Source of the DNA: Actinomycetes bacterium
GTDB taxonomy: Bacteria; Actinomycetota; Coriobacteriia; Anaerosomatales; JAGXFU01
Assembly: GCA_024637115.1 (NCBI GenBank)
Contig: JAGXFU010000008.1
Span: 62,001 to 126,000, forward strand
Length of the DNA: 64,000 nt
Direction of reading: 5' to 3'
Part shown: piece after piece, positions 1 to 64,000 of the stretch
Numbering within the stretch: the first letter of the stretch is position 1
Layout: the number at the start of each line of letters is the position of its first letter
Notes under the pieces: model-generated
Told to the model about the DNA's origin: nothing
What the model saw: the letters and a program-made list of their open reading frames with translations, nothing else
Database searches by the model: none
Made by a program: the position numbers and the translations under genes

Positions 1-532
1 GCGCGGTCTCATCGTCTGAGAAGCTCACGATCGTGGTGGTGCGTCCGTGGAAGTTGCCGTCGCAGACGATGATGCGGGCTGATTCGGGAGTGACGCCTTT
101 GACGTCGTAGCCCCACTTGCGCGAGGTCTTGATGGCGGTTTCGACCGCCTCGGCACCGGTGTTCATGGGCAGCACCATGTCCATGCCGCAGACATCCGCG
201 AGTTCACGGGCAAACGAGCCGAACAGGTCGTTGTGTACCGCACGACTGGTGAGGGTCACATGATCGAGCTGGTTGTGCATCGCGGCGATCAGCGATGGGT
301 GACGGTGCCCAAAGTTGAGCGCGGAGTAGGCGGAGAGGAGGTCGAGGTAGCGCTTGCCGTCAACGTCGGTGACCCATGCGCCTTCTGCATGGGCGACTAC
401 GACAGGGAGCGGGTGGTAGTTGGGGGCGCTGAACCGACCCTCTTCTGCGATGAAGTCCGCTGCGGTGCTGTGCGGGGTTTCCGGGTTCATGGTGTCGTTG
501 GTGGGTGCATCGAGTCGGACGTCGTCGGTCAT
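1..532 (-). CDS. rocD: Ornithine aminotransferase, N-terminal part (cut by window edge)
   Basis: Class III PLP-dependent aminotransferase that moves the delta-amino group of ornithine to 2-oxoglutarate, giving glutamate semialdehyde, in cytosolic arginine/ornithine breakdown. About 177 codons are visible. They include the family N-terminal stretch PLPVVVAHAEGAWVTDVDG, then LDLLSAYSALNFGHRHP, the LTSRAVHNDLFG segment and MNTGAEAVETAIK, which forms the PLP phosphate pocket. The PLP lysine lies beyond the window. The ATG at 532 is preceded by GAGGAG seven bases upstream; an internal ATG at 490 is the alternative start. It is divergent from the toxin-antitoxin pair at 692, so the AT-rich palindromic region between may serve both. 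RocD is preferred over acetylornithine aminotransferase because of the SAYSALNFGHRHP and SRAVHND wording; other class III members remain possible. Confidence 0.85.
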   Translation of the reverse strand, partial: MTDDVRLDAPTNDTMNPETPHSTAADFIAEEGRFSAPNYHPLPVVVAHAEGAWVTDVDGKRYLDLLSAYSALNFGHRHPSLIAAMHNQLDHVTLTSRAVHNDLFGSFARELADVCGMDMVLPMNTGAEAVETAIKTSRKWGYDVKGVTPESARIIVCDGNFHGRTTTIVSFSDDETA

Positions 533-643
533 GCGTGTACTCCTCATCGCCAGGTTGAGCGGGGTCGGGGTCGTGCCACACGTAGTATGCAATATGTGGG
601 CCGCAATATACAGAGGTGGGTCGGACCTGTTCCTCTATGTCTA

Positions 644-669
644 TGACATATATAGTTGACATATATGTC
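644..669. promoter_or_regulatory. AT-rich operator with direct repeat and palindrome between rocD and the antitoxin
   Basis: TGACATATAT occurs at 644-653 and again at 657-666, 13 bp apart, and GACATATATGTC at 658-669 is a perfect 12-bp palindrome. The site lies 23 bp upstream of the CopG-like antitoxin start in an otherwise GC-rich genome. Ribbon-helix-helix antitoxins typically bind such short repeats to autoregulate, so this is the probable operator. Control of divergent rocD is also possible. Confidence 0.6.
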
Positions 670-691
670 GTACGGCGCGCACACTCAAGGC

Positions 692-973
692 ATGAAGAAG
701 ACAATGATCTATCTGCCCGAAGAGATGCATCGCTACCTCACCGTCGAGGCGGGTCGGCGCGGCGTTTCTATGGCGGAACTCGCCCGTGAGGCTATCGCTC
801 ACTACCGCACTGAGCATGCCGCGGAGCCCGCAGTCACTCTCGATGCACTCTTCGGATCGGTGCAGGACACCGATCCGGCCGATGATCTGGCGCTGCATAT
901 CGACGAGGTGCTCACCGACCACTACGCGAGCGGCACCTGGGAGTCAATCGGTCGTGCGCAGGGGACCGAGTAG
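692..973 (+). CDS. Ribbon-helix-helix (CopG-type) antitoxin
   Basis: A 93-aa protein whose N-terminus (MKKTMIYLPEEMHRYLTVEA) has the short beta strand and first helix of CopG/ribbon-helix-helix DNA-binding domains, followed by the second helix SMAELAREAIAHYR. The acidic C-terminal half would wrap the toxin. The ATG at 692 begins the RHH fold; an in-frame upstream extension to 656 would run into the operator and is not conserved-looking. The PIN toxin begins 1 bp after this stop codon, the standard VapBC arrangement. Autoregulation through the repeats at 644-669 is inferred. Confidence 0.8.
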   Translation: MKKTMIYLPEEMHRYLTVEAGRRGVSMAELAREAIAHYRTEHAAEPAVTLDALFGSVQDTDPADDLALHIDEVLTDHYASGTWESIGRAQGTE

Positions 974-974
974 C

Positions 975-1388
975 GTGGGTCCTGTCCTCATCGATTCAAG
1001 CGTGTTGATCGCAGCTGCGCGACCGAGCGAATCCCGACATGCGGACGCCCGCGCGGCTCTTGAGCGTCATGCAGGTTCACTCGCGGTCCCCGTGACGATT
1101 CTCAGTGAGACTATGGCGTTTCTCGTTGCGCGATTGGGAATCGAGCAGCAGAGACGCTTCTGGGACGCATTCTTGGTCTCCGGTATCGAACTGATCGCGA
1201 CGGACGGCGCTCTGCTCGCCGAGGCGCGAGAGATTGACCGCTCATACGCCGATGTGAGCTTTGGGTTCGCTGACTGCACGTTGCTGGCCGCGTGCGAGAC
1301 TCTCAAGGCGGAGGCGCTGCTCACGCTCGATGCCCGCCTCGGGCTCTATCGTCCCCGCTACGCATCCGGAATGACTATCGAGCCCTAG
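975..1388 (+). CDS. vapC: PIN-domain ribonuclease toxin (VapC family)
   Basis: A 137-aa PIN-domain protein; family members cleave RNA (often tRNA or rRNA) with Mg2+. The acidic active-site residues are placed as expected: LIDSSVLIAA near residue 6, the SETMAFL glutamate near residue 45, ADCTLLAACE near residue 97 and TLDARL near residue 115. It starts with GTG one base after the antitoxin stop, which implies translational coupling. Length is normal for VapC, and nothing suggests inactivation. The RNA target cannot be inferred from sequence. Confidence 0.85.
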   Translation: MGPVLIDSSVLIAAARPSESRHADARAALERHAGSLAVPVTILSETMAFLVARLGIEQQRRFWDAFLVSGIELIATDGALLAEAREIDRSYADVSFGFADCTLLAACETLKAEALLTLDARLGLYRPRYASGMTIEP

Positions 1389-1496
1389 AATCCACGCATC
1401 TCGCCCTTTGTCGGGTAGAATCATCGTCGTGACTCATGGGCGCGGAAGGCGCGCGCGTGCAGAGGAATCGACAACCCCGAGGGAGAGCGGACACCC

Positions 1497-3056
1497 GTGG
1501 CGAAAGATCGTCTGGCAGAAGTGCTCAAGGACTGGGAGGCCGTGATCGGTCTCGAGATTCACACCGAGCTCACCTCTACCAACACCAAGATGTTCTGCGG
1601 ATGTCCGATCGACTTTGGCGGTGAGCCCAACACCCGGGTGTGTCCGGTGTGTCTGGGGCTCCCGGGAGCACTTCCCGTTCCCAACAAGCGCGCAATCGAG
1701 CTCACGGTGTTCGCGGGGCTCGCGATCGACTGCGAGATCGCTCCCTGGAGTCAGTTCCACCGCAAGAACTACTTCTATCCCGACATGCCCAAGGATTATC
1801 AGATCTCCCAGTATGACCTGCCGTTTTGCGGCGTGGGACATCTCGACATCAACATCACCGGCGATGGCGTTGAGCAGCGTCTCGACCGCGACAGCGCTGA
1901 GAATGTGACGCCGGCAGCAGATGGATCCGGCTACCGCGCACGCATCGGCGTGACGCGCATCCATCTCGAAGAAGACACCGGCAAGATGATTCACATTGGC
2001 GGCTCTGACGGTCGCATTGCGGGGGCAACCCACTCGCTGATCGACTTCAACCGCGCAGGCACTCCGCTCATCGAGCTTGTGAGCGAGCCCGATATCCGCA
2101 CGCCCGAAGAAGCCCGTCAGTTCGCGCAGATGCTGCGTCTGACCTGGCTCACACTCGGCATCTCGGACTGCAACATGGAAGAGGGCTCGATGCGTGTTGA
2201 CGCCAACGTGAGCGTTCGCCGCCGCGGAGACACCACGCTCGGGACTCGCGCCGAGATCAAGAACATGAACTCCTTCAAGGCGCTCCACGACGGAGTCGCC
2301 CACGAGATCGTTCGCCAGGCGGAGCTTCTGGAGAGCGGCGTACACATCGTGCAGGAGACCCGCCACTGGGACGCCGGTGCAAAGCGCACCAGCTCGCTTC
2401 GCAGCAAAGAAGAAGCGCATGACTACCGCTACTTCCCCGAGCCGGATATGGTGCCATTCGAATTCACCGAGGAGTGGATCGAATCTGTCCGCGCCCAGCT
2501 GCCGGAGCTGCCGGGTGCGCGCCACACGCGCTACATGACCGAGTTCGGCCTGTCCGCTTATGACGCAGGCATCTTTGTCAACGACTTGGAGATGGCTGAA
2601 TTCTACGAGGCGGCTGTGACATTGGCCGGTATGGATCGCGCCAAGGCGGTTGCGAATGTCATCCTGAACGACCTTTCGGCGCATCTGAATGCCGAGGGGC
2701 TCGCAATCACCGAGTCCCGCGTTGTGCCGGCGATGGTGGCAGAGCTCGTTGAGCTCGTGGAAGACGAGACGATCTCAAGCAAGCAGGCCAAGGTGGTCTT
2801 TGCCGAGATGGCGGAGACCGGTGACGCCCCCGGCGCCATCGTGGAGCTCAAGGGCATGAAGCAGGTCAGCGACACGGGTGCGATCGAGGAAGCCGTTGAT
2901 CGCGTGATCGCAGCCAACCCAGACGAGGTTGCCTCATATCGCGACGGCAAGGAGTCGGTCATCGGCTTCTTTGTCGGCCAGGTCATGCGCGAGATGCGCG
3001 GCCAGGGCAATCCCAAGATCATCAACGAGGTGCTGCGCAGCAAGCTCGCGGGGTAG
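1497..3056 (+). CDS. gatB: Aspartyl/glutamyl-tRNA(Asn/Gln) amidotransferase subunit B
   Basis: GatB binds misacylated Glu-tRNA(Gln)/Asp-tRNA(Asn) and activates the carboxylate with ATP, while GatA supplies ammonia. The 519-aa protein shows the family opening VIGLEIHTELTSTNTKMFCG, the cysteine cluster CPVCLGLPGALPVPN, FYPDMPKDYQISQYD, the LIDFNRAGTPLIELVSEPD signature and RVDANVSVRR. The C-terminal YqeY-like helical tail ends with FFVGQVMREMRGQGNP, which contacts tRNA. The start is GTG at 1497 after GAGGGAGA. It is slightly longer than the usual 475-500 aa. gatC and gatA are not adjacent: a VapBC pair lies upstream, so they must be elsewhere or beyond an insertion. Its end converges on a minus-strand PIN gene. 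Confidence 0.97.
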   Translation: MAKDRLAEVLKDWEAVIGLEIHTELTSTNTKMFCGCPIDFGGEPNTRVCPVCLGLPGALPVPNKRAIELTVFAGLAIDCEIAPWSQFHRKNYFYPDMPKDYQISQYDLPFCGVGHLDINITGDGVEQRLDRDSAENVTPAADGSGYRARIGVTRIHLEEDTGKMIHIGGSDGRIAGATHSLIDFNRAGTPLIELVSEPDIRTPEEARQFAQMLRLTWLTLGISDCNMEEGSMRVDANVSVRRRGDTTLGTRAEIKNMNSFKALHDGVAHEIVRQAELLESGVHIVQETRHWDAGAKRTSSLRSKEEAHDYRYFPEPDMVPFEFTEEWIESVRAQLPELPGARHTRYMTEFGLSAYDAGIFVNDLEMAEFYEAAVTLAGMDRAKAVANVILNDLSAHLNAEGLAITESRVVPAMVAELVELVEDETISSKQAKVVFAEMAETGDAPGAIVELKGMKQVSDTGAIEEAVDRVIAANPDEVASYRDGKESVIGFFVGQVMREMRGQGNPKIINEVLRSKLAG

Positions 3057-3069
3057 CCGCGCGGGCTAC
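3053..3069. terminator. Hairpin over the convergent gatB and vapC stops
   Basis: GTAGCC (3053-3058), loop GCGCG, GGCTAC (3064-3069) form a 6-bp stem that overlaps the stop codons of two convergent genes. There is no U-tract, so it may only weakly terminate in either direction. Confidence 0.35.
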
Positions 3070-3530
3070 TCGAGGCTGCTTCCCGTGTGGCCAAGGAGTC
3101 GTATCTGACACGCTCCTGATGCGGCAAGTCGGCGGTCAGCTGTCACGAGCTCGGCTCCGAGTTCGCGTGCGAGTGCTGCGAACGCAGCGTCGTAGAGCGT
3201 GAGGTCGTGTCGGGTGGCGAGGAGCGCGGCATCTGCAGCGAGACCGGCCAGCTCGTGGAGCTCTAGCTGCACATCGATCAGGCTGCGAGCGAGTCGCTCC
3301 ATATGGGATTCGCCAGCCCCACGCGCGCGTGCTGCATTGAGTACCTCGAGCAACAGGTGCGATGGTGCCGCCAGGACGACGCTCCCTTCGAGGTGAGACT
3401 CGAGAAGCGCCCGGGCATCTGCCACATGATGCTCGCGATCAGACTCGATCCACTTGAAGGCAACCGAGGAGTCAACAACAAGGCGCGATGCATCCGACCT
3501 GCTTGATGCCACCCGCGACTCACTACTCAT
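3066..3530 (-). CDS. PIN-domain ribonuclease toxin (second VapC-type)
   Basis: A 154-aa PIN-domain protein with RLVVDSSVAFKWIESD (first catalytic aspartate), LLLEVLNAARARG (glutamate), LTLYDAAFAALARELGAELV (second aspartate) and TADRRL (third). This YDAAF-type arrangement is typical of VapC toxins. The chosen ATG at 3530 overlaps the antitoxin stop by 8 bp, indicating translational coupling. The residues upstream of LVVDSS are low-complexity, so a slightly later start is possible. It lies tail-to-tail with gatB and is unrelated in sequence to the PIN gene at 975. Confidence 0.82.
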   Translation of the reverse strand: MSSESRVASSRSDASRLVVDSSVAFKWIESDREHHVADARALLESHLEGSVVLAAPSHLLLEVLNAARARGAGESHMERLARSLIDVQLELHELAGLAADAALLATRHDLTLYDAAFAALARELGAELVTADRRLAASGACQIRLLGHTGSSLE

Positions 3531-3801
3531 GGCTGTGACCATGGTCGCTGTCGCGATCCGCCCGAATGAGAGCGGTGCCGTCTCTGCCGGGAGGCAGCTC
3601 GTGCGCGATACTCCGCATCTCTTTGATTCCGCGCTCGATGCTTTCTCGGTGCTCCCGCTCAGCCTGTTCCGCGCGAAGGTGCGCCACATAGTGCGCGGTA
3701 GCTTCCTGCACGAGTCCGCTGCGGGAGCGGTCGAGCTCCTCGGCCAGCTCATCGACCTGCAAGAGCAGCTCATCTGGGAGCGAAACGTTCACTTTGGCCA
3801 T
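3523..3801 (-). CDS. CopG-family antitoxin of the second PIN pair
   Basis: A 92-aa protein beginning MAKVNVSLPDELLLQVDELA, a clear ribbon-helix-helix N-terminus, continuing with RSRSGLVQEATAHYVAHLRA and a charged C-terminus rich in Glu, Arg and His. The ATG at 3801 has GGAGA 6-7 bases upstream; an in-frame extension to 3825 adds only eight residues and is not favoured. It probably neutralises the toxin at 3066-3530 and represses the operon through the direct repeats at 3815-3835. Confidence 0.8.
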   Translation of the reverse strand: MAKVNVSLPDELLLQVDELAEELDRSRSGLVQEATAHYVAHLRAEQAEREHRESIERGIKEMRSIAHELPPGRDGTALIRADRDSDHGHSHE

Positions 3802-3814
3802 GGTGTTCTCCAAT

Positions 3815-3835
3815 GGTAGTGCCATACGGTAGTGC
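3815..3835. promoter_or_regulatory. Direct-repeat operator upstream of the second antitoxin
   Basis: GGTAGTGC occurs at 3815-3822 and 3828-3835, exactly 13 bp apart, just upstream of the antitoxin start. The 13-bp period matches the repeat upstream of the other CopG-type antitoxin at 644-666, although the half-site sequence differs. Confidence 0.5.
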
Positions 3836-3871
3836 TCGTAGGGAGTATACCCGCTTGGTGACGGGATGAGG

Positions 3872-3906
3872 GAGGGGCCCCGCCGCAGCTGCGACGAAGA
3901 CCCCTC
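3872..3906 (-). terminator. Possible terminator after the multicopper oxidase
   Basis: GAGGGG (3872-3877) pairs with CCCCTC (3901-3906) around an inner CGCAGCTGCG palindrome, 27 bp past the oxidase stop in its direction of transcription. No T-run follows, so intrinsic termination is only suggested. Confidence 0.4.
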
Positions 3907-3932
3907 GGTTCATGCACAACGCATGTGGTTGG

Positions 3933-5666
3933 TTACACCACGTCGAACGGACGCATCATTTCGTGATCCTCGTGCTCAAGGATGTGGCAGTGCCACACGT
4001 AGCGTCCCTTGATGTCGAAGGTCGCGATGATGTCGGTGATGTAGCCGGGGTTTGCGCGTACCGTGTCCTTCCAGCCCATCTCATTAGGTTCCGGAGCTTC
4101 CATCTCGCCGGTGATGAAGTCGGCGATCGCGGGCTTGGTGCGCCCACTCGCGCCCATCTCCTCGCCGTCATCGCCATCCATCTCTTCGCCGTCATCGTCA
4201 TCCATCTCTTCGAGTGCCTCGAGGTACGCTTCGGCATCGAAGGGGGTGCGGCCAATGACCTGGAAGGCAACGAGGTGCAGGTGGATCGGGTGCACGTCCT
4301 CGGTCGGATTGACGAGTCGCCAGACCTCGGTGGAGTCGAGTGCGGGCTTTTCTGTGACCGGGTCGTCCCACATGAGGCCGTCAAGGAGCAGGTGCAGGCG
4401 TCCGAACTCGTCTTCGCCTTCGAGCAGCGCGAGCTCTCGCGTTGCCGCGGCAGTCGCCGGATCCATGCGCTCGATCGGTACGAGGGCCTCTGGAACCGCA
4501 CTCTCATCTGCCGAGGAAGTCTCTGAGGCCACTCGGAACATCATGATCTCTTCGAGTTGGACCTCGTCGCCATCCTGGTCGTCGCTCTTGTAGGGGGTCT
4601 TGGCATCTGAGTGCAGGATGAATTCCTTGCCCTCAAAGCCGGCGAAGTCGACCACGAGGTCGCAACGCTCGGCCGGCGCCATGAGCAGACGACCATCGAT
4701 GGTGACGGGAGCGGCAAGGAGCCCCTGGTCGCTGCCGATCTGAATGAGCGGGGGCCCGTCTTCTGCGGCCGTCTCGGCATCTTGGAGCGCGAGGTTGTAG
4801 AAGCGCGAGTTGCTGCCGTTGAGAAGGCGGAGGCGGTAGCGACGCGGCTCGACTTCGAGCACCGGCCAGATCTTGCCGTTGACGACCGAGACGTCGCCAA
4901 AATCCTCGGGCTTGATGCTTTCGGCGATATCGGTATCGTCTGCGGTGACGTAGAGCAGTGAGCCGTCATCGGTGAATTTGCGATCCTGGAACACGATCGG
5001 GATCTCGAACTCGCCCGCGGGCAGGCCCAGGGCGTCCTCGGCATCGTCGCGAATGATGTAGAACGAGGCGAGTCCCGCGTAGACGTTGAGGCGGGTGATG
5101 CCCATCGCGTGGTCGTGATACCACAGAGTGGCCGCGTGCTGATCGTTCGAGTACTCGTTGACGTCCTCGGCCTTTCCGGGGGCGACCCAGTTCTCGGGGT
5201 AGCCGTCGGCCTCGGGGGAGACGTGGCCGCCGTGGAGGTGCGTGACCATGCGTACGGCGGGCTTGTCGGCCTCGGCGCCGTGCAGGGTCGTGTCTACCGG
5301 CAGCAGATGCTCAGAGGGAAGTTCGTTCATGAACTTCACCTGTATCGGCGTGCCTGTGCGTGCTTCGATCGTGGGTCCCGGGTAGGTGCCGCCGTATCCC
5401 CAGACCGTGGTCGGGCCAAGCTCGCTGTGGAGCTGCTGCGTGAACTCGGTGGCCTCGATCTCGTAGTAGTCGATACCGTCGGTCGTGCTCGTGGGCATGA
5501 GTACTGCGGGAATCGGCAATGCGTCCACGTACTTGGTAACGTCCTTTGGTGCGGGAAGTGGATCGGTGCTCTCGCCGGTGGTGCTGTCCACCGCAGGGGT
5601 GCAGCCGGTTGCGAGGCCTGCACCCAGGAGTCCGGTCACTTGCAGGAACGATCGACGATTCAACAT
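3933..5666 (-). CDS. Multicopper oxidase, probable Tat-exported lipoprotein
   Basis: A 577-aa CotA/bilirubin-oxidase-like multicopper oxidase that oxidises phenolic or metal substrates (e.g. Mn2+, Cu+) and reduces O2 to water outside the membrane. The N-terminus MLNRRSFLQVTGLLGAG has a twin-arginine motif and ends in ATGC, compatible with a lipobox. All four copper motifs are visible: THLHGG, TLWYHDHAMG, VHPIHLHLVAFQ and YVWHCHILEHEDHEMM, supplying the type 1 and trinuclear centres. An acidic, Met-containing insertion lies just after the third motif. The ATG at 5666 follows AAGGGATC at good spacing. It is monocistronic. An O2-reducing enzyme in an otherwise anaerobe-like context suggests oxygen or copper detoxification; that is inference. 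Confidence 0.93.
   Translation of the reverse strand: MLNRRSFLQVTGLLGAGLATGCTPAVDSTTGESTDPLPAPKDVTKYVDALPIPAVLMPTSTTDGIDYYEIEATEFTQQLHSELGPTTVWGYGGTYPGPTIEARTGTPIQVKFMNELPSEHLLPVDTTLHGAEADKPAVRMVTHLHGGHVSPEADGYPENWVAPGKAEDVNEYSNDQHAATLWYHDHAMGITRLNVYAGLASFYIIRDDAEDALGLPAGEFEIPIVFQDRKFTDDGSLLYVTADDTDIAESIKPEDFGDVSVVNGKIWPVLEVEPRRYRLRLLNGSNSRFYNLALQDAETAAEDGPPLIQIGSDQGLLAAPVTIDGRLLMAPAERCDLVVDFAGFEGKEFILHSDAKTPYKSDDQDGDEVQLEEIMMFRVASETSSADESAVPEALVPIERMDPATAAATRELALLEGEDEFGRLHLLLDGLMWDDPVTEKPALDSTEVWRLVNPTEDVHPIHLHLVAFQVIGRTPFDAEAYLEALEEMDDDDGEEMDGDDGEEMGASGRTKPAIADFITGEMEAPEPNEMGWKDTVRANPGYITDIIATFDIKGRYVWHCHILEHEDHEMMRPFDVV
4155..4211. repeat. 24-bp tandem repeat encoding the acidic/Met insertion
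   Basis: Two near-identical 24-bp units (4155-4178 and 4179-4202) plus a partial third encode repeated Glu-Glu-Met-Asp-Gly/Asp-Asp-Asp-Gly inside the oxidase. Only one or two bases differ between units, so the array looks recent and is prone to length change. Confidence 0.75.
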
Positions 5667-5899
5667 AGGCGGATCCCTTCTTGTGGGTTTGGTGCAAGGT
5701 CTATACCCAGATTTCTTAATGTGCGCGTTTCGGGTATTTTTGGGTTTGGTTAAGGGTGTGGGGCTCATTAGCGGCATTGTCTGGTTCGTGATCATCGTCT
5801 CGCCGCTCTCGTGGTTTGCCGAGGACGGACGCAAGGCTCGCAAGCGGGCCATGACCGGGGCGTCACCGAGCGGGCTGCGGTAGGGGCGAAGCCCGAGAA

Positions 5900-5930
5900 G
5901 GGTACACGCCCGTACCGAAATCGGGTACAC
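5900..5930. promoter_or_regulatory. Three-half-site operator upstream of the HTH-nucleotidyltransferase gene
   Basis: GGGTACAC occurs at 5900-5907 and 5923-5930, and GTACC at 5912-5916 makes inverted pairs with both. The cluster lies 27 bp upstream of the start codon of a gene with a winged-helix DNA-binding domain, so autoregulation is likely. The rest of the 5667-5899 gap is AT-richer around 5700-5760 and probably holds the oxidase promoter; no gene is seen there. Confidence 0.55.
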
Positions 5931-5956
5931 TGTCTCTTTGGGAGGTGTGCTCGCTC

Positions 5957-6622
5957 ATGCTCGACGAACTGTTCGGCTCCAAGACACGTGCCGCGCTCCT
6001 GGGCGCTCTACTCGAAACGCCTGGTGAGAGCATCCATCTGCGCGAACTCGTGCGTCGCAGCGGAGGCAGTATCTCCGGCGTGCAGCGCGAACTTGAGCGC
6101 CTCGAGGGTATGGGCCTCGTGCACTCGGAAGCAGGCGAGGGCGGACGTCGAGAGATATCGCTTGTGTCTACGCACCCCCTTGCCGCGCCCCTCGCCGGTC
6201 TCATAGCTGCCGAGGAGAGCGCTCCGTACGTGGTGGCCGCCCCGGTGCAGCCTGCGAGCTCGCGCACGCTTGAGCGACTGAACCCGCGCGCGCGGCATCT
6301 CGTGCCGCGCATCATCGACATTGCCGAGAGCTATGGCGTGCTGCGCCTCGCGCTCTTTGGCTCCGCGACCCAGGTGGACGTGACCGTGGTGCCCCGCGAC
6401 CTCGATGTCTCTGTGCGCTTCGACCCGAACGATCGCCGCTCGCGAGCCGATCGCGTGTTCGGCCTGCGGGCAGAGCTTGCGGCTGCTTGCGAGATGAAGG
6501 TCGACCTGCTTGAGGCCGATGCGGTGGAGAACCCCTACCTGCTCCGCGAGCTCGACGAGTCAGAGGTGGTGCTCTATGAGGCACCAAGCGGGGACCCATC
6601 TGAGCAGAGGAATCACCCCTAG
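5957..6622 (+). CDS. Winged-helix regulator fused to a minimal nucleotidyltransferase domain
   Basis: A 221-aa two-domain protein. Residues 1-75 form an ArsR-like winged helix (LFGSKTRAALLGALLETPGE, SGGSISGVQRELERLEGMGL, then the wing). Residues 110-200 resemble minimal nucleotidyltransferases: LALFGS, a DLDVSVRFD aspartate pair, and MKVDLLEAD as third carboxylate. The usual GSRARG loop is replaced by GSATQVD, so catalysis is uncertain. Such domains occur in MNT antitoxins that AMPylate HEPN toxins, but no HEPN partner is adjacent. The ATG at 5957 has GGGAGG 11 bases upstream; GTG at 5945 overlaps that site. The repeats at 5900-5930 suggest autoregulation. Function beyond DNA binding is inference. 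Confidence 0.75.
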   Translation: MLDELFGSKTRAALLGALLETPGESIHLRELVRRSGGSISGVQRELERLEGMGLVHSEAGEGGRREISLVSTHPLAAPLAGLIAAEESAPYVVAAPVQPASSRTLERLNPRARHLVPRIIDIAESYGVLRLALFGSATQVDVTVVPRDLDVSVRFDPNDRRSRADRVFGLRAELAAACEMKVDLLEADAVENPYLLRELDESEVVLYEAPSGDPSEQRNHP

Positions 6623-6632
6623 ATCGCAGGGG
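6616..6632 (+). terminator. Short terminator hairpin after the HTH-nucleotidyltransferase gene
   Basis: CCCCT (6616-6620), loop AGATCGC, AGGGG (6628-6632), then TTGT. The stem includes the gene's stop codon and directly abuts the promoter of the next unit. Confidence 0.45.
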
Positions 6633-6668
6633 TTGTCAGTTGACAACCACAGAGCCGGACACTAGAAT
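6631..6668 (+). promoter_or_regulatory. Promoter with operator palindrome for the HicAB-like pair
   Basis: TTGACA (6640-6645) and TAGAAT (6663-6668) are separated by exactly 17 bp, a near-consensus sigma-70-type promoter. The -35 box lies inside the dyad GGTTGTCA-GT-TGACAACC (6631-6648), so a repressor bound there would block RNA polymerase. Predicted transcription begins near 6675, giving a very short leader before the GTG at 6685. Confidence 0.8.
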
Positions 6669-6684
6669 ACCGGAGAGAAACGCA

Positions 6685-6945
6685 GTGCCGAGAAGATGTC
6701 ATCCCGACCCCGAAATAGAGGTCGCAGTCGCATACGCTGAGGCTCACGGATGGCGCATCAAGGTCGGCAAGGCGCGCTCGCACGCATGGGGAATGATGAT
6801 GTGCCCCAACAATGATGCTTCATGCCGTTGCGGCGAGTTCTGCATCACGAGCATCTGGAGTACGCCTAGGAATCCTGTGGCGCACGCCAGGCAGCTCAGG
6901 AGAGTAGTGGACAACTGCACGTCGCCGTTGCCGGACACCGATTAG
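6685..6945 (+). CDS. Small HicA-like protein, putative toxin of a two-gene pair
   Basis: An 86-aa protein starting at GTG 6685 with GGAGAG seven bases upstream; the in-frame TTG at 6640 lies in the operator and is rejected. Visible features are AEAHGWRIKVGKARSHAWG, then MMMCPNNDASCRCGEF with four cysteines, and NPVAHARQLRRVVDNC at the end. The glycine/basic/histidine order before the MMMCP strand resembles the HicA double-stranded-RNA-binding fold, but the cysteines are unusual for HicA and may bind a metal or form disulphides. A toxin role is inferred from size, the tightly repressed-looking promoter and the partner 20 bp downstream that combines a ferredoxin-like N-terminus with an HTH. It could instead be a regulator subunit. 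Confidence 0.6.
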   Translation: MPRRCHPDPEIEVAVAYAEAHGWRIKVGKARSHAWGMMMCPNNDASCRCGEFCITSIWSTPRNPVAHARQLRRVVDNCTSPLPDTD

Positions 6946-6965
6946 CGAACGCCGAGGGAGCACCC

Positions 6966-7499
6966 ATGCCAGAGTTCGAGTTCACGTTGCGGTTCGACGT
7001 CTCCCGTGTGGCCTCATCGACCGATGAGCAGCTTGAGCTCCTTCCAGCACACGGTTGCGACGATGCCACAATCGGCGTGGGGATCGCCGGACGCCTCGCA
7101 CTCGCATTCGCCCGCGATTCCGACACTGCGGCAGACGCCGTATCCAGTGCCCTCGCAGACGTCTTGTCCGCGCTGCCCGAAGCGACCTTCGTTGAGGCAT
7201 CCCCCGACTACGTTGGCATTACCGAAGTCGCAGAGATGGTCGGCAAGACGCGTCAGAACATCCGGAAGCTCATGGTAGGGTGCAGGACCGGCGTTCCCAC
7301 ACCGGTGCACGAAGGCTCGCCCTCGATCTGGCATCTGGCGCCCGTTCTCCAGTGGCTCCATGATGAGAAGCATTACACGATCGAGCAGCACCTGTTGGAC
7401 CTCGCCGTGTACAACATGCAGTTGAATGTCACGGCGGCGGGAAGCTCCGTTGACCCCCGCACAAAGAACGCTATCGAGTCGCTCGTGGCCGAGGCCTGA
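6966..7499 (+). CDS. HTH partner protein, putative antitoxin/repressor
   Basis: A 177-aa protein starting at ATG 6966 with GAGGGAG upstream. Residues 1-75 (EFEFTLRFDVSR, GCDDATIGVGIAGRLALAF) look like an alpha/beta HicB-type or ferredoxin-like domain. Residues 80-135 contain a MerR/excisionase-like helix-turn-helix (YVGITEVAEMVGKTRQNIRK followed by a wing, PTPVHEGSPSIWHLAPVLQWL). The natural reading is that it neutralises the upstream small protein and represses the operon at the 6631-6648 dyad. HicB proteins usually carry an RHH or Xre domain, so the MerR-like module would be a variant. Recognition is from motif wording only. Confidence 0.6.
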   Translation: MPEFEFTLRFDVSRVASSTDEQLELLPAHGCDDATIGVGIAGRLALAFARDSDTAADAVSSALADVLSALPEATFVEASPDYVGITEVAEMVGKTRQNIRKLMVGCRTGVPTPVHEGSPSIWHLAPVLQWLHDEKHYTIEQHLLDLAVYNMQLNVTAAGSSVDPRTKNAIESLVAEA

Positions 7500-7543
7500 G
7501 TATCGATACCCGCCTCGACCACGACCAAGGAGCCTCACCACCC

Positions 7544-9355
7544 GTGCCCATACGCACCACCACCATCGACACCACACTCGCCGAGGTATTCGGCTTCTCC
7601 GAGTTCCGTCCGCACCAGCGCGAGATCATCGAGCACATCACCCAGGGTGGCGACGCGTTTGTCCTCATGCCCACCGGTGGCGGCAAGTCGCTCTGCTATC
7701 AGATCCCGGCACTCCACATGCCCGGTACCGCGATCGTGGTCTCGCCACTTATCTCGCTCATGAAAGACCAGGTCGACGCCCTCCAGGCTAACGGCGTGCG
7801 CGCCGCATGCCTGAACTCCTCCCTCGACGCCGACCAGGCCAGCGCCACCCTCCGCGACCTGCGCGAAGGCGCCCTCGACCTGCTCTACGTTGCTCCCGAG
7901 CGCCTCATGCTGCCCGGCTTCCTCAACGTGCTCCACACCTGTGACATTGCGCTGTTCGCCATCGACGAGGCGCACTGCGTCTCCCAGTGGGGCCACGACT
8001 TTCGCCCCACCTACGTGGCACTTGGCGAGCTGCGCGAGCTCTTTCCCCGCACCCCGCTGATCGCGCTCACCGCCACCGCCGATGACCAGACGCGCGAAGA
8101 CGTCCGCATCCGCCTCCACATCGCGACCGCGCCGGTGTTCGCCGCCGGATTCGACCGCCCCAACATCCGCTACACGGTCGCCGACAAGCGCCAGGCACCC
8201 CAGCAGCTCGCGCGCTTCGTCTCCGAGTTCCCGGATGACTCCGGAATCGTCTACTGCCTCTCGCGCAAGCGCGTTGAGCAGGTCGCCGCGCGCCTCAAGT
8301 CCTCAGGCGTGGCCGCCGCCGCATATCACGCGGGCCTTTCCGCACCCGAGCGCACCCGCGTCCAAGACGCCTTCCTTGCCGATGAGATCCGTGTCGTGGT
8401 CGCCACCGTGGCCTTTGGCATGGGCATCGACAAGCCCGACGTGCGCTTCGTGGTCCACTACGACCTCCCCAAATCGATCGAGAGCTACTACCAGGAGACC
8501 GGCCGCTCAGGTCGCGACGGACTCCCTGCCGAGGCGCTGCTCCTCTTTGGCCTGCAAGACGCCATGACCGCACGCATGCTCATTGAGAGCGGCTCGAACC
8601 CCGATCAGGTGCGCATCGAGCTGCACAAGCTTCAGACCATGATCGCCTTTGCCGAGGCAACAACGTGCCGTCGGCGAGTCCTCCTGGGCTACTTTGGTGA
8701 GCGACAGCCCCAGGAGTGCGGCAACTGCGATGTCTGCCTCGACCCTCCGCAGCTCTACGATGCGACCGTGGACGCGCAGAAGGCACTCTCGGCGGTGCAC
8801 CGCACGGGGCAGCGGTTCGGTATCGGGCACGTGGTCGACGTGCTACGCGGACGCTCCACTGACAAGGTCGGCGAGTGGGGACATGAAGGCCTTTCGGTAT
8901 TTGGGGTAGGCGAGGAGCTCAGTGTCGACGAGTGGACGAGTGTGATCCGTCAGCTGATTCACCACGGCCATCTCACACAAGACATCGCCGCTTACTCGGC
9001 ACTCAAGTTCACCGAGACGACCGGGGATGTGCTGCGCGGCGACGTGGAGCTGCAGTTCGCGAGGCCGCGCGCGAAAGCACCGAAAGCCGCGAAGGCACCC
9101 AAGCGATCGCGCGCGCTCGAGGGTCTCGAAGTCGACGAGGAGCTGTTCGAGCGCTTGCGCGAGCTGCGCACCGTGCTGGCTGCCGAGGCAGGCGTGCCGG
9201 CGTATGTGGTGTTTGCGGACCGGACGCTTGCGGACATGGCCGCGAGGAGACCGACAACGCCCGAGGAGATGCTTGAAGTGCATGGGGTGGGAGCTGCGAA
9301 GCTGCGTCGGTACGGGGAGGCGTTTCTGGAGGTCGTGGGGGACGCGCGTGGGTAG
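7544..9355 (+). CDS. recQ: ATP-dependent DNA helicase RecQ
   Basis: A 603-aa SF2 3'-5' helicase acting on forks, flaps and recombination intermediates. In order: the Q-motif region FGFSEFRPHQREII, Walker A MPTGGGKSLCYQIP, the DEAH box AIDEAHCVSQWGHDFRP, motif III ALTATAD, YHAGL, motif V ATVAFGMGIDKPDVRF and motif VI QETGRSGRDG. A zinc-binding RecQ-C-terminal segment (CRRRVLLGYF, CGNCDVCLDPP), a winged helix and an HRDC domain (residues about 520-600) follow. GTG at 7544 is preceded by AAGGAG. The gene is complete. Its last ~850 bp reappear, divergent and with an internal deletion, at 11555-12403 on the far side of the AbiE pair, so this locus is an insertion point. Confidence 0.97.
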   Translation: MPIRTTTIDTTLAEVFGFSEFRPHQREIIEHITQGGDAFVLMPTGGGKSLCYQIPALHMPGTAIVVSPLISLMKDQVDALQANGVRAACLNSSLDADQASATLRDLREGALDLLYVAPERLMLPGFLNVLHTCDIALFAIDEAHCVSQWGHDFRPTYVALGELRELFPRTPLIALTATADDQTREDVRIRLHIATAPVFAAGFDRPNIRYTVADKRQAPQQLARFVSEFPDDSGIVYCLSRKRVEQVAARLKSSGVAAAAYHAGLSAPERTRVQDAFLADEIRVVVATVAFGMGIDKPDVRFVVHYDLPKSIESYYQETGRSGRDGLPAEALLLFGLQDAMTARMLIESGSNPDQVRIELHKLQTMIAFAEATTCRRRVLLGYFGERQPQECGNCDVCLDPPQLYDATVDAQKALSAVHRTGQRFGIGHVVDVLRGRSTDKVGEWGHEGLSVFGVGEELSVDEWTSVIRQLIHHGHLTQDIAAYSALKFTETTGDVLRGDVELQFARPRAKAPKAAKAPKRSRALEGLEVDEELFERLRELRTVLAAEAGVPAYVVFADRTLADMAARRPTTPEEMLEVHGVGAAKLRRYGEAFLEVVGDARG

Positions 9356-9374
9356 AACCCGTTTGGCTCGGTGA

Positions 9375-9408
9375 GATACAGACGTATCGATTTAGATACC
9401 AGCGTATA
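9375..9408. repeat. Two tandem dyads 20 bp apart just past recQ
   Basis: GATAC-agac-GTATC (9375-9388) is followed by GATAC-cagc-GTATA (9395-9408) at an exact 20-bp period, so both dyads face the same side of the helix. They sit at the junction between recQ and the AbiE insertion. They could be operator sites or recombinase arm sites; no role is shown. The rest of 9409-9500 shows only a purine-rich GGAGGGGGGAGGAG tract. Confidence 0.5.
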
Positions 9409-9501
9409 GGAGGGGGGAGGAGCAGGCGGAGTTCCTGAGAGAAACTGTCCTGCACATGTAAATGGCGGATTTGATGCGGGCATCTGATTACGATGAGCGT
9501 G

Positions 9502-9569
9502 TTGACTGGCGGTGGTTTCACTGTTAGTGTATGTTTCACCAAACGGTGAAAGAGCGGTTTACAGTGAAA
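9502..9569 (+). promoter_or_regulatory. AbiE promoter with two concentric inverted repeats
   Basis: TTGACT (9502-9507) and TAGTGT (9525-9530), 17 bp apart, form a plausible promoter. Around and after the -10 lie TTTCACT (9516-9522), TTTCACC (9534-9540), GGTGAAA (9545-9551) and AGTGAAA (9563-9569). The outer and inner pairs share the same centre (9542/9543), making two nested dyads. Characterised AbiEi antitoxins repress their promoter through inverted repeats, so this is the expected operator. It also argues against translation starting at ATG 9531. Confidence 0.75.
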
Positions 9570-10622
9570 GAACTTGAGCTCATAGAGAAGTTCTCCGAGG
9601 CACTCGAGAAGTGTCTGGACAACGTTCCGCGTTCTGCGATCGACCGCGTCGACCGTGAGGTTCGCCTGACGAACGGGATGGTGGCGGATCTAGTCGTAGA
9701 TCTGAAGGTCTTGGGCCGCAGGCAGAGAATGCTCGTTGAAGCGAAATCGAGCGGTCAGCCCCGTCGTGCCAGGGAGGCGATAGACCAACTCAAGCGAATG
9801 CTATCCGACTCCCGTGTGAGTGATGCGTATCCGGTATTCGCCGCTCCCTACATATCCGAGGCGAGTGCTCGAATCTGTCGTGAGTGCGAGACCGGGTATC
9901 TGGATCTGGTTGGGAACTGTGGGCTGGCGTTTGACAATGCCTATGTGGAGAGAGTCTCACCAGAGAACACCTACAAGGAGCGACGTAGTCGGGCGTCGCT
10001 GTTCTCGCCGAAGTCGTCACGCGTCATTCGCCTCATGCTGGGTGGCTCACGGCCATGGCAGGTTCAGCAGCTTGCGGCTAGCGCCGAGGTGAGCCTCGGC
10101 CTTGTCTCGAAGGTCAAGAAGGAACTCGTTGAACGAGAGTGGATCCTCTCCACAGAGGACGGCATCAAGCTCTCCAATCCCGAGCAGGTGCTAGAGGAAT
10201 GGGCGCAGTCGTACTCGTATAGGAACAGTGATGTTGCCGAGTACTACACAATGGCCAGCAACGATGAGTCCGAGGCGACCGTTGCGGGATGGTGTAAAGA
10301 GAATCGGGTGCGCTATGCCCTGACCGGCTTCTCTGGTGCTCGCATGTCATCACCGAGAGTAAGATACAACCGGTCAACCATCTATGTGGACTCGAATCCC
10401 GAGGTTGTCGCCGCCAGCACCGAGCTCAAACGCGTGGAAACGGGCGGCAATGCCCTCCTACTGAAACCGTACGATGAAGGTGTCTTCCAGGAATCTCGGG
10501 TCCTGTACGGCAGCCGAGTGGTAGGGCCGGTACAACTGTATCTGGATCTGCAGTCTATGCCCGGGCGTGGTGAAGAAGCGGCCGAGGAAGTGCTTGTCAG
10601 AGAGCTGAGGCCGCTATGGTGA
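9564..10622 (+). CDS. abiEi: AbiEi-family antitoxin (type IV toxin-antitoxin, transcriptional repressor)
   Basis: A 352-aa protein taken from GTG 9564 (MKELELIEKFSEALEKCLDN); the longer form from ATG 9531 would begin inside the operator. The N-terminal third contains VADLVVDLKVLGRRQRMLVE, reminiscent of a nuclease-like fold. The middle (SRVIRLMLGGSRPWQVQQLA, ASAEVSLGLVSKVKKELVER) is a winged helix, and the C-terminus (YALTGFSGARMSS, STIYVDSNPE, QLYLDLQSMPGRGEEAAEEV) matches the AbiEi C-terminal antitoxin region. Type IV antitoxins repress the operon and oppose the toxin without stable binding. It overlaps the toxin start by 7 bp. Codon use is less GC-biased than recQ, consistent with transfer. 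Confidence 0.82.
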   Translation: MKELELIEKFSEALEKCLDNVPRSAIDRVDREVRLTNGMVADLVVDLKVLGRRQRMLVEAKSSGQPRRAREAIDQLKRMLSDSRVSDAYPVFAAPYISEASARICRECETGYLDLVGNCGLAFDNAYVERVSPENTYKERRSRASLFSPKSSRVIRLMLGGSRPWQVQQLAASAEVSLGLVSKVKKELVEREWILSTEDGIKLSNPEQVLEEWAQSYSYRNSDVAEYYTMASNDESEATVAGWCKENRVRYALTGFSGARMSSPRVRYNRSTIYVDSNPEVVAASTELKRVETGGNALLLKPYDEGVFQESRVLYGSRVVGPVQLYLDLQSMPGRGEEAAEEVLVRELRPLW

Positions 10623-11449
10623 AGAGTACGGCTGACTACCCGCCTGATGCTGTTGAAGCCGCCAAGTCTGTTCTCGTCGAGCTTGTGCACGTTCTTGGCG
10701 AGTACCGCGACGACATGGTAATCGTCGGAGGATGGGTGCCGCCGCTACTAATGCCTGACAGTTCCGGCCATGTTGGCAGCACTGATGTTGACATCGCTTT
10801 GAACCACCTGGCGGAGAACGACGAGACCTACTCTCGAATCTCGGAATCCCTCAGGGCTCACGCCTACGAGCAGGATGAGAAGCAGCCGTTCATCTGGTAT
10901 CGCACGGTCGAAGTCAATGGAGACCCCATTGTTGTGGAAGTCGACTTTCTTGCAGGCGAGTATGGTGGCCGGGGCAAGGGACATAGGACTCAACGGATCC
11001 AGGATCTGCAGCCACGCAAGGCACGCGGTGCCGACCTCCTGTTCGATCAGTCCGTGGAACGCGAGGTCGTCGCACAGTTGCCCAACGGTGCGATTGACGC
11101 GGTTGTTGTGAAGGTTGCCGGCGTCGTCCCGTACATCGTGATGAAGAGCGCAGCGCTGAACACGCGAATCAAGGAGAAGGACGCCTACGACATATGGTTC
11201 ACGCTCTCGAACTATCCGGGAGGAGTGACTGCTATCGCCAACGAGTTCGAGGGTTTGGCAGACCATGGCTTGGTTGCTGAGGCCCTCGCCGTGCTCGAGG
11301 CGAAGTACGCTTCACCGAATCACTTTGGCCCCAGCTCCGTCGCAGTCTTTCTCGACGTTGACGGAGAAGAAGCGGAGCTGGCCAAGCGTGACGCCTACGA
11401 GCGCGTGCAGGCTCTGCTGTCGGCTCTACGTGGCGAACTCGAAGGCTGA
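10616..11449 (+). CDS. abiEii: AbiEii-family nucleotidyltransferase toxin
   Basis: A 277-aa DNA polymerase beta-type nucleotidyltransferase. The catalytic loop is visible as VIVGGWVPPLLM followed by GSTDVDIAL, giving the paired aspartates; a further acidic strand, IVVEVDFLAGE, supplies the third. KVAGVVPYIVMKSAALNTR, with KEKDAYDIWF, matches the AbiEii C-terminal region. Related toxins add nucleotides to tRNA acceptor ends and block translation, stopping phage growth by host arrest. The start ATG overlaps the antitoxin stop (ATGGTGA), so the two are co-translated. The pair sits between two recQ segments. Confidence 0.85.
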   Translation: MVKSTADYPPDAVEAAKSVLVELVHVLGEYRDDMVIVGGWVPPLLMPDSSGHVGSTDVDIALNHLAENDETYSRISESLRAHAYEQDEKQPFIWYRTVEVNGDPIVVEVDFLAGEYGGRGKGHRTQRIQDLQPRKARGADLLFDQSVEREVVAQLPNGAIDAVVVKVAGVVPYIVMKSAALNTRIKEKDAYDIWFTLSNYPGGVTAIANEFEGLADHGLVAEALAVLEAKYASPNHFGPSSVAVFLDVDGEEAELAKRDAYERVQALLSALRGELEG

Positions 11450-11554
11450 GCTCCGGATAATCACGCCGTCTGATCGCAATACCCAGCCAGGTCACAACGC
11501 CGTGTACTTCGCCCTGCTTCCCCGAGACTTGTCGGCCGGATACTTCGCCGCATT

Positions 11555-12411
11555 TCGCCACCGTGGCCTTTGGCATGGGCATCGACAAGCCCGAGGCGTT
11601 GCTCCTCTTTGGCCTGCAAGACGCCATGACCGCACGCATGCTCATTGAGAGCGGCTCGAACCCCGATCAGGTGCGCATCGAGCTCCACAAACTCCAGACT
11701 ATGATCGCCTTTGCCGAGGCAACAACGTGCCGTCGCCGGGTCCTCCTGGGCTACTTTGGCGAGCGACAGCCCCAGGAGTGCGGGAACTGCGATGTCTGCC
11801 TCGACCCTCCGCAACTCTACGATGCAACGATCGACGCGCAGAAGGCGCTCTCAGCAGTGCACCGCACCGGGCAGCGCTTTGGTATCGGACACGTGGTTGA
11901 TGTGCTGCGCGGACGCTCGACTGACAAGGTCGGCGAGTGGGGACACGAGAGCCTCTCCGTCTTTGGAGTAGGCGAGGAGCTCAGTGTCGACGAGTGGACG
12001 AGCGTGATCCGTCAGCTGATCCACCACGGCCACCTCACCCAAGACATCGCGGCCTACTCGGCGCTCAAGTTCACCGAGTCGACTGGAGATGTACTGCGCG
12101 GCGAGGTCGAGCTGCGCTTCGCGAGGCCGCGTGCGAAGGCGCCCAAGGCCGCGAAAGCGGCGAAGCGCTCGCGTGCGCTCGAGGGACTCGAAGTTGACGA
12201 GCAGCTGTTCGAACGACTGCGCGAATTGCGCACCGTGCTGGCTGCCGAGGCAGGCGTGCCGGCCTACGTGGTGTTCGCGGATCGGACGCTCGCGGACATG
12301 GCCGCGAGGAGGCCGACCACACCCGAGGAGATGCTCGAGGTGCACGGGGTGGGAGCTGCGAAGCTGCGGCGGTATGGGGAGGCGTTTCTGGAGGTCGTGG
12401 GGGCGGGGTAG
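11555..12411 (+). pseudogene. Truncated divergent copy of the recQ 3' half
   Basis: From TCGCCACCGTGG near 11555 to about 12403 the sequence parallels recQ from motif V through the HRDC domain. The helicase core is missing. In addition, 31 in-frame codons, including all of motif VI (the arginine-finger QETGRSGRDG segment), have been deleted between two CCGA tetramers. Over the remaining ~260 aligned residues I count only about seven amino-acid changes, but many silent third-position changes. This pattern means the copy diverged while still under selection as part of a functional recQ in another lineage, rather than by local duplication and decay. An open frame runs from ATG 11563, yet no helicase activity is possible. 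Confidence 0.9.
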
Positions 12412-12670
12412 AGATCTCGTCCCTGGTGCTGCGCGTGGGTCGCTACGTTGCTCGAATGGCGCCTGACGCAAGAGATACGTGACAAGAACGTGTGGATCGA
12501 GTCGTTGAACTAGACTATTTCGAGTACTCTACGTCTTCGTGTCAGCGCTCAGTATCTTCCGTCCTCTCAGCAGCATTTCAGTCTCTTGGAGGAAATGCCG
12601 GTGCTGAAGATGCGCTATCTTGTTGTCTGGGCTGGATAATCATGGCTAGAGCGAACGGGTGGTACTGCGA

Positions 12671-13339
12671 ATGCCCAGTGTCTTCATGAGTCACAGTTGC
12701 GTCGACAAGCCTTTCGCCCGACGGCTGTCGGGCGATCTCGGCGCATTGGGAGCGCAGGTTTGGCTTGATGAGGCCGAGATCGGCATCGGCGATTCTCTGA
12801 TAGACAAGATTGAGTCAGCGATTGACGGAGTTGACTTCTTGGCCGTGATTCTCTCGCCCGATTCAGTCGCATCCTCGTGGGTTCGGGAAGAGGTCAAACA
12901 GGCACTCGCTGGCCAGCTTGCCGGGCGCGAAATACGGGTGCTTCCGTTGCTCCTTCGTGAGTGCACCCTCCCCGGATTCCTCAGGGAGAAGCTGTACGCA
13001 GACTTTCGCGATGAGGCTCTCTACGACTCCACACTCACGCGTCTCGCCGACACAATCGGACTCCCGCACAACCTGCGTGACGGATTCGTGCGAGATCCAT
13101 TCGCGGCGAAGTTCAGCCGGGTCTCAAGTTACTTCGCGCGCCCGCTCCAGTGGTACTGCGCTAGCTGTGGACACGAACATGATGGCAGCTACAACAGCTA
13201 CGCATGCCACGAGTGTAAGACGCTGCGGGTGCTGTGGGCGGACTCCGCAACGATGATTCGATGCGGTGAATGTGAGAACTGGAGTTTGGCTCTGGCACAC
13301 TACTGCGAATGGTGCGGGCACAAGTTTTCGTCGGTCTAG
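12671..13339 (+). CDS. TIR-domain protein with two C-terminal zinc ribbons
   Basis: A 222-aa protein. Residues 1-135 form a TIR domain: PSVFMSHSCVDKPFARRL, AQVWLDEAEIGIGDSLIDKI, VDFLAVILSPDSVASSWV and the following REEV, whose glutamate is positioned like the catalytic Glu of bacterial NADase TIRs. The C-terminus has CASCGHEHDG...ACHEC and IRCGECENW...CEWCGHKF, two four-cysteine zinc ribbons. Bacterial TIR proteins usually degrade NAD+ or make a cADPR-type signal in abortive infection; zinc ribbons could sense nucleic acid or protein. ATG 12671 is chosen over GTG 12659 because it immediately precedes the TIR beta strand; the RBS is weak. The 12412-12670 gap holds no other gene, only a possible promoter near 12539-12558. 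Confidence 0.8.
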   Translation: MPSVFMSHSCVDKPFARRLSGDLGALGAQVWLDEAEIGIGDSLIDKIESAIDGVDFLAVILSPDSVASSWVREEVKQALAGQLAGREIRVLPLLLRECTLPGFLREKLYADFRDEALYDSTLTRLADTIGLPHNLRDGFVRDPFAAKFSRVSSYFARPLQWYCASCGHEHDGSYNSYACHECKTLRVLWADSATMIRCGECENWSLALAHYCEWCGHKFSSV

Positions 13340-13403
13340 CCCGCGCTTCCAGCAGAAGGCGCGCCCCTCGTCAGGTAGACTCAGGCAGGAAGCGCGTGAG
13401 GGC

Positions 13404-13421
13404 GCGCTTCAGCTGAAGCGC
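13404..13421. promoter_or_regulatory. Perfect 18-bp palindrome between the two TIR genes
   Basis: GCGCTTCAGCTGAAGCGC is a perfect palindrome 30 bp upstream of the ThsB-like TIR gene. Related GCGCTTC/GAAGCGC elements at 13344-13362 and 13390-13396 surround it. It could be a terminator of the upstream gene (no T-run) or an operator of the TIR-SLATT operon. Confidence 0.5.
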
Positions 13422-13451
13422 AAACATTAGACCCATAGAGGGGGGATTCCG

Positions 13452-14036
13452 GTGAGTGACTACTATGCGAGTCTGCTTGCATCGGAGGCGGCGAAGGCCA
13501 ACCGACGTAAGTGCTTTGTTTCGTACTACAGTGGCGACAAGACCGCTGTTGACAAGTTCATTGCAGACTTTGGTGATGTGTTCATCCCAAAGGCGATTGG
13601 CGTAAGCGAAGGCGACGACTTCATCAACAGCACCGACTCAGGCTACGTGATGTCAAAGATTCGAGAGAAGTACTTGGGCGATTCGACCGTCACCCTCTGT
13701 TTGATCGGCAACTGCACTCACAGTCGGCGCTACGTGGACTGGGAGCTCAAGACCACACTGCGCCAGGGCAGCCATACGCCGAACGGGCTCATTGGAATAC
13801 TACTTCCGTCAATGGGCACGTCCGGACACCTTCCGCCTCGCTTCAAAGACAACTGGAATGAAGATGAGTCCAAGGGTTATGCGATTTACCGATCCTATCC
13901 AGGCAGCTCCAGTGATTTGCGAGGCTGGATTGAGGTCGCGTTCGCTCGGAGGGCCAGTCACGCATCACTGATTGCCAACTCGCAGGACATGATGAAGTAC
14001 AACCGAAACTGCCGTGTCCACGACGTCACACACTAG
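13452..14036 (+). CDS. ThsB-like TIR-domain protein (DUF1863/MTH538 type)
   Basis: A 194-aa protein whose opening RRKCFVSYYSGDKTAVDKFI and the later YVMSKIREKYLGDSTVTLCL, IGNCTHSRRYVDWELKTTLR match the flavodoxin-like TIR family that includes the Thoeris sensor ThsB. ThsB proteins detect phage and make a cyclic-ADP-ribose-type signal from NAD+. The SRRYVDWE stretch supplies the glutamate expected at the active site. GTG 13452 follows a strong GAGGGGGG site. The next gene starts 8 bp downstream and encodes a SLATT membrane effector rather than ThsA, so this looks like a TIR-signal/membrane-effector pair. Signal chemistry is inference from the family. Confidence 0.82.
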   Translation: MSDYYASLLASEAAKANRRKCFVSYYSGDKTAVDKFIADFGDVFIPKAIGVSEGDDFINSTDSGYVMSKIREKYLGDSTVTLCLIGNCTHSRRYVDWELKTTLRQGSHTPNGLIGILLPSMGTSGHLPPRFKDNWNEDESKGYAIYRSYPGSSSDLRGWIEVAFARRASHASLIANSQDMMKYNRNCRVHDVTH

Positions 14037-14044
14037 GATTGAAT

Positions 14045-14914
14045 ATGGACGAATCAGACTATCCTGCCCTGTACGGTGCAGCTGACTCAGCGTCAAACGA
14101 GGCACAGGCCAACTTGCTGCTTGCCTACAAGGTCAACTCCTGGCTTCTTGCGAGCGGTGCGGCCATTGCCCTCGCTAGTACCATGACGAGTTGGCTCGCG
14201 ATAATCGCGGCTGTCGTCTTTATCGCGTCGCTTCTCGTCTACGGCTTCGCACAGTATCGCGACTTTCAGGGACGCTGGTATCAAGCTCGCGCCTTGGCGG
14301 AATCGGTCAAGACGGCGACCTGGCGCCTCATGATGTCCGCTGACCCATTTGGCGATGACGACCCAGAGTCCAATCTTGAGAGATTCCGCCGTCTACTAAC
14401 TGAGCTAATTCGGGATAACCAGGGGATCGGCGAGCACCTGTCCGGCGACTGGTCCAAGCAGGATCAAATCACCATTCGTATGCGGGAGGTATTGGAATCA
14501 CCATTTGTAGAGAGGAAGACCCTGTACTCGAGAGCTCGTATTGAGGAACAGCGATCGTGGTATGCGCGGCGGGCGAAGGAGAATCGGCGCGATTCCCGGA
14601 ACTGTTTCATCTGGGTATGCGTTGCGTACGGCGCCGCAATCATCCTGCTGCTTGTGAGGATAGCCGTTCCACAGGCTCAGTATCTTCCCATCGAGGTGTT
14701 CGCCGTAGTCGCCAGTGGCATGATTGGCTGGAAGCAGCTTCGCAGATTCGATGAACTCGCCAGTGCCTACGGCCTTACTGCTCACGAACTCGGGATCGTT
14801 CAGAGCCGGTACGATTCAGTTGTTGACGACGCTGCGCTGGGCGACTTCGTAAGCGACTCCGAGAACGCCTTCTCGCGGGAGCATACGCAGTGGGCAGCAA
14901 GACGAGATCATTAG
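14045..14914 (+). CDS. Tandem SLATT-domain (DUF4231-type) membrane effector
   Basis: A 289-aa protein with two SLATT-like units. Unit 1 has two hydrophobic helices (residues ~35-80, SWLLASGAAIALASTM and LAIIAAVVFIASLLVYGFA) and then WYQARALAESVKTATWRLMM. Unit 2 begins SWYARRAKENRRDSRNCF, has two more membrane helices (WVCVAYGAAIILLLV, IEVFAVVASGMIGW), and ends LASAYGLTAHELGIVQSRY and SREHTQWAARRD, the usual SLATT tail. SLATT proteins are predicted pore-forming effectors triggered by nucleotide signals. ATG 14045 is preferred over TTG 14039. It is spaced 8 bp after the TIR gene's stop, so the two are cotranscribed. Activation by the TIR product is inference. Confidence 0.82.
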   Translation: MDESDYPALYGAADSASNEAQANLLLAYKVNSWLLASGAAIALASTMTSWLAIIAAVVFIASLLVYGFAQYRDFQGRWYQARALAESVKTATWRLMMSADPFGDDDPESNLERFRRLLTELIRDNQGIGEHLSGDWSKQDQITIRMREVLESPFVERKTLYSRARIEEQRSWYARRAKENRRDSRNCFIWVCVAYGAAIILLLVRIAVPQAQYLPIEVFAVVASGMIGWKQLRRFDELASAYGLTAHELGIVQSRYDSVVDDAALGDFVSDSENAFSREHTQWAARRDH

Positions 14915-14996
14915 CACTCAACCTGCGGATCAACCTGACTCGCTCGCAGGTGATTCGCAAGCGTATTGGACGATTAGGGAAGGCTGTGAGGTCGAA

Positions 14997-15233
14997 TTGG
15001 CAGGCAGGGGCGAACTGCAGTATTGGCTGGTCGTTGAGAAACGTGACGGCTCAAGGGCCGTGCTCAGCGTGTACAAGCATGGCGGCTCGCTCGTCATTGT
15101 TGAAGGTGATGGGGAGCCGACACGAGTTGGACGTGATAGGAAGCTCGAGAGCGAGCTGCGTATTGTGTACGGGGCAACATTGCTCGAGACGGTCATGCCT
15201 TCAGAAGGCTTTCCGACCGTCGACGTTCAGTAG
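14997..15233 (+). CDS. Hypothetical 78-aa protein downstream of SLATT
   Basis: A short open frame from TTG 14997 with GAGG five bases upstream. It encodes ELQYWLVVEKRDGSRAVLSV, YKHGGSLVIVEGDGEP and KLESELRIVYGATLLE, an alternating beta-strand pattern. The frame is open well upstream through the end of the SLATT gene without a standard start codon, so an unusual start or a frame change from an ancestral longer gene is possible. I do not recognise a family. Its place in the TIR-SLATT operon hints at an accessory role. Confidence 0.45.
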   Translation: MAGRGELQYWLVVEKRDGSRAVLSVYKHGGSLVIVEGDGEPTRVGRDRKLESELRIVYGATLLETVMPSEGFPTVDVQ

Positions 15234-15258
15234 ACCACTGCAGAAGCGGAGGACTCAA

Positions 15259-15546
15259 ATGCAGCTATCGTCTGTTGCTGAAGGTGTACTCAAGCACCTT
15301 GTCGGAGTTGAGCGTGAACACGTGGCGCTCTCAGCCAATCCTTGCCGCTGGAGGTTTCTTCCAAACGGAATGGGTGCTGCATTCCGGGGACCCCATATCA
15401 TCGGGCCCGATGGAAAGCCGTACCTCATTTCGCTGGACGCCATCGAAGAACTGATCGATCTCGGATGCCTTTCAATCTTCATGCAGGATCCCAAGGGCAA
15501 TCTGGAGATTGAGCTCACCGCCCTCGGTCGAATTGAAGCAGCTTAG
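15259..15546 (+). CDS. Hypothetical 95-aa protein, last gene of the TIR-SLATT run
   Basis: ATG 15259 has a good GGAGGA site five bases upstream. The product begins MQLSSVAEGVLKHLVGVERE and includes CRWRFLPNGMGAAFRGP, GPDGKPYLISLDAIEELIDL and a closing FMQDPKGNLEIELTALGRIE. No signal peptide, membrane helix or catalytic motif is visible. It lies 25 bp after the 78-aa gene on the same strand. Family not recognised. Confidence 0.6.
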   Translation: MQLSSVAEGVLKHLVGVEREHVALSANPCRWRFLPNGMGAAFRGPHIIGPDGKPYLISLDAIEELIDLGCLSIFMQDPKGNLEIELTALGRIEAA

Positions 15547-15633
15547 TCGCTCAACGAGCGCATCGAGCAGAACGCCACGAGGTAGCTGACCTGCGAGCTC
15601 GTCGGCTTCTGCTCCCAAGTGAGGATTGGTGCC

Positions 15634-16509
15634 GTGGCATTTGAACAGACTTACTCCATCCAGCGAGGCCCGAGTGCCCTGTCCATGAACGACTATGTGA
15701 AGCTCGCGACGGACGAGTATCAGCGGATTCTTGGGGAGGCTAGCACTGAGTCTCCTATGCAGCGCTTCTTTGAGGCCAATCCTATCTTCGTGCCTGGTGC
15801 CGCCACGCCTGGCGTTGGATCAGGCCACGATCCGATGCACTGCGCGCTGATCACTCAACCAGAGCTCACCGGTTTGAAGAGCAGGCGTCCTGACTTTCTC
15901 TGGATTTCGGCGCACAGCGGCGCCTGGTTCCCCACATTCATCGAGATCGAAAGCCCAGACAAGCGAGTCTTCAGGCAAGATGGCATCCCGAACGCGGACT
16001 TCACGCAGGCTAGGAACCAGCTGGATCAATGGCGCGTTTGGCTTGAGGATCCGCTCAATCAAGCGAAGTTCATTCGTGAGTACGGCATCGGTGAGACGTA
16101 CACCCGTCATCGTGTCATGCGCCCGCACTACGTTCTCGCGTATGGGCGACGCGCGGAGTTCGAGGGTAATCCGACTCTGTCCAGGCACCGCGGGATGCTA
16201 ATGGGTCGAGATGACATGGACCTCATGTCCTACGACAGGCTCAAGCCTACTAGGGTGCTGGGCGACGCGATAACCGTGCGCGCGATTGGAGAGGGGCGGT
16301 ACCGGGTTCATGGTGTGATGCCCACTATCACGCTCGGTCCCAATCACGCATGCCGGTTGCCGCATCTGGAGGGACTCAAAGATGCGATTCGAGCGGAGAG
16401 CAGGATATCTCAGGAGCGTCGGGAGTTCCTCGCGTCGCGAGTCGACTACTGGACGGACTGGGCAAAGGCCGGTGGCCGTGGAGTCATCCAGACATCAGAC
16501 GTCGAATAG
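15634..16509 (+). CDS. DUF4263/Shedu-like PD-(D/E)XK nuclease
   Basis: A 291-aa protein. The middle carries the nuclease core: LKSRRPDFLWI (catalytic Asp), then PTFIEIESPDKRVFR (Glu-x-Glu strand) and FTQARNQLDQWRVWLED (the Q-x3-W helix). This order matches the SduA/DUF4263 C-terminal domain of the single-gene Shedu system, which degrades DNA. In canonical Shedu the strand reads E-x-K; here it is EIE followed by S, a substitution seen in some members but worth checking. GTG 15634 is chosen because GAGG lies nine bases upstream; GTG 15619 overlaps that site. No partner gene is needed for Shedu, although the flanks are rich in other nucleases. Confidence 0.75.
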   Translation: MAFEQTYSIQRGPSALSMNDYVKLATDEYQRILGEASTESPMQRFFEANPIFVPGAATPGVGSGHDPMHCALITQPELTGLKSRRPDFLWISAHSGAWFPTFIEIESPDKRVFRQDGIPNADFTQARNQLDQWRVWLEDPLNQAKFIREYGIGETYTRHRVMRPHYVLAYGRRAEFEGNPTLSRHRGMLMGRDDMDLMSYDRLKPTRVLGDAITVRAIGEGRYRVHGVMPTITLGPNHACRLPHLEGLKDAIRAESRISQERREFLASRVDYWTDWAKAGGRGVIQTSDVE

Positions 16510-16722
16510 CGGGCGCTCATCCGCGAACATATTGGGCAAGTGGAACTAGTCTCGCGCAAGTGGCACCAAGGCTCGATTTCGTTCATGGCATAAGACACCA
16601 GCCGTTCAGATACAGGTGAATTGCAGTACTTCCCGGATCGAAGATGACTGCGTGAGACGTGAGCCGGACAAGAGTGAGTAGCTAGTAGTTGATCAGCAGA
16701 TCTTCCACGAGTCCTTATCCCC

Positions 16723-16745
16723 GTGTCACAGGCATCGACTATATT
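16723..16745 (+). promoter_or_regulatory. Putative promoter element upstream of the EEP nuclease gene
   Basis: GTGTCA (16723-16728), 11 bp, TATATT (16740-16745). The same spacing recurs at 19435-19457 upstream of another nuclease gene (GTGTCA, 11 bp, TATGCT). A further CGTGTCAG lies at 16746-16753. The rest of 16510-16722 shows no gene. Confidence 0.4.
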
Positions 16746-16770
16746 CGTGTCAGCAATACAAGGGGGAGAC

Positions 16771-17583
16771 GTGCCTGGGATTAGCCTGTTCGATCTGAAC
16801 GTGAACTTCCGGTCGGCGTCGACACTCGATGCGGTCAAGGACATCCCTGACGTTATCTGCCTCCAGGAAGTGACACTAAGACGGTCCCAGGATTTTCAAG
16901 AGCGGCTGGACTCCATGGGTTTCGACCACTGCTTCTACAGCGGCGTCGACGATGCCGAGGAGAAGAGGTACGGCAACCTTATTGCGTCGAAGTGGCCTAT
17001 GACCCCTCATCCGCTATCTGAGACTGAACTCCTGCGCTGGCCTCAGCTTGTGGCTTCTGCGACCATCCACCATCCTGCCGGTGCATTCGCCCTGATCAAC
17101 GTCCATGTGCCCAACGCTTCAGGCAACGGATGGGCGAAAGTAGACACTATCGACTTCCTGCACGGTCTGCTGATGTCTCTTCACGGCACGCCCTGCATCC
17201 TGGTCGGCGATTTCAACGAACCACAATATGCGATTCAGGACGATCGAGTCGTCACCTTTGCTGAGGAGCCGATGCCTGGCGGTGGATGGGAAGTCGGCAG
17301 ACTCTGGAAGGGCAGAGCGCTGTCTGAGTGGGATGCTTCGGTGCGCTGGCTGTTCGAGGCCGAAGACGCTCACGGACTCAGACTGGCCTACTGGCAAGTC
17401 GAGAAGCCCGGATCGCTTGAACCCACTCACATCTCTCGAGGCAATCCACGTTGGATGGATCATGCGTTCGTGTCGCCAGAGTTCGCAGTTCGAGGTTTCC
17501 GATATGAGCACGGCGTACGTGAGGAACTCGATCTCAGTGATCACAGCGCGCTCCTGATGGAATTGGACTACTGTCCGGCATAG
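16771..17583 (+). CDS. Endonuclease/exonuclease/phosphatase (EEP) family protein
   Basis: A 270-aa EEP-fold hydrolase (DNase I/ExoIII/sphingomyelinase superfamily). The motifs are all present: an N-terminal FDLNVNF in place of the usual TWN, DVICLQEVTLRR (metal-binding Glu), FALINVHVPN, CILVGDFNEPQ (GDFN) and a closing DLSDHSALLMELD (SDH). No signal peptide is seen, so it acts in the cytoplasm, probably as a nuclease. GTG 16771 starts right before the first conserved strand; GGGGGAG upstream is only two bases away, so GTG 16747 is an alternative. It heads a cluster followed 15 bp later by a zinc-ribbon gene and then a DUF4268 nuclease. The aspartate-for-tryptophan variant in the first motif is unusual. 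Confidence 0.8.
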   Translation: MPGISLFDLNVNFRSASTLDAVKDIPDVICLQEVTLRRSQDFQERLDSMGFDHCFYSGVDDAEEKRYGNLIASKWPMTPHPLSETELLRWPQLVASATIHHPAGAFALINVHVPNASGNGWAKVDTIDFLHGLLMSLHGTPCILVGDFNEPQYAIQDDRVVTFAEEPMPGGGWEVGRLWKGRALSEWDASVRWLFEAEDAHGLRLAYWQVEKPGSLEPTHISRGNPRWMDHAFVSPEFAVRGFRYEHGVREELDLSDHSALLMELDYCPA

Positions 17584-17598
17584 CGAAAGGCGATGGTC

Positions 17599-17904
17599 AT
17601 GGGTAGTGCTTCGGTTCACCGATGTCGAAGTTGTGGATACGAGACGGACTACATCACACTCGACTTCGACTACGGCATGAGCGCTGTTGTTGTCACTCCA
17701 GTGTTGTGTGCGACTCACGGTGTCATGACAGCCGAGACGGGTCTCATGGCCTGGGATACGGACTGGGAATCGCAGAAGGCAGACGAATACCCATGTCCGG
17801 AGTGCGGGGAGTTGAGTCCTCGCTGGAATCGGCGTACCTGTCCACAATGTGGCAAGAAGAGCATGGGTATCTGGCGGGACAGCCCCGTGATGATGTGGGA
17901 CTAA
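17599..17904 (+). CDS. Small double zinc-ribbon protein
   Basis: A 101-aa protein with CRSCGYETDY near the N-terminus and CPECGELSPRWNRRTCPQCG near the C-terminus, the latter a classic four-cysteine rubredoxin-like ribbon. The intervening LCATHGVMTAE may add ligands. ATG 17599 has AAAGG eight bases upstream, better spaced than ATG 17593. Its location between two nuclease genes suggests an accessory nucleic-acid-binding or adaptor role, but nothing in the sequence proves that. Confidence 0.65.
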   Translation: MGSASVHRCRSCGYETDYITLDFDYGMSAVVVTPVLCATHGVMTAETGLMAWDTDWESQKADEYPCPECGELSPRWNRRTCPQCGKKSMGIWRDSPVMMWD

Positions 17905-17983
17905 TCCTCGGATGCACCAGCCGGGCGGGCTCGTCCGTCTGGGGTATGCTTCCAGCGAGTGCAAGACAAGGAATGGGGGAACG

Positions 17984-19027
17984 ATGACTGTCTCAAGGAT
18001 CTCGGCGGTAGAGTGGTTGTCAGCTAGGCAGGTTGTTGGTGGCGAAGCCACTGACTTCACACCCTGGTTGGCCGAGAATCTCAATCTGATGCAGGATGCC
18101 CTCGGTCTCGATGAGCTAATCCTCAAAGAGGTGGAGGCAGACGTTCAGGGCAAGAGCCTGGACATCTTGGCCCAAGGTGTTGACCAGTTTGGGCATGAGT
18201 TCCCCGTCATCATCGAGAACCAATACGGAACAACAGATCATCGGCACCTTGGTCAGCTCGTGACCTACCTGGCACAGTACGGGCCAGGCTACGCAGTCTG
18301 GGTGGTCGAAGACAGCCATCCGGCTCTTGTGACGGCTCTGGATTTCCTGAACAGAACATCACCTGAGGACGTGAACTACTACATGGTCCGTGTGCGCTTC
18401 ACGCATGGACCCGAGTACACACATCAGGTTGACTTCCAGGTGTTGGTTCAGCCTGACTACGCGGCCAAACCCCGGCGTGCGTCTCGCTCCAAGGGTAGCA
18501 AGCTGAACGAAGAGAAGATCGCATACATGGGAGAGATCCTGGGTCGGGTTAAGCAGCCTCTCGCCGACGCCGGATACAGGAGTGTGCGCATGCACACCTA
18601 CGGTTCCTACATAGAGATGAGGCTCCCGATCCCTGTGCTGGATGCATGGGATGCGAGAGTGAAGATCTTCGCCAACAAGGATGAGGCAACAGTCCGGTTG
18701 TACGTCGTCAATCAAGACCTCGACCATGCGCACAACGCGGCAGCGATTGAGGTCATCAAGGATCGATACGCCGAATCATGGCAGTCGAAGCTTCCTGGTG
18801 AGGTGCTCGAATGGAATGGTGGTCCCGAGACGGCCATTGGCGATTTCGTCAGGGTGGCTCGTTCGGGACTCGGGTATACGGACGGCGGAGCCGCGGACGC
18901 AGCTGATTGGGCAACAGGTGTCGCAGCCGCCTGGCTAGAGGACATGCTTGCAGACCCGATTGATGACCTCGAAGATCCTGTTGCTGCGCTCATCACTTAT
19001 GCTGAGGATGCAGACACCGACGGGTAG
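17984..19027 (+). CDS. DUF4268-type PD-(D/E)XK nuclease
   Basis: A 347-aa protein. Residues 40-110 hold a PD-(D/E)XK-like core: VEADVQGKSLDILAQGVDQF (Asp), HEFPVIIENQYGTTDHRHLG (Glu-Asn-Gln in place of E-x-K) and QLVTYLAQYGPGYAVWV. This D...IENQ arrangement is the DUF4268 family's own version of the nuclease site. The C-terminal half (YRSVRMHTYGSYIEMRLPIP) is the DUF4268 domain proper. ATG 17984 follows GGGGGA. It is part of the EEP-zinc-ribbon run. DUF4268 proteins are frequent in defence islands; the substrate is unknown. Confidence 0.75.
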   Translation: MTVSRISAVEWLSARQVVGGEATDFTPWLAENLNLMQDALGLDELILKEVEADVQGKSLDILAQGVDQFGHEFPVIIENQYGTTDHRHLGQLVTYLAQYGPGYAVWVVEDSHPALVTALDFLNRTSPEDVNYYMVRVRFTHGPEYTHQVDFQVLVQPDYAAKPRRASRSKGSKLNEEKIAYMGEILGRVKQPLADAGYRSVRMHTYGSYIEMRLPIPVLDAWDARVKIFANKDEATVRLYVVNQDLDHAHNAAAIEVIKDRYAESWQSKLPGEVLEWNGGPETAIGDFVRVARSGLGYTDGGAADAADWATGVAAAWLEDMLADPIDDLEDPVAALITYAEDADTDG

Positions 19028-19057
19028 GTCCCAGTGACCGCGACGAGGAAGGTTTCC

Positions 19058-19333
19058 ATGATTGCGCACAAGGATCTTTACGTCAGGTTCATCATCAGCC
19101 GTGGAGTCGGCTCAAACGACAAGGTCGCCTCCTCTCCAGACTCGTACGTCTCGTATCTGAATGGCGTGGCAAGGCTCATCGAGTCCGACATAACACCTCA
19201 CACTCTGCGTAGTGAGGCTGACATCAGCAACATCACGGAGAGAATCAAAGGCAAGAGATCCGAAAACACGATCAGGCACTACCAGACCGCGATGAGGCAG
19301 TACGTGGCCATGGTTGAAGCTCAGGACTTGTAG
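19058..19333 (+). CDS. Small SAM-like/core-binding-type protein
   Basis: A 91-aa protein beginning MIAHKDLYVRFIISRGVGS. ATG 19058 has an excellent GAGGAAGG site, better than GTG 19034. The helical pattern SPDSYVSYLNGVARLIESD, TLRSEADISNITERIKG and NTIRHYQTAMRQYVAMVEA resembles the DNA-binding helical domain found at the N-terminus of integrases and some restriction endonucleases. There is no catalytic part, so it could be a stand-alone DNA-binding subunit for the DUF4268 protein 30 bp upstream, or the remnant of a longer restriction gene. Confidence 0.6.
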   Translation: MIAHKDLYVRFIISRGVGSNDKVASSPDSYVSYLNGVARLIESDITPHTLRSEADISNITERIKGKRSENTIRHYQTAMRQYVAMVEAQDL

Positions 19334-19426
19334 TCAGTTCCGGTCATGGAGGGGATGACTCGCTTCGAGAGCCGGCTGTCAGCCGAGCATCACTGAGCAC
19401 CCGACCAGCGGATAGTCCAGCACTAC

Positions 19427-19457
19427 ATGTCCTCGTGTCAGGGACATAACGTATGCT
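19427..19457 (+). promoter_or_regulatory. Dyad and promoter-like element upstream of the NucS-like gene
   Basis: ATGTCC (19427-19432) and GGACAT (19442-19447) form a dyad. Overlapping it is GTGTCA (19435-19440), 11 bp, TATGCT (19452-19457), the same layout as at 16723-16745. The next gene starts 40 bp downstream. Nothing else is seen in 19334-19496. Confidence 0.4.
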
Positions 19458-19496
19458 GGACTCCGTTCTTTTGGATGGTTCATTTGAGGGGGCTCC

Positions 19497-20636
19497 ATGG
19501 CTGGACTATTTCTGATTGACCAGGACGGCAAGCTGACGTCGCTCAAACAGTCAGAGTATGTCTCTGAAGATCTATTCCAGGAGCTGCTTGAGGACTATCC
19601 GGATCTGCTGGGCGGCGACCAAATGGGATTTGAGACTCCTCGGCGGTGGTTGTTCGTGGCCCGTGAGGCTCCGATTCCAGATACCGAGGGAGGTAGCGGT
19701 CGATGGTCGGTCGATCACCTCTTCCTCGATCAGGATGCGATTCCAACCTTCGTTGAGGTGAAGAGAGCCACCGATACTCGCATACGGCGAGAAGTAGTTG
19801 GCCAGATGCTCGACTACGCGGCCAATGGATTGCGGTACTGGCCGGTTGAGACGATACAGGGGTTCTTGGCTCAGGCGGGATCGAGTGCGGAAGAGCGTCT
19901 CGTTGAAGAGTTTGGTGCCGACGTGGATTCTGTTGCCTACTGGCAACAACTTCGAGAGAACCTCTCTGAAGGGCGCATCCGTCTACTCTTCGTCGCAGAC
20001 AAGATTCCGAGTGAGTTGCTTGCTGTCGTCGAGTTCCTGAACACGCACATGGATCACACTGAGGTTCTTGCAGTAGAGATTCCTCAGTTCATTGGTGAAG
20101 GAGGCGTTCGGACGCTTGCCCCAAGGGTTCTTGGCCAGACCCAGGCGGCGATACAGCAGAAGCGGTCGGGGGGCCGTTCATCACGTGCATGGAATGAGGA
20201 TAGCTATTTCGATGCAGCGAGAGGAGATCTCTCGCCGGACGACTTTGTCTTCACTAGGCGCTACTTCGATTGGATAGTAGAGCAGGGCTGGGAAGTCGTA
20301 TTCGGCAGGGGCTCAGTGAACGGCTCCTTCTGCGGCAAGTTCAAGATTGGCGGCGAGGATTATCCGTATCCAGTGATTTGTTACTCGGGTGGCTGGATGG
20401 AGTTCAGCTTTGCCGGACTGGGTAGACCTCCGTTTGACGATGACGCGAAGCGTCGAGAGCTTGTACGTCGGCTTAATGTCATCTCGAATGCTGACTTCTC
20501 CGAAGACACGACCACCCCCGGTAACAAGTACCCCTCACGAGCGCTCTCAATCTTCGCCTCAGAAGAAGGATTCAAAACTCTGACCGATGCGATTCTCTGG
20601 TACAAGCAGGAGGCAGACAGGGGGGCGTCGGCGTGA
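19497..20636 (+). CDS. NucS/RecB-like PD-(D/E)XK nuclease
   Basis: A 379-aa protein. Residues 70-110 contain RWSVDHLFLDQDAIPTFVEV followed by KRATDTRIRREVVGQMLDY: the Asp, Glu-x-Lys and Gln of a RecB/NucS-like nuclease, all intact. Helical segments with LSEGRIRLLFVADKIPSELL and a C-terminal domain (DDFVFTRRYFDWIVEQGWEV) follow, of unknown function. ATG 19497 has GAGGGGG upstream. The gene ends about 100 bp before the tRNA-Phe scar. Probably a DNA-directed defence nuclease; no methyltransferase is adjacent, so any self-protection must be built into its specificity. Confidence 0.75.
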   Translation: MAGLFLIDQDGKLTSLKQSEYVSEDLFQELLEDYPDLLGGDQMGFETPRRWLFVAREAPIPDTEGGSGRWSVDHLFLDQDAIPTFVEVKRATDTRIRREVVGQMLDYAANGLRYWPVETIQGFLAQAGSSAEERLVEEFGADVDSVAYWQQLRENLSEGRIRLLFVADKIPSELLAVVEFLNTHMDHTEVLAVEIPQFIGEGGVRTLAPRVLGQTQAAIQQKRSGGRSSRAWNEDSYFDAARGDLSPDDFVFTRRYFDWIVEQGWEVVFGRGSVNGSFCGKFKIGGEDYPYPVICYSGGWMEFSFAGLGRPPFDDDAKRRELVRRLNVISNADFSEDTTTPGNKYPSRALSIFASEEGFKTLTDAILWYKQEADRGASA

Positions 20637-20733
20637 CAGCTTCCTGTTAGTTCTGTGAATGATTGCGGGCGAAGGACGCAAGACATACGTGACATTGGCA
20701 CTAGTAATCATGCGTCTAGCAGCAACTACTCCG

Positions 20734-20781
20734 GGATTGAAAATCCGCGTGTCGGTGGTTCAAGTCCGTCTCTGGCCACCA
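20734..20781 (+). other. 3' fragment of a tRNA-Phe(GAA) gene, probable integration scar
   Basis: The sequence fits tRNA numbering exactly from the anticodon arm onward: loop TTGAAAA (20737-20743, anticodon GAA), 39-43, a five-base variable region, T-arm GGTGG-TTCAAGT-CCGTC (20754-20770), acceptor strand TCTGGCC, A73 and CCA (20779-20781). Pairing breaks at the outer anticodon stem, and no matching 5' half (expected GGCCAGA) lies upstream. This is what remains where an element integrated in a tRNA gene meets the chromosome. It is not a functional tRNA. Confidence 0.85.
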
Positions 20782-20791
20782 CCGCAATGAC

Positions 20792-20820
20792 GAAGACCCT
20801 TTCGATCCGGCGGGGTCTTC
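20792..20820 (+). terminator. Intrinsic terminator downstream of the tRNA fragment
   Basis: GAAGACCC (20792-20799) and GGGTCTTC (20813-20820) form an 8-bp stem followed by TTGT. It is correctly placed to be the original tRNA-Phe terminator, supporting the view that sequence to the right was once the tRNA's downstream flank. 20821-20969 shows no gene. Confidence 0.75.
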
Positions 20821-20969
20821 TTGTATGTCCAGTTGCGGGCTCTCTTCCGCTACTACGCATCGTTTCCTGAAGCAGCCAAGAGATCTGTGGTTGGAAGGCC
20901 GCCAGGCGTCACCAAACAATGCTTGGCAGCCAGATCTTGATCTGATTGTGCCCGCGTGAGATCGTCGAC

Positions 20970-21494
20970 ATGGCCGAGTCAGACCGAGCGGCCACCGATG
21001 TTAGTGCGCCTCACCCTCAGGCAGGCTACGTGGCTTCCGACAAATCCTACTCCATCACCCTCAGTAACAACCGCACAGAGAAGGCCGCCATCGACTACTT
21101 GATGGAGGCTGACGTCGGCTTTCTGAACCCCTCAGCGGGTTCCCGAAAGCGCATCCTGGAGATCCTGGAGCTCCCAAAGACATTCTCGCGTGCTTTCGAT
21201 TTGATTCGAGTGCCAGGTCGCATCAACTCGGAATCCGAGATCACTGTCGAGGATAGGGATTCAATCACACTCGTTGAGCTGAAGACAACGCAGAAGCATC
21301 TGCCTGGATGCCCGAAAGGCTTCTTCTTCGGTGCTACCGAGAACGAGTTTAATCTGGCGAAGTTGCTGGGGGATAGGTACCTGTTCTGCTTCGTGTGTCT
21401 GCATCCGGAATCGGCGGGCTTCCATCTTCTCAGCCTCGCTGAGCTTGAGCCGCTGATTCGAACCAAGAGGACCCAGTATCAGATCAACCTGTAG
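20970..21494 (+). CDS. DUF3883-like PD-(D/E)XK protein
   Basis: A 174-aa protein from ATG 20970. After a variable N-terminus come EKAAIDYLMEADVGFLNPSA, FSRAFDLIRVPGR (Asp) and ITLVELKTTQKHL (Glu-x-Lys), then ENEFNLAKLLGDRYLFCFVC. The order Asp, E-L-K and then an E-x-E helix before a GDRY-F strand is that of DUF3883-like nuclease or nuclease-like domains found beside restriction and DISARM genes. It lies just right of the tRNA scar. It may be the end of a larger ancestral protein, since DUF3883 is usually a C-terminal module. Confidence 0.6.
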   Translation: MAESDRAATDVSAPHPQAGYVASDKSYSITLSNNRTEKAAIDYLMEADVGFLNPSAGSRKRILEILELPKTFSRAFDLIRVPGRINSESEITVEDRDSITLVELKTTQKHLPGCPKGFFFGATENEFNLAKLLGDRYLFCFVCLHPESAGFHLLSLAELEPLIRTKRTQYQINL

Positions 21495-21548
21495 GCGTGC
21501 CTGTGATTCCCCCCATTGACCAGGTCCAGCTCGCTGCAGTCGTGGGAA

Positions 21549-21773
21549 TTAGAGTACAGTCTGACAGCGAGCGCATCTGACTTCGGTCGGCGTGTTCCAT
21601 CCCGAGCTTTCGCCCAGTGGTTCGTTCGCCGTCTCCTCTTCTGTGATCTCTCCGTCTGCCTCAAGGTAGGCGAATACTTCATAGCGTATTTCATAGATGA
21701 GTGACAACGACCGGTCATCCTTCAGATCTGACTCGCATGTGGGGCAGGTCTCGGGGATATCAAGCCACATCAA
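21549..21773 (-). CDS. Small zinc-ribbon protein on the opposite strand
   Basis: A 74-aa protein with IPETCPTCESDL near the N-terminus and VRCARCQTVL at the end: two CxxC knuckles about 55 residues apart, with an acidic middle (EADGEITEEETANE). The start ATG at 21773 has AAAAGGAG seven bases upstream, strong support for a real gene even though it opposes its neighbours. It is divergent from the RelE-helicase gene. Function unknown. Confidence 0.65.
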   Translation of the reverse strand: MMWLDIPETCPTCESDLKDDRSLSLIYEIRYEVFAYLEADGEITEEETANEPLGESSGWNTPTEVRCARCQTVL

Positions 21774-21972
21774 CCATCAGCTCCTTTTCGAACAGAGGCC
21801 CGAACCGCGGCTCCATTGTAGGCATACGCTGCGCGTCGTGTGCCGCGGATACATCGCCTTCCGTCAACGAAGGCGCGGCCACGCCTAGCATTCGAGCCGC
21901 AAGACACGTTCAGGTATGCCGATGGTATGATTTTACTGTTCAGCCAGGGCGATGCAGGCTTTCGGGGGTTCC

Positions 21973-24087
21973 ATGGCGTGGGAAGTGGCGCATGCAGAGA
22001 CCTTTCCGCTCGACTTGGGCAGGGCGCCCAAGAAGATCCGGAATGCCTGGACCAAGGCTGTCTTGCCAGTTCTTCGCGACAGGCCGGATGTCAGCGCGCC
22101 GCCCAAGGTGAAGAAACTCCAGGGCTATCGAGAGCTGTGGCGGCTACGGGTCAGCGACGAGTACCGGCTGATCTATCGAGTTGAGCTCGACTCCAAGTTG
22201 GTCATCGTGCTTATGCTGGATCACCGAAGCAAGGTCTATGATCGCCTGGGGATGGACGAAAACGGTACTCCCGGCAGCCGCATAGTGGCTGACGCACAGC
22301 ACCTCTTGGAGAAGGAGCCGACTGCGGCCGAGGTAGGTCTGGCTGAGATGCAGAAGGGTTCTCGTGATGACGATCAGTCGCCTGAACCGGACAAGCCGCT
22401 GGAGAAACCCCTCGACCTGGCCACTCTGACTGAATGGGGGGTTCCTGAGAAGTACCGTCCTCGCCTTCTGGCCGTTCGCAGCGAGGGTCAACTCCTTTCT
22501 CTCTGTTCAGAGATTCCTGAGTCCGTGCTGGAAACGGTTTTGAATGGACTGTGGCCGGCAACCATTGAGGACACCTTCCAGCAGCCTACTCGTGTCGCAT
22601 CCGATCCCGCAGAACTCCTTGAGGTTGCAGAGAAGGGGCGTGATCTTGAGAGCTTCCTTCTCCGTTTAGATCCAGAGCAGAAAGCGTTTCTTGGTCGATT
22701 CGAGGAGCCGACTCCAGTTGGGCCCTGGCTGCTCAAGGGTGGTCCTGGTTCAGGCAAGTCCACGGTGGCCCTCTACTGCATGGTTGCCCTAGCGGCGCGC
22801 GCACAATCTCAGCTACCGCTGGGTCAGCGGCCCACGAAGATCCTATTCACCACGTTCACGCATTCGCTGGTGAATGCTGCAGCCCATTTGACTCGCAGTC
22901 TGGGCATCGAGCCAGGACGGGTCGTCGAGGTGTCGAATGTGGACAAGCTGGCGTACACAGACTTGCCTAGCGAATGGAAACGACGAACGGTTCTAAATGA
23001 GAGAGAATCCCGAACGCGTGCAACCGAGGCCCTTGCGGCCTGCTTGCTAGATACCCGCGGCTTCTCGTTCACACGCAGTGACATCGAATTCCTAATGGAT
23101 GAGATTGACTGGGTGCTAGTTGGTCAAGACCTAGACAATGTGGATGAGTATGTGGCGGCGGAAAGGTCCGGACGCGGACGCGCAATGAATGAGTCGCAGC
23201 GTCGCAGTATCTGGCTCTTCTGGACAGAGCTCAAGCGTATTCTCGGCAAAGAGAATGAGTGCCTCTTTAGCCAGAGATTGCAGGCCGCCGCTCATCACAC
23301 CAAGGCTCGCTATGACTTCGTATTCATCGATGAAGCACAGGACCTCAAGCCTGTGGCCATCCGCTATCTAGCTCGGTTGTGCACCAATGGTAAGAACGTA
23401 TTTCTCACGGCGGACTCCAATCAGAGTATCTACGGCTCAGGAATGTCTTGGTCCAGCGTAGCCAAGGATCTCAACTTCCAAGGCCGAGCTCGAATCCTTA
23501 AACGAAACTACAGAACCACCCACGAGATATGGCGGGCGCTGTCGCAGCTCGCTCCAGTGGAGGGCAACGCGGACAAAGAGACTCTTGATGTGGAGACGGT
23601 CTACTCCGGGCCGTATCCATCGCTGGTACTGCATTCCGACGGAGCAGACAGAACGCGCCGTCTCAATGAGTATCTGCACCAATCGCTGAGAGAGGAGCGG
23701 CTTCCGGTGAGCTGTGCGGCAGTCCTCTGTGCGACCAACAAGGAAGCCGAGGAGGTCGCACGGGCTCTCGATCCCATGTTCAATGCCCTGGCGATGAGTT
23801 CCAGAAAGGCTGATCTGAGCCATCCAGGGGTGAAGGTTCTCACGATGCACACGGCCAAAGGCCTCCAATTCCCTGTTGTTGCTGTGGTTGGAGTCGAAGC
23901 GGGCAGACTGCCATCCCGTGTTCCAGAGGGGATGGATGAGGCAGAGCACCTCATGCGACAGAGGCGGTTACTGTTCGTGGCATGCAGTCGTGCTATGCGA
24001 CGACTCGCTGTGTTCGCAGCACGCAACAGGCCATCCCCGTTCCTTGATGAAGCCGATGATGAATTCTGGGAGGTAGAACCAGCCTAG
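21973..24087 (+). CDS. RelE/ParE-like domain fused to a UvrD/Rep-type SF1 helicase
   Basis: A 704-aa fusion. Residues ~8-90 are a RelE/ParE-like domain (LGRAPKKIRNAWTKAVLPVL, LQGYRELWRLRVSDEYRLIY and IVLMLDHRSKVYDR). After a charged linker comes the helicase: Walker A LLKGGPGSGKSTVAL (~residue 255), Walker B FVFIDEAQDLKPV, LTADSNQSIYGSG, LKRNYRTT, and a C-terminal LTMHTAKGLQFPVVAVVGVE with RRLLFVACSRA. The nuclease domain of AddA/RecB is absent. ATG 21973 has GGGGG upstream; ATG 21952 is a poorer start. No antitoxin gene is next to it, so the RelE domain may be a ribosome- or RNA-targeting module controlled by the helicase, or a non-toxic interaction domain. Confidence 0.85.
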   Translation: MAWEVAHAETFPLDLGRAPKKIRNAWTKAVLPVLRDRPDVSAPPKVKKLQGYRELWRLRVSDEYRLIYRVELDSKLVIVLMLDHRSKVYDRLGMDENGTPGSRIVADAQHLLEKEPTAAEVGLAEMQKGSRDDDQSPEPDKPLEKPLDLATLTEWGVPEKYRPRLLAVRSEGQLLSLCSEIPESVLETVLNGLWPATIEDTFQQPTRVASDPAELLEVAEKGRDLESFLLRLDPEQKAFLGRFEEPTPVGPWLLKGGPGSGKSTVALYCMVALAARAQSQLPLGQRPTKILFTTFTHSLVNAAAHLTRSLGIEPGRVVEVSNVDKLAYTDLPSEWKRRTVLNERESRTRATEALAACLLDTRGFSFTRSDIEFLMDEIDWVLVGQDLDNVDEYVAAERSGRGRAMNESQRRSIWLFWTELKRILGKENECLFSQRLQAAAHHTKARYDFVFIDEAQDLKPVAIRYLARLCTNGKNVFLTADSNQSIYGSGMSWSSVAKDLNFQGRARILKRNYRTTHEIWRALSQLAPVEGNADKETLDVETVYSGPYPSLVLHSDGADRTRRLNEYLHQSLREERLPVSCAAVLCATNKEAEEVARALDPMFNALAMSSRKADLSHPGVKVLTMHTAKGLQFPVVAVVGVEAGRLPSRVPEGMDEAEHLMRQRRLLFVACSRAMRRLAVFAARNRPSPFLDEADDEFWEVEPA

Positions 24088-24139
24088 CTCCGACGCATTG
24101 CGGTAGCATAGGACACACACTGCCACCCAGGAGCGAGTC

Positions 24140-25333
24140 GTGTACCGAGACATGGAATCGGATGTGTCTATGCCCAGTACGTCGGTTGCGCTGTTTGCGG
24201 GTATCGGCGGACTGGAGCTCGGATTGTCCGACTGCGGGATAGAGACGCAGCTCTTCTGTGATATTGATCCGGCGGCTCGTACGGTGCTGAGTGATCACTT
24301 TCCTAGCGCGAACATCACCTCAGACGTCCGTGAGCTCCGAGAGTTGCCCGAGACGGATCTGCTCACCGCAGGCTTTCCGTGCCAGGACTTGAGCCAGGTC
24401 GGTCGTCGAGCCGGCATTTCCGGAGGCAAGTCGAGCATCGTCAGCACCGTATTCAAGCTCATTAGGGATGCGAGCAAGAAGCCCGATTGGGTTCTGATCG
24501 AGAATGTCCCGTTCATGCTGCGCCTAGATCAAGGCGCAGCGATGTCGTACTTGGTCACGGAGCTTGAGCGGCTCGGCTACACGTGGGCCTACCGAGTGGT
24601 CGATGCTCGAGCATTCGGAATCCCCCAGCGCCGCAGGCGCGTATTCCTTCTCGCCTCACTAGTTGGAGATCCGAGACTGATTCTGGCCGATCAGGCCGAG
24701 CAGCGACCGGAGCCCGCATGGGATGGCGAGACGACGGGATTCTACTGGACCGAAGGGAATCGCGGTCTTGGGTGGGCCCCCGGTGCTGTACCCACGCTCA
24801 AGGGAGGTTCCGGACTAGGAATTCCATCGCCGCCAGCAGTCTGGGTCCCCGGCAAGACAATCGGGACACCAGACATCAGAGACGCTGAGCGACTTCAGGG
24901 CTTCTCCGAGGACTGGACGCGCTCGGTATCTGGGGGCCGGAGGGGCGAGGGCGCAAGGTGGCGTCTCGTTGGCAATGCCGTATGCGTTCCGGTCGCAAGG
25001 TGGATTGGCGGTTTGCTGATAGGGCCGGAGCCACACGGACTCCCAGAGGGACTTGAGATGTTGTCATCCGCCAAGTGGCCTACTGCAGCGTGGGGGGCGG
25101 GTGGGCGCCGATTCGAAGTCCCCTGTGGCGAGTGGCCGCAATCTGTCGCTACGGCTCCAATAGCTGAGTTCCTGCGCCATCCGTTGAAACCGCTCTCACA
25201 CAAGGCCACGGCGGGGTTCTACTCTAGACTGTCCAAGAGCGGATTGAGCCGCCCTGCAGAGTTCGATGAGGACCTGGTGCTTCACATCGCACGCATGGCG
25301 AGGGAAAGCGCAACCGTCTACTGTCCAAGCTAG
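24140..25333 (+). CDS. DNA (cytosine-5) methyltransferase, DrmMII-like by position
   Basis: A 397-aa C5-cytosine methyltransferase using SAM. Motif I is VALFAGIGGLELGL, motif IV TAGFPCQDLSQVGRRAG with catalytic Cys, motif VI LIENVPF, motif VIII IPQRRRRVFLLAS, and motif X RWRLVGNAVCVPVARWIGG. The target-recognition region is short (ERLQGFSEDW lies before motif X), and ~100 extra residues follow motif X. GTG 24140 has AGGAG seven bases upstream; ATG 24152 or 24170 are alternatives. It lies 128 bp before the DISARM operon on the same strand. Class 2 DISARM uses a C5 methyltransferase (DrmMII) while class 1 uses DrmMI, so having both here is unusual. It may also be an independent modification gene. 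Confidence 0.88.
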   Translation: MYRDMESDVSMPSTSVALFAGIGGLELGLSDCGIETQLFCDIDPAARTVLSDHFPSANITSDVRELRELPETDLLTAGFPCQDLSQVGRRAGISGGKSSIVSTVFKLIRDASKKPDWVLIENVPFMLRLDQGAAMSYLVTELERLGYTWAYRVVDARAFGIPQRRRRVFLLASLVGDPRLILADQAEQRPEPAWDGETTGFYWTEGNRGLGWAPGAVPTLKGGSGLGIPSPPAVWVPGKTIGTPDIRDAERLQGFSEDWTRSVSGGRRGEGARWRLVGNAVCVPVARWIGGLLIGPEPHGLPEGLEMLSSAKWPTAAWGAGGRRFEVPCGEWPQSVATAPIAEFLRHPLKPLSHKATAGFYSRLSKSGLSRPAEFDEDLVLHIARMARESATVYCPS

Positions 25334-25409
25334 CCCCGACGCTCAAGGCACGGCGGGTTCTGCATCCAAAAAGCTAGTTGCATGCGCCCCCATGTCATTT
25401 CCTTACTGT

Positions 25410-25431
25410 AAACTGACTAGGTTCAAACTGA
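25410..25431 (+). promoter_or_regulatory. Direct repeats in the DISARM leader
   Basis: AAACTGA occurs at 25410-25416 and 25425-25431, 15 bp apart, about 30 bp upstream of drmD, in the only AT-rich stretch before the operon (TTACTGTAAACT at 25403-25414). It is a candidate promoter/operator for DISARM expression. Confidence 0.35.
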
Positions 25432-25461
25432 TTCCTGAATGTGCGCTTGAGGGGGAATGGT

Positions 25462-28400
25462 ATGACCGAGGGGACGACGGTCGTTGAGGGCGGCGGGAGT
25501 CTGCCTGAGCTCGGCCAGTTGGTTGAGGTCAGGCGGCGCCAATTCGTGGTGTCCGATATCGATCGCTCGTCCATGCCCCCCGATCCGCTCACAGGCGAAG
25601 TGCGAGCGCCCCAGCACCTGCTCACGCTTACATCGGTTGAGGATGATGCTCTCGGCGAGGAGCTCCAAGTCGTGTGGGAGATCGAGCCCGGCGCGCGGAC
25701 GATTGAGCGCGGCGGACTGCCTCGGCCCGACGGGTTCGATGATCCTCGAAGGCTGCAAGCGTTCCTGCACGCGGTCCGCTGGGGCGCGGTTACGGACGCC
25801 GATCACCGCAATCTCCAGTCGCCTTTCCGGAGCGGCATCACTCTTGAGGACTATCAACTTGATCCGGTAGTGCGGGCTATCCAGATGCCGCGCGCGAACC
25901 TGCTGGTCGCTGACGATGTGGGACTCGGCAAGACGATCGAAGCTGGGCTCGTGATACAGGAGCTGATGCTCCGGCACCGCGCGCGTACAACGCTCATCGT
26001 CTGCCCCTCATCTCTGACCACCAAATGGCGCGATGAGATGCACGACAAGTTCGGCTTGGAGTTCCGAATCGTTGACACGCAGCTACTCAAGGAGCTCAGG
26101 CGCTCTCGCGGACTGCACGTGAACCCCTGGACTCACTTTCCGCGGCTCATCGTGTCGATTGACTGGCTCAAGCGGGACATCCCAATGCGAATGTTCCGAG
26201 ACGTGCTGCCATCCATGCCAACATACCCCCGGCCGTTCGACATCATGGTCGTCGATGAGGCTCACAACGTGGCACCGTCCGCGTCTGGCAATTACGCGGT
26301 GGACAGCCAGCGGACCAAGGCGATTCGGACCCTGGTGCCGCATTTCGAGCACCGCCTGTTCCTGACGGCGACACCGCATAATGGCTATCCTGAGTCATTC
26401 TCCTCACTGCTTGAGTTGCTCGATGATCAGCGTTTTGCGCGCGGCGTTGATCCGGATCGTGAGCAGCTGGCCAAGGTCATGGTTCGCCGTCTCAAAGACG
26501 AGATAGTCGACTGGCAAGGCAAACCAAAGTTCGCCAAGCGCGTACTCGTCCCGATCGAGGTTGAGTACTCAGATGATGAGCGCAAGGCGCATGCACTGCT
26601 GAGCGAATACTCCTCCCTGCGCTCAAGCGCGGCGAAACGTGCCGGCGGCGGTTTCGCGACCGACTTCGTCCTCAAGTTGCTCAAGAAGCGGCTCTTCTCG
26701 TCGCCTGCCGCGTTCACCACAACTCTCGAGAAACATCGAGCACGTCTTGAGGGCCGTGTTGTGGCCGAGGACCGCAAGTCCGCCTTCGACAAAGGAATTC
26801 TCAAGCGTGCGATCGAGAAGGTGGAAGAGGACTACGCGATAGACGAAGAGTATGAGTTGGCGCTCGATGAGGCTGTCGAGGCCGCCACTTCAGAAGCGGT
26901 CGAGCTTTCCCCACGCGAGATCGAGCTTCTCGATGAGATGAGCTCCTGGGCGCAGAGAGCATCAGGGCGTTCCGACTCGAAAGCAGAAGCGCTGTTCGCT
27001 TGGCTCGATGAGTATCTACGCCCTGGCGGGGTTTGGTCCGACCAGCGCGCCATCATCTTCACGGAGTATCGCGCGACGCAGGTATGGTTCGCGAACCTGC
27101 TCGCCTCGCGGGGTTTCGCAGGCGAGCACCTCATGCAGCTCTATGGCGGTATGGATCCCGAGGACCGCGACCGCGTTAAGGCGGCGTTCCAGGCGAGTCC
27201 CAAGGATGCCGAAGTGCGCATCCTCCTGGCGACGGATGCGGCGTCCGAAGGAATCGACCTACAGAACCACTGCTCATTCATGATTCACATTGAGGTTCCT
27301 TGGAACCCCAACCGACTGGAGCAGCGCAATGGCCGTATTGACCGTCACGGTCAACGAGCCCCAGAGGTGCGCATTCACCATTTCGTTCCAAGTGGCTTCC
27401 AGGAGTCAATTGAGCATGCTGAGTCGAGGGGGGATCTTGATGGTGATCTTGAGTTCCTTTGGGTCGCCGTCAAGAAGATAGAAGCGATCCGTCAGGATCT
27501 TGGACGTGTTGGTCCGGTGATTGCCAGCCAGGTAGAGGATGCGATGCTCGGACGTCGAGTGAACCTCGCTACCGATCAGGCTGAGAAGCAAGCGGCCGCG
27601 GCGCGCAAGGTGCTTGGGATTGAGAGACGCCTTGGTGAACAGATCCAGCGGCTTCACGACCGGGTCGAAGATACGCGCCGGGACCTAGACCTCACCCCGG
27701 AGAACGTGGAGCTCGTTGTCAGTACTGCGCTCGACCTTGCAGGTCAGCCATCGCTTGAGCGGATCGAGCTCTCTGGAGCAGAGACACCGGTGTTCCGCAT
27801 GCCGGCGCTCAAGGGCACGTGGGCTCACTGCCAGGACGGGCTCCTTCACCCACACACCGCCAAACGCCGACCCATCACGTTCGACAACTCCGCAATCGAT
27901 GGTCGCGACGACGTCGTCCTGGCGCACCTCGAGCACCGACTCGTTCAGATGAGCCTACGTCTCCTGCGGGCTGAAGTGTGGGCACCTGACAGCTACAAGC
28001 GCCTGCATCGTGTGACGGCGATGGTCGTCCCGGATTCCGTCCTCGATACTCCGGCTGTGGTCGCCTGGGCAAGGCTCATTGTTGTTGGCGAGAATCGTCA
28101 TCGCCTTCATGAGGAGATCATTCAGGCAGGTGGAGCCATTCGCTCAGGCCGTTTTGCACGATTCGGTAAGGAGCAGCTGGACGCCATTATCGAGCGTGCC
28201 GAGTTGCATCTGCCCAAAGGGGCGATGCTCGACCAGCTGACAGAAGTCTGGTCCAAAGTCGAAGACTCGCTCCTGGCCTCGATTGACGCGCGCAAGGACG
28301 ACCGCATGCAGTACGTCCAAAACGCGCTCGACCGGCGTCGCGACAAAGAGGTCGAGGACATGCGTGGGATCCTCAACGAACTTGAGCGTTCTATTCGCTC

Positions 28401-28629
28401 GCAGCTTGAGGAGCCGGAACATATGCAGCTTGAGCTCTGGAACAGCGCCGAGAAGGAGCAGCTGCAGCGCAACATCGGAGCACTGCAGCAGCGCCTTGAG
28501 CGCATCCCGGCTGAGACTGACAATGAGGCGCGCGTGATCGAGGCGCGCTACTCGTCGCCGTCGGACCGAGTGTTTCCTGTCGCGGTCGCCTTCCTCGTGC
28601 CGCAGTCCATGGCCGGGGGTACGCAATGA
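25462..28629 (+). CDS. drmD: DISARM class 1 SNF2-family helicase DrmD
   Basis: A 1055-aa SNF2/Swi2-type translocase, the signature of class 1 DISARM. Walker A is VADDVGLGKTIEAGLVIQEL (~residue 150), followed by TLIVCPSSLTTKWRDEM, Walker B IMVVDEAHNVAPS and LFLTATPHNGYPESFSSLLE. The second RecA lobe has RAIIFTEYRATQVW and ATDAASEGIDLQNHC, then VPWNPNRLEQRNGRIDRHGQ. A long helical C-terminus with coiled-coil-like stretches follows. ATG 25462 has GAGGGGGAA upstream. The stop overlaps the drmMI start by 4 bp (ATGA). DISARM blocks unmodified phage DNA soon after entry; DrmD's exact step is not established. Confidence 0.92.
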   Translation: MTEGTTVVEGGGSLPELGQLVEVRRRQFVVSDIDRSSMPPDPLTGEVRAPQHLLTLTSVEDDALGEELQVVWEIEPGARTIERGGLPRPDGFDDPRRLQAFLHAVRWGAVTDADHRNLQSPFRSGITLEDYQLDPVVRAIQMPRANLLVADDVGLGKTIEAGLVIQELMLRHRARTTLIVCPSSLTTKWRDEMHDKFGLEFRIVDTQLLKELRRSRGLHVNPWTHFPRLIVSIDWLKRDIPMRMFRDVLPSMPTYPRPFDIMVVDEAHNVAPSASGNYAVDSQRTKAIRTLVPHFEHRLFLTATPHNGYPESFSSLLELLDDQRFARGVDPDREQLAKVMVRRLKDEIVDWQGKPKFAKRVLVPIEVEYSDDERKAHALLSEYSSLRSSAAKRAGGGFATDFVLKLLKKRLFSSPAAFTTTLEKHRARLEGRVVAEDRKSAFDKGILKRAIEKVEEDYAIDEEYELALDEAVEAATSEAVELSPREIELLDEMSSWAQRASGRSDSKAEALFAWLDEYLRPGGVWSDQRAIIFTEYRATQVWFANLLASRGFAGEHLMQLYGGMDPEDRDRVKAAFQASPKDAEVRILLATDAASEGIDLQNHCSFMIHIEVPWNPNRLEQRNGRIDRHGQRAPEVRIHHFVPSGFQESIEHAESRGDLDGDLEFLWVAVKKIEAIRQDLGRVGPVIASQVEDAMLGRRVNLATDQAEKQAAAARKVLGIERRLGEQIQRLHDRVEDTRRDLDLTPENVELVVSTALDLAGQPSLERIELSGAETPVFRMPALKGTWAHCQDGLLHPHTAKRRPITFDNSAIDGRDDVVLAHLEHRLVQMSLRLLRAEVWAPDSYKRLHRVTAMVVPDSVLDTPAVVAWARLIVVGENRHRLHEEIIQAGGAIRSGRFARFGKEQLDAIIERAELHLPKGAMLDQLTEVWSKVEDSLLASIDARKDDRMQYVQNALDRRRDKEVEDMRGILNELERSIRSQLEEPEHMQLELWNSAEKEQLQRNIGALQQRLERIPAETDNEARVIEARYSSPSDRVFPVAVAFLVPQSMAGGTQ

Positions 28630-31600
28630 GTACGCCCATCAATCATGCCGAGTGGCTTTCGCTCATCGATGTATCCGGTCCCTTCCTGTCGATTCCGGTG
28701 CTCGACAAGGTGTTTCCTCAGGGTCTCGACGTCGTGGAGCCATCGACAGCGTCTCGAGTTCGCAGCGCCTACGAAGAATGGCGTGAATCAACGGATGATA
28801 CTCTTCAGCAAGCCTGGACAGAGTTCATCCTGGGTGAGGTTCTGGAGTATGAGTCGCGCGTCTTGAAGACGGATTCAGATATCCCGGCAACTCTACGCCA
28901 CACGGTTGCCGAGCATGGCGTTGAGCTACGTCCGTCGGCCGTGCTCGTTGAGCCGGGCGATGCGACGGCAGCCCGCCTCCTTGTCGCCGAGTGGCCAGCG
29001 ACACAGAAGGATCTTCAGCAGGCGGCGGCGGTAGACTCGTGGGCTGCGAGCCCCGCCGAGCGCATGACGGCGCTTTGCAGGGCGACGGGTGTCCGCCTCG
29101 GCCTCGTCACCAACGGCGAGCAATGGCTGTTGGTGGATGCGCCTCAGGGTGAGACTCCAGCGTATGTGACCTGGTACGCATCGTTCTGGATAGAGGAACG
29201 CATCACGCTCCAGGCATTCCGTTCTCTCTTGGGCGTACAGCGTTTCTTTGCGGTGGCAGCGGATGAGACGCTTGAGCAGATGCTTGCGGACTCGGTTCAG
29301 TATCAGGCCGAGGTCACCGACCAGCTGGGTGCCCAGGTTCGCCGAGCAGTAGAGGTGCTCATCCAGGCGCTGGACAAGGCCGACGCCGACGCCGGTCGGA
29401 AGCTCCTTGGCGATATTCCGGAATCAGTTCTGTACGAAGCGTCGATCACCGTGATGATGCGCCTCGTGTTCCTGTTCTGTGCCGAAGAGCGCGACTTGTT
29501 GCTGCTTGGCGACCCCGTTTACGACCAGTACTATGCGGTCTCGACGCTTCGCTCCATCCTGCGCGAAGAGGCTGATCAACACGGGATCGAGGTACTCGAA
29601 CGCCGTCAAGACGCATGGAGCCGACTGCTCGCGACTTTCCGGGGAATCTACGGCGGCATTGATCACGAGTCACTTCGCCTGCCGGCATACGGCGGTAGCT
29701 TGTTCGACCCCGATCGTTTTCCATTTCTTGAGGGGCGCGCGCCGGGGACGTCATGGAAGGGTACTCTGGCCAGTCCACTTCCAGTGGACAACCGGACCGT
29801 CCTCCACCTTCTAGAGGCTCTGCAGCTCCTGCAGATGAAGGGGAGAGGCGGTGTCGTTGCCGCGAGGAAGCTCTCGTTCCGCGCCCTCGACATCGAGCAG
29901 ATAGGCCACGTGTACGAGAGCCTGCTCGATCACACGGCGGTGCGTGCCGACGTTCCAACGCTGGGGCTAGTAGGCAAGCTTGGCGAGGAGCCCGAAGTCT
30001 CTCTTCTTGCTGTCGAGGAACAGTGGATGGCGAGTGAGGAGAGTCTACTCGACTTCCTGCATGATGAAACGGGCAAGTCAAAGTCTGCTCTGCAGAAGCT
30101 CCTTCTGCGCGAAGTAGAGTCAGAGTGGGGCGACCAGCTCAAGCGCGAGTGTGGAGACTCCGAGCTCTACAAGCGAGTCGAGCCTTTCCATGCGTTGGTG
30201 CGGGAGGACCCGTGGGGAGATCCTGTCGTCATGCGCCCGGGAGACATCTATGTCACGGCGGGAACAGACCGCCGTAGCTCCGGCACGCACTACACGCCCA
30301 AAGCACTGACCGAGGAAATCGTCCGATACACACTGGAACCGTTGGCCTACATAGGGCCAGCCGAGGGCAAATCGCGAGAAGACTGGAAGCTCAAGCCGTC
30401 GGCCGACCTTCTGGGTCTGAAGATCTGCGACCCCGCCATGGGTTCGGGTGCATTCCTCGTCCAGGTCGTGCGTTGGCTCTCGGAGCGTATCGTCGAGGCC
30501 TGGGATGTCGAGCAGGCCGTGGAGTCTCAGGTCGAGAGTCGCGAGGAGCGGGTCATGCACGCCCGGCGTTTGGTCGCTGAGCGGTGTGTGTACGGGGTCG
30601 ACGTGAATCCTCTCGCGGTGGAGATGGGAAAGCTCTCGCTCTGGCTCGTGACCCTATCGAAAGGCCGCCCGTTTGGGTTCCTCGATCATGCGCTGAGATG
30701 TGGCGACAGCCTTCTGGGAGTTCACGATCTTGACCAGATTCGCTACTTCCACCCGGATCCTGCAGAGGGCAAGAAGCGCAAGCTGACCTTCTTTGACCCC
30801 GGACCGCTGATCGAAGACGCGATTGATAGGTCTGAGAAGCTCCGCACCGAGCTTGAGTCCTTTGAGGTGCTTGATGTACGTGATGCACAGCAGAAGCAGG
30901 CCTTGCTGACCCAAGCGTCTGAAGCGACTGTTGCAGTCCGCGTGGTGGCGGATCTCGTTACATGCGCTGCGATATCAACAGCGGGTGAGTCGGCATCCGC
31001 ACGGGACACTCGTTTGCGGGCCTTTGAGCAGGAGTTGGCCTCGCGAGTCCAAGAATGGGAGGCAGTAGGCGAGGAGAGTAGACGCCTATTGAATGCGGGC
31101 ATTCCGGCTGGGCGAGATCCCCGGCAGCCGTTCCATTGGCCACTTGAGTTTCCGGAGGTGTTTGCTGGCGGAGGCTTCGATGCGCTATGCATGAACCCGC
31201 CGTTCGTGGGAGGGCAGAGGATTAGCGGCGTGTTCGGCGACGACTATCGATCCTACCTGCAGGAGCATGTTGCGGGGGGTGTCAGAGGGAGCGCGGACTT
31301 ATCGGCGCTGTTCTTCCGGCGTGTGGCTGCAGTTGCCAGCCCACGAGCGAGCGTAGGTTCGCTTGCGACGAACACGATCTCACAGGGCGCAACACGCGAG
31401 GTGGGTCTCGCTGCTCTCCGATTGCTGGGTTGGCATGTGGCGCGCGCGGTCTCGAGCCGTCCCTGGCCGGGCCAGGCGAATCTGGAGATCGCCGAAGTGT
31501 GGCTTCGTCGTGAAGCGGTCAAGAATCCTGTGCTGGACGAGCGATCCGTCCGATCCATCGGCCCCGACCTTCGGGAGCCGGGACGTGTGGAGGGTGAGCC

Positions 31601-32597
31601 ACACGTTCTAGTGGCCAATCAAGGCACCTGCTTCCAGGGTTCGATTCTGCAGGGCATTGGGTTTGTGCTCAGCGATGATGAGGCGCATCGTGTCCTTCAA
31701 CTGGATTCACGATACGCGGAGGTAGTCAAACCGTACATTACCGCGGAAGACCTGTACTCGCGACCGGACGCCGGTGCGAGTAGATGGACGATTGATTTCG
31801 GTGACATGCTGATCGAGCAGGCCTCTGCGTTTGTGGAACCCATGAGAATCGTTACTGAGCGAGTCAAGCCCCAACGAGAGACAATCAAGCGCCAGCGCAA
31901 CCGCGAGCGTTGGTGGCAGTTTGCTGAGACCAGACCCGGTCTTTATGGCTCAGTGCGCTGCTTGGGACGGGTGTTGGTGATCGGGGCTGTCAGCAAAGTG
32001 GTTCTACCGGCCTGGGCTCAGAATGGTCAGGTCTTTTCACATCGAGTGTTTGTCTTCGCCTCAGAAGATGACTCCCTCTTTGGACTCCTCACAAGCTCAA
32101 TTCATTGGGTCTGGGCCGTGACGCGTTCCTCCACTTTGGAGACGAGAACTAACTACTCTCCGTCAGACTGTTTTGTGAACTTCCCTCAGCCGCTGGACCT
32201 TTCCCGCATTGAGCCTCTCGGCAAGGCGCTTCACGAACATCGGAGTGCCATGATGCTTGAGCGTCAGCTCGGCATTACAGCGACATACAATCTCGTAATC
32301 GATGAGTCATGCAGTGATCAGGATGTCGAAGGGTTGCGCTGCCTTCACCGCGAACTTGATGAGGTAGTGGCACGCGCTTACGGCTGGGATGACCTGGTGC
32401 TGGATCACGGCTTCTACGACACGAAGTGGGGGCCTCGGTACACGGTCGGCCCAGTGGTGCGACAGGAGATCCTCGACAGGTTACTCGAACTGAACCATGA
32501 ACGCTACGCCGAGGAGGTCGCCCAAGGCCTTCACGACAAAGGTGCCAAGAAGAAGAGAAAGCGCAATGCGGTCTCTGACACGCAATCACTGTTCTAG
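28626..32597 (+). CDS. drmMI: DISARM adenine-specific DNA methyltransferase DrmMI
   Basis: A 1323-aa N6-adenine methyltransferase of the large fused type. Motif I is KICDPAMGSGAFLVQVVRWL (~residue 600) and motif IV CMNPPFVGGQRISGV (~residue 855), with YGVDVNPLAVEMGKLSLWL between them. The N-terminal ~500 residues (RLVFLFCAEERDLLLLGDPV, IGHVYESLLDHTAVRADVP) match class IIG-like restriction-modification polypeptides, but no nuclease site is evident. The C-terminal part includes the target-recognition region. Methylation marks host DNA as self for DISARM. It is translationally coupled to drmD, and the next gene starts 8 bp after the stop. Confidence 0.92.
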   Translation: MSTPINHAEWLSLIDVSGPFLSIPVLDKVFPQGLDVVEPSTASRVRSAYEEWRESTDDTLQQAWTEFILGEVLEYESRVLKTDSDIPATLRHTVAEHGVELRPSAVLVEPGDATAARLLVAEWPATQKDLQQAAAVDSWAASPAERMTALCRATGVRLGLVTNGEQWLLVDAPQGETPAYVTWYASFWIEERITLQAFRSLLGVQRFFAVAADETLEQMLADSVQYQAEVTDQLGAQVRRAVEVLIQALDKADADAGRKLLGDIPESVLYEASITVMMRLVFLFCAEERDLLLLGDPVYDQYYAVSTLRSILREEADQHGIEVLERRQDAWSRLLATFRGIYGGIDHESLRLPAYGGSLFDPDRFPFLEGRAPGTSWKGTLASPLPVDNRTVLHLLEALQLLQMKGRGGVVAARKLSFRALDIEQIGHVYESLLDHTAVRADVPTLGLVGKLGEEPEVSLLAVEEQWMASEESLLDFLHDETGKSKSALQKLLLREVESEWGDQLKRECGDSELYKRVEPFHALVREDPWGDPVVMRPGDIYVTAGTDRRSSGTHYTPKALTEEIVRYTLEPLAYIGPAEGKSREDWKLKPSADLLGLKICDPAMGSGAFLVQVVRWLSERIVEAWDVEQAVESQVESREERVMHARRLVAERCVYGVDVNPLAVEMGKLSLWLVTLSKGRPFGFLDHALRCGDSLLGVHDLDQIRYFHPDPAEGKKRKLTFFDPGPLIEDAIDRSEKLRTELESFEVLDVRDAQQKQALLTQASEATVAVRVVADLVTCAAISTAGESASARDTRLRAFEQELASRVQEWEAVGEESRRLLNAGIPAGRDPRQPFHWPLEFPEVFAGGGFDALCMNPPFVGGQRISGVFGDDYRSYLQEHVAGGVRGSADLSALFFRRVAAVASPRASVGSLATNTISQGATREVGLAALRLLGWHVARAVSSRPWPGQANLEIAEVWLRREAVKNPVLDERSVRSIGPDLREPGRVEGEPHVLVANQGTCFQGSILQGIGFVLSDDEAHRVLQLDSRYAEVVKPYITAEDLYSRPDAGASRWTIDFGDMLIEQASAFVEPMRIVTERVKPQRETIKRQRNRERWWQFAETRPGLYGSVRCLGRVLVIGAVSKVVLPAWAQNGQVFSHRVFVFASEDDSLFGLLTSSIHWVWAVTRSSTLETRTNYSPSDCFVNFPQPLDLSRIEPLGKALHEHRSAMMLERQLGITATYNLVIDESCSDQDVEGLRCLHRELDEVVARAYGWDDLVLDHGFYDTKWGPRYTVGPVVRQEILDRLLELNHERYAEEVAQGLHDKGAKKKRKRNAVSDTQSLF

Positions 32598-32605
32598 GGG
32601 GATGC

Positions 32606-35600
32606 ATGGCTGATCAAGCACGACTGACAGAACTCCGCGAGCAGCTCTTTGATGCTGTTGGCCGCGATCTCCTCGGCCCTGTGGATGGACCTGATGAGGA
32701 GGTTCCAACGCGACCGGATATTCGGGCGCGTTATCTGGTCGGTCAGCTCGTGCCGATGGGGAGCGAGCTGGACCCTTCGGAGTTCGATGAACTCGGACGG
32801 GTGGGTGACAAGGTGCGAGAGGATGGCGACACGGATTCCGACACCCCTCAGTCGCAGTCGCTCATGTCTTCGTCGATCGGGATGACCTTTTCGGTCGAAG
32901 CCGGCGCGAAGACGATCGAGGTTCTCACGCGATGGGGTCACTATGACCGCATCAAGAGCCAGGATGTCGAGAACATGACCGAGTCCGGCGAGGGCAAGTC
33001 GGTCTGGAAGCGCACGCACGTCGAGCCAACACCGATTCATCTTGACCTTGTCGATGGCCAGTTGGAGCCCATCCGCTTGTGGTCCATGGAAGACGAAGGC
33101 GGCGAGCCGCACTCAGAGACGAGGGCGATCTTCCTTGAGGGCCGGATTCGCAAGGGTGATGGAAACTGGATCGTCACGCTGTTCCTGGTGAATCGCGACC
33201 GGAGCCCGGACCCAGATGAGCGTCCCGAAAAGGACCCTCGACGCTGGATCTTCCAGGCCGAGATCGAAGTACGCGCGTCAGACGGGGCCGCGAATTTCAT
33301 CAGGCATGGGGTGAGACGCCCGGAGGATCCGGAGCGCGAGATCCTTCAGATGCTCTATCGCAATGAGGTTGAGTTCGCTGTGGGGCATGGTGTTGCGACT
33401 CACGCGACACTTGCGGAGGGCCGTCGCGATCGGGCGATCTCGCTCTCCACGCGATGGATACCGTGGTACGACGTGGCCCAGACTGAGACGCCGTCTGTGG
33501 AGGACTGGCCCGGGCTCGCCGAGCTTGAGCTCGACATGCAGTCGCTAGCCGAGTTGCCGGACGTTGAGTTGTTCGCGACACTGCGAGTCCTGACTCGCGA
33601 GTACGAAGCGTGGATCGAAAAACAGCAGGCACGAGTGGACGCAGGTGAGCTCGCAGTGCACGAGGGAGCCGCCAAGTCCGTCCTTGGCAAATGTACCTAC
33701 ACGCTTGGGCGCCTGTCGGACGGCATCGAGGTGCTCGAATCCGAGGCCGACGCTCTAGAGGCATTTCGCTTCGCAAATCTGGCGATGGCGACGCAGCGAA
33801 GACGTTCCATCTTTGCGTTGAAGCGCAGGCGTGGTGAGGAAGTCGTGCTAGATGAGATCGAGCGGCCCAAGTGGCGTGCGTTCCAGTTGGCGTTCCTGCT
33901 GCTCAATGTGCCGGCACTAGTCGACCCGTCAGTTCGAGATCGCGTCGATCCGCGCGATGCCGTAGCGGATCTCATCTGGTTCCCGACAGGTGGCGGCAAG
34001 ACCGAGGCGTATCTTGGCGTGGCGGCTTTCGCGATGGGAATGCGACGGCTTCAGGGTGTGGTGGAGGGCTACGACGGACGCTATGGCGTCGCAGTCATCA
34101 TGCGCTACACGTTGAGGCTACTCACTGTCCAGCAGTTTCAGCGCGCGACAACTCTCATATGCGCGATGGAGATCATTCGGCGGGAAGACCCAGAGACGTG
34201 GGGCGATGAACCCTTCCGCATCGGGTTGTGGGTGGGTGGCAAGTCTACTCCCAACTCCACAGAAGACTCAGAGAAGGCGATCAAGGAGGAGAAGGGTCAG
34301 GGATACAGCCGCGGCGGTGGGTCACCCTACCAGCTGACCAATTGTCCGTGGTGCGGAGCGCCAATTTCCCCGAAATACGGTGACTACAGAGTCAGCCGTG
34401 AGCTGCAGCGCACGCTGATAACCTGTTCGGACAAGCTTGGTGAATGCGAGTTCACGGCCAAGAGATCTGACGGTGAGGGCATCCCGGCAGTTGTAGTCGA
34501 TGAGGAGTTGTATCGGCTGTTGCCGTCGCTCGTCATCGGAACGGTCGACAAGTTCGCGCAGATGTCCTGGAACGGCGTGGTGCAAACGCTCTTTGGACGA
34601 GTTCACGGACGTTGTGCTCGGCATGGCTTCATTCACCCGGAAGCCAAGATCGAGTGCAGTGGCAACCACAACGTCTCGCGGAATGGGCTGGCTGCCACCA
34701 AGAAGGAACCGATTGAGGAGCTTCGACCACCGGACCTGATCATTCAAGACGAGCTGCACCTGATCAGCGGTCCGCTAGGGACCATGGTCGGGCTCTATGA
34801 GGCAGCTGTCGACAAGTTGTGCGAGTGGCAATTCCGCGGCAAGACAGTGCGGCCTAAGGTAATCGCCTCCACGGCGACGATTCGTCGAGCAAAGGAGCAG
34901 GTCCACGGCCTGTTCGTGCGCCGAGTGGAGGTCTTCCCGCCACGAGGCCTTGATATCGAGGACAATTTCTTCTCGGTGATGCGTGAGGTGACGCCCGAGA
35001 AACCGGGTCGGCGGTACATGGGGATCTGTGCACTCGGTAAGAGCCGGCCTGCGACATTGATTCGCGTATACACGGCATTCCTCACGGCGGCTCAGAAGAT
35101 CTACAACGACAACGGCCGGGACGCTGACACGTGGATGACTCTCCTCGGCTATTTCAACTCGTTGCGTGAACTCGGCGGCATGCGTCGACTGGTCGACGAC
35201 GATGTGAAGACTCGTGCTTACCGGATCGCAATGGATGAGGACCTCGCACGCGAAGAACTCGCCCAGCGGGATGTGCGGACGGTCGACGAGCTCACTTCTC
35301 GCAGGGTGGCCAAAGACATCCCCAAGGTGCTCGACGGCTTGGAGCTTGAGTTCGATCCTGTGAAGGCCGCTGAGCGCGAGAAGGCCAAGAAGGAGAAGCG
35401 CCCGCTTGGCCCGTCTCCCTACGATGTGATGCTGGCCACGAACATGGTCTCGGTTGGCGTCGACGTTGGCCGGCTCGGCCTCATGGTCGTGGCGGGACAG
35501 CCCAAGAACACGGCGGAGTACATCCAGGCGACGAGCCGTGTTGGTCGTCAGACGCCTGGCTTGATCTGCACGGTTCTCAACTGGGCTCGCCCTCGAGACC

Positions 35601-36139
35601 TGTCGCACTATGAGCGATTCGAGCACTATCACGCGACCTTCTACCAGCAAGTGGAGGCGCTCTCAGTCACACCCTTTGCTCCTCGCGCGATTGACAAGGG
35701 GCTGACCGGCGTCGCCGTAGCGATGCTGCGCATGAATGAGCGCACACTGAACCCGAACAAGGGGGCCGGTGACTTCTCCCTTGCGGAGAACTATTCAGCC
35801 GATCTAGTGCAGGAAGTAGCTGATCGTTCCTGGGAGGTCTCCGAGAAGCCTAGCGTGCGAGATTACGTCGCATCCCAGTTGAAGGTGCGTCTCGACGAGT
35901 GGGCACGTGAGACCCAGAAGCCCGGAAGAACCCTGGGATACAAGAAGCCTCGATCGGCGAAGGACGGCGCGTTGGCGCCGCTTCTGAAGCAGCCGGGCAA
36001 GGAAGAGTGGACGAGGCTCACTGTAATGAACTCACTGCGCGAAGTTGAACCTACGGTCGGGCTTGTCTTGAATGAGGCGGGATCCGACTGGAGCGGACCC
36101 GACTGGGAGATGTCGATGGCCGGTGAGAACGATGAGTAA
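32606..36139 (+). CDS. drmA: DISARM helicase DrmA
   Basis: A 1177-aa SF2-like helicase, core component of DISARM. Walker A is LIWFPTGGGKTEAYLGVAAF (~residue 460), Walker B LIIQDELHLISGPLG (~residue 712), and the second lobe has ATNMVSVGVDVGRLGLMVVA and AEYIQATSRVGRQ. A four-cysteine insertion (NCPWCGAPISPKYG with a later CSDKLGECEF) probably binds zinc. The N-terminal ~400 residues are the DrmA-specific region. In studied systems DrmA works with DrmB on DNA carrying a 5' end or on unmethylated DNA. It overlaps drmB by 8 bp. Confidence 0.94.
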   Translation: MADQARLTELREQLFDAVGRDLLGPVDGPDEEVPTRPDIRARYLVGQLVPMGSELDPSEFDELGRVGDKVREDGDTDSDTPQSQSLMSSSIGMTFSVEAGAKTIEVLTRWGHYDRIKSQDVENMTESGEGKSVWKRTHVEPTPIHLDLVDGQLEPIRLWSMEDEGGEPHSETRAIFLEGRIRKGDGNWIVTLFLVNRDRSPDPDERPEKDPRRWIFQAEIEVRASDGAANFIRHGVRRPEDPEREILQMLYRNEVEFAVGHGVATHATLAEGRRDRAISLSTRWIPWYDVAQTETPSVEDWPGLAELELDMQSLAELPDVELFATLRVLTREYEAWIEKQQARVDAGELAVHEGAAKSVLGKCTYTLGRLSDGIEVLESEADALEAFRFANLAMATQRRRSIFALKRRRGEEVVLDEIERPKWRAFQLAFLLLNVPALVDPSVRDRVDPRDAVADLIWFPTGGGKTEAYLGVAAFAMGMRRLQGVVEGYDGRYGVAVIMRYTLRLLTVQQFQRATTLICAMEIIRREDPETWGDEPFRIGLWVGGKSTPNSTEDSEKAIKEEKGQGYSRGGGSPYQLTNCPWCGAPISPKYGDYRVSRELQRTLITCSDKLGECEFTAKRSDGEGIPAVVVDEELYRLLPSLVIGTVDKFAQMSWNGVVQTLFGRVHGRCARHGFIHPEAKIECSGNHNVSRNGLAATKKEPIEELRPPDLIIQDELHLISGPLGTMVGLYEAAVDKLCEWQFRGKTVRPKVIASTATIRRAKEQVHGLFVRRVEVFPPRGLDIEDNFFSVMREVTPEKPGRRYMGICALGKSRPATLIRVYTAFLTAAQKIYNDNGRDADTWMTLLGYFNSLRELGGMRRLVDDDVKTRAYRIAMDEDLAREELAQRDVRTVDELTSRRVAKDIPKVLDGLELEFDPVKAAEREKAKKEKRPLGPSPYDVMLATNMVSVGVDVGRLGLMVVAGQPKNTAEYIQATSRVGRQTPGLICTVLNWARPRDLSHYERFEHYHATFYQQVEALSVTPFAPRAIDKGLTGVAVAMLRMNERTLNPNKGAGDFSLAENYSADLVQEVADRSWEVSEKPSVRDYVASQLKVRLDEWARETQKPGRTLGYKKPRSAKDGALAPLLKQPGKEEWTRLTVMNSLREVEPTVGLVLNEAGSDWSGPDWEMSMAGENDE

Positions 36140-37979
36140 CATCAAGGAGACTCGCGTTGGCGAGATGCGTCCGAGCCAACTGCTGTGGGCCTACGGTCCC
36201 GGAGCGGTGGTGGATCTGCCGAACTTCTCGGTGGTTGTGAAGGGGCTCGATTTCTGGGATCCCAGCAGGTGCACCCCACTAAAGGAGCCTCGGCTGCTGC
36301 AGGCGGTTAAGGGTCGCCTTGGCTGGCAGGTGGAGAGGCTCCTCGCGCCGCCCACCATCGAAGACGATGGCGGGCCGACTATGGGTGAGGACGCCGGTAT
36401 CGGAGTTCCCGTCGGGACGTTCCCGCAGTGGCTCCGATGTCCATTCTGTGGTCTACTCGCGCCGGTTGACACCGGACTGTTTAGTTTCAAGACCAACCCC
36501 TATCGACTCGACAGAATTCAGTGGGTCCATGAGGGCTGCCCGAAGGCTAAACGGCCTGTCGCGATCGCCTCTCGTTTTGTTGTCGCTTGCGACCAAGGCC
36601 ACCTCGATGACTTTCCATGGCGCTACTACGTGCATCGTGGGCACAGCGACTGCAAAGAGCCCTTGAAGTTCTACGAGGTCGGGGCGTCACTTGAGAATGC
36701 GAATCTGTTCGTTGAGTGCGGGTGTGGCGAGAAGCGTTCGATGGTGGAAGCATTTGGACCCAGCGCGGTGGAGGCACTCCCTGACTGTAGGGGTCGTCAT
36801 CCGCACCTAGGTACTTTCAGCAGGTGCGAAGCACCGATCCGAACTCTGCTACTCGGCGCATCCAACGGGTGGTTTCCTGAGACCATTTCGGTTCTGGCGG
36901 TGCCGACCGAAGGCACTCGGCTAGAGCAGCTTGTCGAAGAGAACTGGGATGATCTCAAGGCAATTCCCACGCTTGAGACGCTGACCTGGTATCGCAGCAC
37001 GTCAGGGATGGTTGCATTCGTCGACTTCTCCAACGAAGCGATTTGGGCAGCGGTTGAGGGCAAGCGCAATGAGCCTGCTGAGCCCGATGTGCAGGATGAC
37101 TACGATCTCAAACGCCCCGAATGGCTTGCGTTTATGAAGGGCGAGAATCATGGCGAGCACCTGAAGGACTTCCGACTCTCACTAGGCGTAGTCCCAGAGC
37201 GATACACGGATGTCATCGACCGCGTTGTGAGGGTCGAGCGCCTGCGCGAGGTCAATGCACTCACCGGGTTCACGCGCATAAGTCCTCCTGAGGAAATGAC
37301 CGATGAGTCGGGGAAACAGTTCAGGGCACCAATCTCTTCGGAGAAGCCGACGTTTGCTCCAGCATCGGAAGTCCGGGGCGAAGGCCTGTTCATCGCCTTC
37401 AAGCCGGAGGTCTTGGAGAAGTGGTCCCAGGAGCCAGCGGTGCGCCTGCGTGAAGAAAGACTGCTCTCAGCACATCGCGAGTGGAGATCTTCCCGCCATC
37501 TTGAGCCGCTTGATCAGGGCTTCCCCGGGGCAGTCTACTCCGCGTTGCACAGCTTCTCGCATGCCTTAATGCGTGAGATTGCCCTTGAGTGTGGTTACAA
37601 CTCGGCGAGCGTCCGGGAACGAGTGTACGCATCTCGTTTCGGCGAGCAAGTGACGATGGCGGGGGTGCTGGTCTACACGGCGGCTCCAGACAGCGAGGGG
37701 ACCCTCGGCGGCCTGGTAGCGCTCGGTGAACCTGCGGAGCTTGAACGGCTCATCACCCAAGCACTTCGCTCGGCCGCCCTCTGCTCGTCCGATCCACTTT
37801 GCAGCGAACACGATCCGGTTCGTGACAAGAGTCTGCACGGGGCCTCATGCCATGCGTGCCTGTTTGCGCCGGAGACGTCATGCGAGCGTGGCAACCGCTA
37901 TTTGGACCGCGCGCTTCTGGTGCCGACTTGGGCGGCGAACAATACGGCTCTGTTCGCCCCGTCAGAAGATCAGACATGA
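36132..37979 (+). CDS. drmB: DISARM DUF1998 protein DrmB
   Basis: A 615-aa protein beginning MSNIKETRVGEMRPSQLLWA with YGPGAVVDLPNFSVVVKGLD, the conserved DrmB opening. Cysteine pairs CPFCGLL, the single Cys of HEGCPKA, and VECGCGEKRS suggest a metal site. The C-terminal region GFPGAVYSALHSFSHALMRE with SCHACLFAPETSCERGNRYL is the DUF1998 domain, with its histidine and four cysteines. DrmB partners DrmA to form the core complex. The ATG at 36132 overlaps the drmA stop; the longer in-frame form from 36072 is not needed. The stop overlaps drmC by 4 bp. Confidence 0.94.
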   Translation: MSNIKETRVGEMRPSQLLWAYGPGAVVDLPNFSVVVKGLDFWDPSRCTPLKEPRLLQAVKGRLGWQVERLLAPPTIEDDGGPTMGEDAGIGVPVGTFPQWLRCPFCGLLAPVDTGLFSFKTNPYRLDRIQWVHEGCPKAKRPVAIASRFVVACDQGHLDDFPWRYYVHRGHSDCKEPLKFYEVGASLENANLFVECGCGEKRSMVEAFGPSAVEALPDCRGRHPHLGTFSRCEAPIRTLLLGASNGWFPETISVLAVPTEGTRLEQLVEENWDDLKAIPTLETLTWYRSTSGMVAFVDFSNEAIWAAVEGKRNEPAEPDVQDDYDLKRPEWLAFMKGENHGEHLKDFRLSLGVVPERYTDVIDRVVRVERLREVNALTGFTRISPPEEMTDESGKQFRAPISSEKPTFAPASEVRGEGLFIAFKPEVLEKWSQEPAVRLREERLLSAHREWRSSRHLEPLDQGFPGAVYSALHSFSHALMREIALECGYNSASVRERVYASRFGEQVTMAGVLVYTAAPDSEGTLGGLVALGEPAELERLITQALRSAALCSSDPLCSEHDPVRDKSLHGASCHACLFAPETSCERGNRYLDRALLVPTWAANNTALFAPSEDQT

Positions 37980-38788
37980 TTTCCGAGCTGCTCATTGGTC
38001 ACCTGACCCTGATGGCGCGCACATTGCCGCCCGGGGCCGTGAGGCAAATCACCGGTGCGATAAGACGCGGTGGGCTTGACGACGGTTCTGTGGTTGAGGC
38101 TGCGGCCACACCTGAAACGCGCGGTTTGCTACAGCAGATGCTGTGCGACTGGAAGGCCTGCGACGAGTGTTCGCCAACCGAGGTCGCCAGCGCACTTGAG
38201 GTGGCGAACCTTGCCGTTGTTTGCGAGCGTGCTGAGCACTGTCTTGAGGTTGTTTGGACCGGTCCCAGGTCAGATGTGGTTCCTGTTCGCCGTATCGATC
38301 AGGTTCTCTACCAGATTATCGAGGCATCGCGGAACAGATTGCTCATTGTGAGCTACGCAGTCTACGGGGTTCCGCTTGTTCTCAAGGCGGTGAACGATGC
38401 CGCAGCAAGGGGGGTGCGAGTTGATCTCGTGCTGGAGTTCGAGGGCCACGGGGGGGATCAAGACTGGGATCCACTGCGAGCGCTAGGAGCACTTGATGCG
38501 CGTGTTCGCGTGTTCGAGTGGCCGCTTGAACAGCGCCCAGCCCTTGCGGGAGGACGACGCGGAATGATACATGCGAAGTGCGCGGTCGCGGACTCTCGAT
38601 CAGCGATTGTCTCAAGCGCGAACCTTACTGAATACGCGCTCGATGCCAATATGGAGCTCGGTATGCTTGTCGAGGGCGTTGCGGTAGCAGCGGACATCGA
38701 CAATCACTTTCGGGGGCTGATGGATTCGGGCGTGTTGCAGCTCCGCCCGAATTCTCGGCATGCGAATGAGATGGGCGAAGCGGAGTGA
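37976..38788 (+). CDS. drmC: DISARM phospholipase-D-type protein DrmC
   Basis: A 270-aa protein with one PLD catalytic motif, MIHAKCAVADSRSAIVSSAN (H-x-K-x4-D followed by S-A-N), near residue 200. A degenerate first half (IIEASRNRLLIVSYAVYGVP) precedes it. One-HKD PLD proteins normally act as dimers, often as nucleases. The N-terminal helical region (LTLMARTLPPGAVRQITGAI) is typical of DrmC. In tested systems DrmC is dispensable for some phages. It ends in a GTGA overlap with the next gene, which ties an extra helicase to the operon. Confidence 0.92.
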   Translation: MISELLIGHLTLMARTLPPGAVRQITGAIRRGGLDDGSVVEAAATPETRGLLQQMLCDWKACDECSPTEVASALEVANLAVVCERAEHCLEVVWTGPRSDVVPVRRIDQVLYQIIEASRNRLLIVSYAVYGVPLVLKAVNDAAARGVRVDLVLEFEGHGGDQDWDPLRALGALDARVRVFEWPLEQRPALAGGRRGMIHAKCAVADSRSAIVSSANLTEYALDANMELGMLVEGVAVAADIDNHFRGLMDSGVLQLRPNSRHANEMGEAE

Positions 38789-41433
38789 ACGACGAAGGGT
38801 TGCTTGCGCATCTGAGAACTTCTGGTGCGCGTTTGATCGAGTCGCTCGCCGCATCGACGGGGCTCACGGTCGTTGACCTTGAGGCGCGCCTTGAAGACCT
38901 GAAAGCGGCTGACGAGGTGCGAAAGAGCCCTGCCGGACGCTGGTTTGTGCCAGGGCACGCCCGAGGCACAGTCGTTGAGGTGAAACCAGGTTTCGATGAT
39001 CAACTTGAGTCCATCAGGCGCTTCGCCGAATACATGCGCCTGTGCGCCCTAGAGGAGGAGGGAAGCCCTGCGCTTCTGCGCTCCCTGGAAATGGGAGAGA
39101 GTTGGATTGGCTGGCCGTCATCGCGTGAGTGGTCCCGTGATGGAGGCGACATTGTACGCGTAGACAGCAGTACAGCCAGACGCTTCGTGGAGAGTGCTGC
39201 GAGTCCCAACGCTCGACTGCTATACGGCTACCCGCTCTATGTGGTTCACCGCATGTCCGAGCAGGGTGCAACCTGGCACGCGATTCCGCTCTTGGTCCAG
39301 GCTGTGGATGTTGTGGAGACGAGCTCATCAGGCGTTCGGATCGCGCTCGCTGATGACTACCCACGAGTCAACCCGCAGTTCCTAACCGAAGTATTTGACT
39401 GGCCCGAAGAACGACGCGATTTTGTCGAGGCTCTGGGCCTGCTTGGGTCCGATGTGGAGGCTGGTGTCTCGGTCCACGAGTGTGCGGATCGACTTCTTGA
39501 GCTTGGGTTGCCCTACCCGATGGAGTACGTCGACGAGCTGGCTCCCGAGTTGGCCTCGATCCGAGAGCACCCGGTTCCGGTCGAGGGCGTTCACAATGCT
39601 GCCGTTTTGGCCACTGCTGGGGAGCTGAAGTATCGCAAGAGTCTTGTCGATGAACTCGACAAGATCGCCAATACCGGCAAGACCGCTGACCTGGGTCGCA
39701 CAGCGCTGGCCACTCTCGTTGGGCAGGGGCTGCCTGCAGAGTCCATTGGGAACATCGATGTCACCGATGATTTGCCGTTGGACGAATGGCAGCTCGGTGT
39801 TGTGGAGGCTGCGATGACGCGGCCGCTCACGGTAGTAACCGGACCGCCGGGGACAGGGAAGTCTCAGGTTGTTGCGGCGATTCTCGCGCACTCGGCTCTG
39901 CAGGGGAAGTCGGTGTTGTTCGCTAGCTACAACCACAAAGCTGTGAGCGTGGTCGAAGACAAGCTCAACGGGCTCTTTGGTGATCGACTGCTCCTGCGGT
40001 GTGGTGCATCGCGGGGGGAGCGCGAGCACCGTTTGGAGATCGCCGACACGCTGGAGTCGATGATCGCCGGTGTGCTCCCTGACAAAGACGCTCCAAGTGG
40101 CACGCTTGCCAGAGCCTTGATTGACGCTCGAAGTGACCTGATGCGCAATGCCACAAATCGGGATCGTTCCCAACTCGAAGAGCTGGCTAGCGCTGCCCGA
40201 GCGATTGCTGAAGATGGCTCGGGATACGCGGACTGGTTCCGGGCGTTTGCTGGGGCAAAACAGATGGTCGGGCTGTGGTGTGTGACTAACCTATCAGCAA
40301 AGTGGAGTTTCCCGCTTGATCCTGGCCTCTTTGACCTGCTGGTTGTCGATGAGGCGAGTCAGTGTGATGTTGCCTCGGCGCTTCCTCTGTTCTATCGGGC
40401 GCGTCGCGCGGTCATTATTGGCGATCCGCGACAGCTTAGACACATCACATCGGTACCGGGTAGCCGTTCGGTCCAGCTGGCCAGCTCTGCTGGTGCGAGA
40501 GCGGAGTGTGGTCCGTGCGACTACTCCAAGCATTCACTGTATGACTACACTGCTGGCGTGGTCGGTCCGGAGCGGGTGCTCAACCTTGATGCTCACTATC
40601 GGTCCCATCCTGAGATTATTGGCTTTCCGAATCAGCAATGGTACGAGGGCGCGATACAGGTCATGACCGACGTGTCTGCCCTTGTGGACACCGGCGTCGT
40701 AGGACATGGGATGTATTGGTGGCCGGTGCGGAGCACTGTGACGCCTGGATCGACGGGCGTGACCGTCGATGACGAAGCGAGGATCATCGTTGATCGGCTG
40801 GCTGTTCTGCTGCTCGAGGAGGCGTTTGAGGGGACTGTTGGAGTGGTCACTCCATTCAAAGCGCAGCGAGACTTGATCGAAGGGATGCTGTTTGATGCTG
40901 TCCCTGCTGAGGTGCTTGAGGCTCGGTCTGTTGTGGTGAGAACGGCTCATGGGTTTCAGGGTGACGAGCGAGACATCATGTTCTTTTCGCCGTGCCTTAG
41001 GCCCGACATCACAAGAGGCTCCTTTCGCTTCCTCAGAGATACCGAGCATCTTGTCAACGTAGCTATGACCCGGGCTCGAGCAGCGCTGATTATCGTGGGG
41101 GATCTCGACGCCTGCCGCGGTTGCCGCATCCCGCATTTCGAGGAGCTGGCACGGTACTGGGATGAGCTACGAGCGAGCAAGGCCGCGACTGACAGCCATA
41201 TGCAGGGAGAGGCAGAACTGTTCGAGCGCCTCGTCCAGCTCAGACGCGGCATCGCGAAGGAGCAGGGCGTTCCAGGCTATGTTGTCTTTCCTGATGAGAC
41301 ACTCAGATTCCTCGCAGCGACTCGGCCCAAGACACTGGATGAGATGCGCATGATTAAGGGCGTCGGACCGGTGAAGCTGCAGAAGTACGGGGAGCTCTTC
41401 TTGGAGGAGCTTGCTCGTTTCGAGAATGGCTAG
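38785..41433 (+). CDS. SF1 DNA2/NAM7-like helicase with C-terminal HRDC domain, coupled to drmC
   Basis: An 882-aa protein. Residues 1-320 are a unique N-terminal region with a winged-helix-like start (LLAHLRTSGARLIESLAAST). The helicase has Walker A TVVTGPPGTGKSQVVAAILA (~residue 352), ASYNHKAVSVVEDKL, Walker B LLVVDEASQCDVASALPLFY, IIGDPRQLRHI, LNLDAHYRSHPEII, and VVRTAHGFQGDERDIMFFSP with VNVAMTRARAAL. Residues ~812-880 form an HRDC domain (FERLVQLRRGIAKEQGVPGY, then MIKGVGPVKLQKYGE) closely resembling the one in this genome's RecQ. Its GTG start overlaps the drmC stop by 4 bp, so it is translated as the sixth gene of the DISARM operon. It is not one of the standard DISARM components I know; it could process or unwind phage DNA held by DrmAB, or substitute for a host helicase. 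Confidence 0.88.
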   Translation: MNDEGLLAHLRTSGARLIESLAASTGLTVVDLEARLEDLKAADEVRKSPAGRWFVPGHARGTVVEVKPGFDDQLESIRRFAEYMRLCALEEEGSPALLRSLEMGESWIGWPSSREWSRDGGDIVRVDSSTARRFVESAASPNARLLYGYPLYVVHRMSEQGATWHAIPLLVQAVDVVETSSSGVRIALADDYPRVNPQFLTEVFDWPEERRDFVEALGLLGSDVEAGVSVHECADRLLELGLPYPMEYVDELAPELASIREHPVPVEGVHNAAVLATAGELKYRKSLVDELDKIANTGKTADLGRTALATLVGQGLPAESIGNIDVTDDLPLDEWQLGVVEAAMTRPLTVVTGPPGTGKSQVVAAILAHSALQGKSVLFASYNHKAVSVVEDKLNGLFGDRLLLRCGASRGEREHRLEIADTLESMIAGVLPDKDAPSGTLARALIDARSDLMRNATNRDRSQLEELASAARAIAEDGSGYADWFRAFAGAKQMVGLWCVTNLSAKWSFPLDPGLFDLLVVDEASQCDVASALPLFYRARRAVIIGDPRQLRHITSVPGSRSVQLASSAGARAECGPCDYSKHSLYDYTAGVVGPERVLNLDAHYRSHPEIIGFPNQQWYEGAIQVMTDVSALVDTGVVGHGMYWWPVRSTVTPGSTGVTVDDEARIIVDRLAVLLLEEAFEGTVGVVTPFKAQRDLIEGMLFDAVPAEVLEARSVVVRTAHGFQGDERDIMFFSPCLRPDITRGSFRFLRDTEHLVNVAMTRARAALIIVGDLDACRGCRIPHFEELARYWDELRASKAATDSHMQGEAELFERLVQLRRGIAKEQGVPGYVVFPDETLRFLAATRPKTLDEMRMIKGVGPVKLQKYGELFLEELARFENG

Positions 41434-41486
41434 CGTGTCAGACCCATATGAAAGAGTGTGTCAGCTTCGTTTGTGAGGGGGAGCGG

Positions 41487-41588
41487 GTGTTCAAGCCAGG
41501 AGATCCAGTACGTCGGAGGGCAACGGGCGAGCGGGGAGTTGTGGTACAGGTCGGGCCAGCCGAGTTCTGCCTGGCACGAACCCCATAG
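41487..41588 (+). pseudogene. Short gene-start remnant after the DISARM operon
   Basis: GTG 41487, preceded by GAGGGGGAG, opens a 33-codon frame whose product reads FKPGDPVRRRATGERGVVVQ and then VGPAEFCLARTP before a stop. It resembles the SH3-like N-terminus of DNA-processing helicases (pattern F-x-P-G-x-x-V-R). A good ribosome site followed by an early stop suggests a broken gene. No continuation is evident in 41589-41790, which otherwise holds nothing I can support. Confidence 0.4.
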
Positions 41589-41790
41589 AAGATCCCTCTG
41601 TGAGTTCGGTTTGTCGGCTGAGACTCAGGTCGACACCTGTAGTTCAATCGTCGACAGGGTTGTGGCGTTTTCGACCGCCGGCAAAGGAGTGCTTCGCGTC
41701 CGCGCTGCCGACGGTCGGACTGGCTGCATGGTTCTCGCGTGAACGGGTGGCGATGATGGAGGGTCCTCTGGCAGCCGTCTGCGCGAAGGA

Positions 41791-44157
41791 TCATTCGTTG
41801 GCGAAAGCGGCGCTCCACTCCTCCGACGGTTGCGTTGTATGAAAATGGGCGAACCGTTCGTTGACAGTATCGATCCAATTGAACGCCCTCTGACCCCGAC
41901 ACCACGAAACCACGGCCTTCACGAGATCTGCGTGCTGGTCAGCGGTTACGCAGGAGTAGCAGACGCTTGCTGCCCTTTCGGATTGGATGACCCCAGCATC
42001 AACGAGTCTGTCGAGCCCAGAGAGGATGGCAAGGGTATCTGTGGGCGTCGGACTCTCTTCCTTCGAGAGCCAACTCTCGCAGACCTCGCACAGGAGTTCG
42101 CCTCCAGCCCCCCATGATAGCCTAGCTACTTCCATTGCGATTGCTTCGAATACCGGCCCCAGACGATCATCCCTCAGCATGCCCCGCAGGACGTGATTCG
42201 CTGATGGCAGTGCTTCGCCGAAGCCCTGCAACGTTGGCACGAGGTCCAGCGCAGCATCAGGCGAACGGGCGATGACGGCGCTCGTGATCGCCCAACCAGT
42301 TCGAGATGTGTGGGCTCCGGATTGCATTGCCAGATTCAGGAGCACGCCTCGCCAGAAGGTTACGCTCTTCTGGTCTCCGCACCTCTCGGAGGCCTCGTTC
42401 GCTAGACCGTGCCTGAAGAAGCGATGCTTTGAGGCCGCTTCAGCGAGAATGAGTTCGTACGCCTGGTAGCGCATCGCGTACAGCACTCGCTCGCCTAGTT
42501 TCGCGGCAAGCCTGTTCAGGCCCAACCATCCTGGAGGGTGGCCGTGCTCGTACCGCGTTACCAGCGCCCACTTGAGGTACCGGGAATAGGTGTAGAGGGA
42601 CCCCGCGGATACATAGGTCACTCCAGAGATCCCAAGTGCGAGCCCCCACAGCAAGGCAGCGCGGTCCCCTTCGCCCTGCCAGCGAATGAGTATCCCCGAG
42701 ACCAGCATCGGCGTCGCAAGTGCTGTCAGTAGGACCAAGTACCGCGCCGTGCCGTAGATTGCGTACATTCGCTCCTGCGACATCGAAATGGCAACGTCAC
42801 GCTTCTGGATGATCGCTTCCAAGACATGCTGCACAAACCACAATACAAAGCCGGCGAACAGAACGTACAGCGGATACAGCGAGCTGCCCAGATTCTCTAC
42901 GACGAGAGCTACTTCGGTTGTCCAATTGCCGCCGACCACCTCTTCGAATTCTGCGGATGAGAGAACTGCAAAGAACAGCAGGATGGAGGGCAACGCCCAT
43001 CCCAGCAGCCTCCTGGCTTTGAATGCGTTTCGCACCGGCTCCTGCACTTCTATTTCGCCAGCGGTGCCGGTGCTGGCACCGATCTCCAGCGCCAAACCCT
43101 GATTGAGCGCGTTGATGAAAAGTATCGCCAAGCATGCATAGGGGGCCAGCGCAAAGAGGGTCGCGTCTAGCTTCTGCCATGCAATCGACAGCATGGGTAC
43201 GAGAAGACTGCACAGCGCGAGGAGCACAAGGAAGGGGCGCATGTACCACTTCAGATAGTCGTTGCGGCGTTGGAGGAATCCCTCGTATCCTCCTTCGGAG
43301 TAGGCATCGTGCATGCGGTAGAAGTCGTTGCCCCCAGCGCTTTCGTGAGCGATAGCGCGCTCACCTAGACCACCCGCCACTTTGTCCGCGACGAGCACTT
43401 CCTTTGCGCGATGAGCACACAAACGAAGGTAGTCGACGGTCACTAGCATGAGTGCGGCCCCGACAAGAGCCAGCAAGTCACTCGCGCCCATACTTGCGGG
43501 CGTCCGGTGATAGGTCCATGCAAGGGTAAAGATTGAAGTCACCCACATGATCAAGAATACCGATGACGCAAGGAACCCACGTTCTATAGTGTCTCTCGAC
43601 ACGATGCTCAGGTATGTGACTTGAGCGAAGAATATCACCGCGAGGAACATAGATTGCACGATCCTGGCCTGACTGAACTCAACCATGGCGAGCATCCCAC
43701 ACACGCCCACGAGGAGAGCTGCGCGGCTCGGTATGGGGAATTCCTTGACCAAGTGCCGCGCCGTCTGGTTGTTACCACCAGCGACAGCTAGGCCAGCGGC
43801 CAATCCGGCCACAAGCACCATCGCGACTCCCGCGAAGGCCTCGCGAACCGACTGCGTGGAGCCGGTCGAACCGAGGGTGAACAAGATGAACAGCGCAGCA
43901 GAGAGCAAAGCCACTCGAACGGATCGATGGACCCCCGACAACCTGCTGGGTCTCGCTGCCCCCAGACTCGTATATGCGGTGGCACGCGAGGAGTGTACTC
44001 GGCGGTTGGCAGTGCCTACTGATGGCACATGGGGGTGGGAGCTGGTGACGACCTCTTCGAACCTATCGTCTCCAGAGCTGGGGAGTTGTTCTTCCAATTC
44101 TCTCAGAGCACGCTGTTGTAGTTCTGGATCAGGCTGAGGTGCGGCAGAGATGCGCAC
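41791..44157 (-). CDS. Large multi-pass membrane protein of unknown function
   Basis: A 788-aa protein with many hydrophobic helices between residues ~85 and 560 (e.g. VALLSAALFILFTLG, AGVAMVLVAGLAAGLAVAGG, LLALVGAALMLVTVDYL, PFLVLLALCSLLVPMLSI, PLYVLFAGFVLWFVQHVL). The ~230-residue soluble C-terminus (ASKHRFFRHGLANEASERCG, PTLQGFGEALPSANHVLRGM) could form helical repeats. No transporter or enzyme motif is recognisable. GTG 44157 overlaps the upstream gene by 55 bp; a TTG about 10 bp after that gene's stop (near 44097) is a neater alternative. It is the last gene of a three-gene minus-strand operon at the right border of the island, so a membrane-effector role is possible but unproven. Confidence 0.7.
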   Translation of the reverse strand: MRISAAPQPDPELQQRALRELEEQLPSSGDDRFEEVVTSSHPHVPSVGTANRRVHSSRATAYTSLGAARPSRLSGVHRSVRVALLSAALFILFTLGSTGSTQSVREAFAGVAMVLVAGLAAGLAVAGGNNQTARHLVKEFPIPSRAALLVGVCGMLAMVEFSQARIVQSMFLAVIFFAQVTYLSIVSRDTIERGFLASSVFLIMWVTSIFTLAWTYHRTPASMGASDLLALVGAALMLVTVDYLRLCAHRAKEVLVADKVAGGLGERAIAHESAGGNDFYRMHDAYSEGGYEGFLQRRNDYLKWYMRPFLVLLALCSLLVPMLSIAWQKLDATLFALAPYACLAILFINALNQGLALEIGASTGTAGEIEVQEPVRNAFKARRLLGWALPSILLFFAVLSSAEFEEVVGGNWTTEVALVVENLGSSLYPLYVLFAGFVLWFVQHVLEAIIQKRDVAISMSQERMYAIYGTARYLVLLTALATPMLVSGILIRWQGEGDRAALLWGLALGISGVTYVSAGSLYTYSRYLKWALVTRYEHGHPPGWLGLNRLAAKLGERVLYAMRYQAYELILAEAASKHRFFRHGLANEASERCGDQKSVTFWRGVLLNLAMQSGAHTSRTGWAITSAVIARSPDAALDLVPTLQGFGEALPSANHVLRGMLRDDRLGPVFEAIAMEVARLSWGAGGELLCEVCESWLSKEESPTPTDTLAILSGLDRLVDAGVIQSERAASVCYSCVTADQHADLVKAVVSWCRGQRAFNWIDTVNERFAHFHTTQPSEEWSAAFANE

Positions 44158-45074
44158 TTCTGATCTTCTGAGAAGGAGATACCGACGAGACGGATGACTG
44201 GATTAGCGGTATCGCGTTTGATGGTGTGCTTCGCGAACAACCCGAAGGCGCAAGGATCATGGTCGTCTCCATCAACATTGATGCGCACAAACTCGGGAAG
44301 CCCAGCGTCGTCACTTGCCCACATTTCCTTGAGGGTGGCGAATTCCGCCCCAGTCGCCAAATTCACAAGTCGAAGGTACAGCGAGGCGTACGAAACTGAA
44401 TCGTCGTCTTCGCCTGACGGAGGGTCGTCAAGCAACCTGGCGACATCATTGAGCGATTCGGCAGTGATGAATCGATAGGCTGCGGGCGAACTCGTGGTGA
44501 AGGCAATGATCTCTACCATGTATGACACAAGGCTGCCACCGACGAAGTCGGTGTAGTAATCACACACGACGTTGCACGCCTTGCGGCGAGCCTCTCCAGC
44601 TTCCAAGAGGAACTCGTCGATCTGTGACGGACGCAGCCGTCCAACGCTATTTGACTTGAGTGCCGTAGTTGCCCAGACTTTGGCCATTGCCACAGGGGCG
44701 CACGGGTACACCAGGATGTCCAGTGGCGACTGTCCGCACTCGCGCCACTGAAGCCTGGAGATTCGTAGCTTCCTAGCTTTGAATCCGCGAATGACCTCGA
44801 GCATTTCCCCGTTCTCATCCTTCATGTCTTCGCGTTCAACCTTGAACTCGCGTGTCCCAAGTCCGAAATAGTGGCCGAGCCTGCGACCGAGCTCAGCAGC
44901 GGATCTTACGAAGCTGGCGGCGTCGGCCTCTGCAAGAGCATCAAGATCACTCTCTGACGAAAGGTCTCTGTCAGCGTTCTCGATGAATCTTCCAGTCCAG
45001 CTCATGCAGCTCTCAATGCAGACCGCACGAATCGACGACTCGGACGATACCCGACCCATGATGCGACTTGACAC
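44103..45074 (-). CDS. Hypothetical protein, middle gene of the minus-strand operon
   Basis: A 323-aa soluble protein from GTG 45074, which has AGGAAGGAG just upstream; ATG 45059 is an alternative. Visible segments are MSWTGRFIENADRDLSS, SFVRSAAELGRRLGHYFGLG, the basic FKARKLRISRLQWRECG, PSQIDEFLLEAGEARRKACN and a C-terminal NPVIRLVGISFSEDQKC. No signal peptide or known catalytic motif. It starts 30 bp after the 45105-45827 gene and runs into the membrane-protein gene. Function unknown. Confidence 0.65.
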   Translation of the reverse strand: MSSRIMGRVSSESSIRAVCIESCMSWTGRFIENADRDLSSESDLDALAEADAASFVRSAAELGRRLGHYFGLGTREFKVEREDMKDENGEMLEVIRGFKARKLRISRLQWRECGQSPLDILVYPCAPVAMAKVWATTALKSNSVGRLRPSQIDEFLLEAGEARRKACNVVCDYYTDFVGGSLVSYMVEIIAFTTSSPAAYRFITAESLNDVARLLDDPPSGEDDDSVSYASLYLRLVNLATGAEFATLKEMWASDDAGLPEFVRINVDGDDHDPCAFGLFAKHTIKRDTANPVIRLVGISFSEDQKCASLPHLSLIQNYNSVL

Positions 45075-45104
45075 GACGCTCCTTCCTTGGGGCAAGAGGA
45101 TATC

Positions 45105-45827
45105 CTATTCGGCCGTGCGCGTTGGCGCGCTTCGCAGGCGGTTTGGATCATGATCCAAACTCGTGCTGGTTGAGGCGAGACCAGATCGCAGGCCATGCGT
45201 GCGGTACACTGGGATCTTGCCCTCCACCTGACCGATCCCCGAACGGATAATCTTGCCATCAATTCGAACCATTGACGCCAGCCGAGCGGCGGTACACGCT
45301 CGGTCGGGACCGTGACATTTTGATCGAAAGCAGATATCACCTGAGGCGGCCACACTCAGGCCACAACAACACGCATCTAGCGTCAGTTCGTCTGGCTCAG
45401 CCCCGCCGGACGTTGGGCCTCGGCCTCTGTAGGAGAGTTTGAGATAGCCTTCCGACAGGTCAGCCCCGTCTTGGGCCGGCTCCATGCTGTGCACGCGCAC
45501 ATGCCCGTTGACGACGATGCCACGTCGAGACTCGAAGCATGGGGTGTCCCACAAGTGCTGCCTCTCCTCAAGCTCAGAGGCGAACAGGTTATCGCCACAT
45601 GGCTCTGGTCTGCTGCGCTCAAGAACCTCACCGTACATCTCGTGGATTTCTCCGCCGTGGGCGGCGTAGATACGGATGCTGTGTTGCCCTTCAACGATCT
45701 TCAAGTTGCATGGCTGTTCGCCAAGTCGACCATCTCTCAGATAGAGAGCCTCTTCTTCGGCGACCGCCAGCGGCGGCTCTGCCGGACCTCTGGTGGCATG
45801 TCTGGGAATTCGGTGCAGAGTAGCCAC
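45105..45827 (-). CDS. Hypothetical cysteine-rich protein, first gene of the minus-strand operon
   Basis: A 240-aa frame from GTG 45827 (a stop lies three codons upstream; AAGG four bases before the GTG). Codon use resembles its neighbours, and it is spaced 30 bp from the next gene, supporting expression. Segments include LYLRDGRLGEQPCNLKIVEG, QHSIRIYAAHGGEIHEMYGE and a cysteine cluster DACCCGLSVAASGDICFRSK followed by CHGPDRAC, which may bind metal. An opposing open frame at 45471-46025 is judged a shadow. No family recognised; moderate risk that the start or the gene itself is wrong. Confidence 0.5.
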   Translation of the reverse strand: MATLHRIPRHATRGPAEPPLAVAEEEALYLRDGRLGEQPCNLKIVEGQHSIRIYAAHGGEIHEMYGEVLERSRPEPCGDNLFASELEERQHLWDTPCFESRRGIVVNGHVRVHSMEPAQDGADLSEGYLKLSYRGRGPTSGGAEPDELTLDACCCGLSVAASGDICFRSKCHGPDRACTAARLASMVRIDGKIIRSGIGQVEGKIPVYRTHGLRSGLASTSTSLDHDPNRLRSAPTRTAE

Positions 45828-46069
45828 CCGACCTTATTCCATGCGCCCCCCGGCGCCCCCGTGTACCTACTCTTGAAGCATACCCCATTGCAGCGTCGTG
45901 GACACCTGCGATCTCGACGGACAGAGAGCTGGGCAAGTACAGGCGGTCGCCCCGTTATCATGCGGCCGCGGACTCGCCGGCTACAGTCTTCACAGCGCAG
46001 AAACACAGGCGCGTCCGCGAGCTAGTGGTTCCTCGGCCATTCGGTCTCCCGTTTTGGCACATTCTGTGC

Positions 46070-46108
46070 TAGTATCGCGACAGGTAGCGATATATCGGTA
46101 CATATCGC
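46070..46108 (+). promoter_or_regulatory. PadR-type operator/promoter
   Basis: TATCGC (46073-46078), GCGATA (46087-46092) and TATCGC (46103-46108) make overlapping dyads around CGATATATCG (46088-46097), just upstream of a PadR-family gene. TAGTAT (46070-46075) could be the -10 box, with the repressor sites covering it and the start region. The rest of 45828-46069 contains no gene I can support. Confidence 0.6.
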
Positions 46109-46136
46109 CGAACACGTACGACCGAAAGGAAATGAC

Positions 46137-46712
46137 ATGCATCATCACCATCAACACAACCAGGATTCCTCTGGCAACAACACCTGTCACCACCACCCGT
46201 CATTTGGCCGACACGGCTTTAAGTCATCGTTCGGCGCAGGCATGCCCATGGGCGGCTTTGGCCACGGCGGCATGCGTGCGCGTCGCGGTGACGTTCGCAC
46301 GGCCGTCTTGCGTCTGCTCGCAGAAACACCCATGCACGGCTACCAGATCATCCAGGAGCTCGCCGCGCGCAGCGAAGGTCTCTGGACTCCCAGCGCAGGC
46401 TCGGTCTACCCCACGCTGCAGCAGCTCGCCGATGAAGATCTCGTAGTTGCCCAGGAGACCGGTGGCAAGAAGGTATTCAGCCTCACCGATGCCGGTGTTG
46501 CGGAGGTCGCAAAGACCGCCGACCAGCCCGCTCCGTGGGAAGACGCCGCAGGAAGCGACTCCGGAATCGGGGACTATCGCGCAACTGTGGGTAAGCTCAT
46601 GCAAGCGGCCTTCCAGATCGGCACGTCTGGCTCCAAGGAGCAGCGTGAGAAGGCGACCGAGATCATGGCCGAGGCTCGCAAGAAGCTCTACGCGATCCTC
46701 GCCGAGGACTAG
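46137..46712 (+). CDS. PadR-family transcriptional regulator with His-rich N-terminus
   Basis: A 191-aa repressor. The N-terminal 45 residues are unusual: MHHHHQHNQDSS, then CHHHPSFGRH and a Gly/Met/His-rich stretch, suggesting metal binding (Ni, Cu or Zn). Residues 48-125 are the PadR winged helix: RGDVRTAVLRLLAETPMHGY, QIIQELAARSEGLW, SAGSVYPTLQQLADEDLVVA and TGGKKVFSLTDAG. The helical C-terminus forms the dimer. ATG 46137 follows GAAAGGA. PadR proteins usually repress their own gene and a nearby efflux or stress gene; here the downstream ubiB-like and MFS genes are candidates, and the dyads at 46073-46108 are the likely target. Confidence 0.9.
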   Translation: MHHHHQHNQDSSGNNTCHHHPSFGRHGFKSSFGAGMPMGGFGHGGMRARRGDVRTAVLRLLAETPMHGYQIIQELAARSEGLWTPSAGSVYPTLQQLADEDLVVAQETGGKKVFSLTDAGVAEVAKTADQPAPWEDAAGSDSGIGDYRATVGKLMQAAFQIGTSGSKEQREKATEIMAEARKKLYAILAED

Positions 46713-46767
46713 AGTCCCTATCGATCGAGTCGGCCCAAAGCATCTACCCGCGGCCTGTGGAGTGTGA

Positions 46768-48462
46768 ATGACGACCTGGCAACTGCGCGCCCGGTACTGG
46801 CGCATCGTATGGTTCTTTGCCCGAGTGACTCTGGGCTTCATAGCGTGGGAGATCGTTCTCCCACGCATTGGCCTGCGCGGCTGGACTCGGCGCACCCGCT
46901 CCGAGCGCAGCCGGCGCATCGCCGTGCGCTTCCGTGCGCTCGCCATCACTATGGGCGGGCTCATGATCAAGGTCGGCCAGTTCCTCTCGGCACGCCTCGA
47001 TGTGCTGCCGCCTGAGATCACCGACGAGCTCGCCGGTCTCCAGGACGAGGTGCCACCCGCGGAATTCGAGGCGATCCGTGAGCTGGCCGAGAGCGAACTC
47101 GGCCAATCGCTGTCGACATACTACGACTGGTTCGAAGAGACACCCGTGGCCGCGGCCTCACTGGGGCAGGCACACCGTGCGCGACTGCGTGATGCAGACG
47201 CCGCCGAACTCGGGTTCACCAACGTTGTCGTCAAGGTCCAGCGTCCCCACATAGGGAAGATCGTGGATGTCGACCTCGCGGCGATACGCCGGGTCGGCGG
47301 ATGGCTCCAGCGATACGAACCGATCGCCAAGCGTGCCAATGTCGGTGCACTGGTGCAGGAGTTTGCTACGACCACCCTGGCCGAGATCGATTACCTGGCC
47401 GAGGCCAGCAACGCCGAGACCTTTGCCATGAACTTTGCGGACAATCCGCAAGTGCACGTCCCGCAGGTGGCCTGGGAGCTCACCACACGTAGGGTGCTCA
47501 CACTCGAAGACGTCACCGCCATCAAGCTGGGAGACTACGACGCCATCACCGCAGCGGGAATCGACCGCAGCGAGGTGGCACAGGTACTCCTCGGCACCTA
47601 CATGCAGCAGATCTTTGAAGACGGCTTTATCCACGCCGACCCACACCCCGGCAACCTGTTCGTGACCCCGGCTGACGGAGACGGTGAGGACGGCGCGCCC
47701 GGGTGGAGACTCACGTTCATCGATTTCGGGATGATCGCTCACGTACCCGAGAATCTGCGCGCGGGTTTGCGCGAGGCGGTCATGGCCATTGGCACCCAGG
47801 ACGGTGCGCGCCTGGTGCGGAGCTTCAAGACCCTCGATGTGTTGCTGCCCAGCGCCGACCTCCAGTTGATCGAGCGGGCGAGCATGCAGGTCTTTGATCG
47901 CTTTGGCGGAATGAGCATGAGCGAGCTGCGCGAGATCGATCACGCCGAGATGATGAACTTTGGCCTGCAGTTCCGAGAGCTGATGCTCAACATGCCGTTC
48001 CAACTGCCCGAAGACCTCCTGCTCCTGGGACGTTCGGTCGCTATCCTCTCAGGCATGTGTACCGGACTCGATCCGGAGTTCAACGCGTGGGGATCGATCG
48101 CCCCGTACGCATCCAAACTCATCTCCGACGAGGGTGGCACCACGTGGGACACCGTGGTTGCCGAGGGCACCAGGATCGCCCAGACGCTCGTTGCGCTGCC
48201 GGGTCGTGTCGACCGCGTGCTCTCGCAGGTCGAACGCGGCGAGCTCAGTGTGCAGACGCCGCTGCTTGACCTGCGCGTGCGACGCCTCGAACGCTCGGTG
48301 AGCCGGGTCGCGATGGCGCTGGTCTTTGCCGCGCTGCTGATCGCGGGAGCCATTCTCTACGGCGTTGAGCCAACGCTGGCCAAGTGGCTCATGGTGGCCT
48401 CGGCGTTGCCGCTCCTGCGGGCGATATCCGGTGGCCGAGGCGGCCATCCCGGGCGAGGGTAG
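46768..48462 (+). CDS. ABC1/UbiB/AarF-family atypical kinase-like protein
   Basis: A 564-aa UbiB-family protein. The family KxGQ motif appears as GGLMIKVGQFLSARLD (~residue 68), with the alanine-rich loop PVAAASLGQAHRARL, then VVVKVQRPHIGKIVDVDLAA, HADPHPGNLFV and LTFIDFGMIAHVPENLR. Two C-terminal hydrophobic helices (ALVFAALLIAGAILYG and WLMVASALPLLRA) anchor it to the membrane. UbiB proteins support quinone or isoprenoid lipid biology through ATPase activity. ATG 46768 lies after GGAG; the gene is 55 bp downstream of padR and may be coregulated. The physiological substrate is unknown. Confidence 0.9.
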   Translation: MTTWQLRARYWRIVWFFARVTLGFIAWEIVLPRIGLRGWTRRTRSERSRRIAVRFRALAITMGGLMIKVGQFLSARLDVLPPEITDELAGLQDEVPPAEFEAIRELAESELGQSLSTYYDWFEETPVAAASLGQAHRARLRDADAAELGFTNVVVKVQRPHIGKIVDVDLAAIRRVGGWLQRYEPIAKRANVGALVQEFATTTLAEIDYLAEASNAETFAMNFADNPQVHVPQVAWELTTRRVLTLEDVTAIKLGDYDAITAAGIDRSEVAQVLLGTYMQQIFEDGFIHADPHPGNLFVTPADGDGEDGAPGWRLTFIDFGMIAHVPENLRAGLREAVMAIGTQDGARLVRSFKTLDVLLPSADLQLIERASMQVFDRFGGMSMSELREIDHAEMMNFGLQFRELMLNMPFQLPEDLLLLGRSVAILSGMCTGLDPEFNAWGSIAPYASKLISDEGGTTWDTVVAEGTRIAQTLVALPGRVDRVLSQVERGELSVQTPLLDLRVRRLERSVSRVAMALVFAALLIAGAILYGVEPTLAKWLMVASALPLLRAISGGRGGHPGRG

Positions 48463-48512
48463 AGCACGTGGTTCCCGCGCTCTGACCTGCTGCGTTCGGG
48501 TACATCCTCTCT

Positions 48513-49292
48513 ATGAGCGACCCCACGCCACACATCGACTCGTCCTCGCACACCCGCACCGTGCTCGTGAGCATCGTGAGGGCCCTCGTTCGGCGGCCTG
48601 TCCTGTATGTGGCGCTCGTGGCGATCTCGGTCACGACAATCCTGGCTCTGCCTGCGGCGGCACCGGGTCATGTGCCGACCGTCGAGGACACACAGGGCTT
48701 TGAGGACGACGTGGGCGACGACGGTGAGACGCAGATCGGCGGACCGGAGAAGTCGCGGGCGGTCTACGGCTATCTGGAAGACGGCGTTGACCGCTATGCC
48801 TTCAGGGCCACCGAGCCGGTTGTCCGAACCATTGGCGTTATCGTCCCCGCATACAAGGAACATGCGACGTTCTACCCGACGATGGTCCTTGAGGAGGATG
48901 GCATCGAGGTAGCACGCTCGGATGACCTGGCCCTTGCCGAGCGAACAGGCGAGTTCGAACCGTTCTCCCTGACAACCTTCTGGGAGGGCGCAGAACTCGT
49001 GTATGACTTTGAGCCCGGACACGACTACCTGGTACGCATTGAGCCGGGCGAAAGTGGAGCGACCAGTGGCCGGTACGTGCTCGTCTTCGGGGGTCCCGAA
49101 GCGTTCAGCGGATCAGACATTGCCGAGACGCTCCGTGGATTGCCGAGAATCTGGTTTGGCGCCTACGGAGGAGCACCTTTCCGATTCAACCCCCTCGCTT
49201 TGATCCCCTTCGCTATTGTGGCGGGGATACTCGGTTTACTCGGTATGCTGGTCGTTCGCATGCTGCGACGACGGGCACAGGGTACTCGCTGA
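48513..49292 (+). CDS. Membrane-anchored extracytoplasmic protein, unknown function
   Basis: A 259-aa protein with an N-terminal membrane helix (LYVALVAISVTTILALPAAA, residues ~31-50), an extracytoplasmic beta-rich domain with an acidic lead (DDVGDDGETQIGG) and a C-terminal helix (LALIPFAIVAGILGLLGMLV) followed by RMLRRRAQGTR, so both ends face the cytoplasm. The RAVYGYLEDGVDRYAFRATE and GHDYLVRIEPGESGATSGRY segments look like a jelly-roll or pre-peptidase-like sandwich. The start context is weak. It lies between ubiB and the MFS gene on the same strand. Confidence 0.65.
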   Translation: MSDPTPHIDSSSHTRTVLVSIVRALVRRPVLYVALVAISVTTILALPAAAPGHVPTVEDTQGFEDDVGDDGETQIGGPEKSRAVYGYLEDGVDRYAFRATEPVVRTIGVIVPAYKEHATFYPTMVLEEDGIEVARSDDLALAERTGEFEPFSLTTFWEGAELVYDFEPGHDYLVRIEPGESGATSGRYVLVFGGPEAFSGSDIAETLRGLPRIWFGAYGGAPFRFNPLALIPFAIVAGILGLLGMLVVRMLRRRAQGTR

Positions 49293-49326
49293 TACAATCG
49301 GTCAACGCATGACTAAGGAGCGAGCT

Positions 49327-49389
49327 GTGGATTTGCCCGCATTGAGCGTGCGTGACCTGGAAGCTGCGCTACGAACTGCGACCCGCTAG
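49327..49389 (+). CDS. Possible 20-aa leader peptide before the MFS gene
   Basis: GTG 49327 has AAGGAG upstream at ideal spacing and opens a 20-codon frame (DLPALSVRDLEAALRTATR) ending three bases before the MFS start. The MFS gene itself has no visible Shine-Dalgarno, so it may depend on translational coupling to this peptide. It could also be a fossil of a longer gene start. Confidence 0.35.
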   Translation: MDLPALSVRDLEAALRTATR

Positions 49390-49392
49390 CTC

Positions 49393-50601
49393 ATGGATCG
49401 CAAACGTCTGACCGTCATCTTCATCATCGTGTTTGTGGATGTCCTCGGCTTTGGCTTGATTCTGCCGCTGCTGCCCTACTACGCGACTGAGTTTGGGGCG
49501 AGCCCGGCCGTCATAGGTCTGCTTGTGGCCTCGTATGCCGTTGCCCAGTTGATCGGTGCGCCCGCGTTGGGGCGCCTTTCTGACATCTACGGCCGACGGC
49601 CGATTCTGATGGTATGCATATTCGGAACCACCGCGGGCTTCCTGATACTGGGCTTTGCTTCCACCCTGTGGATGCTGTTTCTCGGCCGCATCGTTGACGG
49701 ACTCACCGGAGCGAACTTCGTGGTGGCGCAGTCCTACATCTCGGATGTGACCGACTCAAAGAACCGGGCGCGGGGACTGGGTCTCACAGGAGCTGCGTTC
49801 GGATTGGGGTTCATCATAGGCCCGGCACTCGGAGGGTTGCTTTCCTCGATCAGCTACTCGGCACCGGCGTTCGTGGCTGCCGGGGTGGGGCTGAGCAATG
49901 CAGTGCTCGTGCTCGCGTTCCTGCCGGAGACACTCACTCCGGAGCGCAAGCTGGCGCTCTCGAAGGCTCCCCAAGCCGGCTTCACGTATGCGCGACTGCG
50001 CGCCGCGCTTGCCCGCCCGCTCTTTGGGCAGGTGCTCACCGTTCGATTCCTCTTCTGGTTCGCGTTCGCGCTGTTTCGGGGCACGTTCTCCCAGTGGGGG
50101 CTGCTGGCGCTTGATATGAGTCCGCAGACCAACGGTCTGATCTTGGGCTACGTGGGCGTCATTTCAGTGCTCGTGCAGGTGACCCTCATCGGTCCTCTGA
50201 CGAAGCGGTTCCCGGAAGTTCGGCTCGCCGTGTGGGCGCTCGCGGTTGCGGCCGTTTGTCTGCCGCTGTGGAGCGCATCGACCGGTATCGCGATGCTCCT
50301 GTTCGTTCTTGCTCCCCTCGGCGTGGCCGTGGCCGTGGAAAACACGGTGATCTCGAGTCTCATCTCCAAATCGGTCTCGCCCGATGAGATCGGCGGAGCG
50401 TTTGGGCTTTCCGGCGGACTCAGGAGCGTAGGATCGATCTTTGGCCCGATACTGGGCGGCGCGCTCCTGCAATCGGTGGGCACGTGGGCACCCGGACTCG
50501 TCGCGGGCCTGCTCCTGGCAGCGCTCCTGCCCTACGCCGTGACGAAACTCATGCGCCCCGTAGAAGCGGGGACACTGCGCTTTGTTGAGCGGTCCCGCTA
50601 G
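49393..50601 (+). CDS. MFS efflux transporter (TetA/DHA1-like)
   Basis: A 402-aa 12-helix major facilitator protein. It begins with the DHA1 signature IIVFVDVLGFGLILPLLPYY, motif A is ALGRLSDIYGRRPILMV, motif B region LFLGRIVDGLTGANFVVAQS, and motif C-like GAAFGLGFIIGPALGGLLSS. This is the TetA-type drug/H+ antiporter family; the substrate cannot be read from sequence. ATG 49393 lies 3 bp after the small frame at 49327. It converges on the pirin gene. Confidence 0.9.
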   Translation: MDRKRLTVIFIIVFVDVLGFGLILPLLPYYATEFGASPAVIGLLVASYAVAQLIGAPALGRLSDIYGRRPILMVCIFGTTAGFLILGFASTLWMLFLGRIVDGLTGANFVVAQSYISDVTDSKNRARGLGLTGAAFGLGFIIGPALGGLLSSISYSAPAFVAAGVGLSNAVLVLAFLPETLTPERKLALSKAPQAGFTYARLRAALARPLFGQVLTVRFLFWFAFALFRGTFSQWGLLALDMSPQTNGLILGYVGVISVLVQVTLIGPLTKRFPEVRLAVWALAVAAVCLPLWSASTGIAMLLFVLAPLGVAVAVENTVISSLISKSVSPDEIGGAFGLSGGLRSVGSIFGPILGGALLQSVGTWAPGLVAGLLLAALLPYAVTKLMRPVEAGTLRFVERSR

Positions 50602-50661
50602 CCGCCGATGGTGCCGCCCTACTCGGGCCGCAACTCGCTGATCCTGTAGCATCACCCAGAA

Positions 50662-50694
50662 TGTGCGCACAGCGGTGAAGCAGCTGCTGCGCTT
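50662..50694 (+). repeat. Copy of a CWB2 gene 3' end between convergent genes
   Basis: GCGGTGAAGCAGCTGCTGCG with its flanks matches the last codons of the CWB2 protein gene ending at 56065, where the same run encodes AVKQLLR. Here it reads VRTAVKQLLR in one frame but leads nowhere. It looks like the stub of a deleted CWB2 gene, or the end point of a recombination between CWB2 paralogues. Confidence 0.5.
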
Positions 50695-51553
50695 AAGCTC
50701 CGTCCCGCACGAACGTCCCGTCATCGAGTTCCCGCCACGCTTGCTCGAGCTCCTCTTGCGTGTTCATCACGATCGGGCCACGCCAGGCGACCGGCTCCCC
50801 GAGCGGCTTGCCGCTCACGAGGAGCATTCGGGCACCCTCGCTCCCGGCGGTGATCGCGACCTGATCGCCATCGGCGAGCAGCACGAGCGTTCCTTCTTCG
50901 GCAACTATCATCTCGCCGCTCTCTCCGAACTTCGCAGCGCCTTCGAACAGGTAGGCGAAGACGGTATGACCGGGCGGGGTGGGGTGTGACCAGCTCGCAT
51001 CCGCATCGAGCGTTACGTCGAGGTACTCGGGCTCGATCACGATGTCTTGTGCCGGTCCGGTGGATGCGCCCACGCTTCCGCAGATGACACGGATGTGGGC
51101 GCCGGGGGGTTCCTCGGCAGGTATTTCTGAGGCGGTGATACCGCAGTAGCGCGGCGGGATCATCTTGTGGCTGGCGGGGAGGTTGGCCCAGAGCTGGAAT
51201 CCGCCCATGCGGCCGAGCTCGTTGCCGCGGGGCATCTCCTGGTGGATCACGCCGCTGCCGGCGGTCATCCACTGCACGTCGCCGGGGCCGATCGTGCCTG
51301 CGTTGCCCATTGAGTCGCCGTGTTCGACTTCGCCTTCGAGTATGTAGGTGATCGTCTCAATGCCGCGGTGGGGGTGCCAGGGAAAGCCCGCGAGGTAGAG
51401 CGCGGGGTCGGTGCCGCGAAAGTCGTCGAGCAGCAGGAATGGATCGAAGCGGTTCTCACGGCCAAACCCGAACGCGCGGCGCAGGTGTACGCCCGCGCCT
51501 TCGAGGGTGGGGTGGCTGGGGGATACGAGGGCGACTTCTCTTGTGGTGGGCAT
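50693..51553 (-). CDS. Pirin-family protein
   Basis: A 286-aa bicupin. The N-terminal cupin shows the pirin metal site: FPWHPHRGIETITYILEGEV supplies two histidines, and VIHQEMP a further His and Glu. FDPFLLLDDFRG and GGFQLWANLPASHKMIPPRY are pirin-specific. The C-terminal cupin (AYLFEGAAKFGESGEMIVAE) ends with the RMLLVSGKPLGEPVAWRGPI pattern. Bacterial pirins bind Fe and may have quercetinase-type or redox-sensing roles. ATG 51553 follows GGGAG. Monocistronic, divergent from the large surface-protein gene. Confidence 0.93.
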   Translation of the reverse strand: MPTTREVALVSPSHPTLEGAGVHLRRAFGFGRENRFDPFLLLDDFRGTDPALYLAGFPWHPHRGIETITYILEGEVEHGDSMGNAGTIGPGDVQWMTAGSGVIHQEMPRGNELGRMGGFQLWANLPASHKMIPPRYCGITASEIPAEEPPGAHIRVICGSVGASTGPAQDIVIEPEYLDVTLDADASWSHPTPPGHTVFAYLFEGAAKFGESGEMIVAEEGTLVLLADGDQVAITAGSEGARMLLVSGKPLGEPVAWRGPIVMNTQEELEQAWRELDDGTFVRDGA

Positions 51554-51706
51554 GGCGGGCTCCCTGGGGGCTGCGGAGGATCGTTTGAGAGAGTGTTCCC
51601 GGAATCAGGGTCGCATGTCGGTTTGGTGCGGTAGAATTGTGGCAATCGCAGGGCGACGCTTGGGGACTCGTGTCTGCGCACACGCCGAGAGACGGGGGAG
51701 CTCTAT

Positions 51707-54700
51707 ATGCGTCGCATCTTTCCTGCGCTGATTCTTGCGGTGATCGTCGTTCTCGCATTACCGATGACCGCTCATGCGGCCAGCGTGAGTGTCTCAGTCC
51801 TTGGCAGCGATACGCTCGGCGATGGTTCCATCGCAAAGCCGTATGCGACTATTCAGCACGCGATTGATATGGCAGCGACCGGAGACGTCGTGAGCGTTGG
51901 CACGGGGACGTTTTCCGGCGATGTGATGATGAAGAACGGCGTCTCGCTCTATGGCTCGGGGCCCGCCACGATTATTGAGGGCACCGGCGCCGACTCTGCA
52001 TTGACTGCATCGGGTATTGGCGGCGGCGAGACGGTATGGGGGCTCTCGATCACCGGTGGCGATGCCTTCGAGGGTGGCGGCATCTACTGCAGCGCATCGT
52101 CACCAACGATCATGTTGTGCTCGATTGTGGGCAACACGGCATTCATGGGCGGCGGCATCTACTGCGACGCACTGTCGTTCCCACTGATTCTGAACAACTC
52201 GATCAACAGCAACTTTGCTTCAGGTCTGGGCGGTGGCATCTATTGCGCCTCCGATGGGGCAGTGATTCGAGGCAACAGCATCGTGGACAACGCTGTCTCC
52301 GTTGGTGAAGTCAGCGGTAGTGGCGGCGGCATCTACTGCGATGGCGCTTCGCCAACGATTGAGCACAATACGATCAGTAGCAACGACGCCGGACTTGGCG
52401 GGGGCATCTATTGCGGGAGCCTGTCGTGGCCAAAGATCGTTGGCAATGTCATTTCCGAGAACAATGCGCACAGCGGTGCAGGCATCTACAGCTACGGATC
52501 CTCCTCGGATGTGGTGAACAATACCGTGGTCGACAACACGGCGAGCGTTCTAGGCGGGGGTGTGTGCCGGGAATCCGTTGGGACCCTGAGAATCGTCAAC
52601 TGCATCCTCTGGGGCAACGGCGACGATCTATATGGTTGCGCGGCCACGTATTCGGATATCGAAGACGGGGATGTGGGGACAGGCAACGTCTCGGCCGATC
52701 CCATGTTTGTTGACCGTGCCAACGGCGACTACCGGCTGCGTTCTGACTCGCCGTGTATCAATCGGGCGAACTCGGCCGAACCGCTCCCTCCCTCTATAGA
52801 CATCAGAGGCGTGGCGCGTCCGCAAGGCACGAGTCATGACATGGGCGCGCACGAGTATGAAGGCCCTCTCGATCCGCACGTTTCATCTCCGACGCATACG
52901 GTTGCCGCGTGGTCAGCCGAGCAAACGGTGACTATCGTTCTGACCGAGACGTCAGAGACGGTTGCTCCTGCGGCTGGATATGCGATCTCCGTTGGCTCCC
53001 TCGGCAGTCCGAGCCCTGTGGTCACTCACGGAGCCGAGACGACTTCATGCGTGCTGTTTGTGCCGTCGGGCAGAGACAGCTATGTCAACCTCGCAACCGT
53101 TGACGCGGATGGCAACTGGTCAAACGGGACGAGTTTCGGTCCGATCTATGTCGACACGACCGCGCCCGTGACCACGGCGGTAACGATGCCTTCGAGTGCC
53201 ATTTCGCTCAGTGCCATGGATCCGTTCTCCGGCGTTGCGCTGACTGAATGGAGTTTGGACGGCGCAGAATGGGTGGAAGGAACCCGGGTCACGCCTTCAG
53301 AGCCTGGTGTGTACACCCTACGTTTCCACTCGGTGGATGCAGTCGGCAACAACGAAGCCATATCCACGATGGAGTTTGACTATCAGCCGTACCGATATGT
53401 CTCGCTGCTGGGCAGTGACGCAATTGGTGACGGGACGTTGGAGAACCCGTATGCAACGCCCCAACATGCGATTGATATGGCAGTGGCCGGCCAGACTGTC
53501 TGTGTGGGGCCGGGAACATTCACGGGCAATGTGACGATGAAGAACGGCGTGTCGCTCATTGGGAGTGGTGCAAACGAGACGATTCTCAATGGGACGGGCA
53601 GCGACTCTGTGGTGAGGTTTTCTAACCTCTACACTGACGAGCTGCTCTCAGACCTCACGGTCACCGGCGGGAGTGCGACCGATGGTGGAGGCATCTATTG
53701 CAATGCATCATCGCCTACCATCTCGAACGTGATTGTCACCGGCAACACCGCTGCGTCGAAAGGCGCGGGCATCTACTGTGGCGCAGCTTCCTCGGCTGTC
53801 ATTGTCAACACTGTTGTGAGCGACAACATGCAGACGGCTTTTCGCCAGCCTTCGACGGGTGGCACCGCCATCTTTTGTAGTTCCTCGTCGCCTAAGATCT
53901 TGAACTGCACGGTGGTCGACAATGAATGCAGAGATCTTCGATACACGCTGCCGGGGGCGATTCAGAGCGACTCTTTGTTGCCCACCATCGAGAACTGCAT
54001 AATCTGGGGCAACATGGGGGCCGGGCTCAAACTGTGCACCGCCACCTACTCCGACAATCAGGATGGCGCCGCGGGTATTGGCAACATCTCGATCGATCCC
54101 CGTTTCGTGAGTTCCGTGATCGGTGAGTACCAACTGCGTGCTGATTCGCCATGCATCGACGTGGCGAATCCGGTGACGGCGCCCGCGAGCGATATTCGTG
54201 GTGCGTATCGACCGCAGGGCGCGGGCAGCGATATGGGCGCATTCGAGTACTATGACGCCGCAAGTGCCTCGCCCATCGACCCGATGCTTTCCTCGGCAAC
54301 TCACAGCGCCGGGGTCTGGTCATCGAGTACGAGCGTAGCGGTCGAGCTGACCGATGCGAGGGGGACGGTCGCGCCTGTCGCCGGGTTTGCGATCTCGGTG
54401 TCGACGGAGGCGACAGCGCCTGGTGAGGTGCTCTCGCGCGGGGCAACGACGGCCAGCTATGCGTTCACTGCCCCGGCGAGCGGCACGTACTACGTGAATG
54501 TGGCTACGGTTGACGAGCTCGGCAACTGGTCCGAGGGCGTGCACTTTGGTCCGATTCTGATCGATACGTTGGCACCCGTAGATCCGTTCCTGAGCTCTGC
54601 AAGCCATCTCGTTGGAGCATGGAGTCGGGAGGGGACGGCAACACTGACGCTCGCCGGTGCGAGTGATGCCGACGGATCAGGGGTCGCCGGCTACAGCATC

Positions 54701-56065
54701 GAATGGACGCAAGACGCGACGGCTGTCCCTGAGCCAGTGATTTCCCATGGTGTCGAGACGTCGATGACGGTGACCGGTCTCGCCTCGGATGGTACGTGGT
54801 ATGCGCGCGTGCGCACTGTTGACGCGGCTGGAAACTGGTCGGGCGGCTCAGAGCTCGGACCCATCCTGGTAGACCGTGCGGCCCCGGTGATCTCGGCGAC
54901 GCCAACGGCGACTGTGGTCATCGACGGTGTGACGATCTCGCTTCACGCCACCGACGCCCTGTCTGGGGTTGGCGCGGTGTACTGCGCAGTCGATGGCGCC
55001 AGCGGGGTTGCAACCGACACAGTGCGCCTGGATTCAGTCGGGGACCATGTGATCGAATTCTGGGCTGTCGACGTCGCAGGCAACGAGAGCGTACACGGCT
55101 CTCGGAGTGTGAGAGTGAGCCCGTCGGAAACGGCGCATCTTGGCATCGCGGGCGACACTCGCTACGCGACGGCAGCAGCGGTCTCACGGCGGAGCTTTCC
55201 CAACGGGGCCAACACGGTGATAGTCGCGACGGGTGAGAATTGGCCGGATGCTCTGGGTGGAGCAGCACTTGCAGGCGCCCACGACGCTCCGGTGCTGCTG
55301 ACGGGCCCGAAATGGCTGTCGGCTGATGCCGCGGTCGAGATCAAGCGGCTCAAGCCGCAACACGTGATCATTCTCGGCGGCGTAGGAGTCGTTTCAGAGG
55401 ATGTCGCAGTTCAGTTGCGCGGGCTGGCGGTCCACGGCGCGGACATTGAACGGTTGTCCGGGAGCGATCGCTATGCAACTTCCGAAGCCATCGCGGCACG
55501 CGTAGTGAGCGATTCGCGCCTCTTTGATGGCACGGCCTTCGTGACCACAGGCGTGTCGTTCCCTGATGCACTGGCCGCGGCACCGCTTGCCGCAGCGCTG
55601 GAGCGTCCTCTCTATCTGGCGGGACCGCACGGGCTCAGCGCAGAGACCTTGAGCGAGATGAAGCAGGCAGGAGTGAGCGATGTTGTGATCCTTGGAGGCG
55701 TAAAGGCTGTCTCCGAGGTCGTGCCAGATCAGCTCGATGCCGCATCGATCGATTACATGCGAATCTCGGGGATCGATCGCTACGCAACAGCTCTCGAGAT
55801 CGCCAAGCAGGGGGTTGCAGAGGGGCTCACCTGGAACAAGCTCGCCTTTGCGTGTGGGACGGACTTCCCCGATGCCCTTGCTGGCGGTGTAATGCAGGGT
55901 CATGACTCCTCGGTCATGGTGCTCACAGAATGCGACTCGCTCGATGTCGGGGTCCGTACGGCTCTGGTCGAGCAGCGCGACATCATTGGCGAGGTGCGCT
56001 ACATAGGCGGTCTTAGGGCGATCGACCAGAGCGTGCGCGATGCGGTGAAGCAGCTGCTGCGCTAG
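51707..56065 (+). CDS. Secreted beta-helix protein with three C-terminal CWB2 repeats
   Basis: A 1452-aa surface protein. The signal peptide is MRRIFPALILAVIVVLALPM up to AHA-A (~residue 25). Two right-handed beta-helix regions (about 30-390 and 560-850) each begin with a VLGSD...DG pattern and carry repeated GGGIYC turns (e.g. FEGGGIYCSASSPTIMLCSI). Between and after them are Ig/fibronectin-like units with VDADGNWS or VDAAGNWS motifs. Residues ~1150-1452 hold three cell-wall-binding-2 repeats (ATGENWPDALGGAALAG, VIILGGVGVVSEDVA, DRYATSEAIA), which anchor to secondary wall polymers. ATG 51707 follows GGGGGAG. The beta-helices suggest polysaccharide binding or cleavage; no catalytic motif is evident. 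Confidence 0.9.
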   Translation: MRRIFPALILAVIVVLALPMTAHAASVSVSVLGSDTLGDGSIAKPYATIQHAIDMAATGDVVSVGTGTFSGDVMMKNGVSLYGSGPATIIEGTGADSALTASGIGGGETVWGLSITGGDAFEGGGIYCSASSPTIMLCSIVGNTAFMGGGIYCDALSFPLILNNSINSNFASGLGGGIYCASDGAVIRGNSIVDNAVSVGEVSGSGGGIYCDGASPTIEHNTISSNDAGLGGGIYCGSLSWPKIVGNVISENNAHSGAGIYSYGSSSDVVNNTVVDNTASVLGGGVCRESVGTLRIVNCILWGNGDDLYGCAATYSDIEDGDVGTGNVSADPMFVDRANGDYRLRSDSPCINRANSAEPLPPSIDIRGVARPQGTSHDMGAHEYEGPLDPHVSSPTHTVAAWSAEQTVTIVLTETSETVAPAAGYAISVGSLGSPSPVVTHGAETTSCVLFVPSGRDSYVNLATVDADGNWSNGTSFGPIYVDTTAPVTTAVTMPSSAISLSAMDPFSGVALTEWSLDGAEWVEGTRVTPSEPGVYTLRFHSVDAVGNNEAISTMEFDYQPYRYVSLLGSDAIGDGTLENPYATPQHAIDMAVAGQTVCVGPGTFTGNVTMKNGVSLIGSGANETILNGTGSDSVVRFSNLYTDELLSDLTVTGGSATDGGGIYCNASSPTISNVIVTGNTAASKGAGIYCGAASSAVIVNTVVSDNMQTAFRQPSTGGTAIFCSSSSPKILNCTVVDNECRDLRYTLPGAIQSDSLLPTIENCIIWGNMGAGLKLCTATYSDNQDGAAGIGNISIDPRFVSSVIGEYQLRADSPCIDVANPVTAPASDIRGAYRPQGAGSDMGAFEYYDAASASPIDPMLSSATHSAGVWSSSTSVAVELTDARGTVAPVAGFAISVSTEATAPGEVLSRGATTASYAFTAPASGTYYVNVATVDELGNWSEGVHFGPILIDTLAPVDPFLSSASHLVGAWSREGTATLTLAGASDADGSGVAGYSIEWTQDATAVPEPVISHGVETSMTVTGLASDGTWYARVRTVDAAGNWSGGSELGPILVDRAAPVISATPTATVVIDGVTISLHATDALSGVGAVYCAVDGASGVATDTVRLDSVGDHVIEFWAVDVAGNESVHGSRSVRVSPSETAHLGIAGDTRYATAAAVSRRSFPNGANTVIVATGENWPDALGGAALAGAHDAPVLLTGPKWLSADAAVEIKRLKPQHVIILGGVGVVSEDVAVQLRGLAVHGADIERLSGSDRYATSEAIAARVVSDSRLFDGTAFVTTGVSFPDALAAAPLAAALERPLYLAGPHGLSAETLSEMKQAGVSDVVILGGVKAVSEVVPDQLDAASIDYMRISGIDRYATALEIAKQGVAEGLTWNKLAFACGTDFPDALAGGVMQGHDSSVMVLTECDSLDVGVRTALVEQRDIIGEVRYIGGLRAIDQSVRDAVKQLLR

Positions 56066-56202
56066 GCCTTCCGTAACCTCTGGCGTTCTGTCGCTTGCGG
56101 CGCGGTGACCGGTTCCAAGACGGCAATGCCGCAAGAATGTGGCTCTATGTGCGTAAACCCCGCTATAGTCAGCACAGACGCAGCACGAGCCGGGGAGGGT
56201 TC

Positions 56203-56856
56203 ATGGGCGAGGGGTCCGCGCTATTCTGCACTCACTGTGGGGTATCGCTTGGCAGCTCGGACAAGTTCTGCACGAAATGCGGGACTCCACGAAGGGTCCC
56301 GGCTGCGGGAGAGTCTGCCCCAGCTCCAGCCCCTGCGCAGCGATCTCCCTCCGTCGCAGGTGTCGTTGCGAGTGCGACCGGGGCAGCATCTATGGCCGCG
56401 GGTCTCCCCTGGCAAACGATCGTAGCCGGTGAGACGCCGGATCTTCGCGCGATGCTCTCGGGTGCGGCCATACCCGCCGCTCGGTCTGTCGTGCAGCGGT
56501 CCCTCAAGCGCCCCGGGCTTTCGATGGCTGCCACCGTTGCGCTTGACCTGCTCGTGGCGGGTGTCTCCGGAGGGCCGGCGGCACTGGTGGCGGCGATTCC
56601 TCGCGCGCTTGGGGGAGGCCTGACCTCGCTGCTCTCGCTGATCACCGGCTCCAAGGGTGGTGCGCTGCGCGGTCTCACGGGTGTCGTGTCTCTGGTGACC
56701 GCCGCCATCCAGATCGTCTCGCTGGGCGGGACGCTGCTCTCGGGGTTCTCAGACGGAACACCGCTGCTCACGCTCGCGCCAATGGCCGTAGCGACCGCCT
56801 CTGCGCTTGTCATGGCGCTCAAGACGGCCTCGGTGGCCTTGAGGAGGCGGTCGTAG
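56203..56856 (+). CDS. Zinc-ribbon protein with hydrophobic C-terminal region
   Basis: A 217-aa protein with an N-terminal zinc ribbon (LFCTHCGVSLG...KFCTKCGTPRR), an Ala/Pro linker and several Ala/Gly-rich hydrophobic helices (MAATVALDLLVAGVSGGPAA, GVVSLVTAAIQIVSLGGTLL, LAPMAVATASALVMALKTAS). ATG 56203 has GGGGAGGG upstream. The giant secreted protein starts with the base after its stop, so the two form a coupled pair. The cytoplasmic ribbon plus membrane segment could make it an assembly or export partner; that is inference. Confidence 0.75.
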   Translation: MGEGSALFCTHCGVSLGSSDKFCTKCGTPRRVPAAGESAPAPAPAQRSPSVAGVVASATGAASMAAGLPWQTIVAGETPDLRAMLSGAAIPAARSVVQRSLKRPGLSMAATVALDLLVAGVSGGPAALVAAIPRALGGGLTSLLSLITGSKGGALRGLTGVVSLVTAAIQIVSLGGTLLSGFSDGTPLLTLAPMAVATASALVMALKTASVALRRRS

Positions 56857-59800
56857 ATGCGCACACTTCGTCGCTCCGCGATTCGTCGCGCGATCGCGCT
56901 TTGTATGCTCGTCTCACTTGCGGCGCTCCTTATGTTGCCGGCTCTGGCGTTTGCCGCCGAGAACCTCGTGACCTCCTACAACATCCCCGGCTTCTGGATG
57001 CAGGGTAGCAACGATGAGGACTCCTTCTCGGCAAGCGGGGAATACGGCGAGATCGATGGCTGGAACGGCACGGCTGATGTCATCGTCGGCCGCAAGACCC
57101 CCGAGAACCCCTACACAGGCGCGCCCGACGAGAACTACTACAGCTCGTTTGAGGACTTCGCCGCGCGCTCGGGCGGGGCGGTCACGCTCTACGGGCCCGA
57201 CGATGTAGTGGCGATTGAGATCGACTATGTATGGACAGAGGCCCAGAAGACGACCCTCGGCGGGCTCGAGGCCTGGTCGAATATCGGCGTATTCAAGAAG
57301 TACGACGATTACCCCTGGTTCCAGACCGAGTATCAGTACTGGATACCCACGGGCGACGGCGGCATCTACGTTGTCGGCGGCGGGAACCTCGCCGGCGAGG
57401 ACGCCGATGTGAATTTCGGCTCGATGGTGAACGATATCGAGTCCGTTCTCGCGTCACTGCGGTTCAACGCTTCCGGCGCGAGCGCCGGGTCCGCAACACC
57501 CGCCGATGGTGAGTCGTCGCCCTGGCGCACCGTGGTCGGCGGCATCGGCGCTCTGGCAGCAGCCGCGATCGCGATGGCGGGAGCCGCTGCGAGTGCTCGC
57601 GCCAAGAACGGGGAACCCGAGCCGGAGCCGGACAAGCCGATCGGCTACGTGCTGCAGCTCTCCTCGGCGCGTTTGACCGTGAGCGAGCAGCACTCCGCGA
57701 CGCTCACCATCCAGGCGTTCCGGGTGCTTCCGAGCGGACAGTACCAGCCCGCGCCCGAGGCGGGCATCGCCATCACGCCTTCGAGCGGCGTGAGCGTGGA
57801 GCCCTCAAGCGCGTACGGCACGCTGACGGCAGCCGTGTGGCAGACCGGGCCGGTCGCGCTGGGTGCGGGTATCGCGATTCAGGCAACCGCTCCGCTCGGC
57901 ACCACGCAGGCGATGGTGCGCGTTGCCACCGCAGGTGTGAGTCGCATCGCCACGCGCTTTGAGCCCGCCGGCAAACTCGAACTCCGCACCGAGGGCGAGG
58001 ATTCCGTCGTGCTCGTGGCGGCGGTCGAACTCATCGGTCCGGATACGATGGATCCCGCGATCGATCAGGCCACCGTTAGGTCGTCGATCACGTTTGCCGA
58101 GGACTCCGAGTGGCTCGAGATATCTGCTCCCGCCGACTACGAGGATGGCCGCGCGATCACGGTGCGGGCGTCGCGGCCCGACTCCTCGACCTTTGTCCAG
58201 CCGCCGGAGAGCGCGATCGTGCGCGTGAACGCGATGGTGGGGGAGCGACCCCTGACCGAGATGGTCCCCATCACGTTGGCGCGCCTGCCCTGGCTCGAAG
58301 CGCAGCCCGACCAGATCTCGCTCGCCGCCGATTCGGGCGCGTCTGCCGAGGTACGGGTGTGGGTCGAAAGCGGCAGCGGCGTGCAGTGGCAGTTCGACAC
58401 CGAGTGGCGCGAGGGCGCGCGGCTGATCGCGACACCCGACATCTCCTCAACGGGTGCATCGACGGCCACGCTCACGCTCACCGAGAGCGCGGGCGACCGG
58501 CTCGACCCCGCGCGTCCGCAGACTGCCGCCACCCTCGTGGTGCTCGCCCGGGCCGAGGGATTCGAGCCGCTCAAGCGTGAGATTCAGGTCGTCGTCACTC
58601 AGGAAGGGCTGTTCATCGACCGCACGAACGTCGACCCTGTGACGGGCGTGTTTCACCTCAACGCCGATGGCAGCGTCGCGCTCACCGATGTCGATGTGCG
58701 GGTCTACGTACGCGATCCGGCCACCAACGCGATCACGCCCGACATCGGCCTTGCGCAGCAGGTGCTGCTCGAGATCGGTGGCGAGGAGGGGACTCCCGGC
58801 CGCGCGGGCCTGAAGTCAGGCGGTCTGCTGGTCGAGCCCGCAGGCGTGCGCCCCAGCAACGTACCGAGCGCCACATTCCGCCTCGGCATTGAGCGGCAGC
58901 TGCCCACCGGTGGCGAACCGCTTCCCGCCACGCTGCGCGCCAGCGTGCCCGGACACGACGAAGAGCCCTACAGCGCGCTCGTGGCGCTGCGACTCATTGG
59001 CGTGAACACCGAGCCATTCTCGGCAGCGTGGCAGACCGAACTCGATGGCTGCCGCAACGTCATCCAGTTCTACGTGCCCCACGAGTACCAGGCGCGTCTC
59101 TACGAGCTGCTCAAGGAACGCTCGCTCACCTTGGGCGCCGAGGGTCTGTATGTGATGCGCATGCAGCTGTGGAGTTTCGCCCACGACCAGCTCGTGAAAG
59201 AGGCGCACGAGTACATGGATTCCGCGTGGTGGATCCAGCAGATCGAGGACACCCTCGACTGGGTCTCATGGTGCGGCGACATCGCTTTCGGCGTGGCGAG
59301 CGGCACGTATCTGGGAGTTGTGGGCGCCGTTGCGATCGGCATGCTCAAGCCGCTGCTCGTCTCGGCCATGGAGGTCTGGATCGCCGGTGGCTCACTCGAG
59401 GACTGGCTCGCCGCGCAGTCCACCATGCTCACAGGAACTGCCGAGGGGATGCTGACGGACCCGGACGTGCTCTCCAAGCTCACCGCCGACAAGAAGGCGA
59501 TCGCCTGGGCGCTCTTCATCGCCTACTACTTTGCCAAGGAGCTCTACAACGACCCGAACATGTCGGTCACCAATGCCATGAAGAATGTGGGCAAGCAGTT
59601 GCGTGACGAGGGACTTATCATGTTCCTTCGGCATATCGCGAACATGAAGTCTGTGGGCAAGCCAAAGGTCGGCGGCGGGACTTCGAAGAAGCCCGGTGCG
59701 CCCGATGGGCCGACCAGGAAGCCTGCCGCGCCGGATGCACCGGATGCACCGGACGCGCGCAAGCGGCCGGACGCGCCGGAGAAGCAGCCGGACGCGCCTG

Positions 59801-60801
59801 AGAAGAAGCCCGACGCGCCGGAAAAGCAGCCGGACGCGCCGGATAAGCCGGCGCCCAAGAAGCCCAAGGGCTCGCCCAAGGAGCGCGCGGCGGCGATCGC
59901 CGACGATATCGCAGCTAAGACCGCCGACGGCAACCCGCTCGATCGGGCTACCGTCGACCGCATCATGGTCGATCCCGATGCCATGCGCGAGCTCAAGAAC
60001 AACAACCCCGAGGCCTGGAGCAAGATCAACGAGACCCGTTCAAAGATCTACGAGGGTCACGATGCCCAGCTGAAGGAATGGATCGAGAACAACGTGCCCG
60101 AGGCCGAGGGCCGCCAGGTCGAGGTCCGCACGTTCGGTACCGCAGACGGCGTTGATCGCGACTACCGTGCCGGCTACGTCACCACAGGCCCCGACGGCAC
60201 ACAGCGATTCATCGAGCTCAAGAAGGAGACGTGGGCCGGCGAGTCGCAGCGGATATTTGCCAAGGAGACCGGTGGGCCCAGTGATCCTGCGGGCGCTGCC
60301 AAGTGGGCAAAGGACCGCCAGCAGGTCGCCACAGACCAGTACCACGCCGAAGCGAGCGTGGATATGGCTGACCAGGGCACGGTCAAGAACAAGCAGACCG
60401 GTAAATGGGAGAAGACCCAGATCACGCCGAACGCCGACCTCGTCAAGCGGGGAGAATCAACGCTGATCGATCCAGAGGGCTACGGCAAGACGTATGAGTC
60501 AAAGGTGGCCGAGGCCTATCACGAGGGCAACCATCTCGACGCCTACGCTCAGGCTGACAAGGCGGTGCACTCGCTCGAAGGCGTCCGCGAGGGCTACATG
60601 TTGCAGCACTACGGAATCAAGCAGCTGCCGCCCAAGATCGATGCCGGTATGCAGACGATCAAGGACGTGCAGGCCGGCAGACTCACCCCGGCCCAGGCCG
60701 ACGCGCGACTCAGGGAGCTCAAGTACCCGGGTGGCCTGCCGGACTTCATGGAGAAGATCTCGGGGCAGTTCGGGGGCCTCAAGTGGGCGCGAAAGCCGTA
60801 A
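56857..60801 (+). CDS. Giant secreted/membrane protein with a possible nuclease C-terminus
   Basis: A 1314-aa protein. The signal peptide (residues ~1-33, ALCMLVSLAALLMLPALAFA) is followed by a beta-rich domain, a membrane helix around 228-250 (IGALAAAAIAMAGAAASARA), then several Ig-like stretches (340-740) and a helical region with hydrophobic segments (~800-950). A Pro-Asp-Ala-rich linker built of PDAPEKQ/PDAPEKK repeats (~960-1005) leads to a ~310-residue C-terminal domain. There, DRDYRAGYVTTG and RFIELKKETWAG give an Asp and a Glu-Leu-Lys resembling a PD-(D/E)XK site. The layout of export region, spacer and small catalytic tip recalls polymorphic toxins, but no immunity gene follows directly. 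Tightly coupled to the zinc-ribbon gene. Confidence 0.75.
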   Translation: MRTLRRSAIRRAIALCMLVSLAALLMLPALAFAAENLVTSYNIPGFWMQGSNDEDSFSASGEYGEIDGWNGTADVIVGRKTPENPYTGAPDENYYSSFEDFAARSGGAVTLYGPDDVVAIEIDYVWTEAQKTTLGGLEAWSNIGVFKKYDDYPWFQTEYQYWIPTGDGGIYVVGGGNLAGEDADVNFGSMVNDIESVLASLRFNASGASAGSATPADGESSPWRTVVGGIGALAAAAIAMAGAAASARAKNGEPEPEPDKPIGYVLQLSSARLTVSEQHSATLTIQAFRVLPSGQYQPAPEAGIAITPSSGVSVEPSSAYGTLTAAVWQTGPVALGAGIAIQATAPLGTTQAMVRVATAGVSRIATRFEPAGKLELRTEGEDSVVLVAAVELIGPDTMDPAIDQATVRSSITFAEDSEWLEISAPADYEDGRAITVRASRPDSSTFVQPPESAIVRVNAMVGERPLTEMVPITLARLPWLEAQPDQISLAADSGASAEVRVWVESGSGVQWQFDTEWREGARLIATPDISSTGASTATLTLTESAGDRLDPARPQTAATLVVLARAEGFEPLKREIQVVVTQEGLFIDRTNVDPVTGVFHLNADGSVALTDVDVRVYVRDPATNAITPDIGLAQQVLLEIGGEEGTPGRAGLKSGGLLVEPAGVRPSNVPSATFRLGIERQLPTGGEPLPATLRASVPGHDEEPYSALVALRLIGVNTEPFSAAWQTELDGCRNVIQFYVPHEYQARLYELLKERSLTLGAEGLYVMRMQLWSFAHDQLVKEAHEYMDSAWWIQQIEDTLDWVSWCGDIAFGVASGTYLGVVGAVAIGMLKPLLVSAMEVWIAGGSLEDWLAAQSTMLTGTAEGMLTDPDVLSKLTADKKAIAWALFIAYYFAKELYNDPNMSVTNAMKNVGKQLRDEGLIMFLRHIANMKSVGKPKVGGGTSKKPGAPDGPTRKPAAPDAPDAPDARKRPDAPEKQPDAPEKKPDAPEKQPDAPDKPAPKKPKGSPKERAAAIADDIAAKTADGNPLDRATVDRIMVDPDAMRELKNNNPEAWSKINETRSKIYEGHDAQLKEWIENNVPEAEGRQVEVRTFGTADGVDRDYRAGYVTTGPDGTQRFIELKKETWAGESQRIFAKETGGPSDPAGAAKWAKDRQQVATDQYHAEASVDMADQGTVKNKQTGKWEKTQITPNADLVKRGESTLIDPEGYGKTYESKVAEAYHEGNHLDAYAQADKAVHSLEGVREGYMLQHYGIKQLPPKIDAGMQTIKDVQAGRLTPAQADARLRELKYPGGLPDFMEKISGQFGGLKWARKP

Positions 60802-60829
60802 GGTTCGGTCGGGAGCGGAGCGCGAGGCC

Positions 60830-61411
60830 CTACTCGCCCCACAGTCCTCGGCTCGCCTCACGTGCCTCAACCTGCGCGTCGAGGAACATGTCCTCGTACT
60901 TCACGTTGGGCGGGTAGGTCGAGACCATCGCGTAGCCGTCGGCCACCAGCAGCGCGTTGAGCATCTGCTCGCGTACTTCCTGGGGCGAACCCGTTTGGGG
61001 CGGCGCGAGCCAGACATAGGCGAGCAGGCGGTCGTAGCGATCGCGGAGTTCGATATCGGCCTCGAGCCACACGTCAGAGCCCAGCGGTATCATACGCTCG
61101 GTGTAGGCGCTCGCCTCGCGGCCGTAGGGCTCGACCCCGCCATAGACCTCAGGGGTGTCCATGCCAATGAAGCGCACCTTCTCTTCGGTGCCGTCATCAT
61201 AGCGAAAGTACGCGGTATCGCCGTCGGTGTGCTTGATGACGATCGCGTGTTCGGCGAGCGGGGATTCGGGTGTGGCGGGCTCAGTGCGCGCGTCAGCGAT
61301 GCAGCCGGTAAGCGCAACCGCGAGCAGGGGGACAAGCAGGAGGTGCACAGGGTGCCAGGACGCTGGGGCGTTCGGGTGTGATGTGTGCGTGAGTTGTTCG
61401 GTTGAGTTCAT
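60830..61411 (-). CDS. Secreted thermonuclease (SNase)-like lipoprotein
   Basis: A 193-aa protein. The leader LLLVPLLAVALTGCIADA has a lipobox (LTGC). The SNase domain shows IKHTDGDTAYFRYDDG, VRFIGMDTPEVYGG (catalytic Asp/Glu region with Arg) and LRDRYDRLLAYVWLAPP (second catalytic Arg), ending EASRGLWGE. It would cleave DNA/RNA outside the cell with Ca2+. ATG 61411 is used; ATG 61432 would add seven residues, and neither has a clear Shine-Dalgarno. Its 3' end faces that of the giant protein gene, 28 bp away. Confidence 0.9.
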   Translation of the reverse strand: MNSTEQLTHTSHPNAPASWHPVHLLLVPLLAVALTGCIADARTEPATPESPLAEHAIVIKHTDGDTAYFRYDDGTEEKVRFIGMDTPEVYGGVEPYGREASAYTERMIPLGSDVWLEADIELRDRYDRLLAYVWLAPPQTGSPQEVREQMLNALLVADGYAMVSTYPPNVKYEDMFLDAQVEAREASRGLWGE

Positions 61412-61437
61412 AGTCGAGAGTGTACCGCGCAATGCAC

Positions 61438-61470
61438 GAGCCGCCCCACCCGTGACGGGCGAGGCGGCTC
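61438..61470 (-). terminator. Strong hairpin after the sensor gene
   Basis: GAGCCGCC (61438-61445) pairs with GGCGGCTC (61463-61470), with an inner CCCGT/ACGGG stem in the loop. It lies 29 bp past the end of the minus-strand sensor gene. No clear T-run, but the stem is long and GC-rich. Confidence 0.6.
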
Positions 61471-61498
61471 GGATTCGAACCAGGGGAGGGTTCGCGTG

Positions 61499-62410
61499 CT
61501 ACTTGAGCAGTGACTTGAGCGTTGTGGAGATCAGTCCCATGAACTCGGCAAAGAACTGCTCGAACTTGCCGATCTCATCGTTGGTGCCGTCTGGCACGAA
61601 CTGCGCGTCAAAGTCGCCACCGGCTACACGCATCGAGATGCTCTCGATGCTCGCCATCATCGCCCTGAGGCGCTTGAACACCAGCGTGTCGACCAAGAAG
61701 CCGATGAACAGCGTGGCGACCAGCAGCGTGAGGCCGATCACGATGAGGGTCTGGATCATCGAGGTCTTGGCATCATTGGCGCGAGTCGTGATGTTCTGGA
61801 CCGCGTATACGATTCCCACGGGCTGACCATCGCCGCCCATGATCGGGAACGCGCCGTGCGCACGGCTGATGGAGTCGGAACTCCAGCGAGTCGTCCAGTA
61901 GTCGCCCTCGCCGGTCAGACCGTCGTGGCAGAGTTTGGAGCACGCGCCGTTCTCAATGCCAATGCCTTTGCCCATCTCGGGTACATCAGACGGCGGGAGA
62001 CTGAATTGCATGAGCAATTCGGGTGCATTCTCGGTCGTTACGAGCAAGGCGTAGTCTCCGCGTTCATCCCAGTTGCTGGCAAGTCCCAGCTGTTCGCGGG
62101 CTGCAACATACGCATCCTGCTCGACCAGGGGCTTGTCAACCATCAGTCCGTAGTCGACACCCGTGATCTCTTTCATGCCTTCAAGGACGCGGGCGGCTTC
62201 TGCCGGGTCGGCGAGGGGGTCGAGAGTCGTGTCGACTCCCTTGATCTGATCCCAGGCCGCAATGCCCTGCGTGGCAACGACAGTCGCCGCGGTGTCGATG
62301 CTTTTCGAGTACGACTGGTGGAGGTACACGACCACCGCCAGCGCTCCCAGCAGGTTCACAACAACGACCCCTGCCAGGATTCTTGACCGGATGGAACTGT
62401 TCTTCATCAT
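61499..62410 (-). CDS. HAMP-containing membrane sensor with a haem-like CX3CH motif
   Basis: A 303-aa protein: an N-terminal membrane helix (ILAGVVVVNLLGALAVVVYL), an extracytoplasmic domain (residues ~32-215), a second helix (MIQTLIVIGLTLLVATLFIG) and a HAMP segment (VFKRLRAMMASIESISMRVA, then GGDFDAQF). The outer domain includes GACSKLCHDG, a C-x3-C-H motif that could attach haem covalently, just before a conserved-looking GDYWTTRWSSDSI and a PAS/dCACHE-like GQPVGIVYAVQNI. There is no kinase, cyclase or chemoreceptor output domain after HAMP; the protein stops ~45 residues later, so it must signal through a partner or is truncated. It lies 34 bp downstream of the multihaem gene on the same strand. 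Confidence 0.78.
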   Translation of the reverse strand: MMKNSSIRSRILAGVVVVNLLGALAVVVYLHQSYSKSIDTAATVVATQGIAAWDQIKGVDTTLDPLADPAEAARVLEGMKEITGVDYGLMVDKPLVEQDAYVAAREQLGLASNWDERGDYALLVTTENAPELLMQFSLPPSDVPEMGKGIGIENGACSKLCHDGLTGEGDYWTTRWSSDSISRAHGAFPIMGGDGQPVGIVYAVQNITTRANDAKTSMIQTLIVIGLTLLVATLFIGFLVDTLVFKRLRAMMASIESISMRVAGGDFDAQFVPDGTNDEIGKFEQFFAEFMGLISTTLKSLLK

Positions 62411-62444
62411 CGCGCGATCTCCCCTCGCTTACATTTCCTGGTGA

Positions 62445-64000
62445 CTACTGTACGACATGGCAGGTCAGACAGAGGTCTGTTTCCACAGATTCTAGTCTGA
62501 CTGCAGTGGTGCTTTCGCTCGAGCCTGTCTCCTCGCCCACGCAGAGCGGTACTTCCGGTTCAGGTTGATCCTCGGCAGGAGTCTCGGGTTCAGGGATCGG
62601 ATCCGGATCCGGAGACTCGGGTGTCGTTGCCTCGATCGAGGCGGGCACGCTTGCGGGAGTCGATCCGACAGGATCGACGGTGGATGCGCTTTCGGGGACG
62701 GACTCGAGTATGCGGGGTAGCGCTGCCGGAGACGCAGGCGGTGCTATGACGCATGCGGGTGTGGGCGAAGCCACGGCAACGGGTCCGTCGACGGGTCCTC
62801 CGGCGTGGCAGGCGATACAGCGCTTGTCATGGTTGGCGATCGCCGTTTTCACGGCGGTCAGTTCGCTGTAAGTACCGTTGCCCGGGTCGTCTGGATGCGC
62901 GTGGCAGATCGTGCACGAGTTGGCCGAGGTGCCCTCAAGGGTACCCGCGGTGCGTCGAGCAGAGTGCTCGCTCGTGAGGCTCGAAACGTGGCAGGCGCCA
63001 TCGACGCAGCCCTCATTCTCGCCGGGGCCGTAGGTGATGCCGTTGACGGTGCCCGTCGTGTCCGCCGAGTGATCGACACGGTGACGTTCTGAGCCCGCAT
63101 GGCACCCCTCAAAGCCTTCAGGACCGCCACAACTTATGAGTGAGGGACCATCGGCCATATGGCAGCCGGGTGTGTTGTAGCAACGACCGGTGACATGTAG
63201 GTAACGGACGTCGATGGTCGGGTGACAACCGCTCTTTACGCAGCCGCCCGGTGAGGGATCGCCGTACTTATCGATCTCAGTCGCCTGATGCTTGTCTGTG
63301 TAGTTCGCGTGACGGTTGCTGCTGGTGTGGCACGAGTCTGCGCCGTCAGGCCCGCCGCACGTCATGAGACGCGGTCCGCCGACCATGTGGCACCCTGCGG
63401 TGTCGTAGCAATGGGTGGTCACGTGCAGGGCTTTGACGTCGACCGTTGCGTGACAGCCGGCCTTCGCGCACGAGCCCGGCGCAGGATCGCCGTACTTGTC
63501 GAGCTCGGTGGCTGTGTGCTTGGCGACAGAGTTGGAGTGGCGCAGTGAGCCGGCGTGACATGCGGGCGTACCCTCGGGTCCGCCACAGGTCATCACTTCG
63601 GGTCCGCCGACCATGTGGCAGCCTGCGGTGTCGTAGCAGTGCGTGGTCACGTGCAGTTCACGCACATCTGCAGTGGCGTGACAGCCGGCATGGGCGCACG
63701 AGCCGACTTCGGGCTCGCCGGTGGCGTAATTGCGCTCCGTGGCCTGGTGCTTCGAGTCGATGTCGGTGTGGCGCGCATTACCTGCGTGACAGCCACCACT
63801 ATCAGCCGGACCGCCGCAACTCGTGATGCCCGTTCCGCGGATCGCGCCGGTCGCGCTGTGGCATCCGGCGTTGTCGCAGCCTTTGGCTGCGTGCAGGACA
63901 CGGAGGTCGAGCGTTGCGTGACAGCCGGGCTTGGCACACGAGCCCGGTGAGGGCAGGCCGGTTGTGCGGTCGAGTTCTGTTGCAGTGTGCGCGGTGTCTT
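62445..64000 (-). CDS. Multihaem c-type cytochrome-like repeat protein (5' end outside window)
   Basis: The frame is open from the window edge to a stop at 62445, at least 517 codons. It contains repeated ~76-80-residue units, each with C-x4-C-H (CAKPGCH, CAHAGCH, CAKAGCH, CVKSGCH, CVDGACH), a second motif CDNAGCH or C-x5-C-H (CYDTAGCHM, CYNTPGCHM), and a C-x8-C-H-like CGGPEGFEGCH. The last part has three classic CXXCH sites (CTICH, CIACH, and CLTCH at the very end) and a Pro/Glu/Ser-rich spacer. The histidine-rich linkers could supply distal ligands. Such proteins carry electrons across or outside the envelope. The wide-spaced motifs may or may not bind haem. The start codon and signal peptide are not in the window. 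Confidence 0.85.
   Translation of the reverse strand, partial: DTAHTATELDRTTGLPSPGSCAKPGCHATLDLRVLHAAKGCDNAGCHSATGAIRGTGITSCGGPADSGGCHAGNARHTDIDSKHQATERNYATGEPEVGSCAHAGCHATADVRELHVTTHCYDTAGCHMVGGPEVMTCGGPEGTPACHAGSLRHSNSVAKHTATELDKYGDPAPGSCAKAGCHATVDVKALHVTTHCYDTAGCHMVGGPRLMTCGGPDGADSCHTSSNRHANYTDKHQATEIDKYGDPSPGGCVKSGCHPTIDVRYLHVTGRCYNTPGCHMADGPSLISCGGPEGFEGCHAGSERHRVDHSADTTGTVNGITYGPGENEGCVDGACHVSSLTSEHSARRTAGTLEGTSANSCTICHAHPDDPGNGTYSELTAVKTAIANHDKRCIACHAGGPVDGPVAVASPTPACVIAPPASPAALPRILESVPESASTVDPVGSTPASVPASIEATTPESPDPDPIPEPETPAEDQPEPEVPLCVGEETGSSESTTAVRLESVETDLCLTCHVVQ
63215..63945. repeat. Tandem ~230-240 bp repeats in the multihaem gene
   Basis: The motif GCGTGACAGCCGG (or a close variant) plus a downstream CACGAGCCC recurs near 63221, 63449, 63678 and 63920, a period of about 228-242 bp that marks each protein unit. 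Between-unit similarity is high enough to allow unequal crossing-over. Confidence 0.75.

Follow-up and report, generated by a model that had tools for sequence, protein, structure and literature searches.

An SF1 helicase with an HRDC domain as a lineage-restricted accessory of a class 1 DISARM operon

Class 1 DISARM is composed of DrmD, DrmMI, DrmA, DrmB, and DrmC, and accessory genes of DISARM as such are already known. DrmC was reported to be dispensable and did not co-purify with DrmAB, and the same work left open how nucleases are recruited in DISARM (PMC9142583). Systems related to DISARM have nucleases fused to defence helicases or encoded downstream of them (PMC12458937). Another association of this kind is Mokosh (MkoA/MkoB; MkoC), where a helicase and a PLD nuclease go together; MkoC is reported to comprise both (PMC10013915). 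Here, we analyze a class 1 DISARM operon of a member of the Coriobacteriia that continues past drmC into a gene encoding an SF1 helicase with a C-terminal HRDC domain. Our literature coverage was limited, and within it we found no published description of an SF1-HRDC helicase at DISARM. The window, i.e., the whole stretch of DNA that was analyzed, comprises 64,000 nucleotides of contig JAGXFU010000008.1.

All five class 1 DISARM genes are present in the window, in order, according to PADLOC and NCBIfam profiles, in agreement with the first-pass annotation, which had recognized a class 1 DISARM operon here. To this class 1 set, the operon adds the SF1-HRDC helicase at the 3' side and a C5-cytosine methyltransferase at the 5' side:

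21952..24087, same strand as DISARM: ParE/RelE-like-UvrD helicase, 5' of the C5-cytosine methyltransferase
24140..25333, plus strand: C5-cytosine DNA methyltransferase, adjoining drmD on its 5' side (profile match)
25441..28629, plus strand: DrmD, SNF2-like helicase (NF038317, 1370 bits, cut-off 610)
28626..32597, plus strand: DrmMI, MmeI-like adenine methyltransferase (PDLC02643, 1716 bits over 4-1317)
32606..36139, plus strand: DrmA helicase (PADLOC, 1123 bits)
36132..37979, plus strand: DrmB (DUF1998/MZB), separate from DrmA (NF038324, 689 bits)
37976..38788, plus strand: DrmC, PLD-family nuclease of 270 aa (NF038319, 207 bits, cut-off 133)
38785..38788, plus strand: GTGA stop/start overlap of drmC and the helicase (sequence)
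38785..41433, plus strand: SF1-HRDC helicase of 882 aa, final gene of the operon (ORF, Pfam, SF1 motifs)

Neighboring genes overlap or nearly abut from drmD through to the helicase. There is a 4-nt overlap between drmD and drmMI, an 8-nt gap between drmMI and drmA, an overlap of ~8 nt between drmA and drmB (we inferred the DrmB start at 36132 because it overlaps the stop of drmA), and an ATGA overlap between drmB and drmC. The start of drmC is the ATG at 37976, which gives the latter overlap, and not 37847, where the longest ORF starts. The HKD motif of DrmC is intact (HAKCAVAD). The operon indeed runs past drmC, as had been claimed: an ORF of 882 codons with a GTG start and a TAG stop occupies 38785-41433, and its GTG at 38785 overlaps the drmC TGA at 38786-38788. 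The helicase had also been called “translationally fused” to the operon. It is instead a separate gene, co-operonic and coupled by the stop/start overlap. A pattern search revealed no sigma-70 promoter or intrinsic terminator within drmC-helicase, a result that is weak either way. The GC3 is 64.6% in the helicase and 62.7% in drmC, within the 60-72% seen over ~9.5 to 45 kb of the window; beyond this island it is 76-82% in most sampled genes and 71.5% in one. Since the GC3 of the helicase matches that of drmC and the island, not that of the flanking host genes, the gene belongs to the same compositional island as DISARM. The shared strand, the 4-nt overlap, the island GC3, and the retention of the drmB-drmC-helicase order in an orthologous locus whose helicase has diverged by 50% (see below) support that the helicase gene is part of this DISARM operon.

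The surroundings of DISARM loci hold other genes of interest. The protein encoded at 21952-24087, here beside class 1 DISARM, joins a ParE/RelE-like domain at its N terminus to a UvrD/GajB-like helicase; in ARMADA type II, a RelE-GajB-like fusion is described as nearly always occupying the final gene position (PMC12458937). Genes for C5-cytosine methyltransferases and/or Vsr endonucleases recur beside class 1 DISARM (L053, L070, L071, L074, and the window), either 5' of drmD or 3' of drmC. After the helicase come two convergent genes of low GC3 (788 and 330 aa, 41791-45095, minus strand), for which profile searches gave no convincing family match.

The helicase itself has the following parts:

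38785..38955, plus strand: N-terminal winged-helix domain, residues 1-57 (predicted)
38965..39774, plus strand: N-terminal alpha/beta domain specific to the family, residues 61-330 (identity with the orthologue, 45%)
39775..40440, plus strand: RecA1, with Walker A GPPGTGKS (39841-39864) and Walker B DEASQ (40348-40362)
40567..41103, plus strand: RecA2 (AAA_12), with motifs IV-VI (Pfam, motifs)
41212..41409, plus strand: HRDC, residues 810-875 (Pfam), at the position of REase_MTES_1575 in relatives

Judged from its sequence, the protein is a UPF1/DNA2-like SF1 helicase of COG1112 type. Pfam identifies AAA_11 at residues 332-552, AAA_12 at 595-773 (7.8e-26), and HRDC at 810-875 (7.6e-21), bearing out the earlier description of a DNA2/NAM7-like helicase ending in HRDC. 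Walker A and B had been described as intact, and they are, together with all other SF1 motifs: GPPGTGKS (353), DEASQ (522), and GDPRQL (546) for motifs I-III, and TPFKAQ (689), TAHGFQGDE (720), and NVAMTRAR (758) for motifs IV-VI. The closest solved structures by sequence search are UPF1, SMUBP2, SEN1, and DNA2, and a fold search gives the same four with a query that is a low-confidence model. The full set of motifs, the AAA_11/AAA_12 pair, and these nearest structures correspond to a UPF1-like SF1B helicase. The four reference proteins differ from it by their eukaryotic origin and their other accessory domains, and the substrate of the bacterial protein could be RNA or DNA. Residues 1-57 are modelled by AlphaFold as HHH-strand with pLDDT about 80-89. 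For the N terminus of the orthologue (P0002), TrmB/IclR/MarR-type wHTH models give matches of 3e-4 to 1e-3, short of the curated cut-offs. The AlphaFold model as a whole, built on six sequences, has a pLDDT of 61 and a pTM of 0.49 and is too weak for domain-level claims on HRDC.

In RecQ, HRDC binds displaced single-stranded DNA (PMC6773442). The domain had been said to closely resemble that of the RecQ encoded in the same window. The resemblance is real, with 58-59% identity, and of 30 actinobacterial RecQs sampled, the resident one gives the top HRDC match. Its lead is slight, however (score 181 versus 176 for the next one; the other 29 average 134). With so narrow a margin, a recent capture of HRDC from the resident recQ is unsupported. 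RecQ and DpdF have homologous HRDC domains on SF2 motors, whereas the motor here is SF1. We rejected the classification of the protein as a RecQ: it lacks the SF2 DEAD/DEAH motor and RQC, and HRDC is all they have in common. This bears on the idea of a self-protection or repair factor that clears damage made by DrmAB or DrmC from the host chromosome with a RecQ-like activity. HRDC domains are a usual feature of RecQ repair helicases, but the UPF1-like motor and the occurrence of the family in defence contexts make such a role highly improbable. The 3' half of the intact recQ (7544-9355) recurs in truncated form ~3.06 kb downstream (11563-12411); this second copy is 93% identical over a 300-nt core and has an internal deletion of 31 aa. 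It lies at the left boundary of the low-GC3 island and is possibly an integration scar.

A single close homologue was found when 100 relatives and 400 genomes of the class were searched. It is encoded in a Coriobacteriaceae metagenome-assembled genome (G040, PWVH01000159.1), which belongs to the same order of Coriobacteriia but to a different family. The orthologue is full-length, 50% identical, has both the wHTH and HRDC, and lies directly 3' of drmC. The gap between the two genes is 12 or 30 nt depending on the start chosen, such that the adjacency is kept and the overlap is absent. The contig begins inside drmB, and we did not find drmA or drmD elsewhere in the assembly. Identity with the window is 84% for DrmB, 67% for DrmC, and 50% for the helicase, which may thus be only loosely integrated in the operon, diverging much faster than DrmB. 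Within the helicase, the motif blocks are 73-77% identical and the wHTH, 1B, and HRDC regions 32-47%, as expected for an active enzyme under purifying selection. Restriction to one lineage and fast evolution would suit a passenger gene without a role in defence. We find this the least credible of the explanations considered here, as both copies, at 50% divergence, retain every catalytic motif and directly follow drmC. The HRDC-bearing form is not found mostly away from drmC but directly follows it in both known cases (2/2), a small sample in which the second locus is truncated in drmB.

The first-pass annotation had proposed the helicase as a new, sixth layer added to the five proteins of class 1 DISARM. 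This does not hold as a general statement, since a close relative is absent from 18 other class 1 loci: 10 actinobacterial ones with DrmD, DrmMI, DrmA, and DrmB, along with their host genomes, and 8 on plasmids, along with these plasmids. For several loci (e.g., L054, L063, and L067), the retrieved sequence stops before drmC, at it, or shortly past it, and the evidence of absence is the genome- or plasmid-wide negative result. We therefore discarded the notion of a core component, which would be present in most class 1 loci. Across 397 genomes of the phylum, 14 have DrmD above the cut-off and 5 have a relative of the helicase at 1e-60; the two occur together only in the window's own genome. 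No close relatives were found in plasmids or phages, and the searches of phages, plasmids, and IMG/VR returned none with HRDC. One of the scans of genome contigs relied on two exact short peptide patterns and has low sensitivity. With its sole orthologue in G040 and no close relative in the 18 other loci, the helicase is a lineage-restricted DISARM accessory, not a sixth core component. Four further loci of Coriobacteriia with DrmD-like and DrmM-like genes (L118, L119, L120, and L065, from G006, G016, G009, and G023, respectively) were considered as class 1 DISARMs and left uncounted, as the fetched stretches have no DrmA, DrmB, or DrmC; they are possibly related to ARMADA or BREX.

More distant relatives of the helicase, with 27-33% overall identity and ~40% in RecA2, share a common stretch around residues 77-816, which includes part of the N-terminal alpha/beta domain. 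Several of them have a winged helix visible by sequence at the N terminus. Where the window protein has HRDC, these COG1112-type SF1 helicases carry a C-terminal REase_MTES_1575, a PD-(D/E)XK nuclease. Among the sequences checked for this tail, that of L050 is cut before that point and that of L049 within it, with a weak match at the end. The Leptolinea relative (L076) is an exception with another tail; a PLD-like domain, suspected by eye, had no Pfam confirmation and was not used. The window protein differs from these relatives in having no nuclease, HRDC in its place, and a shorter insertion between motifs Ia and II; we thus did not class it as a REase_MTES_1575 helicase-nuclease. The best PADLOC matches of the helicase are the Mokosh proteins MkoC (5e-45) and MkoA (3e-42), of the same branch of the helicase superfamily. 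These matches concern the core only (residues 328-798 at most), and the window protein has no fused PLD domain, so that an assignment to Mokosh was rejected; its HRDC and its link to DISARM are further differences. By analogy, MkoC is a precedent for such a motor working with a PLD nuclease.

The genomic contexts of the relatives point to defence. One lies 3' of PglZ and BrxL (L050) and another 3' of BrxC, PglZ, and BrxHI (L052); L050 also has a HamB-like helicase upstream, and L052 a convergent DruE. The rhizobial relatives belong to a conserved cluster of five genes that includes a DUF2357 gene. This cluster, found in rhizobial plasmids and one viral contig (L078 10129-20425, L079, and L012), encodes the SF1 helicase-REase, a coiled-coil-like protein, an ATPase, the DUF2357 protein, and a fifth protein without assignment; only the ATPase has a notable PADLOC candidate match (PDC-M26A). 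As a whole, the family resembles an effector combining helicase and nuclease that joins modification-based defence operons. In the family tree, the two HRDC-bearing proteins group together as a separate clade (100% support). Deep supports are 41-78%, too low for a rooting of the tree to show a nuclease loss.

Because HRDC occupies the position of the nuclease of the relatives and the gene is coupled to drmC, we favor an explanation in which the two activities are split between adjacent genes. The helicase would act as an accessory effector in a class 1 DISARM confined to one lineage, with the cutting supplied by DrmC, a proposal whose chances we put at somewhat below even. More tentatively, the operon could be a DISARM subtype with a split DrmC/SF1-HRDC effector, derived from an add-on helicase-nuclease like those next to BREX genes, which would have joined DISARM and exchanged its nuclease for HRDC. 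The gene and its domains, the operon, the orthologue, HRDC in place of a nuclease, and the linkage of relatives to BREX are observed; the partnership with DrmC, the polarity, the substrate, and the order of action are what we infer. Unmodified phage DNA would be opened by DrmAB, and the helicase would load onto the exposed strand and translocate, in the 5'-to-3' direction expected for SF1B. HRDC would hold the displaced single-stranded DNA during translocation, and DrmC, the translationally coupled PLD nuclease, would degrade the DNA. Several observations count against parts of this scheme. Most class 1 DISARMs have DrmC but not this helicase, which indicates that DrmC is generally independent of the helicase and weakens the case for a partnership. 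The split rests on one orthologue besides the window, on a contig that starts inside drmB, and the deep supports of the tree leave a nuclease-bearing ancestry, and with it the exchange, uncertain.

Two other functions have to be weighed against this division of labor. The helicase could be an autonomous backup immune gene that acts alone or with host nucleases and shares only the promoter of the operon. Its relatives are single genes or lie in unrelated defence contexts (BREX, the rhizobial DUF2357 cluster, viral contigs), other class 1 DISARMs do without it, and auxiliary nuclease effectors have been documented in BREX loci (PMC12839542). Yet the form found at DISARM carries no nuclease itself, overlaps drmC by 4 nt, and directly follows drmC in both known copies. 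We rank this explanation next after the joint action with DrmC and regard it as possible, if rather doubtful. The helicase could also prepare the substrate, in line with the first-pass annotation, by remodelling phage DNA, HRDC-bound branched intermediates included, for DrmAB, or by standing in for a helicase that the phage inhibits. The motor and the HRDC domain are both intact, and unmodified DNA with a 5' overhang activates DrmAB (PMC9142583). Such a role seems unlikely: the relatives are helicase-nucleases, not loading factors, DrmAB lacks the helicase in every other DISARM locus examined, and nothing links the helicase to DrmA or DrmB over DrmC.

The final destruction of phage DNA by DISARM is an open question, and the drmC-helicase operon offers a hypothesis for the partner of DrmC. 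If it is true, DrmC gains a partner that can be tested. More broadly, the presence of related helicases 3' of BREX genes and of drmC points to a shared reservoir from which both systems would take add-on helicase-nuclease effectors.
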